Translations under genes and position numbers: made by a program
Shown here: positions 1 through 57,992 of the stretch, piece after piece
Position numbering within the stretch: position 1 is the stretch's first letter
Layout: every line of letters begins with the position of its first letter
Origin: Pseudomonadota bacterium
GTDB taxonomy: Bacteria; Desulfobacterota; Desulfobacteria; Desulfobacterales; RPRI01
Length of the DNA: 57,992 nt
Direction: 5' to 3'
Assembly: GCA_018901125.1 (NCBI GenBank)
Contig: JAHIFE010000233.1
Coordinates: forward strand, 1-57,992
Notes under the pieces: generated by a model
What the model was told of the DNA's origin: nothing
The model's database searches: none
The model's input: the letters and a program-made list of their open reading frames with translations, nothing else

Positions 1-194
1 ATATATTTGCCATCCTCTTCCTTCTCAAGGCGGTTCATTATTTTAAGAAAATCAAGCTTTGCGAGCCTGCCCATAGGTAGAATTTCATCGGGCATAAGGC
101 CAAGTTTCTCTCTCCATTTTTCCGGCGATGGCATGTTGACTTCCGCTGCTTCGGAAATCTGCCAGTCAGCCATTTTTACCGCATCATAAGCCAT
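1..194 (-). CDS. fhs: Formate-tetrahydrofolate ligase, N-terminal part (cut by window edge)
   Basis: This is the first 64 codons of a leftward gene that runs off the left edge. The ATG at 194-192 follows an AAGGAG ribosome site. The translation opens [18 protein letters not shown] and continues through the [25 protein letters not shown] and GKYI stretches that mark the N-terminus of formyltetrahydrofolate synthetases. The ATP-binding loop would lie just beyond the edge. The family ligates formate to tetrahydrofolate in the methyl branch of the Wood-Ljungdahl pathway (or runs in reverse during acetate oxidation), in the cytoplasm. Its divergent position next to the acs genes fits this role. 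The assignment rests on the N-terminus alone. Confidence 0.75.
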
Positions 195-300
195 CTTTTA
201 AATTCTCCTTAATTGTTAATAGTTTAAATGTACTGGAACTGATTCATCCTGTTCCTGCTATGTTGCCTGCTTATGCTTCAAATTAAATAAAATAACAATG

Positions 301-336
301 GATATCAATTACCAACACCTTCTATTGATATCAATA
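301..336. promoter_or_regulatory. Possible operator between fhs and acsV: spaced inverted repeat with palindrome
   Basis: The 566-bp divergent region 195-760 is very AT-rich. Its most regular structure is a perfect 14-bp palindrome, TATTGATATCAATA, at 323-336. An inverted partner, GATATCAAT, lies upstream at 301-309. Such dyads between divergent genes often bind dimeric regulators. No regulator gene is adjacent, and a chance dyad in AT-rich DNA is possible. I see nothing else convincing in the region; a 78-codon TTG-start frame at 481-717 (minus) has no supporting features. Confidence 0.3.
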
Positions 337-760
337 TTAAAGAATAATTTTTGATTTTAGTTGGTTGTATAATTTTACAACATACCCTGAAATACAAAAT
401 GTTTTTCAATTATCATGGACTATTTATGTTGGCAAGAATTATGTGTTTTAAATAATACAATCTATAAATATTCTATAAAATCAAATATTATGTTTTAAAA
501 TTTTTGAACAGGTTGACTTAAAATAAGATTCTGATATATATATTGCCGTTGTGTCTGATATTCTGAATATACGGAGCTTGAACGAAACATTAGCAGATTT
601 TTGCATTGCAAGTATTTTTCTAGCAGTTAAATCTGTTAAAAATATAGATTGTTTGTTTCGTTCAACCGTTTCCTTAAATCTTTGCATTAAAAAATCAGAA
701 TGATTTATCATAACCAAAGTGACTATTTATAAAACCGTCTAAAATTCTACAGGAAAATAT

Positions 761-2704
761 ATGTACCAGGTAATTTTTTATCCTCATAACATAACAATAT
801 CAGCAGAAGATGACGATAACCTCTTGAGGCTTGCTATGGATGCTGGTGTACACATCAATGCTTCATGCGGAGGTGAGGGAGTTTGCGGCAAGTGCCGGGT
901 TATGATCGAGGAAGGGGAAGTAGGAGGAGGAATTACTGAAAAGCTTAGTGATGATGACATCAAAAAAGGTTATCGTCAGGCCTGCATTTCAAAAATAAAA
1001 AGCTCTCTAAAGGTAAGGATTCCGGTTGAATCTTCCATAGATGCAAGCGTGCTGAATATGCAGCCCACTCCGAGATATACAGCCCGTATCAGGGAGATGG
1101 ATTTTGATGAACTCAAGGAAAAAGGATTGTTTATTCCGCCTGTTGAAAAAAGATATCTTGAACTTCCGGAACCAACTACCCAGGATAATCTTCCTGATGT
1201 TTCACGGCTGGTAAGCTATTTGAAAGCAAATTATGACGAACACCGTCTTGTCGTAGACTTACCGGTAATAAGAAAAATATCTGATATTTTAAGAAAAGGC
1301 AGTTTCAACATAACAACTACTCTGGCGCGTCCTGTTCATGCGGGCAGAAAGACCCATATCATTAATATAAAGGAGGGGGACACCACAAAGCAGAACTATG
1401 CCATTGCAATGGATATAGGAACTACTACAGTGTATGGCCAGCTGATTGATATGGTTAGCGGTGATGTGCTTGCCCAGCATGGAGATTTCAACGGCCAGAT
1501 CAGCTATGGGGAAGATGTTATAAGCAGGATTGTCTATTCCGAAAAACCAGGCGGACTGGAAAAGCTGCACGATGTAATTATTAAAACCATAAACTTGGTT
1601 ATAAAAAAAATAATAAAAAGGGCTGGCATTGACCCTGACGAAATTTCGGCAATAACCTTTGCAGGAAATACAACAATGACCCAGCTTCTGCTCAAAGTTA
1701 ATGCACGTTATATTCGCCGGTCGCCTTATGTTCCTGCAGCTACGCTTTATCCGCCGATAAAAGCCGCTTTTCTGGGAATTGAACTTGGCGATCATGTGAA
1801 TGCTCTCGTTTATCCGCAAATTTCGAGTTATGTTGGCGGGGATATTGTAGCAGGAGTTATGGGCTCCGGAATGTATCGTTCGGAAGAACTTACACTTTAC
1901 ATGGATATAGGAACAAATGCAGAAATAGTGATCGGCAACAAAGACTGGCTTGCATGCGCCGCCTGTTCGGCAGGTCCTGCATTTGAGGGAGGCGGAGTTA
2001 AGTTTGGAATGCGTGCCACAAAAGGGGCTATTGAGGATTTTTCAATAGATCCTATAACATTTGAACCTATGAATATAACTATCGGCAATGTAAGTCCCAA
2101 AGGAATATGCGGCTCCGGTCTTATAATAATGGTTGCGTCTTTGTTTGAGACAGGAGTTATAAATAATCTTGGAAAATTTAACAGGGATCTTAACACTCCC
2201 CGAATTCGTGATACGGACGGAGTTTATGAATATGTGCTTGCATGGGCTAATGAAACACAGATTGACAGGGATATAGTTCTCACTGAACCGGATATTGATA
2301 ATCTTATACGTGCAAAAGGCGCCATATATAGCGGCTGCATGACGCTTCTTGAGGAAGTCGGTCTTACGGTAAACGATCTTCAGCGCATTATTCTAGCAGG
2401 AGGGTTCGGAAGTTATGTTGATCTTGAAAAATCCATAACTATCGGATTGCTGCCGGAAATAGATCTTGAAAAGATTACATTTATTGGAAATGGTTCATTG
2501 CTTGGAGCAAAAATGAGCTGCCTTACAAACCGCGTGAGAAGGGATGTGGTTGAAGTTACTAAGAAAATGACAAATTTTGAACTTTCTGAAACGGCATCTT
2601 ATATGGATAATTATATTGCTGCTCTTTTTCTTCCACATACCGACTTGAACAAATTTCCTAAAGTTAAAGCACGTTTTGATGAAAGAATTAGAAATACCAG
2701 ATAG
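761..2704 (+). CDS. acsV: Corrinoid protein reductive activator, 2Fe-2S/ASKHA type (RACo-like)
   Basis: The 647-aa protein has two parts. The N-terminus is a plant-type 2Fe-2S ferredoxin domain with Cys36, Cys42, Cys45 and Cys75. From about residue 205 there is a large C-terminal ASKHA ATPase region with the phosphate-binding motifs AMDIGTTTVYGQL and MDIGTNAEIV and a late LAGGFGSYVDLEKS motif. This architecture belongs to the activators of corrinoid iron-sulfur protein, which use ATP to drive reduction of inactive Co(II) to Co(I). The gene is the first rightward gene of the acs cluster and is divergent from fhs. The start ATG follows CAGGAAA. RamA-type activators of methyltransferases share the fold, but the acs neighbourhood favours AcsV. 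Confidence 0.85.
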   Translation: MYQVIFYPHNITISAEDDDNLLRLAMDAGVHINASCGGEGVCGKCRVMIEEGEVGGGITEKLSDDDIKKGYRQACISKIKSSLKVRIPVESSIDASVLNMQPTPRYTARIREMDFDELKEKGLFIPPVEKRYLELPEPTTQDNLPDVSRLVSYLKANYDEHRLVVDLPVIRKISDILRKGSFNITTTLARPVHAGRKTHIINIKEGDTTKQNYAIAMDIGTTTVYGQLIDMVSGDVLAQHGDFNGQISYGEDVISRIVYSEKPGGLEKLHDVIIKTINLVIKKIIKRAGIDPDEISAITFAGNTTMTQLLLKVNARYIRRSPYVPAATLYPPIKAAFLGIELGDHVNALVYPQISSYVGGDIVAGVMGSGMYRSEELTLYMDIGTNAEIVIGNKDWLACAACSAGPAFEGGGVKFGMRATKGAIEDFSIDPITFEPMNITIGNVSPKGICGSGLIIMVASLFETGVINNLGKFNRDLNTPRIRDTDGVYEYVLAWANETQIDRDIVLTEPDIDNLIRAKGAIYSGCMTLLEEVGLTVNDLQRIILAGGFGSYVDLEKSITIGLLPEIDLEKITFIGNGSLLGAKMSCLTNRVRRDVVEVTKKMTNFELSETASYMDNYIAALFLPHTDLNKFPKVKARFDERIRNTR

Positions 2705-3216
2705 TTTTTTGTTTTCTCATATAGATCGCAGTTTTCAATAAACTCAGGTTCGTTGCTTATGGTTTTAGTGTAACATCAAATCAATTTAATAATTTTAATG
2801 GTTGTTAATTATTGACAAACTTAAAATCTCAATATATGGCAATCGTATAGAATTTTATATTTGATAATACTACATAAATTTTATTTTCATCTAATCGGCT
2901 AAAACAGGTTTATTGTTTGTAATAATATGGTTTTATTTTGAGATATTTATTATACGCACTTGTTGTATGAAGCTTAAAAAAGTTAACAGGCGGGCTTTAA
3001 AGGCGGTGTTTAATACCGTTCTTTTTTTTATGCTCACAGTAATAAATCTACCGAGGTAGATAATTTATAATAAAATATAAACGTAATGAAAGGGGGGTTG
3101 ATTTTTATTTTTTAAGGCAGAGGTTGTTTTTTTTACCCATAAAATTATTTGTTAATCCTGTAATGTTTATTGATATGCAATACAGTTGGTTAGCTTTTCG
3201 TTAAAAGGAGGTTGCT
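2705..3216 (+). other. 512-bp AT-rich leader before acsD, with a weak terminator-like hairpin
   Basis: No credible gene lies here. Near 3003-3030 a short stem (CGGT, seven-base loop, ACCG, extendable by wobble pairs) is followed by a run of T residues. This could be a weak intrinsic terminator for acsV or an attenuator for acsD. The region is long for an intra-cluster gap, so acsD probably has its own promoter here. A strong AAGGAGG ribosome site at 3205-3211 closes the region. Confidence 0.35.
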
Positions 3217-4761
3217 TTGGGTTTTGAAATATATAAAGAATCTTATTCCGGCAGTATAAAGGGCATTACATTAGGAAAAGGTAAGAGTGCCGTTACTGTT
3301 GGTGGTGAGACATGTTATCCTTTCTATGTTTTTGAAGGAAGCATGCCGAATAAACCCAGGATTGCAATGGAAATCTGGGACACTGAACCGGAAGACTGGC
3401 CGGAATCAGTGCTATGCTATTTTAAGGATGTGGTTTCCGATCCTGTAGCCTGGGCCAAAAAGAGTGTTGATGAATATGGCGCTGAAATGATCGTTCTTCA
3501 GTTAAAGAGCGCTGATCCTAACGGCAAAGATGCATCACCTGAAGAAATTGCTGCAACAGTTAAGAAAGTTAGTGCGGCGGTTAAAGTTCCTCTGATTGTC
3601 TGGGGATGTGCCAACGCCCAGAAAGACGAGGCAGTATTAAAGAAAGTTGCTGAAGAATGCCAAGGCGAAAATCTTACTATAGGGCCGGTTGAAGATAAGA
3701 ACCACAAGGGGATAGGCGCAAGTGCCATGGGATATGGTCATACGCTTATTTCATCGTCACCTATAGACGTTAACCTTGCAAAGCAGATAAATATTCTTCT
3801 TGAAAATCTGGGTGTTTCAACTGAGAAAATCATTGTTGATCCCACAACAGGCGGTCTCGGATATGGTATGGAATATTCCTATTCCGTAATGGAACGTTTG
3901 AGAATGGCAGCCCTTGCTCAAGGCGATGACAAGCTGCAGTATCCTTTGATCAATAATCTCGGAAACGAGGTCTGGAAATGCAAAGAAGCAAAACAGACGG
4001 AAAAAGAAGCTCCCGCTCTTGGCGATCCTGAAAAACGTGGCATTCTCATGGAAGCCGTTGGTGCGGTAAGTTATCTTTTGGCAGGTTCGGATATACTGAT
4101 TATGAGGCATCCTGAAGCTATTCGTATGGTCAAGTCTTTTATAGATTGTCTGGCGGATGGTGGTTCGCTGCAGAAGGTTGAGCCTATTAAGAAGAAATTA
4201 GACGATGTCGCTATTGATTACAAGGCGTTATCACCTCAACCGAATCTTACGATAGAAGAAGAAAAAGCTAAAAAAGCTGAAGCTCCTAAAGCAGCAGCAA
4301 AACCGGCTGCACCAAAGGCCGAAGCAAAAGCTGCTCCTAAAGCAGAGCCGAAGGCTGCTGCACCAGCTGCTCCTAAACAGGATGCGAAAACTAAAGAAGC
4401 GGATGCAGAAGCTGCTGCTAAAGCAAAGGCTGAAGCCGAAGCAAAAGTAAAAGCGGATGCGGATGCTAAAGCACAAGTTGAGGCTAAAGCTAAAGCGGAT
4501 GCGGATGCTAAAGCAAAAGCTGACGCAGAAGCGAAAGTAAAAGCTGAAGCTGCTGAAAAGGCAAAAGCTGAAGAGCAGGCAAGAGCGAAAAAAGAAGCCG
4601 AAGAAGAAGCCATAAGAGAAAAGAGAGCGAAAGAACGCGAAGAGCGAGTTACAGCAAAGAAAGCGGCTACCGGTACAGTAACAATGACGCCTGCTGCCGA
4701 GCAAAAATCAGCGACTGACAAGATGCTTGAAAGGCTGAACAAAATACACAAAAGAATTTAA
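3217..4761 (+). CDS. acsD: Corrinoid iron-sulfur protein small subunit (CODH/ACS delta) with long charged tail
   Basis: Residues 1 to about 345 match the small subunit of the corrinoid iron-sulfur protein (CdhD/AcsD, a TIM-barrel fold). Recognisable segments are EIWDTEPEDWP, VWGCANAQKDE, DPTTGGLGYGMEYSYSVMERLR and GSDILIMRHPEAI. The protein partners AcsC to carry the methyl group from methyl-tetrahydrofolate to acetyl-CoA synthase. Residues about 345-490 form an Ala/Lys/Glu/Asp-rich low-complexity tail, and the last 35 residues look ordered (TDKMLERLNKIHKRI). Bacterial AcsD proteins are usually near 310-330 aa as I recall, so this 514-aa form is extended. The TTG start at 3217 sits five bases after AAGGAGG and begins directly with the family N-terminus. 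A 90-bp gap leads to acsA. Confidence 0.88.
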   Translation: MGFEIYKESYSGSIKGITLGKGKSAVTVGGETCYPFYVFEGSMPNKPRIAMEIWDTEPEDWPESVLCYFKDVVSDPVAWAKKSVDEYGAEMIVLQLKSADPNGKDASPEEIAATVKKVSAAVKVPLIVWGCANAQKDEAVLKKVAEECQGENLTIGPVEDKNHKGIGASAMGYGHTLISSSPIDVNLAKQINILLENLGVSTEKIIVDPTTGGLGYGMEYSYSVMERLRMAALAQGDDKLQYPLINNLGNEVWKCKEAKQTEKEAPALGDPEKRGILMEAVGAVSYLLAGSDILIMRHPEAIRMVKSFIDCLADGGSLQKVEPIKKKLDDVAIDYKALSPQPNLTIEEEKAKKAEAPKAAAKPAAPKAEAKAAPKAEPKAAAPAAPKQDAKTKEADAEAAAKAKAEAEAKVKADADAKAQVEAKAKADADAKAKADAEAKVKAEAAEKAKAEEQARAKKEAEEEAIREKRAKEREERVTAKKAATGTVTMTPAAEQKSATDKMLERLNKIHKRI

Positions 4762-4851
4762 TTAAGTTATAGCGGCCGGTGTTTGTTGCCTTATTCTTTT
4801 ATCAGAAACGGTAATAGCGCCGGAACAACTAAATATGAGGAGGAACCTCTA

Positions 4852-6891
4852 ATGTCAGAAGAAACAAAAGAAAAAGTCGTTAAGGCCCCAAAGGAGAAAA
4901 AGCTGGCCGATCCTGTTGCGGCATCCATGGACCTTGCGACCCAAATAATGATAAAACGTGCCCAGGAACTGGGCGTTGAAACGGTTTTCGACAGGGCTGA
5001 AAGCATGAAACCCTGTAATATAGGAATTCAGGGCACCTGCTGTAAAAACTGCGCCATGGGTCCTTGCCGCCTGCCCCTTGGTAAATCGGGAATTGAAGGC
5101 GAAGATGACAGAAAGGGTCTTTGCGGCGCAACAGCAAATACAATTGCAGCAAGAAATTTTGCAAGAATGGTAGCTGCAGGAGCTTCCGCACACTCTGACC
5201 ATGGACGTGGTGTTGCTGAAGTTTTCATGTCAGTAGCCCGTAAAGAAACTAAAGATTATAAAATCAAAGATCCTCAGAAGCTGATAGCAATTGCGCCTCA
5301 TTATGGAGTTGAAACAAAAGTTACAGTTGACGGTGTGGAAGTTGACCGTGACCTTGATGAAATAGCTCTTGAAGTTGCCGAAAAAGCTCTGAATGAATGG
5401 GGCAAATCGGAAGGTGAGCTTCTTTATTTAAAAAGAGCTCCTGAGCCTTTATATGAAAGATGGAAAAAACTGGGGGTTCTTCCAAGAAATATCGACAGAG
5501 AAACTGTTGAGATCATGCACAGGACTCACATGGGAGTCGACCAGGATTACAAGAACATTGTAAAACAGTGCACAAGAGCTTCATTGGCAGACGGATGGGG
5601 CGGTTCAATGATAGCAACCGATCTGCAGGATGTTATGTTCGGTACGCCTTCTCCGCTCCAGTCAGAGGCTAACCTTGGCATAATGAAGCAGGATCACGTC
5701 AATATTATAATTCACGGACACGAGCCTATACTCTCAGAAATGATAGTTGCAGCTTCACAGTCAAAAGAAATGATCGACCATGCCAAATCGGTTGGTGCAA
5801 AAGGGATTCAGCTTGGCGGAATCTGCTGTACCGGAAATGAAATTCTTCAGCGTCACGGCGTGCCGCCCGCAGGAACATTTCTGCAGCAGGAACTTGCTAT
5901 CATAACCGGTGCATGTGAGGCTATGGTCGTTGATGTTCAGTGCGTTTTCCAGAACCTTGCCAATGTTGCAAAATGTTTCCATACAAAACTGATTACAACA
6001 CATCCCATTGCAAAGATGGAACAGGATAATGTAATTCATATCGAATTTGACGAACATCACGCAATGGATGACGCGAAGCGCATTGTAAGAATGTCTATAG
6101 ATAACTTCAAGAACAGAAGGGCTGAAGTTATGATCCCACGCCAGAAAGCTACTCAGATAGCTGGTTTCAGCGTTGAGTCAATTAAGTATCAACTTGGCGG
6201 TACGTTCCGCGGCGATTATTATACTTTAAATGACAATATAATTAACGGACGTATCCGCGGCGTTGCAGGTGTTGTAGGATGTAACAATGCAAGAACCCGC
6301 CATAACGAGGCTCATATTACTATCGTTAAAGAGCTTATCAAAAATGACGTAATTGTTCTTACAACAGGTTGTAACGGAATAGCTTGCGCCATGGAAGGTC
6401 TTTTAACTCCTGAAACTGCTGCGGTTTTTTGCGGACCCGGACTTGCCGAAGTTTGTGAAACCGTTGGTATTCCACCTGTTTTGCATATGGGTTCATGTGT
6501 TGACAACAGCCGTCTGTTGCTGGCCGCCACCGAAGTGGTTAAGGCGGGCGGTCTCGGGAAAGACATCTGTGATTTGCCCTTAGCCGGAAGCGCTCCCGAA
6601 TGGATGAGTGAAAAAGCCATCAGTATTGGCCAGTATTTTGTTGCCTCCGGAGTATATACCGTATTTGGTGTACATCTGCCTATGAGCGGTGCGCCGGTTT
6701 TCCAGGATTATATGTTTAAGGATCTTGAGAAGATTTACGGCGGAATGTGGGATTGTGAAGCTGATCCTATCAAACATGCTCACATGATGATTGCCCATAT
6801 AGATAAGAAGCGCAAGGCTCTCGGTATAGACAAGGCAAGAGACAGAGTGCTCATGGATATGGCTGACCGTATGAAACTGGAAGCAGTATAA
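4852..6891 (+). CDS. acsA: Ni-dependent carbon monoxide dehydrogenase catalytic subunit
   Basis: The enzyme interconverts CO2 and CO, which passes to acetyl-CoA synthase. I chose the ATG at 4852, which follows GAGGAGG, giving 679 aa. An upstream in-frame start at 4783 would add 23 residues without a ribosome site. The N-terminus holds the cysteine set for the D- and B-clusters: Cys55, Cys63, Cys64, Cys67, Cys72 (CCKNCAMGPCRL) and Cys91. Further on are QLGGICCTGNEIL, VVGCNNART, LTTGCNGIACAMEG and LHMGSCVDNSR, typical ligands and surroundings of the Ni-Fe-S C-cluster. Length and motifs are complete. Its place between acsD and acsB identifies it as the CODH of the CODH/ACS complex, rather than a stand-alone CooS. 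Confidence 0.95.
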   Translation: MSEETKEKVVKAPKEKKLADPVAASMDLATQIMIKRAQELGVETVFDRAESMKPCNIGIQGTCCKNCAMGPCRLPLGKSGIEGEDDRKGLCGATANTIAARNFARMVAAGASAHSDHGRGVAEVFMSVARKETKDYKIKDPQKLIAIAPHYGVETKVTVDGVEVDRDLDEIALEVAEKALNEWGKSEGELLYLKRAPEPLYERWKKLGVLPRNIDRETVEIMHRTHMGVDQDYKNIVKQCTRASLADGWGGSMIATDLQDVMFGTPSPLQSEANLGIMKQDHVNIIIHGHEPILSEMIVAASQSKEMIDHAKSVGAKGIQLGGICCTGNEILQRHGVPPAGTFLQQELAIITGACEAMVVDVQCVFQNLANVAKCFHTKLITTHPIAKMEQDNVIHIEFDEHHAMDDAKRIVRMSIDNFKNRRAEVMIPRQKATQIAGFSVESIKYQLGGTFRGDYYTLNDNIINGRIRGVAGVVGCNNARTRHNEAHITIVKELIKNDVIVLTTGCNGIACAMEGLLTPETAAVFCGPGLAEVCETVGIPPVLHMGSCVDNSRLLLAATEVVKAGGLGKDICDLPLAGSAPEWMSEKAISIGQYFVASGVYTVFGVHLPMSGAPVFQDYMFKDLEKIYGGMWDCEADPIKHAHMMIAHIDKKRKALGIDKARDRVLMDMADRMKLEAV

Positions 6892-6952
6892 TTGCGGCAT
6901 GTTTGTATATTTAATACATAGATTTGAATAATCCTCAACGAAGGAGGAACAT

Positions 6953-9166
6953 ATGTCAAGATTAGTAGCATTTGCCGCCATTCAGGGCGGGTATAATATA
7001 GTATCAAAGGTAGAAGGGATGTACAAAAAAGCCCTTGCAACCTACAATGCCGACACTAAGGTCGGTTTTCCGAATACGGCTTATTACCTTCCGGTAATAT
7101 ATTCTCTTCTGGGCATGAAAGTTGAAACCCTTGAAGACATGAAAAAACCCTTGGATTTTGCAAGAGGGCTTCTTCCTCCCCATGTAAAAGGAAGCCATCA
7201 TCTTCCCTATCTTGGGCCTCTTCTTGATGCAGGTATGGCGGCTTTGTTTGCCTTCGAAATTCAGGAAGCAATCAGATATTTAAATGAACCCGATTTTTAC
7301 CTTCATTCCGAAGATATTGATCAGGATGCTGGAAAAATATGGCTGGGAGCGGCAGATGACACCGTTTTCAGAAAAAGAGGTGTAGAGTTTGTTGATGGTT
7401 CTGCGCCAGGATTTGCAGCAATTGTTGGTGCTGCGCCAAATCCTGAAATTGCAAAATTAATTGTTGAAGAATACCAGAAAAGAAGTCTTTATATTTTCCT
7501 TGCTGCAAACCAGAACGGAACAACGGTAGCAGAACAGCTTCTTGAAGCCGGCGTACAGATAGGCTGGAATACGAGAATAGTTCCTTTCGGTCCCGATATC
7601 TCTTCAGCCATATTTGCACTTGGTTTTGCAAACAGGGCTGCTATGGCATTTGGCGGTATCAAGCCTGGTGATTACAAACGCATGCTTCTTTATAACAAGG
7701 ATCGTGTTTTTGCTTTCGTTAACGCTCTTGGCGAAGTCAATGCTGAATGGGCTGCAGCTGCGGCAGGTTGTGTAAACTGGGGTTTCCCGACTCTTTCAGA
7801 TACTGACATACCTGAAATTCTTCCTACCGGTATATGTACATACGAGCATGTTGTGGCTAATGTACCTCACGATGAAATGGTGCAGAGATCCGTTGAGGTC
7901 AGGGGACTTAAGGTTACTGTTTCAAAAATTGATATTCCCTGCTCATTTGGCCCTGCTTATGAAGGCGAGCGTGTCAGAGGTGCCGATCTTTACTGCCAGA
8001 TGGGCGGTGGCAAGAGCACGGCAACTGAGCTTGTCAAGATGGCGGAAATGAATGAAATAGAAGACGGCAAGGTAGAAGTTATCGGGCCTGACATCAAAGA
8101 TATAAAGCCGGGCACATCATTTTCTCTCGGGATTTATGTTCAGATTGCAGGGCGTGAATTCCAGACCGATTTTGAGCCGATTTTAGAGCGCCAGATTCAT
8201 CACCTTGTAAACTACATTCAAAGCGTAATGCATATCGGACAAAGAGATATCGCATGGGTGCGTGTAAGCAAAGCCGCGGTAGAAAAGGGCTTTTCGTTAA
8301 AAGATATCGGTGTTGTGCTTCATGCCAAGTTCCATCAGGATTTCCAGAAAATAGTGGACAAGGTTCAGGTAACTCTCTACACGAAACAGGAAGATGTTGA
8401 TAAACTTACAAAACGTGCAAGAGAAGAATACAGAACCAGAGATGAACGCGTTGAAAAAATGACTGATGAATCGGTTGAAACATACTATTCATGCACACTT
8501 TGCCAGTCATTTGCTCCGAACCATGTTTGTACGGTAAGTCCTGAAAGAACAGGTCTTTGCGGAGCATATAACTGGATGGATTGCAAGGCTTCTTTTGAAA
8601 TAAATCCGACCGGTCCAAACCAGCCGATTGAAAAGGGAGAATGTCTTGATCCGGTTCTCGGACAGTGGAAAGGTGTTAATGATTTTATATTCAAGGCTTC
8701 AAGAGGAGCTGTTACACACTATAATTTTTATTCAATGATCAAAGATCCAATGACCACCTGTGGTTGCTGTGAAGCTATTGCCGCCACACTGCCTACCTGT
8801 AATGGTGTTATGACAGTTCATCGTGACTACAGTGGTGAAACTCCGTGTGGCATGAAGTTTACCACACTTGCAGGAGTTATGGGTGGAGGAGCATCTTCTC
8901 CGGGATTTGTGGGGCATTCAAAATTTAATATCACTCAGGGGAAATTTCTCAAAGGTGATGGTGGACTCTTAAGGATGGTATGGATGCCAAAGAGCCTGAA
9001 AGAAGAGATCAAAGACAGAATTATAAAAAGAGGAACAGCACTTGGATATCCCAACCTGTATGATATGATTGCCGATGAGACGGTTGGAATAACCGAAGAA
9101 GAAATTATGCCTTTCCTTCAGAAAGTTGGACATCCGGCTCTTACCATGCCTTCGCTGTTGGAGTAA
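6953..9166 (+). CDS. acsB: Acetyl-CoA synthase, CO-methylating (CODH/ACS alpha/beta)
   Basis: This enzyme condenses CO, a corrinoid-bound methyl group and CoA into acetyl-CoA, or cleaves acetyl-CoA in reverse. The 737-aa product has the full bacterial length, including the N-terminal CODH-contacting domain. The A-cluster ligands are visible: Cys514, Cys517, Cys526 and Cys536 (YSCTLCQSFAPNHVC...GLCGAYN), then Cys603-Gly604-Cys605, the Cys-Gly-Cys that binds the distal nickel. The C-terminus carries the conserved MGGGASSPGFVGHSKFN stretch. The start follows a GGAGG ribosome site, 61 bp after acsA. Nothing is missing or broken. Confidence 0.96.
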   Translation: MSRLVAFAAIQGGYNIVSKVEGMYKKALATYNADTKVGFPNTAYYLPVIYSLLGMKVETLEDMKKPLDFARGLLPPHVKGSHHLPYLGPLLDAGMAALFAFEIQEAIRYLNEPDFYLHSEDIDQDAGKIWLGAADDTVFRKRGVEFVDGSAPGFAAIVGAAPNPEIAKLIVEEYQKRSLYIFLAANQNGTTVAEQLLEAGVQIGWNTRIVPFGPDISSAIFALGFANRAAMAFGGIKPGDYKRMLLYNKDRVFAFVNALGEVNAEWAAAAAGCVNWGFPTLSDTDIPEILPTGICTYEHVVANVPHDEMVQRSVEVRGLKVTVSKIDIPCSFGPAYEGERVRGADLYCQMGGGKSTATELVKMAEMNEIEDGKVEVIGPDIKDIKPGTSFSLGIYVQIAGREFQTDFEPILERQIHHLVNYIQSVMHIGQRDIAWVRVSKAAVEKGFSLKDIGVVLHAKFHQDFQKIVDKVQVTLYTKQEDVDKLTKRAREEYRTRDERVEKMTDESVETYYSCTLCQSFAPNHVCTVSPERTGLCGAYNWMDCKASFEINPTGPNQPIEKGECLDPVLGQWKGVNDFIFKASRGAVTHYNFYSMIKDPMTTCGCCEAIAATLPTCNGVMTVHRDYSGETPCGMKFTTLAGVMGGGASSPGFVGHSKFNITQGKFLKGDGGLLRMVWMPKSLKEEIKDRIIKRGTALGYPNLYDMIADETVGITEEEIMPFLQKVGHPALTMPSLLE

Positions 9167-9221
9167 TAGAGAAAGTCGGTAAATAAGAATTTTTGTATTA
9201 AAATTAAATAAGGAGATAAAA

Positions 9222-10562
9222 ATGGCATTAACCGGTATTCAGATATTCAAACTCCTGCCGAAAACCAATTGTAAGGAGTGTGGCGTTCCCACATGCCTTG
9301 CATTTGCCATGAACCTGGCATCCGGCAAAGCTGAGCTTGATAGCTGTCCATATGTTTCTGAAGAAGCCAGGGAACAACTTTCGGCTGCTTCAGCGCCTCC
9401 TATACGTCCTGTTGTTGTTGGTAAAGGCGTTCGTTCGTTCACGACCGGTGGTGAGACTGTACAATACCGCCATGAAAAAACTTTTTTCAACCCGGCAGCA
9501 TTTGCTGCTCTCATTAATTCCGATATAAAGGATGCTGAGCTTAAAGATAAGCTTATTAACTGGAATGCTTTCCAGTATGAAAGGGTTGGATTGAATTTAC
9601 GGCCGGAACTCATTGCCCTTAAAGACGTAAAAGGAGATGGAAAAGAATTTGCAAAGAAGGCAAAAATGATTGCCGAGACTTCCGAATTCAATCTCATTCT
9701 AATGAGTGAAAACGCAGATGTAATCAAAGCTGGGGTAGATGCATGCAAGTTCAAAAGGCCTCTTATATATGCCGCTACTGAAAGTAATGTAGATGCGATG
9801 GGGCAGATTGCAAAAGAAAATGATCTGCCTCTTGCAGTTAAGGCAAATTCCGTTGAAGGCTTGATTCCTCTTACAGATAAGCTGACCGGTATGGGTTTAA
9901 AAGACCTTATACTTGATCCGGGCTCAAGGGAAATTAAGCAATCTTTGGAAGATATGGTTGCTATAAGGCGTGCAGCTCTTAAATCAGGCAACAGATCACT
10001 TGGTTTTCCGACAATTACACTTCCATGCGAGATGGCTTCAAACCTTGATATGGAAAATCTTATCGCCGCAATGCATGTAGCAAAATATGGCGGTATTGTG
10101 GTAATGTCGGATTTTAAGAGCGAGAACATATTCCCGCTTCTTCTTGAAAGACTCAATATTTACACTGATCCTCAAAGACCGATGACGGTAACGCAGGGAA
10201 TTTATCCTATCGGAAATCCTGATGAAAATTCTCCTGTTCTTATTACAACTAACTTTGCTCTTACTTATTTTATCGTTTCGGGTGAAATTGAAAGCAGTAA
10301 AGTTCCGTCATGGCTTCTGATAAAGGATTCGGAAGGTCTTTCAGTTATGACTGCATGGGCCGCCGGAAAATTCTCAGGCGATGATGTTGGAACATTCGTG
10401 AAAAAGAGCGGGATTACCGACAAGGTAAAGCATACGCAGATAATCATTCCAGGCTATGCTGCAGCTATTGCAGGTGATATGGAAGAAGAACTTCCCGGAT
10501 GGACGATTACGGTCGGTCCTCGTGAAGCAGCACATATCCCGGCATTTTTGAAGGCAATGTAA
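9222..10562 (+). CDS. acsC: Corrinoid iron-sulfur protein large subunit (CODH/ACS gamma)
   Basis: The 446-aa protein begins with the diagnostic 4Fe-4S module: Cys17, Cys20, Cys25 and Cys42 in TNCKECGVPTCLAFAM...LDSCPYV. A TIM-barrel domain and a C-terminal corrinoid-binding domain follow (ending near IIPGYAAAIAGDMEEELPGW). With AcsD it forms the CoFeSP shuttle that accepts a methyl group from AcsE and delivers it to AcsB. AcsV reactivates it. The start is the ATG after AAGGAGA. It lies 55 bp after acsB and is separated from acsE by an 85-bp gap holding a strong hairpin. Confidence 0.95.
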   Translation: MALTGIQIFKLLPKTNCKECGVPTCLAFAMNLASGKAELDSCPYVSEEAREQLSAASAPPIRPVVVGKGVRSFTTGGETVQYRHEKTFFNPAAFAALINSDIKDAELKDKLINWNAFQYERVGLNLRPELIALKDVKGDGKEFAKKAKMIAETSEFNLILMSENADVIKAGVDACKFKRPLIYAATESNVDAMGQIAKENDLPLAVKANSVEGLIPLTDKLTGMGLKDLILDPGSREIKQSLEDMVAIRRAALKSGNRSLGFPTITLPCEMASNLDMENLIAAMHVAKYGGIVVMSDFKSENIFPLLLERLNIYTDPQRPMTVTQGIYPIGNPDENSPVLITTNFALTYFIVSGEIESSKVPSWLLIKDSEGLSVMTAWAAGKFSGDDVGTFVKKSGITDKVKHTQIIIPGYAAAIAGDMEEELPGWTITVGPREAAHIPAFLKAM

Positions 10563-10571
10563 TAACAAGCA

Positions 10572-10612
10572 GGTGGCGGTTTTCTTTTTTTACAAACAAG
10601 AGAATCGCCACC
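10572..10612 (+). other. Hairpin between acsC and acsE
   Basis: The inverted arms GGTGGCGGTTTTCT (10572-10585) and AGAGAATCGCCACC (10599-10612) pair over 14 positions with two G-U pairs. No T-run follows the 3' arm, so this is not a classical terminator. It more likely stabilises or processes the polycistronic mRNA, or causes partial attenuation before acsE. Confidence 0.6.
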
Positions 10613-10647
10613 ATTAACAACCGTTAGCAAATAAACGGGGAGGTCGT

Positions 10648-11529
10648 ATGTTACTTATTGGTGAAAGTTTAAATGTTATTTCAAAAAAAATCGGGAAGGC
10701 CTTCAAAGAACGCGATCCGAAACCGATCCAGGAAGAGGCCCTTTTTCAAAAAGAAAAGGGCATGGATTATATTGATATAAATCTCGGACCGGCAAAAAAA
10801 GACGGGCATGAACTTATGCCATGGGTTGTTGAAGTTGTTCAGGAAGTTGTAAGTGATGTTCCCCTGGTACTCGATACATCAAACATCGATGCGATTGAAG
10901 CGGCGTTAAAAGTATGTAAACTTCCGCCGCTTATCAATTCCATCATGTGCCGTCCTGCGCGTTATGAGAAAATGATTCCTCTTGCAGCAAAATATAATGC
11001 AGATTTTATAGCGCTCATGTGGGGGCCGGATGGCCTTCCCCGTGATGAGAACGAACGTGCTGCGCTATGTGTTGAACTTCTATATGCTGCAAATGAAGCA
11101 GGCATTCCAAACGAAAAAATCTGGGTGGATGGTATAGTAACACCTGTTAATATCCAGCAGCCTCAGCTTATAAGCCTTATGGAGTTTCAGGCAATGATCC
11201 AGGACATCGCTCCCGGCGCAAAGAGCACCTGCGGTTTGTCAAACATTTCAAATGGTCCGCCGGTTCATCTGCGTCCTATTCTGAATCAGACTTACATGGT
11301 TATGCTTGAGAAAAAAGGTATGTATTCGGTTATTTCAGATCCTCTTGACGAAAAGCTTACTGAAATTGCAAAAGGTAAACGTCAGGATATTGTTGATCTG
11401 ATTTATTCAATCGTAGATGGAAATAATCCTGATGTTTCCGGTCTTTCAAAAGAGATGCAGGATTACGCAAAAACGACTAATGTAATTCTTGGAAAGACTC
11501 TATATTCCGATTCATGGCTTGAAGTCTGA
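10648..11529 (+). CDS. acsE: Methyltetrahydrofolate:corrinoid iron-sulfur protein methyltransferase
   Basis: The 293-aa protein is a pterin-binding TIM barrel. It moves the methyl group of 5-methyl-tetrahydrofolate to Co(I) of CoFeSP, joining the methyl and carbonyl branches. Motifs include LLIGESLNVISKKIGKAF at the N-terminus, DYIDINLGPAKKDG, the Asp-rich VPLVLDTSNIDAIEAAL (pterin pocket) and STCGLSNISNGPP. The length is near the 262-aa acetogen enzyme plus a modest C-terminal extension. The ribosome site GGGGAGG precedes the ATG. It is the last gene of the acs transcript, followed by a terminator. Confidence 0.95.
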   Translation: MLLIGESLNVISKKIGKAFKERDPKPIQEEALFQKEKGMDYIDINLGPAKKDGHELMPWVVEVVQEVVSDVPLVLDTSNIDAIEAALKVCKLPPLINSIMCRPARYEKMIPLAAKYNADFIALMWGPDGLPRDENERAALCVELLYAANEAGIPNEKIWVDGIVTPVNIQQPQLISLMEFQAMIQDIAPGAKSTCGLSNISNGPPVHLRPILNQTYMVMLEKKGMYSVISDPLDEKLTEIAKGKRQDIVDLIYSIVDGNNPDVSGLSKEMQDYAKTTNVILGKTLYSDSWLEV

Positions 11530-11554
11530 TTTTTATTTTATATGAAAACATATT

Positions 11555-11588
11555 AAGCCTCTCCCTTATTCAGGGCGGGGCTTTTTTA
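11555..11588 (+). terminator. Rho-independent terminator after acsE
   Basis: Arms AAGCCTCTCCC (11555-11565) and GGGCGGGGCTT (about 11573-11583) form an 11-bp stem with few mismatches and a TTATTCA loop, followed by a T-run. It ends the acs operon and separates it from the DUF3786 gene. Confidence 0.8.
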
Positions 11589-11637
11589 TGGATTAGAATT
11601 ATTTATTATCATAATCGCAAATTTCCGGAATATTATA

Positions 11638-12252
11638 ATGGCACGTGTTGATGATTATATTAATGCAAAAAAAATGGCGGCGGAAGAGCTGGCAAAAGTG
11701 TCTTTGGATGATATAGCCAAAAGGTCAGGATACGATAAAGCTGGAACTGATCAGCTTAGAGTTCCTTTTTTGGACAGAATCTTTATTTTGAGTTGGCCTG
11801 ATTTTGAATTTAAGGATGAATTATTAGAAAATAAAGAGGTGCCTATTCAGGAACAGGTTATTATAATGCATTATCTTATGGCAAAGTCTCCAAACAATAG
11901 AAAAGAACAATGGATTTCATACAGGGAAATCCCGGGAGCATCTTTTTATTTCTCCGCTTTTGTTAAAAGGGCGGTAGATCCTTTGAAGAATGCATTTGGG
12001 AAAGATATTGCATTATTTGTAAAAGCTTCTGCTTGTTTAAACGGGAATGCTATTGATGCCGGCAATGCCGGTTTTGAGTTTAAACTCTTTCCATTTGTTT
12101 CATTGCAGCTTGTTTTATGGGAAGGCGATGAAGAATTTGCTCCTGAAGCAAACATTTTATTCCGGGATACTATCGGTGATATTTTTTTGCCTGAAGATGT
12201 TGCCTGGCTTTCCGGTATGCTTGTTTACAGGCTTATGAGTTTATCTCGTTAA
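11638..12252 (+). CDS. DUF3786 family protein
   Basis: The 204-aa soluble protein resembles the DUF3786 family seen in anaerobes with Wood-Ljungdahl or corrinoid metabolism. Features are ISYREIPGASFYFSAFVKR in the middle and a C-terminal FKLFPFVSLQLVLWEGDEEF followed by FRDTIGDIFLPEDVAWL. Its function is unknown. It sits 108 bp beyond acsE but after the terminator, so it is probably transcribed separately. The start ATG is at 11638; the ribosome site is weak. The 294-bp gap after it, before 12547, is AT-rich with no feature I can support. Confidence 0.75.
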   Translation: MARVDDYINAKKMAAEELAKVSLDDIAKRSGYDKAGTDQLRVPFLDRIFILSWPDFEFKDELLENKEVPIQEQVIIMHYLMAKSPNNRKEQWISYREIPGASFYFSAFVKRAVDPLKNAFGKDIALFVKASACLNGNAIDAGNAGFEFKLFPFVSLQLVLWEGDEEFAPEANILFRDTIGDIFLPEDVAWLSGMLVYRLMSLSR

Positions 12253-12546
12253 TAAAGTTACAGCTTAATATACTTTCCCTGTTATTCATGTTGATATATC
12301 TTCTTTTATGCATTATTTCAAAAATAAATCGGATATCATATAAACATACCACAGAGCTCAAAAGTACATCAAAATAAATTATGCTGTTACAGATTGCTTC
12401 CGATTATAAATTGGTGTAAAAATATCATTATTTCTTTTATTGCATTTCTCATAAATATGTTCCGTTTAAAAGGTTAGTATATACTAATTAATTTAATAAA
12501 TTAAGAATCTTAATATATTTTTTTCTGATATATTCGGGAAATATAA

Positions 12547-13701
12547 ATGTTCAGAGAGATGTTTAAATCTAATTACGCTAGATATTGGATTCTTTCCTTC
12601 CTGCTTTCTGCAATTCCCATTGGTTTGATTGGGTACAAATGGATACAGGTTCAACGAATCCCTGGGATTGACAAAAGTGTGATCAGGAATGAATCTGAGA
12701 TAGAAAAACTATTAGGAAACAGAGATACAATTCAATTTAATAGCGGTAAAAATCCGTATCGCATCCCTACAGGTTTTTTTATTCAATCGCTGGCATTCTT
12801 AACACCCAGCGATACTAATATCACTGGTTATATCTGGCAGAAATACCCCGAAAATTTCCCTAAAGAAATCAGAAAAGGATTTATTTTCCCGGAAGAGGTT
12901 AATTCCACATGTACAAAGCTGGATGTGGTTTATAGGTATTACGGGGAGCAAAACGGTATAAAATATGAATTGACAGGTTGGTATTTTGATGTAACCGTTC
13001 GCCAAACATTTGATTATTCCAAATATCCCCTTGATCTTCTAACAGTATGGATTCGGCTTTGGCCACAAGACTTCACAAGCGATAACCGGGTAATATTTGT
13101 TCCTGACTTCAAGGCATATGCAAGCACCGCCAAAACGACTTTTGGACTCGATGTTGATATTGTTCCTGGTGAATGGCAAATTGATGAAACATTCTTCAGT
13201 TATGACAATATACCCTATGATACCGATTTTGGATTTTTTACCGATGTTAAAGAGCACAAATACAAAGAGTTTTACATAAATCTTGGAATGCGGCGAAAAT
13301 TCATCAACGCATTTGTGATTAATCTGGTTCCTCTTTTTGTGGTTGCCCTTCTTTTATTTGCTCAAATGATGACTGTTACCGGGATAAAAGATCTGGCAGA
13401 CAAATTCGGTTATACTACCAGCGGGGCAATTGCAACATGCTCAGCACTATTTTTTGTTGTGGTTCTGGCACACGTTCAGGTCAGGAGTCTGTTTTCAGGG
13501 TCCGGCTTAGTATACATCGAATATTTTTACCTGATCATGTATTTTGTAATTTTAATGACTGCTTTAAACGCATATGTTTTTTCCTTGGGGAATCTGAAAC
13601 ATTTTAATCTGATACATTATCGTGATAATTTTATTCCAAAGGTAGCTTACTGGCCATTATTACTGTGGATGATGGCTATAGTTACATGGATTAAACTTTA
13701 A
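12547..13701 (+). CDS. Putative pentameric ligand-gated ion channel homologue (Cys-loop superfamily, prokaryotic type)
   Basis: The 384-aa protein has one N-terminal hydrophobic segment (about 13-31), a beta-rich extracytoplasmic region (about 60-250) and four C-terminal membrane segments: about 255-276, 294-315, 322-347 and 365-383. This is the pLGIC layout. In the outer region, TGYIWQKYP resembles the conserved Trp strand, and TFDYSKYPLDLLTVWIRL (about 154-171) parallels the xFPxD core of pLGICs. No disulfide Cys-loop is present, as in other prokaryotic members. The stretch FYINLGMRRKFINAFVINLVP leads into segment M1 as in the family. The extra N-terminal segment may be a signal peptide. 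Recognition is by pattern only. Two membrane-protein genes follow in the same direction. Confidence 0.5.
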   Translation: MFREMFKSNYARYWILSFLLSAIPIGLIGYKWIQVQRIPGIDKSVIRNESEIEKLLGNRDTIQFNSGKNPYRIPTGFFIQSLAFLTPSDTNITGYIWQKYPENFPKEIRKGFIFPEEVNSTCTKLDVVYRYYGEQNGIKYELTGWYFDVTVRQTFDYSKYPLDLLTVWIRLWPQDFTSDNRVIFVPDFKAYASTAKTTFGLDVDIVPGEWQIDETFFSYDNIPYDTDFGFFTDVKEHKYKEFYINLGMRRKFINAFVINLVPLFVVALLLFAQMMTVTGIKDLADKFGYTTSGAIATCSALFFVVVLAHVQVRSLFSGSGLVYIEYFYLIMYFVILMTALNAYVFSLGNLKHFNLIHYRDNFIPKVAYWPLLLWMMAIVTWIKL

Positions 13702-13814
13702 GTTTATATTGCAGCATGAGCAAACGGTTGAACAAGATCTGGTAAATTTCCTACGTTCTTTCTCCAGCCGCTTAACCGGCTGTTTAGCCACCATATAAAT
13801 AGCGGGAGGTAAAT

Positions 13815-15140
13815 ATGACTGAAACTGTCTTAATTAACAAAACATATTTAGAACGGCTGAATAATGCATGGAACTGGTTTAAAAAACATTTTTTCAATAT
13901 TTGGTTTTTCTTTTTACCGGGAGCAGTCTCAAAAGTACACCAGCAAGAGGCCACGGAAAAGTACTGGATTCTCTGGCGGGATGTGGAAATACTCTATAAT
14001 ACGGAAGTGAACTTACTTGGAAAAGGAGCGATCGGCAATCTTCCTCGTGATCCGCCGGATATAGACGAATTTGTCAAAGACGCAATTGAGAAAATAGATG
14101 AAGGGCCTGAATCAACTGGCAATGGCGGTGAGAATAATTCCAAGCTTAATGAAAGCAGAAGCAAACTTAAACTACTCCTGTTCTTTTATAAAATACTTGT
14201 AAAAGACAGATCAAGGCTCACGAGAAGGGAGGGACACCTTAACATGCTATGGCGGGATATGACTTTTATTCGCACGCGCATGTTAACCGATGGAATCTCT
14301 TCTCATGAAAAGCTACCCTTTCAACTGGACTACTGCATGGGAGAAGCCGCTCGGATAGGCCTCCAGGACGACCCGGAAATCAAGGAACTCGTTCATGAGG
14401 CAGCGGTAGAACTTGACAACACCGATTCTCCTCAAGCTCAAATATCAAATAACCGTTCGCTTAGAAAGATAGTGAGAATAATAACCTGCCTGAATGACAG
14501 AAGGCTTAAAAGATTTCACGATCAGAGAATGAACAAGCTCATGTATCAGGCCGCTTTTCTTATCTTATTAATTCTATCTTGCATCCTGCTCCATAACCAT
14601 GAGCAGGTGCTTGGTCCAAAGATTGAAGATAACATACATAAACAAATAGATCAGGTAGAAAATGTTGAGAAAAATGCTATAAAGACTTTCCGGGCTGATC
14701 AGATAAACAGTGAGGCTGATATTATTATTAAGACTGACAGCAATAAGAATCCAAGGTTAATGGAGAAGCTATTTTGTTTTTTTGCGTACTCTTTTGAACT
14801 ATGCAAAAACTACATGGTTGTAAATCCTTTATTTTTTATTTTCTTTTCCGGTCTTATCGGCGGGTTTCTTAGCACAGTCATGCGTTTTGGTAAAGGATCA
14901 AAAGACTTGATGCCGGGGGAAGACGCTTATTACGCATGGTATGTTTTCACAAAACCGTTTGTTGGTGCGCTCGGAGCCGCCATATTATATGTGATTGTTC
15001 GTGCAGACTTTGTACCAGTGGAGGTATTCAGTGATAAATTTCTTGGTGCCATCAAGGATTATCCGGTTGGTGCGAAAGGTTTTGCGTTTGGTTGCATAAT
15101 GGGATTTTCAGAAAGGGTTATTATGCCGGATATAAAATAG
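13815..15140 (+). CDS. Membrane protein of unknown function
   Basis: The 441-aa protein has a long, mainly hydrophilic N-terminal half that is probably cytosolic. One hydrophobic segment lies at about 242-262. A C-terminal membrane domain (about 336-432) contains LIGGFLSTVMRFG, YYAWYVFTKPFVGALGAAILYVIVR and FGCIMGFSERVIMPDI. That last module, with the PFVGAL and GFSER signatures, occurs in other bacterial membrane proteins as I recall, but I cannot name a function. The start follows GGGAGGT. It lies between the channel-like gene and another membrane-protein gene in the same direction. Confidence 0.7.
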   Translation: MTETVLINKTYLERLNNAWNWFKKHFFNIWFFFLPGAVSKVHQQEATEKYWILWRDVEILYNTEVNLLGKGAIGNLPRDPPDIDEFVKDAIEKIDEGPESTGNGGENNSKLNESRSKLKLLLFFYKILVKDRSRLTRREGHLNMLWRDMTFIRTRMLTDGISSHEKLPFQLDYCMGEAARIGLQDDPEIKELVHEAAVELDNTDSPQAQISNNRSLRKIVRIITCLNDRRLKRFHDQRMNKLMYQAAFLILLILSCILLHNHEQVLGPKIEDNIHKQIDQVENVEKNAIKTFRADQINSEADIIIKTDSNKNPRLMEKLFCFFAYSFELCKNYMVVNPLFFIFFSGLIGGFLSTVMRFGKGSKDLMPGEDAYYAWYVFTKPFVGALGAAILYVIVRADFVPVEVFSDKFLGAIKDYPVGAKGFAFGCIMGFSERVIMPDIK

Positions 15141-15151
15141 CGATAATTAAA

Positions 15152-15182
15152 GGACAGGGAGTTGCGAGACACCTCCCTGTCC
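15152..15182 (+). other. Perfect 10-bp hairpin between two membrane-protein genes
   Basis: GGACAGGGAG at 15152-15161 and CTCCCTGTCC at 15173-15182 are exact inverted arms with an 11-base loop. No T-run follows, and the next gene's ribosome site begins just after. This could be a factor-dependent stop, an mRNA-stability stem or a translation control structure for the gene at 15204. Confidence 0.6.
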
Positions 15183-15203
15183 TGATTCAGCAAGGAGGGA
15201 AAA

Positions 15204-16136
15204 ATGTCACAGTCAGCAGATGAAAATAAACAGCGGCCTCTTTCTTTGTTAAATGATTTTTACATAGACTTCTTAGGTAGTCTTATACCTGGCCTTTTTG
15301 CAATTGTTATTGGTGTTGCAGCACTATCGTGGTCAGGAAGCATACTTTGTTATTCAATTTCTTCTTTTTCGAAAAGCAGCTTATCTCAGAAAGATGTTGT
15401 TCCCACTTTAGAAGAACAAATAATTAAATGGAGAGATATTGGGCTTGGTCCATACGGAAACATTTGTTTGCTTCTCGTAGCTTCTTATGTTCTTGGCTCA
15501 ATTTTTTATCGGCAAGACCCCAAAAAACCAGACTATAAAAGTGCACGCAGAATTTGGCGTGACCCTAAACTTTCAAAGCAAGATCGTGATAGGCTTGCTG
15601 TTCAGCCGACATCAGAACATGGAACGGATGTTACTGAGTATGATTCTCAGTTTCCTTATTTTTATTTAAAAGAATATTTGGAAGGAAGAGGTTTAAATCA
15701 CCTCACGCGTTGGGTTCCCTGGTCAGGCCGAAACCAAGAAACATGGAAATATCGAACAAAAATGTTCATAAATCTGTTGAAAATCCGTTTGCAGTACCTG
15801 GTTCCGGAACGATGTAAAGATATAATCCGTAATGAAGCACATGTTAGAATGGCCACTTCGGTTTGGTATGCTAGCAAATTCTTAATTATCCTAACTGGAA
15901 CAGCTTTTGTTATGACTTGCCTTACTTATTTATTTGCTCAGAATTATTCAATTCTGAGTGTTATGCTGTTTGATTTAATTTTGTTTGTATTTGCTTTTTA
16001 TATTAAATTTAAAATTGAATGGTTTGCTCATTATTTACGTGTACGGGAAGTAGTTTACGTTCTTGAAACGGCAGATTTTGCTTCGCGGCTTGGCCATCAA
16101 CTTTACCAGGAAGATTTTATAAAAACTGCTAAATGA
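15204..16136 (+). CDS. Membrane protein of unknown function
   Basis: The 310-aa protein has about four membrane segments: near 22-42, 84-101, 218-240 and 245-265. A hydrophilic loop of roughly 115 residues lies between the two pairs and contains YKSARRIWRDPKLSKQDRDR and SQFPYFYLKEYLEGRG. I do not recognise the family. The start ATG follows a strong AAGGAGGG. It is 63 bp after the previous membrane gene, and the two plausibly work together. Confidence 0.7.
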   Translation: MSQSADENKQRPLSLLNDFYIDFLGSLIPGLFAIVIGVAALSWSGSILCYSISSFSKSSLSQKDVVPTLEEQIIKWRDIGLGPYGNICLLLVASYVLGSIFYRQDPKKPDYKSARRIWRDPKLSKQDRDRLAVQPTSEHGTDVTEYDSQFPYFYLKEYLEGRGLNHLTRWVPWSGRNQETWKYRTKMFINLLKIRLQYLVPERCKDIIRNEAHVRMATSVWYASKFLIILTGTAFVMTCLTYLFAQNYSILSVMLFDLILFVFAFYIKFKIEWFAHYLRVREVVYVLETADFASRLGHQLYQEDFIKTAK

Positions 16137-16275
16137 TATCGGTATAACGTTGTTAAATCAAAAAACTAATTCTGATTTAAAGCAAACAAAGGTCCTACAC
16201 AACAGAAGAACTTGCACCACGAGTTCTCCATTAGCATAAAGTATCTTATTATAGAAAACAACAAGGGAGAAAATA

Positions 16276-17454
16276 ATGGGTCCATCTATTACAAATTGGC
16301 AGAAGAACTCTAAAACGAGAGAAGTAATATCGGTGATAGTAATTATAATAATGTGCTGGACTGCGGTTGCTCTTGCTGGAGTGAACGAAGATTTATCCAA
16401 AGCAATCGGGCTTGGCGATCTATCCGAGATAAAACGGCTTATCTCAGAAGGAGCTGATGTCAATGCCGGTAGTGAAAACGGCTTGACTGCATTGATGGCT
16501 GCTTCATTAAAGGGTCATCTTGATATTGTGAATGAACTGTTGGCAAAGGGCGCTGATGTCAATGCTAAAGCTAAGAATGGCCTTACCGCATTGATAGGTG
16601 CTTCCGAAAAAGGTCACCTTGATATTGTGAAGGAGCTATTGGCAAAGGGCGCTGATGTCAATGCCGGTAGTGAAACCGGCTTGACTGCATTGATGGCTGC
16701 TTCATTAAAGGGTCATCTTGATATTGTGAAGGAACTGCTGGAAAGGGGCGCTGACGTCAATGCCAGGTACGAAAATGACAAAACCGCATTTATGTATGCT
16801 TCCGAAAAGGGCAACCAGGAGATTATGCAAGTATTGCTGGCAAATGGTGCTGACGTCAATGCCAGGGACAAAGATGGCTGGACCGCATTTATGCTTGCCT
16901 CTTCGATAGGTCAACTTGAGGTTGTAAAAGAACTGCTGGCAAAAGGTGCTGATATTAATTCCAGGGACGAAGAAGGAGTCACAGCATTGATGGCCGCCTC
17001 TTTTGATGGCCATCTTGATATTGTGAAGGAACTGCTGGAAAGAGGCGCTGACGTCAACGATAAGGACAAAAATGGTTTGACAGCATTAAAGGCTGCTTCT
17101 TCGAAAGGTCAACTTGAGGTTGTGAAGGAACTGCTGGCAAAAGGCGCTGATATCAATTCCAAGGATGAAAGCGATACTACCGCATTGATGGCTGCCTCTT
17201 TTGATGGTCGACTTGAGGTTGTGAAGGAACTGCTGGCAAAGGGCGCTGACGTCAATGCTAAGGATAAAGAAGGTTTGACAGCATTAACGGCTGCTTCTTC
17301 GAAAGGTCATCCTGAGGTCATACAGGAACTGCTGGCAAAGGGCGCTGATATCAATGCCAAGAGCAACAACAATGTAACTGCTTTAATGATTGCCTCAGTA
17401 AATGGCCACACGAAGGTTGAAGATCTGCTTATCAAGGCGGGAGCAAAGAAGTAG
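16276..17454 (+). CDS. Ankyrin-repeat protein with N-terminal export or anchor segment
   Basis: The 392-aa protein starts with a charged N-terminus and a hydrophobic segment (about 18-35, ending CWTAVALAG) that would be a signal peptide or membrane anchor. From about residue 36 to the end there are about eleven 33-residue ankyrin units, with TALMAAS, G-H-L-D-I-V, ELLAKGADVNA and close variants in each. Ankyrin solenoids bind other proteins; no enzymatic domain is present. The ribosome site AAGGGAG precedes the ATG. The repeat units are very alike at the DNA level, pointing to recent expansion or gene conversion. The partner is unknown. Confidence 0.85.
   Translation: MGPSITNWQKNSKTREVISVIVIIIMCWTAVALAGVNEDLSKAIGLGDLSEIKRLISEGADVNAGSENGLTALMAASLKGHLDIVNELLAKGADVNAKAKNGLTALIGASEKGHLDIVKELLAKGADVNAGSETGLTALMAASLKGHLDIVKELLERGADVNARYENDKTAFMYASEKGNQEIMQVLLANGADVNARDKDGWTAFMLASSIGQLEVVKELLAKGADINSRDEEGVTALMAASFDGHLDIVKELLERGADVNDKDKNGLTALKAASSKGQLEVVKELLAKGADINSKDESDTTALMAASFDGRLEVVKELLAKGADVNAKDKEGLTALTAASSKGHPEVIQELLAKGADINAKSNNNVTALMIASVNGHTKVEDLLIKAGAKK
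16440..17430 (+). repeat. Tandem 99-bp coding repeats (ankyrin units)
   Basis: About ten full 99-bp units, each coding one 33-aa ankyrin repeat, run head to tail. Phrases such as GAACTGCTGGCAAA, GGCGCTGA and GTCAATGC recur almost unchanged. Adjacent units differ mainly in the loop codons after GADVN/GADIN. Confidence 0.85.
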
Positions 17455-17582
17455 TTCAAGAATATTCAAATCTTTGTCTGTATGTGTCAGGATTATTTTA
17501 AAACATTGGATATTTAAAGCGATTTGGACAATACCGTGAATGGAAACGGAATATATCCTATAGTGATTATTAGAGATTTAGC

Positions 17583-19034
17583 ATGAAGCATTTAGCCACT
17601 ACAATCACATCTATAGAAGAACTGGATCATTTTTTTGAAAAGAATATGATTCATTTCAATTTAGCAAGCAGTGTGCTTGTTCAGATTTTTGCCTCGCGAT
17701 GTGATACCGATTGGATCAGGCACCTGACAACAGCTATAAGAAATTTTTCTCCCAAGTGGGTTATTGTGGGAGTGACAACCGATGGCGGGATATTGGATGG
17801 CAGGGTTATTACGAACGAAACTGTTATTTCTTTTTCAATTTTTGTTTCTTCATTGATAATGCCTGTCATGCAAAAAATACAGCCCGGAACCGAAATAGAA
17901 GCAGCTGAATCATTTTTGAAAAAATTGGAGCCCGTTGTTTCACGCACAAAAGGAGTACTTCTTTTTGCAACGACCTTTTCCGTTGACTGTAGTCTTTTGT
18001 TACAACAAATCTATAACCGTTTCCCGGGGCTGCCCCTTTTTGGAGGAGGCGCAGCGGATTACTCCAGTCTAAATCGTACCTTGGTTTTTTCGGATGATCA
18101 GATGTTTGATTCCGGTCTTGCCGCCATCGTTTTTATCGGGGAAGAACTTCATCTGACCCGTAAAACCTATCTTGGATGGAGACCTGTTGGAAAAACTATG
18201 ACGGTCACGAAAACAGATGGTTTCATTATTCGCGAGATAGACGGTAAACCGGCTTTCGAGGTTTATGAAAAATACCTCGGCATAAAGCATGGAGATAATT
18301 TTTATACTGATGCTATTGAGTTTCCGCTTCTATTGAAACGAGGAAAACACACATTAGCACGAGTACCGGTTTTTTCAGGAGATGACGGAAGTATTTCTTT
18401 AGTGGCAGACATCAAGGAAGGGGAAAAGCTCCAACTCGGCTATGGTCAAATTGATATGATTCTTGAAAACGCAAATAAGCTCAGGTCAGAGATAGCAGAG
18501 TTTGCTCCCCAGGCGATCTTTTTTTATTCATGCGCCGTTCGAAGAGCTTTTATGCAGGAAGAAGTCGAATTAGAGTTGCTTCCTTTGCAAAAGACCGCAT
18601 TGTCTGCAGGATTTTTTACCGCCGGTGAGTTTTGTGACCTGGGAGATCAAAGCCCTCTAATGAACTCAACTATAGTTGTGGCAGCACTACGGGAAGGTGA
18701 GCCGGAGATAAAGCCTGTTGAAACAATAATCCCTGAAACAGCCAATCCCGATCCATATCAGCGCCGGCATACTCATATTCTCAGCCGTTTTCAGCATTTA
18801 GTTGATACAATTGCAAACGAGCTGACCGAGACAAATAAAGATCTGAAAAAGCAAACAGATGAGATCCGGAAACTTCGCGGAATTCTTCCTATTTGCTCAG
18901 CCTGCAAGAAAATCCGTGATGACAAGGGATATTGGAATCAATTGGAAATGTACATCCAGGAAAACTCCGGAATCCAGTTCTCCCATAGCCTTTGTCCGGA
19001 ATGTTATGAAAAATTGTATTATGACATTATATGA
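17583..19034 (+). CDS. FIST-domain signal-transduction protein
   Basis: The 483-aa protein matches the FIST_N and FIST_C sensor modules. Residues about 25-230 include WVIVGVTTDGGILDG and GLPLFGGGAADYSSLNRTLVF, and about 235-385 include LLLKRGKHTLARVP and AIFFYSCAVRRAFM. FIST domains are predicted intracellular small-ligand sensors. A probable coiled coil (about 400-430) leads to a C-terminal tail with CSACKKIRDDKGYW and CPECYEKLY, a zinc-binding-like tail common on signalling proteins. There is no kinase or GGDEF domain, so its output is unclear. No membrane segment is seen. It converges on the GIY-YIG gene. Confidence 0.8.
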   Translation: MKHLATTITSIEELDHFFEKNMIHFNLASSVLVQIFASRCDTDWIRHLTTAIRNFSPKWVIVGVTTDGGILDGRVITNETVISFSIFVSSLIMPVMQKIQPGTEIEAAESFLKKLEPVVSRTKGVLLFATTFSVDCSLLLQQIYNRFPGLPLFGGGAADYSSLNRTLVFSDDQMFDSGLAAIVFIGEELHLTRKTYLGWRPVGKTMTVTKTDGFIIREIDGKPAFEVYEKYLGIKHGDNFYTDAIEFPLLLKRGKHTLARVPVFSGDDGSISLVADIKEGEKLQLGYGQIDMILENANKLRSEIAEFAPQAIFFYSCAVRRAFMQEEVELELLPLQKTALSAGFFTAGEFCDLGDQSPLMNSTIVVAALREGEPEIKPVETIIPETANPDPYQRRHTHILSRFQHLVDTIANELTETNKDLKKQTDEIRKLRGILPICSACKKIRDDKGYWNQLEMYIQENSGIQFSHSLCPECYEKLYYDII

Positions 19035-19107
19035 AATAAAGTGCCCCAGGATAATATTGCACCTTCATAATATACTACCATGTCTTTCCAAATATTTTTA
19101 TGATATT

Positions 19108-19428
19108 CTACTTATCAGATGAACCTAAAATGCCAAGAAGTTCTATCTTCTTCTTTCTATGCTCTTTCTTGATTCTCATTTCCAGCCTGAGTGCCTCAGA
19201 TCGCGTCATTGCCCTGCTTTGAGCTTCCAGTTGAACAGGAAACCTCCCTCGTGTGTAGACCGCCCCCTTACCTGAGTTGTGCGCCAGGATACGCTTTGAA
19301 AGATCATTGCTTATCCCGCAATAAAGCGTTTCATCTGTGCAGCGCACGATATAAACAATCCAGTTTTTCAATCGACAATAACCCTCCGGTTTCTCTTCAG
19401 GGTAACCGCATTTAGATTTCATGGTCAT
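19108..19428 (-). CDS. GIY-YIG nuclease-superfamily protein with 5' end replaced by a MITE
   Basis: The core WIVYIVRCTDETLYCGISNDLSKR followed by GKGAVYTRGR matches the small single-domain GIY-YIG (UPF0213-like) proteins. Their function is uncertain and they are about 90-100 aa. The current ATG at 19428 (or 19422) lies inside an inserted element. The original start is almost certainly the ATG at 19633-19631. It reads MTSEQEKP and then runs into the element, stopping at about 19412. Removing the element and one target copy joins it in frame as MTSEQEKP-EGYCRLKNW. The present gene would give a 106-aa protein with a foreign N-terminus, if the element provides a promoter and ribosome site. Confidence 0.8.
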   Translation of the reverse strand: MTMKSKCGYPEEKPEGYCRLKNWIVYIVRCTDETLYCGISNDLSKRILAHNSGKGAVYTRGRFPVQLEAQSRAMTRSEALRLEMRIKKEHRKKKIELLGILGSSDK

Positions 19429-19620
19429 GTAAAAAGCTGGAAAACTCCACTTTTGTCATTCCGGCGAAGGCCGGAAACCAGTAATTCCATTGGATTCTGG
19501 ATACCCCCGGCTTACAACCTGCCGGGGCAGGCTTATCAAGTCCGGCATGACGGTTTGGGTGTTTCACATAATTATTAAATGGCATATAAATTCCAAATGC
19601 GGTTACCCTGGGTTTCTCTT
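19388..19620. mobile_element. MITE-like element with perfect 16-bp terminal repeats and 10-bp target duplication
   Basis: The left end CAGGGTAACCGCATTT (19398-19413) is an exact inverted copy of the right end AAATGCGGTTACCCTG (19595-19610), so the element is 213 bp. It is flanked on both sides by GGTTTCTCTT (19388-19397 and 19611-19620), a 10-bp direct repeat. No transposase is encoded. The interior contains a REP-like GTCATTCCGG...CCGGCATGAC dyad. It interrupts the GIY-YIG gene. A right-end copy occurs at 30406-30421. Confidence 0.88.
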
Positions 19621-19690
19621 GTTCCGATGTCATATACCCAATTATATCCAGGCAATCGGAATATTATTATGACAAATGCTATAGCTTTTG

Positions 19691-21976
19691 TTACATAGCA
19701 CTTCCGGTAAGTAAAAATGCTGCCCAGAAATAGGGATTCGGGTATTGTTTTTTAACTTTGAGCTGCGCCTGCCGCAAAGCCTCATCTTTATCCATCTTCG
19801 ATAGATTGGTGTAGAAATTAATCATTATATCACGGGTTGTCTCGTCATCAACCTGCCATAAGCTGGATATTAGCGAACGCGCTCCTGCATAGAGGAAGCC
19901 GCGCGTTAAACCTACAACATCATCGCCTGTCGCCACTTTCCCTAAAGCCGTTTCACAGGCGCTGAGAGTGACCAAATCGGCGCTCAAAGATAAATTATAA
20001 AGGTCCCCAGCTCTCAATAATCCATCATTCATGTTATCTGCGGCCAGCAGCAGTGCTGAATTAAGCGGCTTATCAATATCAAATACACCATGGACAGCCA
20101 GATGAATTATGAAATATTTGCTCCCAAATTTTTGCAGATTGGTTTTAGAAGCATCGCTGCGTAAAAGAACATTGGATTCAGGAATTATTCTGCTAATGGC
20201 CAGAGCCTCGTCCTGTGCAAATTTCAAATCATATTTTGGGTCGTCCAACTTAGGATTGCCGAAAATCAAAGCACCTCTATCCTCTTGCTTTGCCCGTTGC
20301 TTAAGAAAGCTCAGAACGCTGGCGCTTGGCAGCATCCGAATGCTGAAGCGGTCAATCAGATATTCGTTGCCATCAAAAAGGGCGGCAAAAGGCAAATAAT
20401 GCAAAGAGCCATGTGGAACGATAATTAATTTTTTTGTTTTAATTACAGGAGCTACCAAAGAAAATAATTGGCGGTATAGCGTCTGACTATATAGTTTGAA
20501 ATCCGGCAAGTCTTGTGCCGTAATGTTTTTGCGCAGGGCATCAATATTTTTTTCCAAATCCACTACCGGCAATTTCTGCGCCACAATGGTTTTGTCTGTT
20601 AAAATAAAAACATACCATTTACTGCCTGAGCAATAATATTCCAGAAGTGTTTCATCGTCTTTAATCTTCTCCTGAATTTCGGCCGTGGAAGGAGTAGTTA
20701 CGGAAACCAGAGCGGATAGTTCCGGCGCATTTTCTTGCAGGTTTTTTTTCAGTTTCAGGACAACCGCCCGGGTTTTACTTTGGCTTTCTTTATCCTCAGC
20801 AGATTGCGCCACAACGGTGAGGTCATTTTCCGCTTTGCTAAGCTTGGCCAGTGTTATCTTGATCTGCTCAGCTTGCCCGCCTCTGACTTTTATGTCCTTT
20901 TGCGAAGCAAGCAAATCCACCAGAGCGCGGGATTTTGCACGCTCCACGTAAGTAAATGCTTCTGCATAACGGTTGTCAGCAAGAAGAAGTGCCGTCAATT
21001 CTGCGTAAGCTGATTGTTTATCGCCAACAAAACCGATACGTCCCGCTTCGGAATTAATCGAAGAGCGCTGCTTTTCAATAACATCGATTGTTTTTTTAAG
21101 CATGTCTTCTGCGGTACTTTTCTGGCCTTCGGCTAAAGCAATTTTTGCCCGATCCAGCAGCACAATCCAGTAAATACCTCCGATTTGCTCAATTTGCGGA
21201 TGCCCTAAAAGCCGGTCATATCCATTTCTTGCTTCTATTATGTTTCCTGTTTCATAAAGGCTTTTTGATAAAATAAAAAGATTTGGTATCTCCTGAAATG
21301 TCTGATCGTATAAAGCTGTTATTGCACCTGTTACTTTTGCATCAGGATTTTTTATGGCCTTTAGCGCATTGTCATATTCTTTCAATGCCATGTATATCCG
21401 CGCCAGTGCACTGTATTTTTCAGGACCGTTCATGACTGTTATGCTTACATTTTGCAGTGAATTAACAATTTTTTGAGCATCCGCCTTATTCCCGGACAGA
21501 GCATAGGCAACACCAAGAAAATCGTAAATGGAGATAAGCTGGGATGTATAAAAACTTTGTTTTTCACGTCCCGCTTCATGCAAAAGTTTATAAGCAAGAA
21601 TCCCTTCTTCGATTGCCTTCCGGAATTCGCCCTGATCGAGATAAACAGAGCCGCGCAAAATCTGGGGATAAACTGTGAGATCGGAGCCGACAAAAGCACT
21701 GTCGCCATTATCAATCTGCTTTTGAAGCATGTCTGTTATGGCGAGTGCTTTGCTGTAATTACGAATTCCGTTATAAGAGGATGCCAGCAAAAAAAGCTGA
21801 AAAGAAGACACCGAATCGCCATTGTCAACTCTTGGTTGAAGAGTATTAATTATTTCATGTATCTGCTGTTTTTGAGCATAACTGCTTAACCTTATATCCC
21901 TTGAAAGGGAGCAGCCCATAAAAAAACAAGCCAAAAGTAGTATGCCTGATATTGTGAAATAATTTTTAAGTTTCAT
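19691..21976 (-). CDS. CHAT-domain protease-like lipoprotein with TPR repeats
   Basis: The 761-aa protein starts with a lipoprotein signal (ILLLACFFMGC, lipobox Cys22), so it should be membrane-anchored outside the cytoplasm. Residues about 30-400 are helical TPR-like repeats, for example YPQILRGSVYLDQGEFRKAI and YSALARIYMALKEYDNAL. The C-terminus is a CHAT domain of the caspase-like clan, with catalytic-type His629 (HLAVHG) and Cys674 (LSACETALG), GLTRGFLYAGARSLISSLW and the final YFWAAFLLTG. TPR-CHAT proteins cleave or sense protein partners. The orientation is divergent from a small secreted-protein gene. The substrate is unknown. Confidence 0.9.
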   Translation of the reverse strand: MKLKNYFTISGILLLACFFMGCSLSRDIRLSSYAQKQQIHEIINTLQPRVDNGDSVSSFQLFLLASSYNGIRNYSKALAITDMLQKQIDNGDSAFVGSDLTVYPQILRGSVYLDQGEFRKAIEEGILAYKLLHEAGREKQSFYTSQLISIYDFLGVAYALSGNKADAQKIVNSLQNVSITVMNGPEKYSALARIYMALKEYDNALKAIKNPDAKVTGAITALYDQTFQEIPNLFILSKSLYETGNIIEARNGYDRLLGHPQIEQIGGIYWIVLLDRAKIALAEGQKSTAEDMLKKTIDVIEKQRSSINSEAGRIGFVGDKQSAYAELTALLLADNRYAEAFTYVERAKSRALVDLLASQKDIKVRGGQAEQIKITLAKLSKAENDLTVVAQSAEDKESQSKTRAVVLKLKKNLQENAPELSALVSVTTPSTAEIQEKIKDDETLLEYYCSGSKWYVFILTDKTIVAQKLPVVDLEKNIDALRKNITAQDLPDFKLYSQTLYRQLFSLVAPVIKTKKLIIVPHGSLHYLPFAALFDGNEYLIDRFSIRMLPSASVLSFLKQRAKQEDRGALIFGNPKLDDPKYDLKFAQDEALAISRIIPESNVLLRSDASKTNLQKFGSKYFIIHLAVHGVFDIDKPLNSALLLAADNMNDGLLRAGDLYNLSLSADLVTLSACETALGKVATGDDVVGLTRGFLYAGARSLISSLWQVDDETTRDIMINFYTNLSKMDKDEALRQAQLKVKKQYPNPYFWAAFLLTGSAM

Positions 21977-22346
21977 ATCGTTTTCTCCATTAGACGGCTG
22001 CGTTTCCCATCAATGCCACACTAATACTAGTATATAGTTGTTTGCCCGGATCACCGGCAGAATAGTTCATTAATATCATGTTCTCAATAAACAATGAAAT
22101 AAAAACGTGAACGACGATTTGAAATTCAAAATTTATGACGGGGTTGACGATTGATTACAGGAAGTTGTCAGTACAAAACATGTTACTACCGTTACTCTTT
22201 TAAAAAAAGTTTAGCCTGAGAATTTCTGCTAATTTTATGTAAATGAATGGTATAATGAAATCACTTAAAGTTATAAAAAATAAATTATTTATTAATCCGT
22301 ATATTTATGTTGAAAGGTTAACGTTAATTTATATTAGGAGGTAGAA
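21977..22346. other. 370-bp divergent intergenic region between CHAT and secreted-protein genes
   Basis: AT-rich DNA with no open frame of note. It must contain promoters for both flanking genes. A GGAGG ribosome site at its right end serves the gene at 22347. I could not identify a specific operator. Confidence 0.4.
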
Positions 22347-22937
22347 ATGAGAAAGAAATTGTTTTATTTTGGTTTTTCAGTTTTATTTGTAATGTTGGTT
22401 TCTTTGTCCGTCCATGCTATTGAATTTAACCACATTCAAAACGATGGAATTAACCTTGATGCCAGATCCAAAATATGTTTAGAAAATAATGCCGATCTAA
22501 TTGAAAAGATGGGTGTAAAGATTAAAGAATATATGGCAAAACAAGGTGTTTCTATAGAAGGCATTGATAATACAGATAAAGTGGCTACTGCCTCATCGGC
22601 ACCCCCGGTGTCCCTCCTTCAATTTACTGGTGTAATATCACAGTATTATTCAACATGGGAAGATATTGGCACATATCAAACAATCACAGTTTATGACCAC
22701 GGTGGTACATATATGTATTTGGAGGTCTTAGAGATAGGTTATGGGTATGATTATGCATGGATGAGTGGTGCCCAGTTGTCAGAGGTGGCTAAATACAATG
22801 TTGTCAGTGGTGGAATTGTAGTTGGATTTGTACATTATTATGATGCTTCAGGGTATCAAGGCGGATATGCGACAACAAGTGCTACGTCAATTAATTATCC
22901 ATATAATACGATGAGTGATGCTTTGACTGTTCAGTAA
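22347..22937 (+). CDS. Small secreted protein of unknown function
   Basis: The 196-aa product has a clear signal peptide (MRKKLFYFGFSVLFVMLVS, cleavage near VHA). The mature part is rich in Tyr, Ser, Thr and Gly in its second half (YLEVLEIGYGYDYAW, YYDASGYQGGYATTS), suggesting a beta-rich extracellular or periplasmic domain. There are no catalytic motifs or metal-binding cysteines. The start follows TAGGAGGT. I do not recognise the family. An IS66-type element has inserted about 20 bp after its stop codon and may have separated it from its natural terminator. Confidence 0.75.
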   Translation: MRKKLFYFGFSVLFVMLVSLSVHAIEFNHIQNDGINLDARSKICLENNADLIEKMGVKIKEYMAKQGVSIEGIDNTDKVATASSAPPVSLLQFTGVISQYYSTWEDIGTYQTITVYDHGGTYMYLEVLEIGYGYDYAWMSGAQLSEVAKYNVVSGGIVVGFVHYYDASGYQGGYATTSATSINYPYNTMSDALTVQ

Positions 22938-22957
22938 AAGAATATCTTCCCTTTCAA

Positions 22958-24696
22958 TATAAATAGTAACTATTCAGCGTTTTCTAAGATTTTACTACCA
23001 TTCACATAAGAAAATCTGGTAGTTTACCATTAAACAACAGCTCTAATGCGTTACTTGCCTTAACTCCATGCTTACGACAAGTTGACAAATAACTTCGGAT
23101 AAGACAAAAGATTTTGGCTCCTTCCATAGATCGAAAACATCCCGATATCTTCTGTTGAACTTTTGTCATCCGGATATCATTTTCACCAAGATTGTTCGTA
23201 AAGGGAACGTTTCTAATATCCATGAATCTTAAAACGTCTTGTTCAAAATCTCTCAGCCGTTCCAATAAATTTCGAGATTTTGACTTTTTGATCCGGCCTC
23301 TTTTGCCTTTTTCCCTGAGTTTATCAGGCTCCGGGCATTCGATTTCGGCTTCTTTTATTAGGGCTCTGTAACCAAGCCTGTATTTTTGCGATTCTTCGGC
23401 CTCTAAAACCCCGCCGACATCGTTGACTTTGTGATTGATCTTTTCAAGCAGGTTTTTCATCTTCTGCGCCCACTGTTGGCCATCTTGTTCAAATGCCCTT
23501 GTTAATTCCCTTAAATGATGGGCGTTGCACAAAGCGTGTGTGCAATCTATTTTATAATACGGCTTCCAATGATCATGGCACAATATACCTTTGAAATTGG
23601 GTAAAACTCCCATCTCTATCATGGCATCCATCCCTCTTTTTTCGTGGGGATAATAATATGTCCAGTAATTATTGGATAAGCTATGCAGCCAATGTCCTTT
23701 GCCGCCCATATTGATGCCCGTTTCATCCGCATGTGCCAGATCCGAAGCAGCCAGCTCGGTTTTAACCCGGTTTTTAAATCGGTTCAAAAGCTCGAATGCT
23801 TCTTTATTGAAATTGAAGATAGATCCTTCACTTACCGGTATGTTAAGCTGATCGGCAAAATAATCCTGTATCCTGTTGTACGGAATCAATTGAAATTGGG
23901 ACATGTATACCGAATGCGCCTTAATGCCCATTCCATATTGAACTGCCTTGGTGACTCCTTCAGGAAAAGAAGCAACAAACCGTTTACCCTTATTATCTTC
24001 GAGTATTTCAGCCCGGTATTCAGTTACTATTCTTGCTATATCAATATCGAACACCTGCCGCGACTCAAAATCCACTTGCTTATATTGACCCGGTGGCAGG
24101 CTTCTGCGATCTATATTTATTACTTCAATTTTGTCGGGGTTATCAATTTTTTTAAGTGTCCTACCAACATGACCATTCTGGCCTCCCGGTTTCTTACCCG
24201 TTTGGCTTTTGGGTTTTTTCTCCCTGTTTGGATCGCTCGATGGCGATTTGCTGCTGTTCTTGCTGTTTAAATTCAGCCGATTGACAAGAAGTCTTATTAT
24301 CAGAATCAGAATCTCAAACATTGATTTTGAAGCCGCTGACAACTGCTTATCTTCACGGATAAGAATCTGTGCCTTTTCAATAGATGCCTCGATTTCAATA
24401 TTTTCTATGTTCATTCGGTTTTGTTCCTGCTGTGTCGTTTGCTGAAAACACTATAACACAGGTTTTAAAACCGATATTTAATGCTCTGTAATCAATGTTG
24501 CCGCATTAAAAAAAACGGACTGAAGAAGGCAGTGTGCTTGAACAAAAAAACCTCAGAACAAGCTATTATTTACTCCTGTACGGCAAATTTGTTCTGTGCT
24601 CATCCAGGATTTATTTTAAACGATTTGCAGGAAAAACCCTGTCAAGTACTTTTGTACTTCTTTTTCATTTTATTTGCTGAATAGTTACTATAAATA
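22958..24696 (-). mobile_element. Complete IS66-family insertion sequence (transposase-only type)
   Basis: The element spans 22966-24688 (1723 bp). Its ends are the inverted repeats GTAACTATTCAGC (22966-22978) and GCTGAATAGTTAC (24676-24688). It is flanked by identical 8-bp target duplications TATAAATA at 22958-22965 and 24689-24696. IS66 elements make 8-bp duplications. Only the large transposase is present, with no tnpA/tnpB accessory genes, as in the ISBst12-like subgroup. Intact ends and frame suggest a recent insertion. Confidence 0.92.
23002..24414 (-). CDS. IS66-family transposase
   Basis: The 470-aa protein has an N-terminal coiled region, a Lys/Ser-rich linker with NSSKSPSSDPNREKKPK, and KPGGQNGHVGRTL, a hallmark of the family. 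The DDE catalytic core follows: Asp in AHADETGINMGGKGHWLH, Asp in FKGILCHDHWKPYY, and Glu in NNLGENDIRMTKVQQKISGCF. The zinc-like HALCNAHHLRELTRA segment is also present. The frame is complete and undamaged. It fills most of the IS. Confidence 0.93.
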   Translation of the reverse strand: MNIENIEIEASIEKAQILIREDKQLSAASKSMFEILILIIRLLVNRLNLNSKNSSKSPSSDPNREKKPKSQTGKKPGGQNGHVGRTLKKIDNPDKIEVINIDRRSLPPGQYKQVDFESRQVFDIDIARIVTEYRAEILEDNKGKRFVASFPEGVTKAVQYGMGIKAHSVYMSQFQLIPYNRIQDYFADQLNIPVSEGSIFNFNKEAFELLNRFKNRVKTELAASDLAHADETGINMGGKGHWLHSLSNNYWTYYYPHEKRGMDAMIEMGVLPNFKGILCHDHWKPYYKIDCTHALCNAHHLRELTRAFEQDGQQWAQKMKNLLEKINHKVNDVGGVLEAEESQKYRLGYRALIKEAEIECPEPDKLREKGKRGRIKKSKSRNLLERLRDFEQDVLRFMDIRNVPFTNNLGENDIRMTKVQQKISGCFRSMEGAKIFCLIRSYLSTCRKHGVKASNALELLFNGKLPDFLM

Positions 24697-24754
24697 TAGT
24701 ATTTATAAGGTTATAATAAATCCATTTATAGCAAAATGGTAATTAATCACAGGT

Positions 24755-24882
24755 AAACTCTCGGTTCTGCCGGGAGACTCCCAGAGTTTGACAATTCCGG
24801 GAATATAAAGAAAACCTCCTATCCGCAGACCGATAGTATATGGGTGCGGTTCATAAATTCAAGCCTCCCGCATTACCGGAGG
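24755..24882. other. Cluster of three stem structures in the intergenic region right of the IS66 element
   Basis: Three nested or successive dyads lie within 130 bp. (a) AAACTCT at 24755 and AGAGTTT at 24783-24789 enclose two small hairpins (CGG-TTCTG-CCG and GGAG-A-CTCC), giving a three-way-junction shape. (b) CCGCA at 24823 pairs with TGCGG at 24845. (c) CCTCC at 24864 pairs with GGAGG at 24878. The block lies just past the 3' end of the leftward gene at 24905. It could be that gene's 3' structure, a small RNA or a repeat. I cannot assign it. Confidence 0.4.
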
Positions 24883-24904
24883 TATATGACATTTATTATA
24901 TTTT

Positions 24905-25447
24905 TTATACTATTCCATTTTTTATAAAAGCTTGATCCAGATCATTTAAAAATTTCTTTGTAGCTTCGTAATATTCATTACCTGAGGTTCCACCTGCTTT
25001 ATCTAAATCATTAAGAATCTTATCAATAAGACCGCGGTACGTAAATTTTGGTTCGGAATATATGTCAACATATCCTTTTTCCCCTTTCTCATAAATACCA
25101 ACTGGAGTTCCGTCACTGCTATATTTTATATTCGCAGAGGCTTCGGCAGCAGCAAAAGGACCGCGTATAATAATGGCTTTAATGTTGTCAGGTATTCTTG
25201 CATCCAAAGTGACAGATTCCCAGGCAACTTTCACTCCTTCCGGGGCATTCTCCGGTGGAAAGTTTGGATTTTTTATTTCACTTTTTATATTTTCAATTTT
25301 GGCTTCATTTGAAATTTTAACCGAATAAGCGTTTTCTGAAATATTTGGTGAATAAAAGGAGTTTAAGTTAGAAAATGAGTTCGTACGCCTATCACAATTG
25401 CTCGTTGTAATACCTTTTGTAATTAAAGAATTATAATCAATTTGCAT
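24905..25447 (-). CDS. Hypothetical protein
   Basis: A 180-aa protein from the ATG at 25447, chosen because GGGAGGG lies just upstream; an upstream in-frame start at 25516 lacks a ribosome site. It opens MQIDYNSLITKGITTSN and contains NAPEGVKVAWESVTLDAR, IKYSSDGTPVGIYEKGEKG and two related amphipathic stretches near the end (DKILNDLDKAGG, KKFLNDLDQAF). There is no signal peptide or membrane segment. I do not recognise the family; the sequence looks like a genuine soluble protein. Confidence 0.65.
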   Translation of the reverse strand: MQIDYNSLITKGITTSNCDRRTNSFSNLNSFYSPNISENAYSVKISNEAKIENIKSEIKNPNFPPENAPEGVKVAWESVTLDARIPDNIKAIIIRGPFAAAEASANIKYSSDGTPVGIYEKGEKGYVDIYSEPKFTYRGLIDKILNDLDKAGGTSGNEYYEATKKFLNDLDQAFIKNGIV

Positions 25448-25782
25448 AATATTACCCTCCCTTGACTTAATATTAGTTATTGCAATTGTGCTAAGCAAAA
25501 CTCGTACCACTTCCAAATATATTTTGAGGGCTTGTTATTTCATGTTTATTTTACAATAGTTTATATCAATTTATAGAGCTATATATATTAAGAATAAAAC
25601 TTAACAGATAGGAAAATTATTCATGTGCATTAAATTATTTCCCATATTATGTGGAAATTTTTTCTGCTTAACATATAAGACGCATAGCATTTTACTGATC
25701 CATACAATTCGAAATAATATGATGGTGATTACTTGATCATTACTATCGGACTCGAACATATCATGCAGGGGCGAAATGGGGT

Positions 25783-26045
25783 CAAGTCCGCTTTTGGCTC
25801 TTATGTACCATATTAAAAAGTTCATATACATTTTTTGAAATTTATGGACTGGCGTTTATTCAAAATGGAACTAAATTTATTATCAAATCTTTTGAATTTT
25901 GTTATTCATTATCATGATTTGCGTTAGAAATCTACTATTTCCATGGAAATGCTCAATTTACTTCTTTCAGGAAGTTGTCAATGAAAAACCGATTTAATTT
26001 TTAAAGATCACCAATCTGCCGGAATTGCTTTCTCTACCTACAAAC
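25783..26045. repeat. Degenerate flank of a REP-associated transposase element (right-hand sister at 27533-27720)
   Basis: From GGGGTCAAGTCCGCTTTTGGCTCTTA onward (first 20 bases are the diagnostic part) this stretch resembles 27533-27720. Shared blocks include the TTTTGGCTCTTA start, ATTCATTATCATGATTT, AAATCTAC and a GCCGGAATT-like end. The two copies lie either side of the Y1-transposase remnant and the gene at 26418. The rest of 25448-25782 holds no feature I can support. Confidence 0.55.
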
Positions 26046-26050
26046 AAATA

Positions 26051-26340
26051 CTATCGGATTCTTTTAAAAATTTTTACTGCGGATGGAAAGCAAATAATAC
26101 GAAATATAGCTGCTTTGTCCGTTGAAGTAGCATAATCCGCCTGTCTCTTTTTCCGTTTTCCATAATAAAGCACATATTTCTTCTTGAATCCTTCACTGCT
26201 TAAACCCATTTCAGGATACATCCGAACCAACAAATGGAAATAATTGCCCATGATGCAATAGGCAAGAATATTGAAAAAGGTAATATTCGCATTTACATCA
26301 CCACCGGAAAAAATAAAAACATCCTCTTGATTTTCCAGAG
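26051..26340 (-). pseudogene. Remnant of a REP-associated Y1 (IS200-like) transposase
   Basis: The translated segment NILAYCIMGNYFHLLVRMYPE matches the HUH region of Y1 transposases (family pattern AYCxMxNHxHLL). Here the first His of the HxH motif is Tyr (NYFH), so the nuclease centre is broken. Upstream the frame is unrelated and runs into a terminator, and the N-terminal MSRxxR-type start is absent. Downstream the match fades. This is a dead fragment of a family whose other pieces lie at 41537-41720 and 42555-42738. Confidence 0.65.
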
Positions 26341-26343
26341 CAC

Positions 26344-26387
26344 AAAAAGAGCACCCCTCCTCTTCGCGCCGGTGAGGAGGGGTGCTC
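26344..26387 (-). terminator. Strong intrinsic terminator of the phospholipase-C-like gene
   Basis: GAGCACCCCTCCTC (26349-26362) and GAGGAGGGGTGCTC (26374-26387) are perfect 14-bp inverted arms around an 11-base loop. Read on the minus strand, TTTTTG follows the second arm. It lies about 30 bp beyond the stop of the gene at 26418. Confidence 0.88.
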
Positions 26388-26417
26388 GGCAATCCTAATA
26401 CAGCTGCCACTCGTGGG

Positions 26418-27377
26418 CTAATTCGTTATTCCGTGTGCAGCAAGCTGTTGGTCAACAAAACTGGAAGTAGCAAAGATTTCGGCGGTGAAATCGGGGGCGC
26501 AAAGCTCCATTGACTTCATGATGCCGAATTGGAGAAGAGGCGTCATATCTGTACCCGGTGGAAGTGTCAGTCCGTAAGCCGCGAGAAATGCCGTTGAGAG
26601 TTCAGCGAGCTGCTGAGAAATCAAGAGCACGGCCGTAGCGTCATCCTGCATGAGCACCTGACCGTAAAGAATCATCTGTTGTCTGAACTGCCTCTCCGAT
26701 GATATGAAGAATCTGAGGGTGTCAACATGATTGACACCGAAGTATGAGGCAAATTCTCTACCGTAGACTTTTTTCAGAAATATTGGAGAATTCGGATTAG
26801 AAATAAATGCTGCTGCTGTTATCTTGGCTCCTATTGTAGGATCAACTTGTTTCATTAGTATGTCCACGCCATATTCCACAAGTTCATGAGCAACCTCCAG
26901 AGCAAGCGGTTCCGGCAACTGCAGTGCATTAAATTCAGGGATTTGCTCCAGAATTCCTTTTAAGATATAAGCTTTAGCAACAACATATCCTCCTTCATCA
27001 GGATGATCGGGTATCGACCCTGATTCTCCGAAGGTGCTACCAGAGCGATGGGCCGTGTAGTCGACGCCCCAGACTTCATTGTGACTCACAAAACCGAACG
27101 CAAGCGCCTTGGCCGGTTTTGATTTTGCCTCGTCCCAGACTTTCATAAAGTCATTATGCGTCTGATCATGCATGTAGAGTGCGGGTATGCTGAACTGATA
27201 ATTGAAAATATCGGGCGTTAGACCACCATATATCTGGTTTGCGTTTCTTATTTGCCATTTTTTGTTGAACTGTTCATCGATATGTGAGTGAACAGCCCAG
27301 CCCCAAGATAAAGCCGCCTGGGAATAAAAGAATACTACACACAAGATTGTACTGACAGCAACACAGAATTTCTTCAT
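26418..27377 (-). CDS. Secreted zinc-dependent phospholipase C-like protein
   Basis: From the ATG at 27377 (after AAGGAG) the product is 319 aa with a signal peptide (MKKFCVAVSTILCVVFFY...). The predicted mature protein starts at Trp25: WGWAVHSHID. In zinc-dependent phospholipase C proteins the N-terminal Trp and nearby His residues bind zinc. Further family-like segments are GGLTPDIFNY, YMHDQTHNDFMKVW and ALAFGFVSHNEVWGVDYTAH, giving a set of His/Asp that could complete a metal site. The remaining half is not recognised. It may act on lipids outside the cell, but similarity is distant and activity is unproven. Confidence 0.5.
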   Translation of the reverse strand: MKKFCVAVSTILCVVFFYSQAALSWGWAVHSHIDEQFNKKWQIRNANQIYGGLTPDIFNYQFSIPALYMHDQTHNDFMKVWDEAKSKPAKALAFGFVSHNEVWGVDYTAHRSGSTFGESGSIPDHPDEGGYVVAKAYILKGILEQIPEFNALQLPEPLALEVAHELVEYGVDILMKQVDPTIGAKITAAAFISNPNSPIFLKKVYGREFASYFGVNHVDTLRFFISSERQFRQQMILYGQVLMQDDATAVLLISQQLAELSTAFLAAYGLTLPPGTDMTPLLQFGIMKSMELCAPDFTAEIFATSSFVDQQLAAHGITN

Positions 27378-27532
27378 GACTTTTTTCTCCTTTTTTAATA
27401 TAGATGTAACCACTTTCCCAATTTGAGAAATATGGTTTAATGTAGCTCCCTGCCGCAAAGCTGAAGAAGTAAATATTGTCGCTTATAATGATAAAAATAT
27501 CTATTAAGTTAAAAGTGTAAAAAGCAGCCATG

Positions 27533-27720
27533 GGTCAAGTCTGCTTTTGGCTCTTATTTTACATTTTAAAGGTTATAATTCATTATCATGATTTAGATTA
27601 TAAATCTACAACATTCCAGAAATATTCGATTTACTGCTTTCAGAAATACTTCAATAAAAAAACAATTTTAATATTTTTCATGACCGCCTAAACACCGGAA
27701 TTCCTGTTTACACCCATAAA
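27533..27720. repeat. Second copy of the REP-associated flank
   Basis: It starts GGGTCAAGTCTGCTTTTGGC and parallels 25783-26045 in order of blocks, with many substitutions and indels. Together the copies mark old Y1-transposase-type insertions around 26.0-27.7 kb. Confidence 0.5.
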
Positions 27721-28765
27721 CCCTTGATATTGGATGACGTCAGAAATGAAAATTGCAGATTAAAAAGAAAGGCCAAAGTTTATTTGCCTTGGTTGCTATG
27801 CTCCGCAGGAACGTTTGCTTATGGTTCACATCCCTGCAATATCCGGCATAAGTTTAATTTGCGAGTTATACGCTTACGTCAAGTACTTCTTCATGTTATA
27901 GGCTTTCTCAACATCAGCTTTTGTTTTCCTTCCTTGCAATCACTTAGACTTCTTGTATAGTCCTGTTGTCAGGTTTTCCCTTTTGGTGTTACGCTTATTC
28001 TTTAAGGAGTTTATAAGAATATGGTCGGCAACCTCCCAGAATTTTATCTTATATTTAGTAAAACTAAAAATGTAAAAATTATATTGGTTGTATTATACGG
28101 TATTACATAAAACTGAAATCCGTATTATTCTCCGAAATAAAATGATAGATATTAACTGCTATTCAAAGCGCTTGAGGTTATATCTGTATGATATTTAGTA
28201 AAGCCAAAAAGTGCCCGTATTGCATAAATATGATATATAACAAATATATTCCTTAAATATCATATAATTATTTATTTGTATTATTTTCAATTACTATATA
28301 ATATTTTTATCATTTTGATATCATTTAGAAATAATGACGCATTTCGCGAAAACCATTGATATGAGTGCAATGAAGGAGTCGTAAAAAATATTTATGATAT
28401 TTAAAAAATTTAGGAGTTATAGGTCAAGCACCTACCCTGGCATAATTTGAGATTGAAAGCCACTGCATCTTAACCAACTGATAGCTAAATGTTTTTTTAC
28501 GCTTTCAACACTAATCATTAAGGTTTTGTTCATAAAGTTTTACAAGGAATTATCCGTATAGCGGCTTGATTATTAGAACTCCCCGACCCCTGAACAAAAT
28601 TAGAATTGAAATATTGGCATGGTTTAAGCATATACAATAAAGTAAATCGATTTTTAAAGGGAGATTAATAGTTTTTTTAACAAACCTGCATTCCGTAATA
28701 ATACAATCAGTTTAACAAGTAGTTACAAATAAAAATAATTTTACATTTAATCGAGGAGGAGAAAG
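27721..28765. other. 1.0-kb AT-rich stretch without a recognisable gene
   Basis: A 78-codon frame at 27724-27960 has unconvincing composition and no ribosome site. I see no RNA gene. The right end holds the promoter region of the flavoprotein gene at 28766 and a GAGGAGG ribosome site. Confidence 0.4.
28615..28630 (+). promoter_or_regulatory. Possible sigma-54 promoter upstream of the PreA-like gene
   Basis: TGGCATGGTTTAAGCA has the invariant GG and GC at the exact -24/-12 spacing and the TGGCA start. It departs from the consensus at three positions of the second half and the CAC. It lies about 136 bp upstream of the ATG at 28766. No enhancer-binding regulator is nearby. Confidence 0.3.
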
Positions 28766-29986
28766 ATGGCTGATTTAAGAGTAAAAATGGGAAGCTTGGA
28801 ACTTGAAAATCCTATCATTATTTCATCCGGGCATTTAACCAGGACAGGGGAAGATATTAAGAGATGCGACAAATATGGAGGAGGCGCCGTCGTAATAAAA
28901 AGCAGTTTTCTGGAGAAAGAATATGAAAAAGTTGTAAAGCCTTATGCGCCCGGCTTGTTTCCTGATGCAAGGGCGAATTTTCACTCAACTGGAGATGGGC
29001 TTGTTTTCATATGTGGTTTATCACCTATCCCGGTTGAAGCTTGGGCAAAATGGTTCAAAGACAACATTAAAGAGATTAAAACCCCTGTTATAGCCAGTTT
29101 AATGGCAGTATCTGTTGAAGGGTATATTAATGGTGCCAAGATGTTTCAAGAAGCGGGCGCCGAAGCGCTTGAGATTCTGCTTGGTTGCCCTTTGCCTTAT
29201 TTGCTGCCTCATCCTTATGTGGGCGGCGCCTCATTTAATCCTGCAATTGTCGAAGAAGTTTGCAGCGAAGTCAGGAAAGCAGTTGATATCCCGCTGGGAG
29301 TGAAAATGATGTTTAATCCATTAGACCAATCTCCTTTGCAGATACCCAGAAAAGTAGGATTGGATTGGTTAACAATAGCTATGGCTTTTCCCGCAGCTCC
29401 AAGTATAAAACTTGATGAGATTGAGCCTGTAATACCATCATCTGTAGGCAGTACAGGTTCTAAGGTGGCAAAGCACGCGAATTTTGTAGCGCTTTTAGGC
29501 CAGGGAGACCAATATCAAGATATTCATGTGTCTGTTTCAGGCGGAACACAGACTTGGAGCGATATTGTTGAATTTATTATGTATGGAGCGAGTTCCGTTC
29601 AAATTCAAACCCTTTTCTTGCAGAAGGGTATGGGGTTGATTAAAGAATTCAAAAAAAACATATCAGACTATATGGATTCTAAAGGGTTCGGTTTAATTGA
29701 AGAAATGAAAGGGGCTATCCTTCCAAAACTGCTCACCTTTGACGAAGTAATAGCGACCTATGGAAAAACAAAAGGCAAGATAGTGGTTTCAGCAGATCAG
29801 GAAAAATGTGTCGGCTGCGGCGTGTGTGAGGAAGTCTGCAATTGGGGAGCAATAAAAGTAATAGACGGTACAGTAGAAATAGAAAAAGAGATATGCGAAG
29901 GTTGCGGTATATGTGTCTGCGATTGCACGCAAGAGGCTTTAAGGCTTGAAAACGTGGAGCTTGTGAATAAAATTGCAAGAGGATGA
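28766..29986 (+). CDS. Dihydroorotate/dihydropyrimidine dehydrogenase-like FMN protein with C-terminal 2x4Fe-4S domain
   Basis: The 406-aa protein has an FMN-binding TIM barrel (about 1-310) of the dihydroorotate dehydrogenase superfamily: LENPIIISSGHLTRTGEDIKR at the start, GGGAVVIKSSF, EILLGCPLPY in the catalytic-loop region and VSVSGGTQTWSDIVEFIMYGASSVQIQT at the phosphate end. A ferredoxin-like tail carries two Cys sets: Cys348, 351, 354, 358 and Cys377, 380, 383, 387. This is the layout of PreA, the catalytic subunit of NAD-dependent dihydropyrimidine dehydrogenase. No PreT partner or pyrimidine gene is adjacent, so the substrate is open. A GAGGAGG site precedes the ATG. Confidence 0.75.
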   Translation: MADLRVKMGSLELENPIIISSGHLTRTGEDIKRCDKYGGGAVVIKSSFLEKEYEKVVKPYAPGLFPDARANFHSTGDGLVFICGLSPIPVEAWAKWFKDNIKEIKTPVIASLMAVSVEGYINGAKMFQEAGAEALEILLGCPLPYLLPHPYVGGASFNPAIVEEVCSEVRKAVDIPLGVKMMFNPLDQSPLQIPRKVGLDWLTIAMAFPAAPSIKLDEIEPVIPSSVGSTGSKVAKHANFVALLGQGDQYQDIHVSVSGGTQTWSDIVEFIMYGASSVQIQTLFLQKGMGLIKEFKKNISDYMDSKGFGLIEEMKGAILPKLLTFDEVIATYGKTKGKIVVSADQEKCVGCGVCEEVCNWGAIKVIDGTVEIEKEICEGCGICVCDCTQEALRLENVELVNKIARG

Positions 29987-30467
29987 TAGTAAATTGATTC
30001 AAACAAAATGCGCCCTAAAGAGTGATTATAAATGATCGTTGGCTCATGATCAAATGATATCGATTACCAACTTCCCAAGGATGGATAATCATGAGTCCGC
30101 GATCCAAAAGAGAGTACACGGAAGCAGTCTGTCTACGTTATAAGAATAACAGACGCCAGTAAAAAACTGCATAAAGATTATTTAAGTGCACCAAAGTTCT
30201 GTAATCATTACTGTGATAAAATTTGCTGTATGAATTGATTATTTAAGATATCTTTTCATAATCGCAGGCCATCAGCTTGACCAAAACCATTTGATACGTC
30301 TGCACTTCCCACTGCTCGGGTATCAATAACCCTTTTTTGACATGAAACCGGATACAGAATCAAGTCCGGCATGACGGCTCTCTTTTGAAGAAATATATTA
30401 TTTCCAAATGCGGTTACCCTGTTATGGAAAATATAGGCTCTTGATTTATCATAAGCAGTAATTTAAG
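29987..30467. other. 481-bp intergenic region with a partial MITE copy at its right end
   Basis: No gene is seen. At 30358-30378 the phrase ATCAAGTCCGGCATGACGG, and at 30406-30421 the terminal repeat AAATGCGGTTACCCTG, match the right part of the element at 19398-19610. No left terminal repeat was found, so this copy is truncated or degraded. The small zinc-ribbon gene begins 46 bp further on. Confidence 0.6.
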
Positions 30468-30710
30468 ATGCCCGGCATGGATAACTGCAAACACAAGCAC
30501 CTTGTACTTCTGCCGCAACAAAGCAAGCGGCTCAGATGCGTTCACTGTCATCTGACGATAAAGGCCGATGAACTTGAGGATGGTTACTGTCCGGAATGTT
30601 TTGAGGCAAAGAAGCAGAAATATTATGATTTTGAAGAAGTAAAATCTTCACATAATGCCGCAACAATTTACAGATGTGAAAGCTGCGGCATTATGATTGA
30701 ATGTAATTAA
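30468..30710 (+). CDS. Small zinc-ribbon-like protein
   Basis: An 80-aa protein with three CxxC knuckles (CVHC, CPEC, CESC) and flanking Cys/His residues (CKHKH at the start, a final ECN), so it should bind one or two zinc ions. The middle is charged (EAKKQKYYDFEEVKSS). It may bind nucleic acid or protein; no enzymatic motif is present. The ATG at 30468 or the in-frame ATG at 30477 could be used; neither has a strong ribosome site. It converges on cbiH. Composition looks like real coding sequence. Confidence 0.6.
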   Translation: MPGMDNCKHKHLVLLPQQSKRLRCVHCHLTIKADELEDGYCPECFEAKKQKYYDFEEVKSSHNAATIYRCESCGIMIECN

Positions 30711-30778
30711 TACGGTAATTGGTAATAACGTTATACTTTTATGCCTGATTATGAAACCGGTTCAAACCTGTTTATATT

Positions 30779-31621
30779 TCAATCTACCCCATATTTTTCC
30801 ACATAACCTCTGGGAGTCACCATGTTATTTTGATACGCCCAGGTTTTGGAATTTCCGGCTATAATTATAGACATCATATCCACTTCAGATAAATTTACTT
30901 CAGATATTGTTGTAATACATACGGACTCATCTTTTCTTGCCGCATTTCTTACAATTCCTACCGGAGTTTCTCCCGTTCTGTAATTTCTGATTATATTTAA
31001 TGCCTCTTTAAGCTGCCAGTTTCTTTTTTTTGATTTGGGATTGTAAAGCACGATAACAAAATCCGCCTTTGAAGCCGCTTCAACCCTTGCCTTTATATCT
31101 TCCCAGGGCGTCATAAGATCGCTTAAGCTGATAACAGCAAAATCATGCATCAGAGGTGCACCTAAAAGTGATGCAGCTGCAGCAAGGGCAGGTATTCCTG
31201 GGATTACTTTTACTTTTACATCTTCCAAAAGCTTTCGTTCTTTGAGAATATCAAACACAAGGCCAGCCATGCCGTAAATACCCGCATCACCGCTGCATAC
31301 AACCGCGACATTCTTTCCTTCAAGCGCTTTTTGAACAGCCATGCTGCAACGCTTGATCTCAGCTTTCATTCCGTTTGATATCGTTTCTTTTCCTTCAAGC
31401 AGCTCAGGATCCACAAGATCGATATAAGTTTTGTAACCGACAACAACTTCTGCATCAACAAGCGCCTGTCTTGCCTTTGGAACAAGGTATTGAGGATCGC
31501 CGGGGCCAAGGCTTACTATCGTTAAACTTCCAGCGCTATTGCCAACGTGATATTTCGGGTCTTTATTTTCGGAACCAGAAGTTTTTTGTTCCCGGATACA
31601 AACATTGCCGCCGCTTCGCAT
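30779..31621 (-). CDS. cbiH: Precorrin-3B C17-methyltransferase
   Basis: The enzyme methylates C17 with ring contraction in anaerobic corrin synthesis. The SAM-dependent uroporphyrin-III methyltransferase fold is visible: LTIVSLGPGDPQYLVPKA, VVVGYKTYIDLV, VVCSGDAGIYGMAGL, VIPGIPALAAAASLLGAPL and VLYNPKSKKRNWQL. The 280-aa length includes about 31 extra residues before the family start. No ATG, GTG or TTG lies in frame between 31621 and the core, so the gene must begin at 31621 and overlap cbiG by 100 bp, or use a rarer start codon. It is the last gene of the operon. Confidence 0.93.
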   Translation of the reverse strand: MRSGGNVCIREQKTSGSENKDPKYHVGNSAGSLTIVSLGPGDPQYLVPKARQALVDAEVVVGYKTYIDLVDPELLEGKETISNGMKAEIKRCSMAVQKALEGKNVAVVCSGDAGIYGMAGLVFDILKERKLLEDVKVKVIPGIPALAAAASLLGAPLMHDFAVISLSDLMTPWEDIKARVEAASKADFVIVLYNPKSKKRNWQLKEALNIIRNYRTGETPVGIVRNAARKDESVCITTISEVNLSEVDMMSIIIAGNSKTWAYQNNMVTPRGYVEKYGVD

Positions 31622-32556
31622 ACACTTTTTACTCCTATATGTTTTTCCACCAGATCTGACTCATGCGGTGGTTTAATTGTCTTTAATTCATCGGATGTCA
31701 GAAATATTACCGGAACATCCATTTTTTTTGCGGCGCTCAAAAGGCCGGGTTCGTCATTTTTATTCACAATTGATACAAGGCATTTAAGGCTGTGTAACGA
31801 AAATCCGTTTTCCTCAAAGGTGTTTGCAATAAACTCTAAAATCTCCTGTTCGCTGGTTCCGCGGTTGCACCCAACTCCGGCAATCAAACATTTCGGATGA
31901 AGAATCAAATGGCCGGGGCTGGGATTTTTTACCACTTTGAATGTTACCCTTACACCAGGCAAATCATCGCGCATATCTTCTTCACGGTTAATCCATAATA
32001 TTTTAATCGAATTATCTTTATTTTTAAGACCAAGTCTGTTGTTGGCATCAAATATCATAACAGGCTTATCCGAAAGCAGGGCCATACTTACATGCTTAAC
32101 TGCTTTTGGATTTAACATTTTAAGATTTTTTTCCTTTGCCAGCATATCCAGGGAAACAATCCCGGCTGAGTCTGTGGCGGTTGTAATGACAGGAATACCT
32201 TTGGTTAATTCCGCCACTTCTTTTGCCAGACGATTGGCTCCGCCAAGATGGCCTGAAATAAGGCTGATGCAAAATTTTCCTTCCTGATCTAAAACTACTA
32301 CAGCAGGATCTTCATACTTGGATGCAAGATGAGGACTTATTGCACGAACAACAATGCCCGCAGAAGCAATAAAGATATGTCTTAAATAAAGTGAAAAGTT
32401 TTTTTTAACTACCCTTAACATGCCTGTAAAAGGTATAGCATCAAAATCTGCGGCAAACGCCGACGGCAGAAAAAAATCGGCCTTCATTTGATCGGAAATA
32501 GTTTTTCCCAATTGCGCTCCCCTTGGCGTAAGCGCATAAACGGCAGTACTTTTCAT
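31522..32556 (-). CDS. cbiG: Cobalt-precorrin-5A hydrolase
   Basis: The 344-aa protein opens the delta-lactone ring of cobalt-precorrin-5A, releasing acetaldehyde. The N-terminal domain shows IFIASAGIVVRAISPHL and FCISLISGHLGGANRLAKEVA. The C-terminal domain shows CLIAGVGCNRGTSEQEI and further conserved hydrophobic blocks. The length is standard. The start overlaps cbiF by 4 bp (translational coupling) and the 3' end overlaps cbiH by 100 bp. Confidence 0.92.
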   Translation of the reverse strand: MKSTAVYALTPRGAQLGKTISDQMKADFFLPSAFAADFDAIPFTGMLRVVKKNFSLYLRHIFIASAGIVVRAISPHLASKYEDPAVVVLDQEGKFCISLISGHLGGANRLAKEVAELTKGIPVITTATDSAGIVSLDMLAKEKNLKMLNPKAVKHVSMALLSDKPVMIFDANNRLGLKNKDNSIKILWINREEDMRDDLPGVRVTFKVVKNPSPGHLILHPKCLIAGVGCNRGTSEQEILEFIANTFEENGFSLHSLKCLVSIVNKNDEPGLLSAAKKMDVPVIFLTSDELKTIKPPHESDLVEKHIGVKSVCEAAAMFVSGNKKLLVPKIKTRNITLAIALEV

Positions 32557-33314
32557 TTTCTGAACCCGTGAGAAAATTTTGGATCATAAAGTTTTGAAAA
32601 CGCTGACTCTTTATCCTGTCCGGGAAGTATCAAAAAAACCGCCTGTCTTTTAATTTCTGCATTTTTTGTTTCAGATACAACAGATTCAAGCCGTGTTGAG
32701 ATAATCCGCTCGTCCGGCCAGCCGACACGATGGGCAATTATAACCGGAGTGTCATTCGGATATCCTCCGTCGATCAGTTCTTCAACCATTTTTTCCGGAT
32801 TTTCAGAAGACAGATAAACGGCAATGGAAGCCATATGTTTTGCAAGATATTTTAAGCGCTGGGTCTCAGGCACCGGAGTGCGTCCGCCAAGCCTGGTAAA
32901 AATTAAGGTCTGCACTGCTTCCGGCAAAGTAAAAGAGATTTTTGCAGCCGCTGCTGCTGCAAACGCCACAGTTACACCAGGAATAATTTCAAAAGCAATT
33001 CCGTCTTTGTCCAGAAGTAAAATCTGTTCTTTTATCGCCCCATAAAGTGATGGATCACCGGTATGAACCCTTGCCACTGTGCCGCCATTTCTAACCGTTT
33101 CAAGAATCATTAAATGAGTTTCATCAAGTGTCATACCTGAAGAGTCAATGATCTTAGCACTGCCTTTAACGTCTGTTATCAGTTCTTTGGGCACCAAAGA
33201 TCCGGCATAAAGTATAAGATCCGCCTCACTTATACGCTTTTGCCCTTTTACAGTAATCAGCTCCGGATCTCCGGGACCGGCACCTATAAAACTGACCGGA
33301 CATTTTTTTTCCAT
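32553..33314 (-). CDS. cbiF: Precorrin-4 C11-methyltransferase
   Basis: A 253-aa SAM-dependent methyltransferase that adds the methyl at C11. Diagnostic stretches are VSFIGAGPGDPELITVKGQ, ILYAGSLVPKEL, VARVHTGDPSLYGAIKEQ, FEIIPGVTVAFAAAA and VIIAHRVGWPDERI. Full length. It is separated from cbiET by about 100 bp of repeat-like DNA, the only sizeable gap between the biosynthetic genes. Confidence 0.94.
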   Translation of the reverse strand: MEKKCPVSFIGAGPGDPELITVKGQKRISEADLILYAGSLVPKELITDVKGSAKIIDSSGMTLDETHLMILETVRNGGTVARVHTGDPSLYGAIKEQILLLDKDGIAFEIIPGVTVAFAAAAAAKISFTLPEAVQTLIFTRLGGRTPVPETQRLKYLAKHMASIAVYLSSENPEKMVEELIDGGYPNDTPVIIAHRVGWPDERIISTRLESVVSETKNAEIKRQAVFLILPGQDKESAFSKLYDPKFSHGFRK

Positions 33315-33340
33315 ATCAATCCCCTAATAATTAATGATAT

Positions 33341-33415
33341 TAAGTGTTAAGTTTTAAGTGTCAGGTGTTAAGTAACTAATTTTAAGAACAAATAATTCCT
33401 AACACTTAACACCTA
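33341..33415. repeat. TTAAGTGT-type degenerate repeat with hairpin between cbiET and cbiF
   Basis: The stretch repeats TAAGTGTTAAGTTTTAAGTG-like words, then returns as their complement. AGGTGTTAAGT (33363-33373) and ACTTAACACCT (33404-33414) are perfect 11-bp arms. The cbiET stop codon lies at its right edge. It may be simple expansion or an mRNA stem within the operon. Confidence 0.6.
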
Positions 33416-34630
33416 ACGCTTTTTACTACTGACAATAAATACCGGATTCTGAGACTCTAAACGCATATCATCACAAAGAGGAACAGACCTTGACACCAGA
33501 ATCTGACTTATGGAAACAGGCCATCTGATATCATTTAAATATTTTATGGCACGCATCAAAGAACCTGTCAGAACCAGATGCAAAACCAGTCTTCCTCCCG
33601 GTTTAAGACGGTTTGCCGCTGCTATCAGGACACTGTCATCATGGCCCAGGCCGCCTCCTATAAAGATTCTGTCAGGATCAGGCAATGCTTGCAGACATTC
33701 CGGCATATCACCACAAACCGCATCCACGGCATATGCTCCCATTCTTACTATATTTTCCTTTATCTGCAAAACCCTTTCAGGCTCTTTCTCCACAGCAATA
33801 ACCCGCCCCTTAAATGCAAAAACAGAGGCTTCAATAGCAACCGACCCACAGCCTGCCCCAAGATCCCAGACAGTATGATCAGGCCTGATTTTTAAAGCGG
33901 CAAGACCTGCGGCGCGAACTTCTTTCTTGGTTATCAGGCCTTTTTGATGCAGATATGCATCCTCATCCATACCGGGAGTAAGAGAAATTTCAGGTTGTCC
34001 GATCCTGTCCAGAATTATAAAATTAAGCGCTGAATAAATTTTTTTCGATGCATCTTTAAGATCAAGCTCGCAAATACTTTCAGCTTCTGTACACAGATTT
34101 TCAAAGACAATCATCCGGAAAGTATCCACTCCCCGTAATAGTAATTGTTCAGCAATTTTTGCAGGGTTAAACTTTTTATCGGTAAAGACCCCTATCCTGT
34201 CATTTAAGGATAAGGAGTTTAACAGCGGCAAAAGATCACTACGGCCATGAAGAGAAACGGTAACAATATCCTTCCATGGTATTTTAAGTCTGGATGCAGC
34301 CCATTGCAGTGTGGTTATATTGGGAAAGATCTCTACGCTGTTTTTCCCAAGTTTTTTTACAAGCAGTTCGGCAATGCCGTAAAATCCGGGGTCACCGTCT
34401 GCCAGTACAACTACATCAAGTTCCTGAGAAAGAGCAGTTTTTATATTTTCAACCACTTCATTTAAGTCACCGCAAATCGGAATTATTTTGGCACCATGAC
34501 CCGCAAAATAATCCAGAAGTCTATTACCCCCCACAAGCACCTGGGCTTTTTTAATAATATCTGCCGTCTGTTTTGAAAGATCTTTCTGATTAAGCCCTGT
34601 TCCGATTATTTTCACCGGCTTCATTGTCAA
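33413..34630 (-). CDS. cbiET: Precorrin-6Y C5,15-methyltransferase (decarboxylating), CbiE-CbiT fusion
   Basis: The 405-aa protein fuses two enzymes. Residues 1 to about 205 are CbiE, with IIGTGLNQKDLSK, VLVGGNRLLDYF and VVLADGDPGFYGIAELLV. Residues about 215-405 are CbiT, a class I SAM methyltransferase with VWDLGAGCGSVAIEASVF and RIFIGGGLGHDD. It methylates C5 and C15 and decarboxylates the C12 side chain. The same fusion is called CobL in other bacteria. It overlaps cbiD by 4 bp. Confidence 0.94.
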   Translation of the reverse strand: MTMKPVKIIGTGLNQKDLSKQTADIIKKAQVLVGGNRLLDYFAGHGAKIIPICGDLNEVVENIKTALSQELDVVVLADGDPGFYGIAELLVKKLGKNSVEIFPNITTLQWAASRLKIPWKDIVTVSLHGRSDLLPLLNSLSLNDRIGVFTDKKFNPAKIAEQLLLRGVDTFRMIVFENLCTEAESICELDLKDASKKIYSALNFIILDRIGQPEISLTPGMDEDAYLHQKGLITKKEVRAAGLAALKIRPDHTVWDLGAGCGSVAIEASVFAFKGRVIAVEKEPERVLQIKENIVRMGAYAVDAVCGDMPECLQALPDPDRIFIGGGLGHDDSVLIAAANRLKPGGRLVLHLVLTGSLMRAIKYLNDIRWPVSISQILVSRSVPLCDDMRLESQNPVFIVSSKKR

Positions 34631-35730
34631 AAATTCCCCTTGCTTTGTTTTTGCATCACAATACTGCCTTCAAAATCAAAAAGATAATATGTGATATCAA
34701 TATTTGGTCCGGCAAATTTTCTGGCAGAAGCCATGGCTTTATTTGCTACAATATCTAAAATCTCATTTTTTAAACTATCCAGATTAATGATATGCAAGGC
34801 CTCTATTGAGGTATTTGCGGTCGCCACTGCTAACGCGCTGCTTTTGTTCATACCTGCGTCTATGCACCATTGTGATAATTTTTCAAGATTCATACGGCAA
34901 TATTTTGCGTGCGTATTTGAAAACCCCTGAGCCATTTTAACAAGCTTTCCGAAAAAGCAGGAGTAATTGATTTCTGTAAAACCCCTTTTTGCCGCGGCTT
35001 TTAAAGAAAAGGCAAAAAAATCCGCTACCTGAATAAATGAGTTTTCGGGCAGTTCCGTTTTTATTTGCCTTAAATATCTTTCGCTCTTACCTCCGGTTGA
35101 AAGAGATATAACGTTAGCATTTGAAGCTTTCGCCACATCCATTGATATGGTGATAGTGTCTTTATAGGCGTCATTTGAAAACGGCTTAACAGTACCTCTT
35201 GTTCCCAGTATGGAAATACCTCCAATAATGCCAAGCCGCGGGTTTAAAGTCTTTTTTGCAATCTGTTCACCATTATCCACTTCTATAAGTACAGACACCG
35301 ACTTTTTTATACCGCATTGCTGCAAACCTTCCTTTACAGCAGCTTCTATCTGCCAGAGCGGCGCAGGATTGATGGCTGCCTTACCAATAGCAACCGGCAA
35401 CCCCAAACGGGTAACTCTTCCCACTCCCTTGCCGCCTTCAATGATAATGCCTGCTTTTATATTCTCTATCCATTTAACAGTAACTATGATTTGAGCCTTA
35501 TGAGTTACATCAGGGTCATCGCCTCCGTCTTTTATTACCGTGGCTCTTGCTATCTCGCCAGGCAATATTTCGACTGATTCCACAGGCACCTTCAATCTTC
35601 CGCCTATCGGAAGCGCAATTTCCACCTCCCGGACACAAGCTTGGCCTGAAAGCAGCAAAACAGCCGCCTTTGCACCGGCTGCAGCAGTCGATCCTGTGGT
35701 AAATCCTTCACGAAGCCGCTCTCTTTTCAT
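34627..35730 (-). CDS. cbiD: Cobalt-precorrin-5B (C1)-methyltransferase
   Basis: A 367-aa protein with the signature N-terminus LREGFTTGSTAAAGAKAA, GDDPDVTHKA, GGKGVGRVTRLGLPVAIGKAAINP and ILGTRGTVKPFSNDA. It adds the C1 methyl group, the step replaced by CobF in aerobic synthesis, so it marks the anaerobic route. Full length. The cbiC stop codon lies 1 bp away upstream. Confidence 0.94.
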   Translation of the reverse strand: MKRERLREGFTTGSTAAAGAKAAVLLLSGQACVREVEIALPIGGRLKVPVESVEILPGEIARATVIKDGGDDPDVTHKAQIIVTVKWIENIKAGIIIEGGKGVGRVTRLGLPVAIGKAAINPAPLWQIEAAVKEGLQQCGIKKSVSVLIEVDNGEQIAKKTLNPRLGIIGGISILGTRGTVKPFSNDAYKDTITISMDVAKASNANVISLSTGGKSERYLRQIKTELPENSFIQVADFFAFSLKAAAKRGFTEINYSCFFGKLVKMAQGFSNTHAKYCRMNLEKLSQWCIDAGMNKSSALAVATANTSIEALHIINLDSLKNEILDIVANKAMASARKFAGPNIDITYYLFDFEGSIVMQKQSKGNF

Positions 35731-35731
35731 G

Positions 35732-36388
35732 CTAATTCTTTTTTTCCTTTTTCATAAGCGCCAGTTCCGCCAACTGATTTACAACGCATGCCGCAAGAGC
35801 CGATCCTCCTTTGCGGCCTGTGATAGTAATAAACGGAACGTCTTTTTGCATGATCAGAAGTTCTTTTGATTCAGCTGCATTTACAAATCCCACAGGCATT
35901 CCGACTATAAGAGCCGGGCGGCATTTGTTTTCATTAACAAGCTGTAACAATCTGATCAGTGCTGTTGGAGCGTTTCCAACAACATATATGCCTCCATCAA
36001 GATATGGCAGCGAATAATCCAGTGCAGCTGACGCCCTTGTTGTTTTTTTGGCTAAAGCATTTTCTTTAACCTGCTCATTATTTATAAAGCACTCAGGGTG
36101 GCAGGACAGCCGGTTCATACGGCCTGAGGTTATTCCCATTCGCGCCATCTCGGTATCTGTTACAATCGTACAGCCTGAAAGAAGAGCCTCTATACCCTTA
36201 GTAACAGCATCGGGATGAAAGCAAAGCAGAGAAAGAAGCTCAAAATCGGCTGATGTGTGTACCAGTCTTCTTGCAATCTTCCACTCATCATTTTGAAAAG
36301 GCCTGGGTTCGGGTACTTCCGAGTCAATAATTGCAAAAGATTTCTTTTCGATATCTTCAGGATTAATACCAGCTCCAAGGTTTATCAT
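35732..36388 (-). CDS. cbiC: Precorrin-8X methylmutase
   Basis: A 218-aa enzyme that moves the methyl from C11 to C12 to give cobyrinate. Visible are RRLVHTSADFE with the catalytic-type His44, IVTDTEMARMGITSGRM, GNAPTALIRLL and PALIVGMPVGFVNAAESKE. The start overlaps the end of cbiL by 4 bp. Nothing unusual. Confidence 0.94.
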   Translation of the reverse strand: MINLGAGINPEDIEKKSFAIIDSEVPEPRPFQNDEWKIARRLVHTSADFELLSLLCFHPDAVTKGIEALLSGCTIVTDTEMARMGITSGRMNRLSCHPECFINNEQVKENALAKKTTRASAALDYSLPYLDGGIYVVGNAPTALIRLLQLVNENKCRPALIVGMPVGFVNAAESKELLIMQKDVPFITITGRKGGSALAACVVNQLAELALMKKEKKN

Positions 36389-37143
36389 AGTTCCTGATCC
36401 TTTCCTGTATGATTACCGGCATTTGAATTTTTTACAAGCAGTAATGAAAAATAAGAAGGAATCTCATCCTGATATTTTCCTATATCTTCAAGCACAACCT
36501 CATCTTTGAGTCCGCATCGTGATATCAACATGGATTTTGATATCATATCATGCTTCTTAAGATTGTTTATAATTTCCTTATAATTACGGTACACTTTAAG
36601 TATTACTACACATGCATTATTATTTATAACCTCAGTTATTTTTTCCGAACCGGCCGCTCCTGATATCACAGTAAAAGATTCATCACCTTCTGCCAGGATC
36701 TGCTTTGATGCTGCGGCTGCCGCCTGGAAGGAAGTAATACCCGGAATAATGCATATTTCGATTTCGGGTTTTATTTCCTTTACTATTTTCATAATATAGC
36801 CGAAAGTGCTGTAAGTCATAGGGTCACCCAAGGTCAACACCGCAGCATCCTTGCCATCTTTTAACGTTTCCATGATTTTTTCGGCATTTTGCTTCCATAC
36901 AGCCTCAAGGATATTTCTATCCTTTGTCATCGGAAAATCAAGCTTTTCTACAGGTGTACCTTCTTTTAAATGAGGCGAAGCAATATCTTGTGCAAGCGAG
37001 TAATTATTCTTTGTTGAAGCAGCGGTGTATACCACATCAACACAATGAAGCGTTTTTACCGCCTTTACGGTAATTAAATCCGGATCTCCGGGTCCAACAC
37101 CGATACCGTATAATATTCCGTATTTCGAAGTATTCATTCTCAT
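36385..37143 (-). CDS. cbiL: Precorrin-2 C20-methyltransferase
   Basis: A 252-aa SAM-dependent methyltransferase: LYGIGVGPGDPDLITVKAVKTL, DVVYTAAS, AAVLTLGDPMTYSTFGYIM, IEICIIPGITSFQAAAAAS. It methylates C20 of cobalt-precorrin-2 directly after CbiK, whose gene precedes it with a 4-bp overlap. Standard length. Confidence 0.92.
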   Translation of the reverse strand: MRMNTSKYGILYGIGVGPGDPDLITVKAVKTLHCVDVVYTAASTKNNYSLAQDIASPHLKEGTPVEKLDFPMTKDRNILEAVWKQNAEKIMETLKDGKDAAVLTLGDPMTYSTFGYIMKIVKEIKPEIEICIIPGITSFQAAAAASKQILAEGDESFTVISGAAGSEKITEVINNNACVVILKVYRNYKEIINNLKKHDMISKSMLISRCGLKDEVVLEDIGKYQDEIPSYFSLLLVKNSNAGNHTGKDQEL

Positions 37144-37925
37144 ATCCTTTCAGGCATCATATCAGGTATCACACGCAGGGCATCTTCTATATGCCTTATA
37201 AATAAATTAATAATATTTTCATTCATTCCAAGGCCATTAGCATCAGCCGTAACACAAATGCCTTCCTGTTCAAATGCAGTTTTCCATGAGTCTTCTTCCC
37301 CGATAAGATCTTCCTGGAAATGAGTTCCGGCAACCAGCATAAAAGGAATAAGACGCACTTTTTTAAAACCTGAATCCTTAACACGATCAATAATTTCCGA
37401 CCTTTCAGGAAATCCTTCCACAACACCTATATAAATTTTTCGTCCGATTTTTTTTTGCAGCATATGTTGCAAAGCCAGATAGGATGACCAGACAGGGTGA
37501 TCAGTCCCGTGTCCTACAAGTACTACAGCTTCCTCATTATTACCGTTAAAACTGTTTCTGCAATTTTCCGACATAAGCTCATAATCTTCAGGTTCCGTTA
37601 ATAACGGCAGGCCTATGGATGTTCTTATTTTGCAATTTTCAGCTTCCTGAACCATGCGGTAAAATTCATGGCCGCAGAACAGATGCAAAGACTGCACAAC
37701 AGCCCATAAATGCCCCTCAGATGATAGCCTGGTCAATATTTCATGAGGATGTTTAAGATCTATATTTCTTCTTTTTTTTATCCAGTCTTTAACCATCCTT
37801 GAAGAATATGCCCATAATATCTCGTGATCCTTAAACCGGGCAGCAAGCTTCTCATTCATAAAATCATATGTTTCAAGCGCTTTTGTTGTTGTTCCGAATG
37901 CCGTCATAACAATAGGTGTTTTCAT
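37140..37925 (-). CDS. cbiK: Sirohydrochlorin cobaltochelatase, CbiK type
   Basis: The 261-aa protein inserts Co(II) into sirohydrochlorin, committing it to cobalamin. The CbiK signature is clear: PIVMTAFGTTTKALETYDFM, the HLFCGHEFYRM segment, VVLVGHGTDHPVW and IPFMLVAGTHFQEDLIG, the latter two carrying the metal-binding His of the family. No signal peptide is present, so this is the cytoplasmic form rather than the periplasmic CbiK-P known from Desulfovibrio. It lies between cobalt transport and corrin genes, with 4-bp overlaps on both sides. Confidence 0.94.
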   Translation of the reverse strand: MKTPIVMTAFGTTTKALETYDFMNEKLAARFKDHEILWAYSSRMVKDWIKKRRNIDLKHPHEILTRLSSEGHLWAVVQSLHLFCGHEFYRMVQEAENCKIRTSIGLPLLTEPEDYELMSENCRNSFNGNNEEAVVLVGHGTDHPVWSSYLALQHMLQKKIGRKIYIGVVEGFPERSEIIDRVKDSGFKKVRLIPFMLVAGTHFQEDLIGEEDSWKTAFEQEGICVTADANGLGMNENIINLFIRHIEDALRVIPDMMPERI

Positions 37926-38770
37926 GATCTGCTTTCCATTGCTTTTATTATATCTCTTCTGGCTTCGCCGATTGTCAGCGGAATGCGCCCAAACTGCAAG
38001 CCGTCTTCATTCTTCAGTTTATAAACAAGCTCAGCTATCATGGGCAATCTGAGCTTTACTTCCGACATTTCTTCAGGAGCTGTAAATACCTCCTCGGGTA
38101 TTCCGCTTCTTACAATCCGGCCGGAGCTTAATATATAAAGTTTGGACAAAAATAACGGGACAAGATCCACGCTATGTGTGGCCATTACTATTGTAACGCT
38201 GTTTTCCCGGTTAAGTTTTTTTAAAAGACTCATCATTTTATATTCGCCCATCGGATCAAGGCCTGCTGTGGGTTCATCCAGCAGCAATATTTCATGGCCC
38301 ATGGCAAGAAGCCCTGCTATACATGCTCTTTTTTTCTGGCCGTAACTTAAGTTGTGAATGGATTTCTTCTCAAGGCCGTCAAGTTCTACATCTTTCAATG
38401 CGCAAAGAACACGATCCTTAACTTCAGCAATATTTAACCCCATATTTATCGGGCCAAATGCTATATCATCAAATAGCGTTGCAGCAAAAAGCTGATCATC
38501 CGGGTTTTGGAAAACAAGGCCTATCTTTTGATATATCATTTTAGGGGTAAGCTTTTTAATGTTTTTACCATCAAGACGAACTTTGCCGTGTGATCCTTTC
38601 AATAGCCCGTCCATTATTTTAAGCAGCGTTGTTTTTCCCGATCCATTGGAACCGAGTATTGCTGCAAACTCTCCTTTTTTGATTTCAATACTGATATCGG
38701 AAAGAGCTTTTGTTCCATCAGGATATATTAACGACACATCTTTTACAGAAAGCCTTACATGATTTTCCAT
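37922..38770 (-). CDS. cbiO: Cobalt ECF transporter ATPase
   Basis: A 282-aa ABC ATPase with Walker A GSNGSGKTTLL, Q-loop GLVFQNPDDQLF, signature LSYGQKKR, Walker B ILLLDEPTAGLDP and the switch His in MATHSVD. It powers cobalt uptake with CbiQ and CbiM. It overlaps cbiQ by 16 bp and cbiK by 4 bp. Confidence 0.93.
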   Translation of the reverse strand: MENHVRLSVKDVSLIYPDGTKALSDISIEIKKGEFAAILGSNGSGKTTLLKIMDGLLKGSHGKVRLDGKNIKKLTPKMIYQKIGLVFQNPDDQLFAATLFDDIAFGPINMGLNIAEVKDRVLCALKDVELDGLEKKSIHNLSYGQKKRACIAGLLAMGHEILLLDEPTAGLDPMGEYKMMSLLKKLNRENSVTIVMATHSVDLVPLFLSKLYILSSGRIVRSGIPEEVFTAPEEMSEVKLRLPMIAELVYKLKNEDGLQFGRIPLTIGEARRDIIKAMESRS

Positions 38771-39510
38771 AGCACTCCGGCTGCAAAAATTATAACTACT
38801 GCTATCGCCACTTCATTTATTTTAAAAGAAGCACTATGGCCTACAGGCATATTTCCGGTGTATCCTCTTTGAAACATTGCCTGGGTCGTTATCTGGCTGC
38901 GATCAAAAGCTCTTATTATAAGTTCACCCGAAAGCGTTCCGAAAGAACTTAAGCCTGACCGGATACTGGAATAACCGAGTCTGTTTTTTTGTGCATTATA
39001 TATAACGCCCGCATCTTCAAAAAGAACAAATATGTACCTGTAGGTAATCATCAGTAAATCTACAAACTGCGAAGGAATTTTAAACCAAGAAAGACCTGTA
39101 ATAATATCTGTAAAAGGAGAAGAAAATCCGGCAAGTGCAATAAGCGAAACAGCTCCTATAATGCGGCTTGAAAGCCTTATGCCTTCCATCAGGCCGTCTT
39201 TGTAACCTACGATGTCAATCCCTGCGATACTTACACAAAACAAAGGTTCGTGGCCGGTAAAAAAGAATTTTAAAAAAAGAAGCATAGCGGCTATGAATAG
39301 TGGCTCTGAAAATCTGATAAGCATAACGCGAGACGGTATATCAATAAATTTGCAAAGTACTATGCAGAGCATAGCTATAAACAAAGGAAATATTATTCCA
39401 TTGCTGCATAAAACCATAACAAGCAGTGAAAACGTTAATATAAGCTTGATTCTAACATCAACTCTTGTGAGAAGATTATTGTTTTTATAATATTCGTCAA
39501 ATAAATGCAT
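38755..39510 (-). CDS. cbiQ: Cobalt ECF transporter transmembrane (T) component
   Basis: A 251-aa integral membrane protein with five to six hydrophobic helices. The T-component motif is near ELIIRAFDRSQITTQAMFQRGY, the Ala-Arg-Gly-type coupling helices that contact the ATPase. The N-terminus VDVRIKLILTFSLLVMVLCSN is typical. It links CbiO to the cobalt-specific CbiM. A 118-bp repeat-bearing gap separates it from the CbiN-like gene. Confidence 0.9.
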   Translation of the reverse strand: MHLFDEYYKNNNLLTRVDVRIKLILTFSLLVMVLCSNGIIFPLFIAMLCIVLCKFIDIPSRVMLIRFSEPLFIAAMLLFLKFFFTGHEPLFCVSIAGIDIVGYKDGLMEGIRLSSRIIGAVSLIALAGFSSPFTDIITGLSWFKIPSQFVDLLMITYRYIFVLFEDAGVIYNAQKNRLGYSSIRSGLSSFGTLSGELIIRAFDRSQITTQAMFQRGYTGNMPVGHSASFKINEVAIAVVIIFAAGVLWKIM

Positions 39511-39540
39511 ATTGGTTTTTATTTAAAATACTTTTTATTA

Positions 39541-39590
39541 GTCCTTCATTACGAGGATTCCAGGGTTCAAGAGTTCAAGGGTTCCAGTGA
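39541..39590. repeat. GGTTCMAGRGTTC-type simple repeat
   Basis: Short words like CCAGGGTTCAAGAGTTCAAGG repeat imperfectly in the gap between cbiQ and the CbiN-like gene. A much longer relative lies at 54578-54718. Confidence 0.5.
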
Positions 39591-39628
39591 AATCTCGTTT
39601 ATATATGAAATTGAACTGAAATCTTCGC

Positions 39629-39940
39629 TTAGAGGCTATGGGTTTCCTTCCGGTCTCCCGGTGGCATAATAAGCATTCTCCAGTAATATCCGCCGATAAA
39701 TCCGCCAATCGTACCCGCCAGAAGAAATACAAATAAAAGCAGGTCTCCCTGATCCGTATTTATGAAAGGCTCGCTTGATTCCCGGCCATGCTCTTTTGCG
39801 TATTTTTCCACTACGGATTCATCAACACCCGGCCACTTTTCCGAACTATAAACAAACGGCTGAAAGCAATAAAATACAATTGCAGATAAAACAAAGATCA
39901 TAACCATTTTGATCATAATTTTACTTTTTTCAGGCTTCAT
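39629..39940 (-). CDS. CbiN-like small membrane component of the cobalt transporter
   Basis: A 103-aa protein with two membrane helices (about 9-28 and 68-90). Between them is a soluble loop starting WPGVDESVVEKYAKEHG, reminiscent of the PDGLE/CbiN-type accessory subunits of Co/Ni transporters. It overlaps the 3' end of cbiM by 11 bp and precedes cbiQ and cbiO, exactly where cbiN sits in other operons. True CbiN identity is an inference from topology and position. Confidence 0.7.
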   Translation of the reverse strand: MKPEKSKIMIKMVMIFVLSAIVFYCFQPFVYSSEKWPGVDESVVEKYAKEHGRESSEPFINTDQGDLLLFVFLLAGTIGGFIGGYYWRMLIMPPGDRKETHSL

Positions 39941-40733
39941 TGGCTACACCTCCCACCGATTTAATCACTTTCATCTTTATGAGTAAATCAGGTCTCTTCT
40001 TATACAGCAATACGACCATTCCGCCGGTGATGGCTCCTTCAAGTATTCCAAGAGGAAGCTGAGTAGGAACAAAAGCTATAATTATTTTTGTGAAAAGCGG
40101 CATAAAAGGTGAACCTCCCATTATACCTGAGGCCAGTTCAACTGAAGTGGAAAGATATGTAGCCCAGTCTGCTATTAATCCTGCTACAAACCCTGCTGCA
40201 AAAAGGTTTGTATTAAATCCGCGTAAGGTTTTAAAAGTAATATACCCGGCAAAAGAGCCCATTATGCCCATAGAAACTATATTTGCGCCAAGTGTGCTTA
40301 ATCCGCCGTGCGCAAGAAAAAGAGCCTGAATAAAAAGGGCCACTGCTGCTACAAGAACGCTTAAGCCCGGACCAAGCAGTATTGCAGATATTCCGGTTCC
40401 GCATGGATGCGAACATGTGCCGGCTGTAGGAACAGGCATGGGCATGCAAGAGATGATAAATACAACTGCAGCTACAAGACCGACAAGCGGCTTGAAGGAA
40501 GGATCAATACTGGAAAGCTTTTTCAGTTTATATAAGCCATATGCTACAAATGGCGCAGCGACAACAAACCATAACACCGCCCAGTTGAAAGGCAATATTC
40601 CTTCTGATATATGCATTGCATAAGCATTACCTGAAAGCATCAAAAAGATAAAAGCCGACAATACAAAAAAATGAATTTTAAAATTATTTAACGCTGTACA
40701 GGCTGTTTTAAATACAGTTTTCTTCATAAGCAT
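39930..40733 (-). CDS. cbiM: Cobalt ECF transporter substrate-binding (S) component
   Basis: A 267-aa membrane protein. After a signal-like N-terminus (to GNAYA) comes MHISEGILP, the conserved mature N-terminus whose Met-His-(Ile) positions bind the metal ion. Other marks are PVPTAGTCSHPCGTGISAIL and LAHGGLSTLGANIVSMGI. It is the first gene of the operon, directly after the riboswitch and terminator, so cobalt import as well as synthesis is under cobalamin control. Confidence 0.94.
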   Translation of the reverse strand: MLMKKTVFKTACTALNNFKIHFFVLSAFIFLMLSGNAYAMHISEGILPFNWAVLWFVVAAPFVAYGLYKLKKLSSIDPSFKPLVGLVAAVVFIISCMPMPVPTAGTCSHPCGTGISAILLGPGLSVLVAAVALFIQALFLAHGGLSTLGANIVSMGIMGSFAGYITFKTLRGFNTNLFAAGFVAGLIADWATYLSTSVELASGIMGGSPFMPLFTKIIIAFVPTQLPLGILEGAITGGMVVLLYKKRPDLLIKMKVIKSVGGVANEA

Positions 40734-40769
40734 ATCTCCTTGTTAAAAAATGTATAATGATACCAACCC

Positions 40770-40815
40770 AAAAAAACAAAAAAAAATCCCCGGACCGAAG
40801 TTAATCGATCCGGGG
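40770..40815 (-). terminator. Intrinsic terminator downstream of the cobalamin riboswitch
   Basis: On the minus strand CCCCGGATCGAT...GGTCCGGGG (40788-40815) forms a GC-rich stem, followed by a long T-run (A-run at 40771-40786 on the plus strand). It lies between the riboswitch and cbiM, so it is the likely expression platform for transcription termination when cobalamin is bound. Confidence 0.88.
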
Positions 40816-40874
40816 AATCCCATTATTTTCCTCATGATCATAAACGCGCTCTCTTGTCCTCGGAGAACACACAA

Positions 40875-41104
40875 AATATTCAGGCAGGTCTTCTGACTCT
40901 CGGATCAACCATTCGGCTGCGCCTTCCCATCACGGTTACGCGTGAAAGTGGCATTTTGCAGCTTTTGTCCCCGATTACAGCGGCGGGCCCGTCCCCGATT
41001 CACACGGGGTTCCCTATTCCGGCAGGATATAAAATTCCACCCTACATCTCATCCCGTAGGGCGGCATTTCACATTCCGCCATATGCTAAAAAGCACCTGA
41101 ATAT
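40875..41104 (-). promoter_or_regulatory. Cobalamin riboswitch controlling the cbi operon
   Basis: On the minus strand the leader has the cobalamin aptamer order: a P1 arm ATTCAGG near 41104, AGGGAACCCCGTGTGAATCG, ACGGGCCCGCCGCTGTAATC with the invariant CCGCTGTAA core, GGGAAGGCGCAGCC, and the B12 box AGTCAGAAGACCTGCC closing with CCTGAAT near 40875. An intrinsic terminator follows at 40770-40815. It should switch off cbiM through cbiH when adenosylcobalamin is plentiful. Confidence 0.95.
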
Positions 41105-41296
41105 ATATTTATAGTCTTTAATAATAATTAAATAAGATTTTTGTCAAGAAATATTTGCTATGGCTATTGCCGGAATAGAGTTTCGATATCAGCTTATTCA
41201 AATTGGTTGTGTATGGGATTAATAAATTCTATTGAGGTAGATTTATCAATCAGAGTTTTCAGAAAGATCGGACGGATATCCGGGAATACAAAATAC

Positions 41297-41542
41297 TTAT
41301 ATTCCTTCATTTAAAACCATACGGGATTTTGATCCGGCTTTAGTGTATGAATCCATATATAACAAGAAAGTGGCTAACGGTTTTTTAAATTCGACAGGAT
41401 TATTGGAGAAGTAATAAGAATCATATTCATCATCAGGACTTGCCCTGTATATACCTATCGGGTCCCAGTCTTTTAAAAGTATACTTTTTATAGCTTTACT
41501 AATTATTTTTACTTCAGATGGTGTTATTGCCGCACATACCAC
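41297..41542 (-). pseudogene. Small hypothetical protein, probably 5'-truncated by a repeat
   Basis: An 81-codon frame starting with GTG at 41542. Its middle, LLKDWDPIGIYR followed by SPDDEYDSYYF, resembles small conserved bacterial proteins with an LLKDWDPIG motif. The start coincides with the boundary of the repeat at 41537-41720, an in-frame stop lies only two codons upstream, and no ribosome site is evident. The original 5' end may have been lost when the repeat arrived. It could also be a small gene that now starts here. Confidence 0.45.
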
Positions 41543-41720
41543 GAAGGGTTACCTTATATTGACCATCACCCACGACTTGTCTTTGCTCAAATACTCGGGA
41601 TAAAAGATAATAACATTTTACAAAGTCCCAGAAGCATTTACTCTCGTTTTTCTTGTCATATAACTCTAACAATTTGAAAAATATTCAGATTATTATCTTT
41701 AGATCTAAAGGACAACCCCA
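41537..41720 (-). repeat. REP-associated transposase fragment, copy 1
   Basis: An ungapped direct repeat of 42555-42738 (offset 1018 bp), about 93% identical by eye (13 differences in 180). On the minus strand it contains the degraded start of a Y1 transposase: MTRKTRVNASGTL, then a stop, then NVIIFYPEYLSK. It is separated from copy 2 by the triosephosphate-isomerase-like gene. Confidence 0.85.
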
Positions 41721-41774
41721 TTAAATTCTAAGCCTTTAACGGCAGTAAGCAGTTCGGCCCGAAGGCCAAGTTGA

Positions 41775-42482
41775 TCAAATGACATAGTCATCATAGGAGG
41801 CCTTCTCGCAAATACGTGCGAACGCCACCGGGTCCAGGCTTGCCGTCCCTACCATTAACCCGGACAAACCCGCTATCGCCAGGTAATCGCCAGCATTATC
41901 CTCATTAATTGAGCCACCATAAAGGATCGGTTTGTCAGGTGCGATTATCCGGATCTCCCCTATCACCTCTTTTATCTTTTCAAGAGATTGGGGAACATTA
42001 ATACCAATGGCATCAACAGGTCCATAGCCGATAATCAAATCCTCAAGATCTGCTTCGCTCAGGGCCGCTATCTGAGACCTTGCATAGGTTTTGTCGACAC
42101 AGACGATGGGTTTTATATTGGCAGCCCTGGCCTCGCTGACTTTGTTAGCAACATCCTGGTTGGTTTCATGAAAATAACGACGCCGCTCAGAATGACCGAG
42201 AATAGCAAACTCAACCAGGTCTCGTGCCATTTCAGCGGCCATTGCCCCGGTATAAGCGCCCAGGGGGGGGAATGGCGACAGATCCTGAGCTGCCAAGGTT
42301 AGATGCTCAGTTGTATATTTCTGTAATTTCTGTTGCATGGGGATAAGGTATAATGCAGGTGGGGCGATGATTACTTCTACCTGGGGATTGGGACGATACA
42401 ACTGACAGAACTTTTCAAGCCATGCTTCAGCTTCGGACATGGATTTATGGGCCTTCCAGTTTGCCAATACATATTTTGTCAT
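41775..42482 (-). CDS. Triosephosphate isomerase-like protein lacking the catalytic Glu
   Basis: The 235-aa protein has the TIM fold and motifs: ANWKAHKS with Lys10, AILGHSERR with His97, and the phosphate-binding ILYGGSINEDNAGDY and GLMVGTASLDP. The loop that carries the general base in functional enzymes (YEPVWAIGTG) reads GYGPVDAIG here. The Glu position is Gly154 (GGA, one base from GAA) and the Trp is Asp. It is shorter than the usual 250 aa. The ribosome site GAGAGGT precedes the ATG. It sits alone between two transposase-derived repeats, not with glycolytic genes. It may be inactive as an isomerase or do something else. Confidence 0.8.
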   Translation of the reverse strand: MTKYVLANWKAHKSMSEAEAWLEKFCQLYRPNPQVEVIIAPPALYLIPMQQKLQKYTTEHLTLAAQDLSPFPPLGAYTGAMAAEMARDLVEFAILGHSERRRYFHETNQDVANKVSEARAANIKPIVCVDKTYARSQIAALSEADLEDLIIGYGPVDAIGINVPQSLEKIKEVIGEIRIIAPDKPILYGGSINEDNAGDYLAIAGLSGLMVGTASLDPVAFARICEKASYDDYVI

Positions 42483-42554
42483 AACTACCTCTCAATAAAG
42501 AATCCGGTAATGGCAGATTGGACGTCCATTAGTACATAAGTTCAACGGCGTTGT

Positions 42555-42738
42555 CACCACGAAGCGTTACCTTTTATTGACCATCACCCACGACTTGTCT
42601 TTGCTCAAATACTCGGGATAAAAGATAATAACATTTTGCAAAGTCCCAGGAGCATTTACTCTCGTTTTTCTTGACATATAACTCTAACAATTTGAAAAAT
42701 ATTAAGATTGTTAACTTTATATATAAAGGGCGTCCCCA
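42555..42738 (-). repeat. REP-associated transposase fragment, copy 2, overlapping the end of hsdS
   Basis: The direct-repeat partner of 41537-41720. In one minus-strand frame it reads MSRKTRVNAPGTLQNVIIFY and ends MVNKR-stop. This resembles the start of REP-associated Y1 transposases (pattern MxRxxRxxxPGxxxHV). In another frame it codes the last 54 residues of the present HsdS. Its left edge extends past the hsdS stop codon. Confidence 0.85.
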
Positions 42739-44181
42739 AAAATCCCCCCTGCTTCTCAAGACAGCCATAAATGCACCAAAAGCCATTTTTTCGTTTAGGC
42801 CAATTATCTGTGCTGTTTTACCAACCAATGCTCTGCTCCCATTCCGTGCACAAATTAGTAAATCCCCTTCGTTAACAATAACGCTGTCCTTGATTTCTTT
42901 GTTCACACGCACTAAATTAGATAAATCAAGCTTACCATCTTGAACATTATTTGACCTTAACACGGGTATCCCGATATCAGAGATATCGGCTGGTGAGTAG
43001 GTTAAACCAATATTGGTTTCACCTATATCTCCCAATCTCGTCCAGACCCACCCATCCGGCACTTCATAGAGCACTTCTTCAGACTTTATCGGCGGCAGTT
43101 CTTTCTGCTTCTTGATCTTCCCCTTTTTAATCAACCGTTCCTTCTCTGCCTGGATCTCTTTCAACAACTCAATCGCCGGTTGATCCTTGGGGTCTTGCTT
43201 TACCAGTTTGCCCTGCATGGCAAGGGTAAGGATGGCTTTTTTCAGCTCTGCCACATTTTCTTTTACACTGTAGAGCGGGTCAAAGTGTCGGGCTATAAAC
43301 TGCCATGATGTATCAAACTCTTTTTTGTCTGCGGCAGTAAGAAGACCGTTAATGGCTGCGGTGTGGACTGCCAGCCTTTTATCATTGCGGGCTTTGCGCT
43401 GTGCTTCCAGCCTGTCGCAGAGGGCCATGAGTTCGTCGATTTTGACGACAATGCGTTTTTGTTCGGCAAGAGGCGGGATAGGAATCAATGTTGCTTTAAT
43501 TTTCCCCACATTTAGATTCGGTTGTGCAGCACCTGCGGCTAAAAGTCTGATTTCAGCATAAATTTTGAAAAAAAAATATTTGAGATAGAGCTTAATGTGG
43601 CGTGACGATTCATAAAAAATCATCGCCGCTATGGCTTGGTTTGTCGCGCCGGGAATAACAATTTCGCTTATTTGACCTCTAGTCTTTCCTTGACCATATA
43701 GTGCAATTATCAAACTGCCAGTCGGGAATACCTTGCAATTAGTTTCGTATATGGCTTTTTCGGTAATGAATTTACCTGGTTCAGCAGCCATTGGATTATT
43801 TGTTGCAGAACTTGTATACCAAGGAATAGTTCCGTTGTAATATTCGTGATTTGTCGTTGTGGGAGTCGAACCTGTTCCGACATCCACAATTTCAGAAAGT
43901 CTTACCCACTCCCACCCCTCCGGAACCTCATAGGGCACTTCTTCTGGCTTTATCGGTGGTAATTCTTTCTGCTTCTTAATCTTCCCCTCTTTAATAAGTC
44001 GTTCCTTCTCCGCCTGTATCTCTTTCAACAGCTTACTGGCCGGTTGATCCTTGGAGTCTTGTTTTACCAGTTTCCCATGCATTGCAAGGGTAAGAATCAG
44101 TTCCCTCAGTTTTTTTATGCCGTCGGGGCTTTCCATAGCGGTATCGAAGTGTTTCTGTAATAGATAAAGCTGTTCAGTCAT
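42574..44181 (-). CDS. hsdS: Type I restriction enzyme specificity subunit, C-terminus replaced by a mobile fragment
   Basis: The 535-aa protein has two target-recognition domains and conserved coiled-coil spacers. The N-terminal spacer GIKKLRELILTLAMHGKLVKQ is repeated at about 300 as ELKKAILTLAMQGKLVKQ. Each is followed by the LLKEIQAEKERLIK helix and a PEGWEWVRLSEI or PDGWVWTRLGDI start of a recognition domain. The central PPLAEQKRIVVKIDELMALCDRLEAQ is intact. The second domain lacks its closing PLPPLAEQ-type coiled coil. From about residue 481 the sequence is coded by the repeat at 42555-42738. The subunit picks the DNA target for HsdM/HsdR; its specificity or stability is probably altered. 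Confidence 0.88.
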   Translation of the reverse strand: MTEQLYLLQKHFDTAMESPDGIKKLRELILTLAMHGKLVKQDSKDQPASKLLKEIQAEKERLIKEGKIKKQKELPPIKPEEVPYEVPEGWEWVRLSEIVDVGTGSTPTTTNHEYYNGTIPWYTSSATNNPMAAEPGKFITEKAIYETNCKVFPTGSLIIALYGQGKTRGQISEIVIPGATNQAIAAMIFYESSRHIKLYLKYFFFKIYAEIRLLAAGAAQPNLNVGKIKATLIPIPPLAEQKRIVVKIDELMALCDRLEAQRKARNDKRLAVHTAAINGLLTAADKKEFDTSWQFIARHFDPLYSVKENVAELKKAILTLAMQGKLVKQDPKDQPAIELLKEIQAEKERLIKKGKIKKQKELPPIKSEEVLYEVPDGWVWTRLGDIGETNIGLTYSPADISDIGIPVLRSNNVQDGKLDLSNLVRVNKEIKDSVIVNEGDLLICARNGSRALVGKTAQIIGLNEKMAFGAFMAVLRSRGDFWGRPLYIKLTILIFFKLLELYVKKNESKCSWDFAKCYYLLSRVFEQRQVVGDGQ

Positions 44182-45241
44182 TTTTACACTCCAGCTCTTT
44201 TTCTATTTGTTCAATAGTTGGCAGGCTTGTTTTGAGTTCTTCCGGCAGGGAATTGACAATCTGATATTCAGCTATTCCCATAGGTTTGCTGTTGTCGTGA
44301 AGCGCGTACTCTGCAACAACTTTATTTTTACTTTTACACAACAGCAGGCCGATGGTTGATGCATCCTGTTTCTCTTTAATATCTCGATCTACAGCAGTCA
44401 TATAAAAACCCAACTGCCCCAGGTGTTCCGGTTTGAATTTGCCGGACTTGATTTCTATAACTATATAACAGCGCAACTTTAAATGATAAAAAAGAAGATC
44501 AATAAAAAAATCATCTCCGCCTATTTCCAGATGCACCTGCCGCCCGACATAAGCAAATCCGGCACCCAATTCAATCAGAAACTGCGTAATATGGGTAACC
44601 AAAGCCGCCTCAATTTCCTTTTCAGCCGCATCAGTACCTATGCCGAGAAAATCAAATTTATAAGGATCTTTAAGAGACTCTCTTGCTAAATCCGATTGAG
44701 GTTTGGGGAGAGTCTGCTCAAAATTTGAAATGGCTTTACCAGTGCGCTCAAGCAGACGGGACTCAATATGAATTGTTAAAACATTACGGGACCAGCCATT
44801 AGCAAGCGCACCTTGCGCATAGTTCAACCGTTCATTTTCAGTTTTTAACTTGCTCAGCAATACCAGATTGTGTCCCCAAGGTAATTGTCCAACAGCCTGT
44901 TGGACAATTTGCTCTTCGCTCCAGGCTTCGGCAAAGGCTCGCATATACATCAGATTTGCCCGGGAAAAACCTTTCATTTCAGGAAAAGCATTCCGCAAAT
45001 CATGCGCCAAACGTTCAATAACCTTGGCTCCCCAGCCGGATTTTTCCTGACGGGTTAAAATTTCACGACCAATTTGCCAATACAGGAGTATAAGCTCACG
45101 ACTTACTGCAAGAGTAGATCGCTGCTGTGCCGTATGAATGCGGATTTTCAAGTCTTTCAACCACTCGTCGTAACCTTCCGGTTGAGTATTTAAAGAAATC
45201 GGGAGTCCTTTGGCAGATGACCGCATTTCTGACTTCTTCAT
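44174..45241 (-). CDS. YhcG-like PDDEXK nuclease-domain protein (DUF1016 family)
   Basis: The 355-aa protein has an N-terminal DUF1016-type helical domain (about 25-170), with LYWQIGREILTRQEKSGWGAKVIERLA and FPEMKGFSRANLMYMRAF. A C-terminal PDDEXK nuclease-like domain follows: VGRQVHLEIGGDDFFIDLLFY, then CYIVIEIKSGKFKPEHLGQL, where Asp and Glu-x-Lys form the metal site. These proteins commonly sit inside type I restriction operons. The role is unproven, perhaps defence or DNA processing. It overlaps hsdS by 8 bp and hsdM by 1 bp, so it is translated with them. Confidence 0.88.
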   Translation of the reverse strand: MKKSEMRSSAKGLPISLNTQPEGYDEWLKDLKIRIHTAQQRSTLAVSRELILLYWQIGREILTRQEKSGWGAKVIERLAHDLRNAFPEMKGFSRANLMYMRAFAEAWSEEQIVQQAVGQLPWGHNLVLLSKLKTENERLNYAQGALANGWSRNVLTIHIESRLLERTGKAISNFEQTLPKPQSDLARESLKDPYKFDFLGIGTDAAEKEIEAALVTHITQFLIELGAGFAYVGRQVHLEIGGDDFFIDLLFYHLKLRCYIVIEIKSGKFKPEHLGQLGFYMTAVDRDIKEKQDASTIGLLLCKSKNKVVAEYALHDNSKPMGIAEYQIVNSLPEELKTSLPTIEQIEKELECKND

Positions 45242-46689
45242 TACTTTCCCCCCAATGCCTGCATCAGTTCTTTTTTCAGGGCATCACGGGTGGCATTCAT
45301 ATCTTTTACAATTGCCTCATACTCCTGCATCAGTTCCTCGGGGTCGCCGTGGTCTATCTCTACCTGGTGGGGGTTCTTAAAATCCAGATTGTAATTACGC
45401 GCCTCAATCTCTTTGATAGAAACCTTCCAGGCGTTTTCCGTCACCTTACGCTTTTTCCACCATTTTTTTTCCAGGTCAAACTCACCGATAATAAGCGGTT
45501 TGGAGCGGGAATAGGATTTATAGCCTTCCGGATAGGGATGCTCAAAAAACCAGATATCCTTGGTTTTATCACCTTTTGTAAAAAACAGAATATTGGTATT
45601 AATGCCGGTATAGGGGCTGAATACACCCTTTGGCAAGCGCACAATCGTATGCAGATTAAACCCTTCAAGCAGTTCTCGTTTAAGGGTTGTTTTTACTCCT
45701 TCACCAAAAAGAAAACCGTCCGGCAAAACCACTGCCGCCCGGCCGATATCGTGCTTTAAGAGATGCATGATCAACGCCATAAAAAGGTCAGCTGTCTCGC
45801 GGGTTTGATATTTTTTAGGAAAGTTGTTTTCAATGCCGTCTTCTTCCATACCGCCAAAAGGAGGATTAGTAATCACAATATCCACCCGATCCTTGGGGCT
45901 GTAATCTTTTAAAGGTCGGCTCAGGGTATTGTCATGCATGATGTTGGTCGGAACATCGATGCCATGGAGCATCATATTTGTTAAAGCCAGCATGTGCGGG
46001 AGCGGTTTTTTTTCGACGCCATTTATAGACTTTTGTAAAATTTCATTATCTTTGGCTGTCTTTACCTGGTTTTTCAGGTGTTCAATAGTGCAAGCCAGGA
46101 AGCCACCAGTACCACACGCCGGATCAAGAATTTTTTCGCCAAGTTGTGGGTTAATAATATCAACCATAAACTGTGTAACTGCACGCGGTGTGTAATATTC
46201 CCCGGCGTTACCTGCTGACTGTAGATCGCTCAAGATCTTTTCGTAAATGTCATTAAACAGGTGTCGGTCGGCTGAAGAATTAAAATCTACATCAATTTGA
46301 ATGGTGTTTATTACCTGCCGGAGCAGTGTGCCGGATTTCATGTAGTTGTAGGCATCTTCAAAAACACTACCAACAACTTTACCCTGTGGCGAAACGCCTG
46401 CAGTTGTCGCCAGTTTTTTAAGAGCAGGAAAAAGGTTGTTGTTCACAAAGTCAATAAGCTCTTCACCTGTCATACCTTCGGCATTTGCAGCCCAGTTTGT
46501 CCATTGAAACCGGCTTTGCAGGGGCGACTTATAATTTTTTATTGTCAGTTTCCATTCTTGTTCTTTATCGTCGAATATTTTCAGGAAGAGCAACCAGACC
46601 ATCTGGCTGATACGCTGGGCGTCACCATCAACACCCACATCTTTGCGCATGATATCCTGAATCATTTTAATAAGTGTACCAAGAGGCAT
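45241..46689 (-). CDS. hsdM: Type I restriction-modification DNA methyltransferase subunit
   Basis: A 482-aa N6-adenine methyltransferase. The N-terminal bundle includes SQMVWLLFLKIFDDKEQEW. SAM-binding motif I is DPACGTGGFLAC (about residue 185) and catalytic motif IV is NPPFGG (about 274). PRAVTQFMVDIINP precedes motif I. It methylates host sites chosen by HsdS and forms the core of the complex. The ATG follows AAGGAGA, 15 bp after hsdR. Full length. Confidence 0.95.
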   Translation of the reverse strand: MPLGTLIKMIQDIMRKDVGVDGDAQRISQMVWLLFLKIFDDKEQEWKLTIKNYKSPLQSRFQWTNWAANAEGMTGEELIDFVNNNLFPALKKLATTAGVSPQGKVVGSVFEDAYNYMKSGTLLRQVINTIQIDVDFNSSADRHLFNDIYEKILSDLQSAGNAGEYYTPRAVTQFMVDIINPQLGEKILDPACGTGGFLACTIEHLKNQVKTAKDNEILQKSINGVEKKPLPHMLALTNMMLHGIDVPTNIMHDNTLSRPLKDYSPKDRVDIVITNPPFGGMEEDGIENNFPKKYQTRETADLFMALIMHLLKHDIGRAAVVLPDGFLFGEGVKTTLKRELLEGFNLHTIVRLPKGVFSPYTGINTNILFFTKGDKTKDIWFFEHPYPEGYKSYSRSKPLIIGEFDLEKKWWKKRKVTENAWKVSIKEIEARNYNLDFKNPHQVEIDHGDPEELMQEYEAIVKDMNATRDALKKELMQALGGK

Positions 46690-46704
46690 CTAATCTCCTT
46701 ATAT

Positions 46705-49074
46705 TTACGCTGCGTAAATTTGCTCTTCAAGTTCTTGAATTGCATTCTCGTATTGCTTGATACCGCCAAACGCCTTAATAATTTCCATTGGTGTGCCAAA
46801 ATCCGAAAACGGATTAATTGACAGTATTTGCGGCTCTTCTATGTGTATTACTCCCTCATCTGCGTATTTTTCGAGGAGTGCATTAAGAACCCGTTGTGCT
46901 TGCTCACCGTATTTAGCAAAGTAGTTCCGTTTCTTAACATTTTCCGCCCGTTCGCGCCGGGTTAACGGCGGCTTATCCCATGCAACATGACAAACAATGT
47001 CAAACGGATCAAGCTCCTTGCCTATTTCAGCTTCAAGGGCATCAAAAAATACACCTTCGTCCGCCAACGCTTCGATGATTACCTGCTTCTTTTCGGCTTT
47101 GCTCCACTTTCTTAAAAAATCATCAAGCGAAGAAAACTCTTTGGTAATGGTTTTCCTGGTGTAATCTTTAAGCGATTCAGTAATCAGTTTGCCATTTTCA
47201 TCATAATATTGCACTCTTTCGGCTACTACAGAAACAGGTACTTCTTCAACATAATATCTCCTGATTTTACCTTGGCCTTCACCTATTGGGTAACCATCAT
47301 CTCCCGGTAAATTATTTCCAGTGACACCCGTATTACCAAGCCCATCTTCGGTTTCGCCTGGATCTACTTCATCTGGCGGTACAGGTGATTCATCCGGCCT
47401 TGGAGAATAAATAACAACAGGGTCGCCATCAAAATCCGGGTCAGCAAAAAGCTCTGTAGCCTTTTTAAAATCCATTATCGTAAAGTAAAACTTATTGTAA
47501 TCCTCATTGATACGCGTGCCTCGGCCAATAATTTGTTTGAATGCAGCCATTGACTGTATACGCTGGTCGAGTACAATCAGTTTGCAAGTTTGGGCATCAA
47601 CGCCTGTAGACATTAATTTTGAGGTAGTAGCAATGACCGGGTACCGTGATTCCGGAAAAATAAAGTTATCGAGTTCAAATTTTCCTTCTTCGTTATCACC
47701 GGTAATTCGCATTACATATTTGGAGTTTTCCGCAGCCAGATCGCCGTTTTCATTAACTAACGCCTGCCGCATTCTTTCAGCGTGGTCAATATTGTCACAA
47801 AAGACAATGGTTTTATCGAAGCGGTTTGTCTGTTTAAGAAATTCAGATACTTTTTTGGCAACCAACTGCGTCCGTTTGTCGAGCACCAGTGTTTTGTCCA
47901 TATCTTTTTGATTAAAAATCCGGTCTTCTATCTCATTACCATATTTATCAACCATACCTTTATCTGGCCGCCAGCCGGTAAGGTCTTTATCAAAATCAAT
48001 GCGGACAACTTTGTAGGGTGCTAAAAATCCATCGTCAATACCCTGTCGCAGTGAATAGGTGTAAATAGGATCACCAAAATAGGTCGAGTTTGATATGTCT
48101 TCAGTCTCTTTTGGCGTTGCTGTCAGTCCCACTTGCGTGGCCGACACGAAATAATCGAGGATCTTGCGCCAATTGGAATTTTCGTCTGCGCTGCCGCGGT
48201 GGCACTCATCAACAATGATTAAATCAAAAAAATCAGGAGAGAACTGTTTATAAATATTGCTTTCTTCTTCGGTGCCACTCACTGCCTGATACAGCGAGAG
48301 ATAAATCTCATACGATTTGTTGGCTTGTCGTTTCTGGATTTTGGTCATTACCGAGCCGAACGGCTTAAAATCGTTGGTCATAGTTTGGTCAACGAGAATA
48401 TTCCTGTCGGCAAGGAAAAGGATGCGCTTTTTGGTGCGGGACTTCCAGAGCCGCCATATAATCTGGAATGCAGTAAATGTTTTTCCGGTACCCGTTGCCA
48501 TTACCAGTAAAATCCTGTTCTGACCATTTACTATCGCTTCGATTGTCCTGTTAATCGCAATCAACTGGTAATACCGTGGAGTTTTATTACTGCCATCGCT
48601 ATAATAATCCTGCGAAACAATTGCTTCCTGTTCTTGCGAAATCCCTTTATGGGTACACCATAATCTCCACAGTGTTTCGGGTGAAGGGAAATCATCCATC
48701 CCGATTTCACGTTCAATTTTGCCGTTGGTATCAATGCTATTATGGTATAGAAAGCCATCACCATTAGAGCTGAAAACAAAAGGAACGTGAAGAAGCTCAG
48801 CATATTCCAATGCTTGCTGCATTCCATCGCCGATTGTGTGGTTGTTGTCTTTCGCTTCTATAACGGCTATTGGAATATTCGGTTTATAAAAAAGAACATA
48901 ATCTGCTCGTTTGTTCTTTGCGCGGGTATGGAGCTGGCCGCGAACAATAACCCTGCCTTTTGTGAGTGGGAATTCTTCAAGAAATTGGGTAATAGGATCC
49001 CATCCCGCTTTTTCTAAAGCAGGTGTGATGTATTTGGTGCAGATGTCACGTTCTGTAAGGTCTTTTTTATTCAT
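46705..49074 (-). CDS. hsdR: Type I restriction enzyme motor/nuclease subunit
   Basis: The 789-aa protein has an N-terminal nuclease domain with [18 protein letters not shown] (Glu-x-Lys near residue 70). A superfamily-2 translocase follows with Walker [14 protein letters not shown] (about 190), [14 protein letters not shown] (about 290) and VGLTATP, then helicase C with [16 protein letters not shown]. The length is like EcoAI-type HsdR proteins. It is the first gene of the operon. No frameshift is seen, so the motor appears intact even though HsdS is altered. Confidence 0.94.
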
Positions 49075-49366
49075 TATGCAACTGTCACCATAATGGAATC
49101 AGCATAACACTCAAAAGCGATTTATTACACTATTAACAGAATAACTCCAAATGCTGAAAATATGTGAAAGCACAATTTCAAGCTTTAGCTCTTTCCTCTT
49201 TAAATCCTGAGATTTATGAAACTGTCTTATTTCAAAAACAGATTTTATGTGGCTATAACACAAAACAATATATTAGAAAAGGATAAACTAATTGTAACAA
49301 GCAGTTTTCTTTCTCTTTTTGGTAGGATGTAGGTTACGATGTGGCAAATAACAAAGGGAAAGTTAC

Positions 49367-50704
49367 TCAGATAGACTTTACTAAAGAAGCAAAATGTAAA
49401 TGCACATATGACGCCAAAGTATTTCTTACGCGAAACCCTTTGGCTTTTTCTTCAGGATTTCCTGAATAAATATTTTCCATCAGGTTTTTATCATTGCTTA
49501 TCATTTGTGAATAGTGAAAACAGTGACCGCGTATCGGAGTATCCTGTTTTAAAAAAAGAAAATCCTTTAGAGGCTTTACTTCTGTGTATCCAAGTGACTG
49601 AAGCCCTGATTTCATAACCGTACTATAGGGGAGGCATCCGCACATGGGGTATGATTGGCCGTCAACGGTAGTTAATAATTCACCCAGATACATAAGCCCG
49701 CCACATTCACCATATACGAAAGCCCCTTTTTTGCTTTGTTCAGCCACTGCTTTTCGCATGCTCTCATTTTTTGACAAAGCCTCCGCATAGAGTTCAGGAT
49801 ATCCGCCACCGAAATAGTAGGCATCCACATCCTCCGGCAGTGTAGTATCATCTGTGGGGCTGAAAAAAACAATTTCATATCCAAGATTTTTAAGGATCTC
49901 AAAATTATCTTCATAATAGAAGCAAAAGGCTTTGTCTCTGGCAATGGCAATGCGCCTGGGTTTATGTTCAGACAAAATATTTGATGGAGATGAAAACAAA
50001 TCCGTATGTTTTATATCCATATCGGAAAGTAAAAGTATTTTTTCAATATCCACATTTTTTGATACGGTATCTGAAAGGATTTTTATTTTATCTTTATCAA
50101 GGATTCCGTCTTCTCCCATGTAAAGACCAAGATGCCTTGAGGGAATATCAATATCATTATTTTTGGGAATACAACCAAGTGCCGGAATACTGCAATATGT
50201 GCTTACAGCTTTTTCTAATATTTCATAATGCTTTAAACTTCCCACATTGTTAAACACAACACCGATTATATTGACAGTTGGATCGAAATCAACAAGACCG
50301 TTTACTATTGCTGCCGCAGTCCGGGCTATAGAGTTTGCATTAACAACAAGCACTACCGGAACTTTAAGCCATGCCGCAAGTTCGGCTGTAGAACCCTGGG
50401 ATGAATCAGGAAGCCTTCCGTCATGGATACCCATAACTCCTTCAATTACGGAAATGTCTGCTTTTGCTGCACGTGATTGAAAAGAACGCTTTAAAAAATC
50501 TATAAGCATCATCCACGTATCAAGATTTATAGAAGGTTTACCGGTAATTATTTTATGGAGACTGGGATCAATATAATCAGGCCCGCTCTTAAAGCCACAA
50601 ACATCAAGCCCCATATTTTTAAGAGCCGCTATCAGCCCCAAAGTGAGAGTGGTTTTACCCGAACCGCTGGAAGCACCTGCTATAAGCACTGCTTTTCTTT
50701 TCAT
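49367..50704 (-). CDS. cbiA: Cobyrinate a,c-diamide synthase
   Basis: A 445-aa glutamine- and ATP-dependent amidase. The N-terminal P-loop is LIAGASSGSGKTTLTLGLIAAL, with FKSGPDYIDPSLH and IEGVMGIHDGR. The C-terminal triad-type glutamine amidotransferase carries AYYFGGGYPELYAEAL and YGECGGLMYLGE with the nucleophile Cys. It amidates the a and c side chains after corrin formation. It is in the uptake operon, away from cbiM-cbiH, where it may also serve salvaged cobyrinate. The 292-bp gap to hsdR holds nothing I can support. Confidence 0.94.
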   Translation of the reverse strand: MKRKAVLIAGASSGSGKTTLTLGLIAALKNMGLDVCGFKSGPDYIDPSLHKIITGKPSINLDTWMMLIDFLKRSFQSRAAKADISVIEGVMGIHDGRLPDSSQGSTAELAAWLKVPVVLVVNANSIARTAAAIVNGLVDFDPTVNIIGVVFNNVGSLKHYEILEKAVSTYCSIPALGCIPKNNDIDIPSRHLGLYMGEDGILDKDKIKILSDTVSKNVDIEKILLLSDMDIKHTDLFSSPSNILSEHKPRRIAIARDKAFCFYYEDNFEILKNLGYEIVFFSPTDDTTLPEDVDAYYFGGGYPELYAEALSKNESMRKAVAEQSKKGAFVYGECGGLMYLGELLTTVDGQSYPMCGCLPYSTVMKSGLQSLGYTEVKPLKDFLFLKQDTPIRGHCFHYSQMISNDKNLMENIYSGNPEEKAKGFRVRNTLASYVHLHFASLVKSI

Positions 50705-50729
50705 TTTTTTAGGTAGCTTGTGATAATCT

Positions 50730-50912
50730 TTAATTTGCTTTGCTTAAACTTTGTTTCAACAATTCTTCAACTTCAAAACCTTCCGCAAGAGCTATCCCTG
50801 CCAGATTTTTTCTCAGCCACCGCCGGTGGCATCTAATAAAGCTCGGATCAGTAAATCGTATTGTTTCTCCAAGACAGTTTAAATCCTGTTGTACGCGCCA
50901 ATACAGATACAT
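50730..50912 (-). CDS. Small hypothetical protein between tonB and cbiA
   Basis: A 60-aa basic protein, MYLYWRVQQDLNCLG at the start and GFEVEELLKQSLSKAN at the end. The ATG follows AAAGGAGAA with good spacing, and it ends 25 bp before cbiA in the same direction, so it is probably expressed. It has no membrane segment. The middle (PSFIRCHRRWLRKNL) is Arg-rich. The function is unknown. Confidence 0.55.
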   Translation of the reverse strand: MYLYWRVQQDLNCLGETIRFTDPSFIRCHRRWLRKNLAGIALAEGFEVEELLKQSLSKAN

Positions 50913-50996
50913 GGTTTTCTCCTTTTGTTATTTTATTTCTCTACCAACTTTTTCATTCTGTAATAATTTTAAAATATCCGATCAAAAATCATAATA

Positions 50997-51707
50997 TTAC
51001 TTCAACTCAAATCTTATAGGCACTCTTACCCACATTGCAACTTTGCTGTTTCCTTTCATACCGGGTTCGAAGAACCAATTCTTAACTGTGGTCAGCGCCG
51101 CATTATCCAGTATGCTATACCCGCTTGAAGTAAACAGCTTCAAATTTTTAACCCGGCCGTTTTCATCAACAAGAACACTTAATACCACTACGCCCTGATA
51201 TCCTCTTCTTCTTGCTATCCGCGGATATGCGGGTGGAGGATTGGTTTTATACAAAGGAAACGCTTCCCGTGTGACTGTCATGGCTGCATTATCAGCAAGG
51301 CTGCTATGCTTTTCTACTACCTTTTGATCCGACACCACTTCAGGATCACCCTTCTCGGATGTATCTGCTTTTTGATTTTCCAAAGGATAAGATGTTATTT
51401 CAGTATCAGGTATTCTTACAGTCTCTTCAGGTTTGACTTCCGCCTTTACCGGAACAGGCAACGGAGGCTTCTGCTTTTCAGGCTTTATTAATTTCTTTTC
51501 CTGTTTTGTTTTCTGTTGCTTAACAGGCTCCTTTATTATATTTTTTACTACAGGCATTGGAGAAGGCTGACGATAAGAAATTGTGACGTTAACAGCTTTT
51601 GCTTTCGGTAATATAATAGTTTTATTAATAAACCATTTAAAATTAATAGCCGCCAATCCGGCATGAAACATTAACGCCAGTATTGTGGCAACCAGCAGGC
51701 GCTTCAT
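50997..51707 (-). CDS. tonB: TonB energy-transducing protein
   Basis: A 236-aa protein: N-terminal membrane anchor (about 1-22), a Pro/Lys/Glu-rich periplasm-spanning linker (about 55-110), and a C-terminal TonB domain with PPPAYPRIARRRGYQGVVVLSVLVDENGRV and AALTTVKNWFFEP. It passes energy from ExbBD to outer-membrane receptors, presumably the BtuB-type receptor at the head of this operon. It directly abuts exbD (stop and start adjacent). Confidence 0.93.
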   Translation of the reverse strand: MKRLLVATILALMFHAGLAAINFKWFINKTIILPKAKAVNVTISYRQPSPMPVVKNIIKEPVKQQKTKQEKKLIKPEKQKPPLPVPVKAEVKPEETVRIPDTEITSYPLENQKADTSEKGDPEVVSDQKVVEKHSSLADNAAMTVTREAFPLYKTNPPPAYPRIARRRGYQGVVVLSVLVDENGRVKNLKLFTSSGYSILDNAALTTVKNWFFEPGMKGNSKVAMWVRVPIRFELK

Positions 51708-52112
51708 CTATTTTTCCGCCTCCGCCTGGAGAGAAATATGATTCAGTCCTGCCAATCTGATCCTGTCAAGAACCTTGAACAGATTCTGATATGATATGCT
51801 TTTGTCTGCAAATAAAAGTACTCCCGGATCAGTATGTCCTTTGGACAGATTTAAAAGGGTAGCCGTCAAGTCTTCAAGCAATACCTGTTGTTTGTCTACA
51901 TAAATACTGCCTTCAGCTGTAATTGTAACCGACAGGACTAATTGTTTATCAGTCTTTGCGACAGATGATTTCGGAAGACAGACAGGCAAGCCCTTGTGAA
52001 CAGCCATAGAAAGAGTTGCATAAATAAATGTGACCAGAACCAGAAAAACTATATCAATGAGTGGGATCATTTCGATCCTGCTTTTACGCAAGGATGCTTT
52101 TTTGACCTTCAT
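51708..52112 (-). CDS. exbD: ExbD biopolymer transport protein
   Basis: A 134-aa protein with a single N-terminal membrane helix. The motif MIPLIDIVFLVLVTFIYAT carries the essential proton-channel Asp. A periplasmic domain follows (DPGVLLFADKSISYQNLFKVLDRI). Its start overlaps the exbB stop by 4 bp. Confidence 0.93.
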   Translation of the reverse strand: MKVKKASLRKSRIEMIPLIDIVFLVLVTFIYATLSMAVHKGLPVCLPKSSVAKTDKQLVLSVTITAEGSIYVDKQQVLLEDLTATLLNLSKGHTDPGVLLFADKSISYQNLFKVLDRIRLAGLNHISLQAEAEK

Positions 52113-52744
52113 TTCTGATTTCCTTTATCAAGTCCCGGCTGCGCCAAAACAATTTTTTCATAAACAATTTCAAAACTTGTTGCGTACTTTTCAATTATCT
52201 GGCCGGCACGCTCAATACAGGAATTAAAGTAATTATAACAAAAGACCGAAGGTATAGCGATAGAAAGACCGGCAGCGGTTGTAATTAAAGCTTCTGCAAT
52301 TCCTCCTGTAACCGCTTGAGGGTTATCAAGCCCACCTGCTCCAAGTATTTCAAAAGATTTTATGATTCCTGTAACAGTTCCCAAAATACCAAGAAGAGGC
52401 GCTACCGTAATTATAGTATCAAGTACTCCCATATATCTGCTCATACGCCGCATTTCTTCTGCTGCTGCAGATTCCATTGCTTTGGTAAGAGAATATTCAC
52501 GATGAAGAATCCCGCTTACTAAAACTCTTACAACATAATTATGCGAACCGGCAGACCTTTGTCTTACCGCTTCCCAATCGCCTTTACGGCAAAGGTCGAG
52601 AACATCGTTTACAAGCTCCCTGTTTCTGCGCATACCAATACCAATCCAGAAAATGGAGCGCTCAATAATAATCGCCATAGAAATTATCGAACATAACAAA
52701 AGCGGATACATAACAGGTCCGCCGCTTTTAAAAACTTCCAGCAT
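52109..52744 (-). CDS. exbB: ExbB/TolQ-family proton channel protein
   Basis: From the ATG at 52744 the product is 211 aa; a TTG at 52762 would add six residues. It has three membrane helices with the family segments PVMYPLLLCSIISMAIIIERSIFW, MGVLDTIITVAPLLGILGTVTGIIKSF and ALITTAAGLSIAIPSVFCYNYF (all quoted in part). It forms the motor with ExbD. It lies 4 bp after btuD, so TonB energisation is encoded in the same transcript as import. Confidence 0.92.
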   Translation of the reverse strand: MLEVFKSGGPVMYPLLLCSIISMAIIIERSIFWIGIGMRRNRELVNDVLDLCRKGDWEAVRQRSAGSHNYVVRVLVSGILHREYSLTKAMESAAAEEMRRMSRYMGVLDTIITVAPLLGILGTVTGIIKSFEILGAGGLDNPQAVTGGIAEALITTAAGLSIAIPSVFCYNYFNSCIERAGQIIEKYATSFEIVYEKIVLAQPGLDKGNQK

Positions 52745-52748
52745 AACT

Positions 52749-53570
52749 TCACCTCTTGTCAATTAACTTATTATTCACATCAAAATACTTTCGCGGCACT
52801 GGCGTGAGTCTTGGAACTTTTCCAAGAGGGCTTTCATCCACCAGAATCTTACACCCGTATACCTCCTCCAACACCTTATAGGTAAGAACGGTTTCAGGCT
52901 TCCCAATGCTTATAATATTTCCTGATTTGAGCAAAAGCAGCGTATCGGAATACATGGCGGCAAGATTTATATCATGTGACACCATAACAACTGTGAGCCC
53001 TTTCATCTCCACTAGCTTTTCCATAAGATCCATGATGTTAATCTGATGGGAAAGATCAAGGGATGCAGTAGGCTCATCCAGAAGAATAATACCGGTCTGT
53101 TGACATACTGCTCTTGCGATAAAAACCAGTTGCCTTTCTCCACCGCTTAATTGATCCAGTTTGCGTAAAGAAAGATGTTCCGCACCTGTAAAAGCAAGGG
53201 ACTGTTCTGCAATTTCAAAATCCTCTTTTTCAGGAAGACCTAAAATTCCAAGATAGGGAGAACGCCCCATAAGAACCAGTTCCTTAACAGTAAAAGGAAA
53301 ATCCGTGGGCACATTTTGAGGAACAAGCGCAATGGATCTTGCAAGAGACTTTCTGGAAAAATCATTAATATTCCGGCCAAATATTTTAATTGCTCCCTCA
53401 TCGATTTTCAAATTACCGGATATGGTTTTAAGCAAACTCGTCTTTCCCGAACCATTAGGGCCGATAATAATAAACAGCCCACCGGATTTTACTGAAAAAC
53501 TGATATCTTTCAGAACAGTATTTTCCCCATAGGCACAACTTAGCCCGCTTATATCAATTGCATTACTCAT
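52749..53570 (-). CDS. btuD: Vitamin B12-type ABC transporter ATPase
   Basis: A 273-aa ABC ATPase of the FecE/BtuD group: Walker A GPNGSGKTSLLKT, Q-loop ALVPQNVPTDFPFTV, signature LSGGERQLVFIARA, Walker B IILLDEPTASLDL and switch His VMVSHDINLAA. I chose the ATG at 53570, which overlaps the btuC stop by 4 bp and begins MSNAIDISGLSCAYG. A longer frame to 53714 lies inside btuC. Neighbours btuB, btuF and cbiA point to corrinoids as the substrate. Confidence 0.88.
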   Translation of the reverse strand: MSNAIDISGLSCAYGENTVLKDISFSVKSGGLFIIIGPNGSGKTSLLKTISGNLKIDEGAIKIFGRNINDFSRKSLARSIALVPQNVPTDFPFTVKELVLMGRSPYLGILGLPEKEDFEIAEQSLAFTGAEHLSLRKLDQLSGGERQLVFIARAVCQQTGIILLDEPTASLDLSHQINIMDLMEKLVEMKGLTVVMVSHDINLAAMYSDTLLLLKSGNIISIGKPETVLTYKVLEEVYGCKILVDESPLGKVPRLTPVPRKYFDVNNKLIDKR

Positions 53571-54577
53571 CGCGTGGACCTTTTGAGCAGAAATATAAAC
53601 AGCGGTGCGCCTATCATTGCGGTAATAACTCCTACCGGCATTTCTCCCTGCTGCGGAAGACTCCTTGCCAGCAAATCGCAAAGCACCATATATGATCCTC
53701 CGGCAAGTACACAAGCCGGCACCAGTATACGGTGATCAGATCCGAAAGTTAAACGCAAAAGATGAGGCATTACAAGACCCACAAAGCCCAAAAGACCACA
53801 ATTAGCGACAGTGGCACTTACCATAAGAGAAGTTGTTATCAACAGCGTAATAGTTACCGCTTTGATGTTTACTCCCATAGACTGGGCCATTTCTTTTCCC
53901 AAAAGCATAAGATTCATGGAATTTGAAAAAATAAAGATGATTGCAAAACATGGCAGAAGTATCAATGCAAGATATCCGACATGCCGCATCTCAATCATGG
54001 ACAGATCACCCATCAGCCAGAACATGATATTATGAATTTTTGAATCATGCGCCATTGATATGAGAAACATAATCACAGCTGCGCAGAATGCATTAATTAT
54101 AACTCCTGATAGAAGCAAAGAGTCTTTTTTTAAAATTGACTGGCCTGAAGACATGACAAGAATTAATACAAGTATAATAATACTTCCTGAAAATGCTAAA
54201 AAACTGACACCCGGAAAAAGTGACAGCCCGGCAAGGATGCCGATAATGGCTCCTATTGCTGAACCCCCGGAAATACCCAAAATATAAGGCTCCGCCAGAG
54301 GATTTCGTAAAAGTGCCTGAAACACAAGCCCGCCCAAAGAAAGGGTTGATCCTACCAGCACAGCCATAAGCACTCTCGGAAAACGAATCCGCCAGATGAT
54401 TGTATTTAACATTGAATCAGCGGCGGTTTGACCCATAACTGAATTCCATACCCATTTAAATCCTCCTCCAGTGGAACCCAGGGAAATCCCGGCAAAAACA
54501 CAGGCAAGCAATAATACAAATAAAAGCAGAGACAGCAGTAAAAGTCTTTTAGTAATATAATGAGGTGCGGTTTTCAT
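53567..54577 (-). CDS. btuC: Vitamin B12-type ABC transporter permease
   Basis: A 336-aa FecCD-family permease with about ten membrane helices. Family stretches are RFPRVLMAVLVGSTLSLGGLVFQALLRNPLAEPYILGISGGSAIGA (in parts), MGVNIKAVTITLLITTSLMV and GLVMPHLLRLTFGSDHR. The ATG at 54577 starts MKTAPHYITKRLLLL. A GTG at 54631 would add 18 residues that are coded by a simple repeat, and I consider that extension non-native. The substrate is inferred from context. Confidence 0.88.
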   Translation of the reverse strand: MKTAPHYITKRLLLLSLLLFVLLLACVFAGISLGSTGGGFKWVWNSVMGQTAADSMLNTIIWRIRFPRVLMAVLVGSTLSLGGLVFQALLRNPLAEPYILGISGGSAIGAIIGILAGLSLFPGVSFLAFSGSIIILVLILVMSSGQSILKKDSLLLSGVIINAFCAAVIMFLISMAHDSKIHNIMFWLMGDLSMIEMRHVGYLALILLPCFAIIFIFSNSMNLMLLGKEMAQSMGVNIKAVTITLLITTSLMVSATVANCGLLGFVGLVMPHLLRLTFGSDHRILVPACVLAGGSYMVLCDLLARSLPQQGEMPVGVITAMIGAPLFIFLLKRSTR

Positions 54578-54718
54578 GGGCTTGTGGTTCCAAGGTTCAT
54601 GGTTTATAGGTTCACAGTTCCAAGGGTTCACAGTTCACGGTTGATTGCCTTGAGATCTTCTAAGTTTTCAATTTTCATAACTTAACCGTGAACCCTAAAA
54701 CCTTGAACCCTAATGTTT
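54578..54718. repeat. GGTTCA/TGAACC simple repeat between btuF and btuC
   Basis: Words such as GGTTCCAAGGTTCATGG and CAGTTCACGG repeat, then appear in complement as AACCGTGAACC and CCTTGAACCC, so the stretch can fold on itself. Relatives are at 39541-39590. It fills the 132-bp gap between btuF and btuC and can be read as spurious N-terminal codons of btuC. Confidence 0.65.
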
Positions 54719-55735
54719 GTCAAAGAGTTCCGGATGTATTATTTTAACCAGCATTTCCAGGCCATCCACCAGTCTGGGTGTGGGACGATCCAATATATTT
54801 GAGTCAACAAGATAAATACGGTTATTTTTTACTGCCGGCAAATCCTTCCAGCGACTCCAGTCGGCCTTTACTTTTTCAAAAATCTCACCTCTTGCCATTG
54901 ACGTAATAATAAAAACTTCCGGGGCCATTCCCAAAACCTGCTCTCTTGAATATCTTGGATAAGGAATCGGCCCCTCAGTAAGATTCTGCCCTCCTGCACG
55001 CGTAATAAGCTCATGGATAAATGTATGCGCGCCTACAGAGACAATGGGAGCAATTCCAATCTGGAAGAAGACTCGAGGCCTATATTTGGTTTTTAAAACA
55101 AGCGCATTAACCCTTTCTGTTCTGGCATACATATTGTCAACCAGCGATTTAGCCTTCTCATGAACTCCAAGGAGTTTTCCGATTTCAACAACAGTTTCCA
55201 TTACAGATTCGATGTTTTTAGGGTTTACAGCATAAACCGGTATATTAAGGGACTCAAGCTGCTGCACAGTATTTCTGGAATTCCCGTCTTTTATGGCAAT
55301 ACATAAATCCGGTTTTAAAGCCACGATTTTTTCAAGATCCAGATTCACATAAGAACCCACAATAGCAATCTTTTCTGCCTCGGCAGGAAAATCGGAAAAC
55401 TGGGTAACTCCTTTTAAGCGATGTTCCTGCCCCAGAGCAAAAACAATCTCGGTTATGCTTGGTGCAAGGGCTACAATCCTTTGTGGATTTGAAGGAATAG
55501 TAACAGAACGTCCCACTTGATCGATAACGGTTCTGGTACCGGACCAAGCACTGGTTGCAAACAGGCAAACCAAAAAAGCAACAGTAAAGATCCGGTAAAA
55601 AGTCAGAAAAAACCATTTTTCGTTATTCCGGCGAAGGCCGGAAACCCGTAAATCCAATATGTTCCGGATACCGGCTTTCGCCGGTATGACGGTTCTTGGA
55701 TTCTTTAACAATTCATCAATTATAATAAATTTCAT
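54710..55735 (-). CDS. btuF: Corrinoid-type periplasmic substrate-binding protein
   Basis: A 341-aa protein with a class III binding-protein fold: VIDQVGRSVTIPSNPQRIVALAPSITEIVFALG (in parts), VGSYVNLDLEKIVALKPDLCIA, then a long helix and GAHTFIHELITRAGGQNL. It delivers ligand to BtuCD. The hydrophobic export segment FTVAFLVCLFATSAWS is at about 50-65, unusually far from the start. Between the ATG at 55735 and that segment lies a REP-like insertion translated as VIPAKAGIRNILDLRVSG. No ribosome site precedes 55735, so the true start is uncertain. Confidence 0.85.
   Translation of the reverse strand: MKFIIIDELLKNPRTVIPAKAGIRNILDLRVSGLRRNNEKWFFLTFYRIFTVAFLVCLFATSAWSGTRTVIDQVGRSVTIPSNPQRIVALAPSITEIVFALGQEHRLKGVTQFSDFPAEAEKIAIVGSYVNLDLEKIVALKPDLCIAIKDGNSRNTVQQLESLNIPVYAVNPKNIESVMETVVEIGKLLGVHEKAKSLVDNMYARTERVNALVLKTKYRPRVFFQIGIAPIVSVGAHTFIHELITRAGGQNLTEGPIPYPRYSREQVLGMAPEVFIITSMARGEIFEKVKADWSRWKDLPAVKNNRIYLVDSNILDRPTPRLVDGLEMLVKIIHPELFDKH
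55620..55697. repeat. REP-like palindromic element inside the 5' end of btuF
   Basis: CGTTATTCCGGCGAAGGCCGGA at one end and its imperfect complement CCGGCTTTCGCCGGTATGACGG at the other (about 20 bp each) make a palindromic unit of about 78 bp. Read leftward it codes the VIPAKAG peptide. The MITE at 19398-19610 contains a related core. Confidence 0.8.
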
Positions 55736-55771
55736 CGTTCAACAATAACCAATATCATCAAAATGGTCAAA

Positions 55772-57811
55772 TCATTCTGATGAACCGCTCTTTCTTGCAT
55801 GAATACCGTTTAACAATGAATTTAAAGCCATATCAACAACAACAGGCAAATCTATTCCGGCAAGATAATCCTTATCTTCAGTTATTTTATGTCCGGCGAT
55901 TTCTTCTTCCACCTGCTTGCACCATAATTCATAAGAACTCAGATCATTAATAAGGCCTTTTTCATAATCATCACTTAAAGCAAAAGATGCTTTTATAAAA
56001 GAAGCATAACGGGGTTGCAGCAAAAGATCTTCGAATTCGCCTACCATACCGGATTCTCCGGAGCTGCATTCACATCCGTATGCAGTAAGTATCTCAAACA
56101 CACTTAAGTTTCTGTCTCGCAATCTCGAAAAAACATTACGATCTGCAACCATTCCATTTTGCTTATATATTGCTTCATAAACTCCCTCATAAACTGCTTT
56201 TGCGATTAATTCACCCAGTTTGGTATGACCTCCGGCATTTTTCAATTCCTTTCCGGAACCCCCTACAACCAGAATGTTATCCGTACCTGTTCCTGTGGCC
56301 TGATTAGCAATAGGAGTATAAGTACTTCTCGCATCAAGATCCTGCATAACAGCACTCTTGGCTTCTGTAGCCGAGATGATAGCTCTTGTCATGGCCCTTG
56401 GAGTAAGCTTCATATTTGTTAAAATTATGATATTTATTGTTCCCGGTTCATAAAACATGCCTTCATCCACCGACATCCGCATAGCATTTGATTTCACACC
56501 TGCAGTTACCAGAGCATAGACAACCATATCTTTAAATTCTTTGCGTTTAACCGCCAGATTGTCCATATCCGCTCCGGTGAAGAGAAAACTTGAGTCTTTT
56601 AATGATTTTCCAATGACTTTATAAACATGATCCCGTTGCACCTCAAAACCTTCATCATGCCCTATATTCCAGCAAGGCGGAGGAGAATAATGATTGCCAA
56701 CTGTTTTTATCCCATTACGCTGGCCTTCAAGTGTCGAAACTACAGAAAGCGGTTTTTTAAATTCCACTACCAGTGTCTTGTTATCAAAATCATAAATTTT
56801 GCTGTAATCAATATGTATATCTTTTATATAATCCAAATCCACATCGATTTTTTTTGATTTAAAAACCTTTTCTTCCAATACAAATTTTGAAGCATCGGAA
56901 AACTCTTCGCCGTAAATTCTTGCAGAAAGCCATGAAACAAAATATCCCGAATTTACGGAAGCCCTGCAAGTCAATTCACAGGGAAAATTGTAAATCCTAT
57001 GGTTTTTTACCGCATCCACATCTTTCCAGCCCGGCTCATTAAACATTCCCTCAGCTTTTTTTGTGTCGCCGCCACAGCCATAAATTACCTGGGGGTTGAA
57101 TTTGATCCATTCCTCTTTAGTAACAGATACTATTTTTCCCTTTTTATTAAGTACAGGAGCAATACCTCCTGCAAGACGTATAAGCTCGTTTTGAAACGAA
57201 TCATCCCCGGGAGTCATTATTGTATCTTTTCCCATAAGCCTTATTACTCTTTGTTTCTTTGATTCAGGAATTCGGCCTGTTTTTTTTGAGATAAGCTCAA
57301 ATTCTTCTTTGATTTGTCCTACAATCTTTTTTGCTTCATCTTCTTTATTAAAAATTTTACCCAATGTATAAATCACATCAAAGGAGTCTAATACGGAATC
57401 GTGCTCAAGATTGATCAATAAGCATTTCTTATCTTTAAATTTTTCAATCACTTTTTTTTGCAACTTTGAATAGAAGATAACATCAGGATTTATCTTTTCA
57501 ATCTTATCAATAGAAGGTGAAAAGAATCCCCCAACAATCTCTTTTTTGCTTACCTCAGGAGGAGAAGTATCATAAATAGTCACAGCCTTGAGATTGTCTG
57601 ATGCACCAAGTTTAAAAATTATTTCGCTAACTGATGGAACAAGGGATACTACTGATGATGGTGTTTTATTTATATTTATTTTATTGCCGGAGTGATCGAT
57701 AAATTCGAGAGGATATGAAAACACCGATGTGGCAAAAAATAATGCAAACATAAAGCTAATAACAACTAATTTATATTTTATCATCCGAACACGTTTATAT
57801 AAGTTAATCAA
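55772..57811 (-). CDS. Exported BtuF-CbiZ fusion: corrinoid-binding domain plus adenosylcobinamide amidohydrolase
   Basis: The 679-aa protein starts with a signal peptide (RMIKYKLVVISFMFALFF, cut near VFS). Residues about 35-315 are a BtuF-type binding domain: FIDHSGNKININKTPSSVVSLVPSVSEIIF (in parts), VGGFFSPSIDKIEKINPDVI and NELIRLAGGIAPVL. Residues about 355-550 match CbiZ amidohydrolases: KTVGNHYSPPPCWNIGHDEGF, TAGVKSNAMRMSVDEG, NIIILTNMKLTPRAMTRAI, SATEAKSAVMQDLDARS, QATGTGTDNILVVGG and TKLGELIAKAVYEGVYEA. CbiZ removes the lower-ligand side chain of (pseudo)cobinamides for remodelling. The last 120 residues are unassigned. A TTG at 57811 follows GGAAGG; an ATG at 57784 is possible. Confidence 0.85.
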   Translation of the reverse strand: MINLYKRVRMIKYKLVVISFMFALFFATSVFSYPLEFIDHSGNKININKTPSSVVSLVPSVSEIIFKLGASDNLKAVTIYDTSPPEVSKKEIVGGFFSPSIDKIEKINPDVIFYSKLQKKVIEKFKDKKCLLINLEHDSVLDSFDVIYTLGKIFNKEDEAKKIVGQIKEEFELISKKTGRIPESKKQRVIRLMGKDTIMTPGDDSFQNELIRLAGGIAPVLNKKGKIVSVTKEEWIKFNPQVIYGCGGDTKKAEGMFNEPGWKDVDAVKNHRIYNFPCELTCRASVNSGYFVSWLSARIYGEEFSDASKFVLEEKVFKSKKIDVDLDYIKDIHIDYSKIYDFDNKTLVVEFKKPLSVVSTLEGQRNGIKTVGNHYSPPPCWNIGHDEGFEVQRDHVYKVIGKSLKDSSFLFTGADMDNLAVKRKEFKDMVVYALVTAGVKSNAMRMSVDEGMFYEPGTINIIILTNMKLTPRAMTRAIISATEAKSAVMQDLDARSTYTPIANQATGTGTDNILVVGGSGKELKNAGGHTKLGELIAKAVYEGVYEAIYKQNGMVADRNVFSRLRDRNLSVFEILTAYGCECSSGESGMVGEFEDLLLQPRYASFIKASFALSDDYEKGLINDLSSYELWCKQVEEEIAGHKITEDKDYLAGIDLPVVVDMALNSLLNGIHARKSGSSE

Positions 57812-57828
57812 ATACTACCTTCCTTTCA

Positions 57829-57992
57829 CTAAAATCTAACTTTCACACCGGCATAGCCTGAAAGACCGGGCTTGGCATAACTCCAGGCTTCTTCGTAATA
57901 TTCGTCAAAAAGATTGTCAACTCGGCCATAAACTTGGAAATGATCATTGATATCATAAGACGCTGAAACATTGACCAGCGTATATGAATCGA
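57829..57992 (-). CDS. btuB: TonB-dependent outer-membrane receptor, C-terminal end (cut by window edge)
   Basis: Only the last 54 codons are inside the window. They read DSYTLVNVSASYDINDHFQ, then VYGRVDNLFDEYYEEAWSYA, and end GYAGVKVRF-stop. Alternating beta strands, the NLFDxxY motif and the terminal Phe are the standard end of TonB-dependent receptors. Its place at the head of a btuFCD-exbBD-tonB operon suggests BtuB (corrinoid uptake); this is inferred from context. The stop codon is 17 bp before the next gene's start. Confidence 0.8.
   Translation of the reverse strand, partial: DSYTLVNVSASYDINDHFQVYGRVDNLFDEYYEEAWSYAKPGLSGYAGVKVRF

Follow-up and report, generated by a model that had tools for sequence, protein, structure and literature searches.

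The present analysis confirmed, in a sulfate-reducer-type bacterium, a BtuF-CbiZ fusion protein that probably acts as an exported, corrinoid-capturing amidohydrolase, freeing cobyric acid for import by a separate BtuFCD system and rebuilding in the cytoplasm. Export, activity, substrate range and the order of these steps are what we infer from the gene, its neighbours and its relatives. Within the window, i.e. the whole stretch of DNA that was analysed (57,992 nucleotides), the fusion and its parts map as follows:

55772..57811, minus strand: BtuF-CbiZ fusion gene, 679 aa, TTG start
57716..57811, minus strand: signal-peptide-like N-terminus, residues 1-32 (MINLYKRVRMIKYKLVVISFMFALFFATSVFS), by a hydrophobicity heuristic
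56984..57652, minus strand: BtuF-type substrate-binding domain, residues 54-276, containing C246 and the docking positions D102 and E233
56180..56764, minus strand: CbiZ amidohydrolase domain, residues 350-544
56438..56440, minus strand: codon of T458 in the invariant GTIN motif, candidate nucleophile
55775..56158, minus strand: C-terminal helical domain, residues 552-679, with an LtrC/YpjQ-like fold in the model and tentatively CbiS/CobZ-like

A GGAAGG box lies ahead of the TTG start, and codon 10 is an ATG. The frame, its length, the minus strand and the Pfam matches all agree with the initial annotation, which had read an export-type N-terminus, a BtuF-type domain and a CbiZ domain in one 679-aa frame. 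Specifically, Peripla_BP_2 matched residues 54-276 (E 4.1e-25; 89 bits against a cut-off of 27.5), and the CbiZ profile (PF01955), expected at residues 355-550, was found at 350-544 (E 2.6e-52; 178 bits against a cut-off of 27) over profile positions 1-191 of 191. The fusion is the sole CbiZ copy in the host genome. It is not an assembly artefact, since 14 further genomes of the order encode full-length orthologues (44-88% identity) and a contig scan found the fusion at at least 80 loci (the best 80 of 297 stretches encoding relatives). Carriers among the loci listed are Desulfonema magnum 4be13, strain NaphS2 and Desulfospira joergensenii, besides single MAGs labelled Nitrospirae and Mariprofundaceae.

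Far from being an oddity, the BtuF-CbiZ fusion is the form that CbiZ usually takes in the host's order. CbiZ was detected in 101 of 241 genomes of the order, and 91 of the 117 matches lay in fusion-sized frames (640 aa or more; 53 of 91 matches phylum-wide), with frame length serving as a proxy for fusion and the shorter frames including contig-end fragments. The unfused CbiZ proteins found alongside measure 388-406 aa or about 235 aa. Eight genomes of the order encode the long form (one as a 295-aa frame), six of which also hold a fusion-sized frame, and this suggests separate roles. In a phylogenetic tree, the branch of fused CbiZ domains was supported at 100/99; as one Dehalococcoides sequence with a very long branch falls inside it, a single origin of the fused domain is not proved. 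Two loci (L057 and L091) each encode two different BtuF-CbiZ fusions, 39-42% and 51-59% identical to that of the window.

As the initial annotation had stated, CbiZ is otherwise known as a salvage enzyme of the cytoplasm or joined to an ATPase of the BtuD type (e.g. the 489-aa protein of Cytobacillus). Characterised CbiZ proteins are treated as cytoplasmic, and their best-studied substrates are adenosylated; adenosylation of corrinoids being cytoplasmic, an exported CbiZ must accept whatever corrinoid form arrives. The N-terminus of the window protein runs from a K/R-rich start into the stretch LVVISFMFALFF (mean hydropathy 2.9) and on to SVFS-YP. By the hydrophobicity heuristic, the N-terminal stretch was the protein's most hydrophobic in 72 of 73 homologous fusions, while none of 11 unfused CbiZ proteins had a comparable one, in line with the export-type N-terminus proposed earlier. 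Although the N-terminal sequences of the fusions diverge, they retain this hydrophobic stretch after a mostly basic start. Anatomy and comparison thus make export and cleavage by the fusion protein well-supported predictions. A cytoplasmic enzyme whose N-terminus stays uncleaved or was misread would agree with the characterised CbiZ proteins, yet the retention of the stretch despite sequence divergence and a fusion partner from an extracytoplasmic domain family render this very improbable.

The genomic neighbourhood of the fusion is that of corrinoid uptake. The end of a receptor gene lies 17 bases upstream of it, and BtuF, BtuC, BtuD, ExbB, ExbD, TonB and CbiA/CobB follow downstream in this order on the same strand:

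57829..57992, minus strand: TonB-dependent receptor, C-terminal end, BtuB-like by sequence reading and cut by the contig end
54710..55735, minus strand: separate BtuF-type binding protein, both docking Glu kept
53567..54631, minus strand: BtuC-type permease (profile match)
52749..53714, minus strand: BtuD-type ATPase (profile match)
52109..52762, minus strand: ExbB (Pfam)
51708..52112, minus strand: ExbD (Pfam)
50997..51707, minus strand: TonB (Pfam)
49367..50704, minus strand: CbiA/CobB (cobyrinate a,c-diamide synthase); the genome has three

In the nearest relative (locus L112), a full TonB receptor occupies the place corresponding to the truncated one. Directly behind the operon, a gene resembling a type I restriction helicase subunit was read on the same strand (46705-49074). 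The separate btuF that the initial annotation had noted beside the fusion is indeed present at 54710-55735; an exported CbiZ does not always travel with a second btuF, a question it had raised: a BtuF lies within about 10 kb of the fusion in 24 of 38 loci and directly adjoins it in 10.

A B12-box count (11 of 63 upstream regions against 1.4 expected) gave way to Rfam searches of 29 loci, 27 of which carry a cobalamin riboswitch on the strand of the fusion and no more than 5 kb upstream. It often sits immediately before the fusion (L094, L090, L061, L059, L084, L087, L093), and in L112, L071 and L053 before the TonB receptor gene instead; no cobalamin riboswitch was found within 5 kb upstream at L057, and L043 is ambiguous, with an opposite-strand riboswitch in between. 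The riboswitch evidence comes from these relatives, the corresponding site of the window lying beyond the contig end. In L071 (7653-16015), moreover, the fusion has a TonB receptor led by a riboswitch on one side and a protein of the CobN/magnesium-chelatase type on the other, a possible link to cobalt handling. Group II intron matches occur near the corrinoid loci of L112 (16403-16559) and L071 (3668-3942), and in Desulfonema magnum (L053, 9915-9960) an Acido-Lenti-1 RNA match lies immediately ahead of the fusion.

The window also holds corrin genes of the host:

31522..40733, minus strand: de novo corrin and cobalt-uptake genes (CbiM, CbiQ, CbiO-type ATPase, CbiK, CbiC, CbiD, CbiG, tetrapyrrole methylases)
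40866..41060, minus strand: cobalamin riboswitch upstream of these genes

CbiA, CbiP, CobS and CbiB were found on contig 55 of the host genome. The host thus appears capable of producing a cobamide itself and, with CbiB, CbiP, CobS and CbiD present, could also use and rebuild cobyric acid taken up from outside. Since the sampled corrin-ring genes may make imports unneeded, one could envisage that the exported enzyme does not serve the cell's own salvage but destroys cobamides that the cell cannot use or that others want. However, the gene shares its operon with the uptake genes for BtuFCD and TonB, and the operons of its relatives stand behind a cobalamin riboswitch like nutrient uptake genes, so that we rank this reading as the least probable of all.

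Under the preferred reading, that of cleavage ahead of import, the fusion protein would be exported to the periplasm, where its N-terminal domain would capture corrinoids delivered by the TonB-dependent receptor. The CbiZ domain would then hydrolyse the amide bond to the aminopropanol (nucleotide-loop) side chain, yielding cobyric acid, which the separate BtuF would hand to BtuCD; in the cytoplasm, CbiB, CobS and their partners would rebuild it with the cell's own lower ligand.

An alternative is that cutting and transport form one step, the fused binding domain docking on BtuCD itself and passing on the cut corrinoid. BtuF of E. coli docks on BtuC via E72 and E202. At the corresponding positions the window protein has D102 and E233; as the strict pair of docking glutamates is missing, the fused domain was not filed as a transport BtuF. 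In the alignment, both glutamates were present in 30 of 31 separate BtuFs but in only 9 of 75 fused domains. Acidic residues at both positions, as in the window protein, characterise 25 of the 75, which speaks for coupling to import, and fusion and BtuCD share one operon here; on the other hand, seven fused domains are acidic at neither position, and many fusions have no btuCD match in the available flanks. We therefore consider such import-coupled channelling unlikely, albeit the most serious of the alternatives. The docking constraint on the fused domains is relaxed, which fits capture without docking, although the window protein itself might still dock. The fused domain's nearest chains in Foldseek bind iron complexes, haem or B12. 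Three cysteines, one within the domain (C246, 76 of 76 fusions) and two just past it (C278, 76 of 76; C282, 75 of 76), are nearly invariant and would fit an extracytoplasmic disulfide.

The catalytic core common to fused and unfused CbiZ is intact in the fusion. Near-invariant among 35 fused, long and short CbiZ sequences were S359, G363, N373, T412, T436, G438, N442, R445, G457-N460, E483, K485, A505-D511, H529 and E534, with N442, R445, GTIN, TE.K, ATGTGTD and H529 common to fused and unfused proteins in at least 33 of the 35; across 76 fusions, 108 alignment columns were at least 97% identical. A single exchange might point to a CbiZ domain without activity, in a protein that binds and stores or scavenges corrinoids but does not hydrolyse them: the lysine of the GKHT motif of long and short unfused CbiZ is a glycine in the fusions. 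Yet Dehalococcoides CbiZ likewise reads GGHT and the core is near-invariant in fused and unfused proteins alike, which makes this option improbable. For CbiZ, PMC3541065 gives conversion of adenosylcobinamide (or, in bacteria, pseudo-B12) to adenosylcobyric acid, and PMC7733943 covers the bond cut and the specificity.

This chemistry bears on why cbiA should be in the operon. Cobyric acid lies downstream of CbiA in the pathway and already carries the a and c amides, which leaves CbiA no work to do on it; the activity of CbiZ does not explain the presence of cbiA. While the initial annotation correctly located cbiA in the same cluster (49367-50704), its reason, namely that the fusion would release cobyrinate-type products, fails, as CbiZ makes cobyric acid instead (PMC3541065). 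Nor does an exported CbiZ always travel with cbiA, which is rare near the fusion: of the 38 loci whose downstream flank reaches 6 kb or more, tblastn found it in only two, a lower bound, since the search missed a CbiA + GATase_3 protein in the flank of L094. The host genome encodes three CbiA/CobB homologues, that of the window (49367-50704) and those on contigs 55 and 191.

How CbiZ might cut is hinted at by structure prediction. The first 250 residues of the predicted model matched NylC, ThnT, ornithine acetyltransferase and DmpA-type aminopeptidases (Z 14.1 to 11.7; best match rmsd 3.9 over 190 aligned residues), well above the unrelated entries further down the list. These types are self-cleaving amidohydrolases or acyltransferases. 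A profile of the CbiZ region found no match among PDB sequences; in hhalign against the S58 fold family, it scored 22.8, above all 60 column-shuffled decoys (maximum 18.6), with P 0.059 and a helix as the best local segment. In a longer, low-confidence profile alignment, T458 faces the Thr that follows the Asn in the NTT motif of S58. That GTIN occupies the nucleophile position of a DmpA/NylC-type fold, with T458 as the nucleophile, is thus a lead.

For the C-terminal ∼120 residues, which the initial annotation had left unassigned, Pfam gave no match; they are conserved, and a tentative assignment is now available. A single 326-column profile alignment extends to residues 552-679, which it pairs with the end of the long cytoplasmic CbiZ proteins, and the CbiS model (NF038002) matched residues 347-628, through CbiZ into the C-terminal domain (reaching residues 618 and 601 in two relatives), with a score of 86 bits against a curated cut-off of 250 that amounts to resemblance only. 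In the AlphaFold model (pLDDT 79), the domain is nearest to LtrC and YpjQ (Z 10.2 and 9.5), an arrangement that may be common among helical folds, and hhalign against PgpA proper gave no support. We tentatively regard the domain as CbiS/CobZ-like. Combining these leads, we can put forward, as a possibility rather than an expectation, that an exported lineage with three domains (binding, CbiZ and CobZ-like) cuts cobamides before import and that the CbiZ family comprises N-terminal-nucleophile-like amidohydrolases of the DmpA/NylC/ornithine-acetyltransferase fold, with T458 of GTIN as the nucleophile and possibly self-cleaving.

Cobamide remodelling is generally regarded as intracellular. That the fusion recurs in dozens of genomes related to the host's suggests removal of the side chain from foreign B12 variants on the outer side of the inner membrane, with import as the next step. 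If remodelling precedes import, any corrinoid admitted by the receptor could be taken and a foreign, perhaps harmful cobamide would be kept from the cytoplasm; the cell could also leak cobyric acid to its neighbours, and in sediments one would expect cobyric acid as a shared currency. A testable mechanism for CbiZ would follow from the fold lead, if true. In the accessible parts of the open literature searched, we found neither a description of the BtuF-CbiZ fusion, whose earlier mention in the primary CbiZ papers is possible, nor a report of CbiZ catalytic residues.

Compared with known systems, the fusion shares the full-length domain and the core motifs with CbiZ (PF01955) of Methanosarcina mazei, Rhodobacter sphaeroides and Dehalococcoides mccartyi, but differs by its export-type N-terminus and the attached binding domain, and the CbiZ domains of the fusions group apart. 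With BtuF of E. coli it has the Peripla_BP_2 profile and fold in common, whereas its docking residues are relaxed and its three nearly invariant cysteines set it apart. The long cytoplasmic CbiZ proteins of Desulfobacterota (388-406 aa) likewise combine CbiZ with a homologous C-terminal domain (326 aligned columns), yet lack both signal peptide and binding domain. CbiS, which unites CbiZ with the alpha-ribazole phosphatase CobZ, resembles the fusion through the match spanning CbiZ and the C-terminal domain; it has no binding domain, and the phosphatase function of the fusion is only putative. Finally, the BtuD-CbiZ fusions (e.g. on a Cytobacillus plasmid, 489 aa) also tie CbiZ to corrinoid import, yet their partner is a cytoplasmic ATPase, while that of the BtuF-CbiZ fusion is an extracytoplasmic binding protein.
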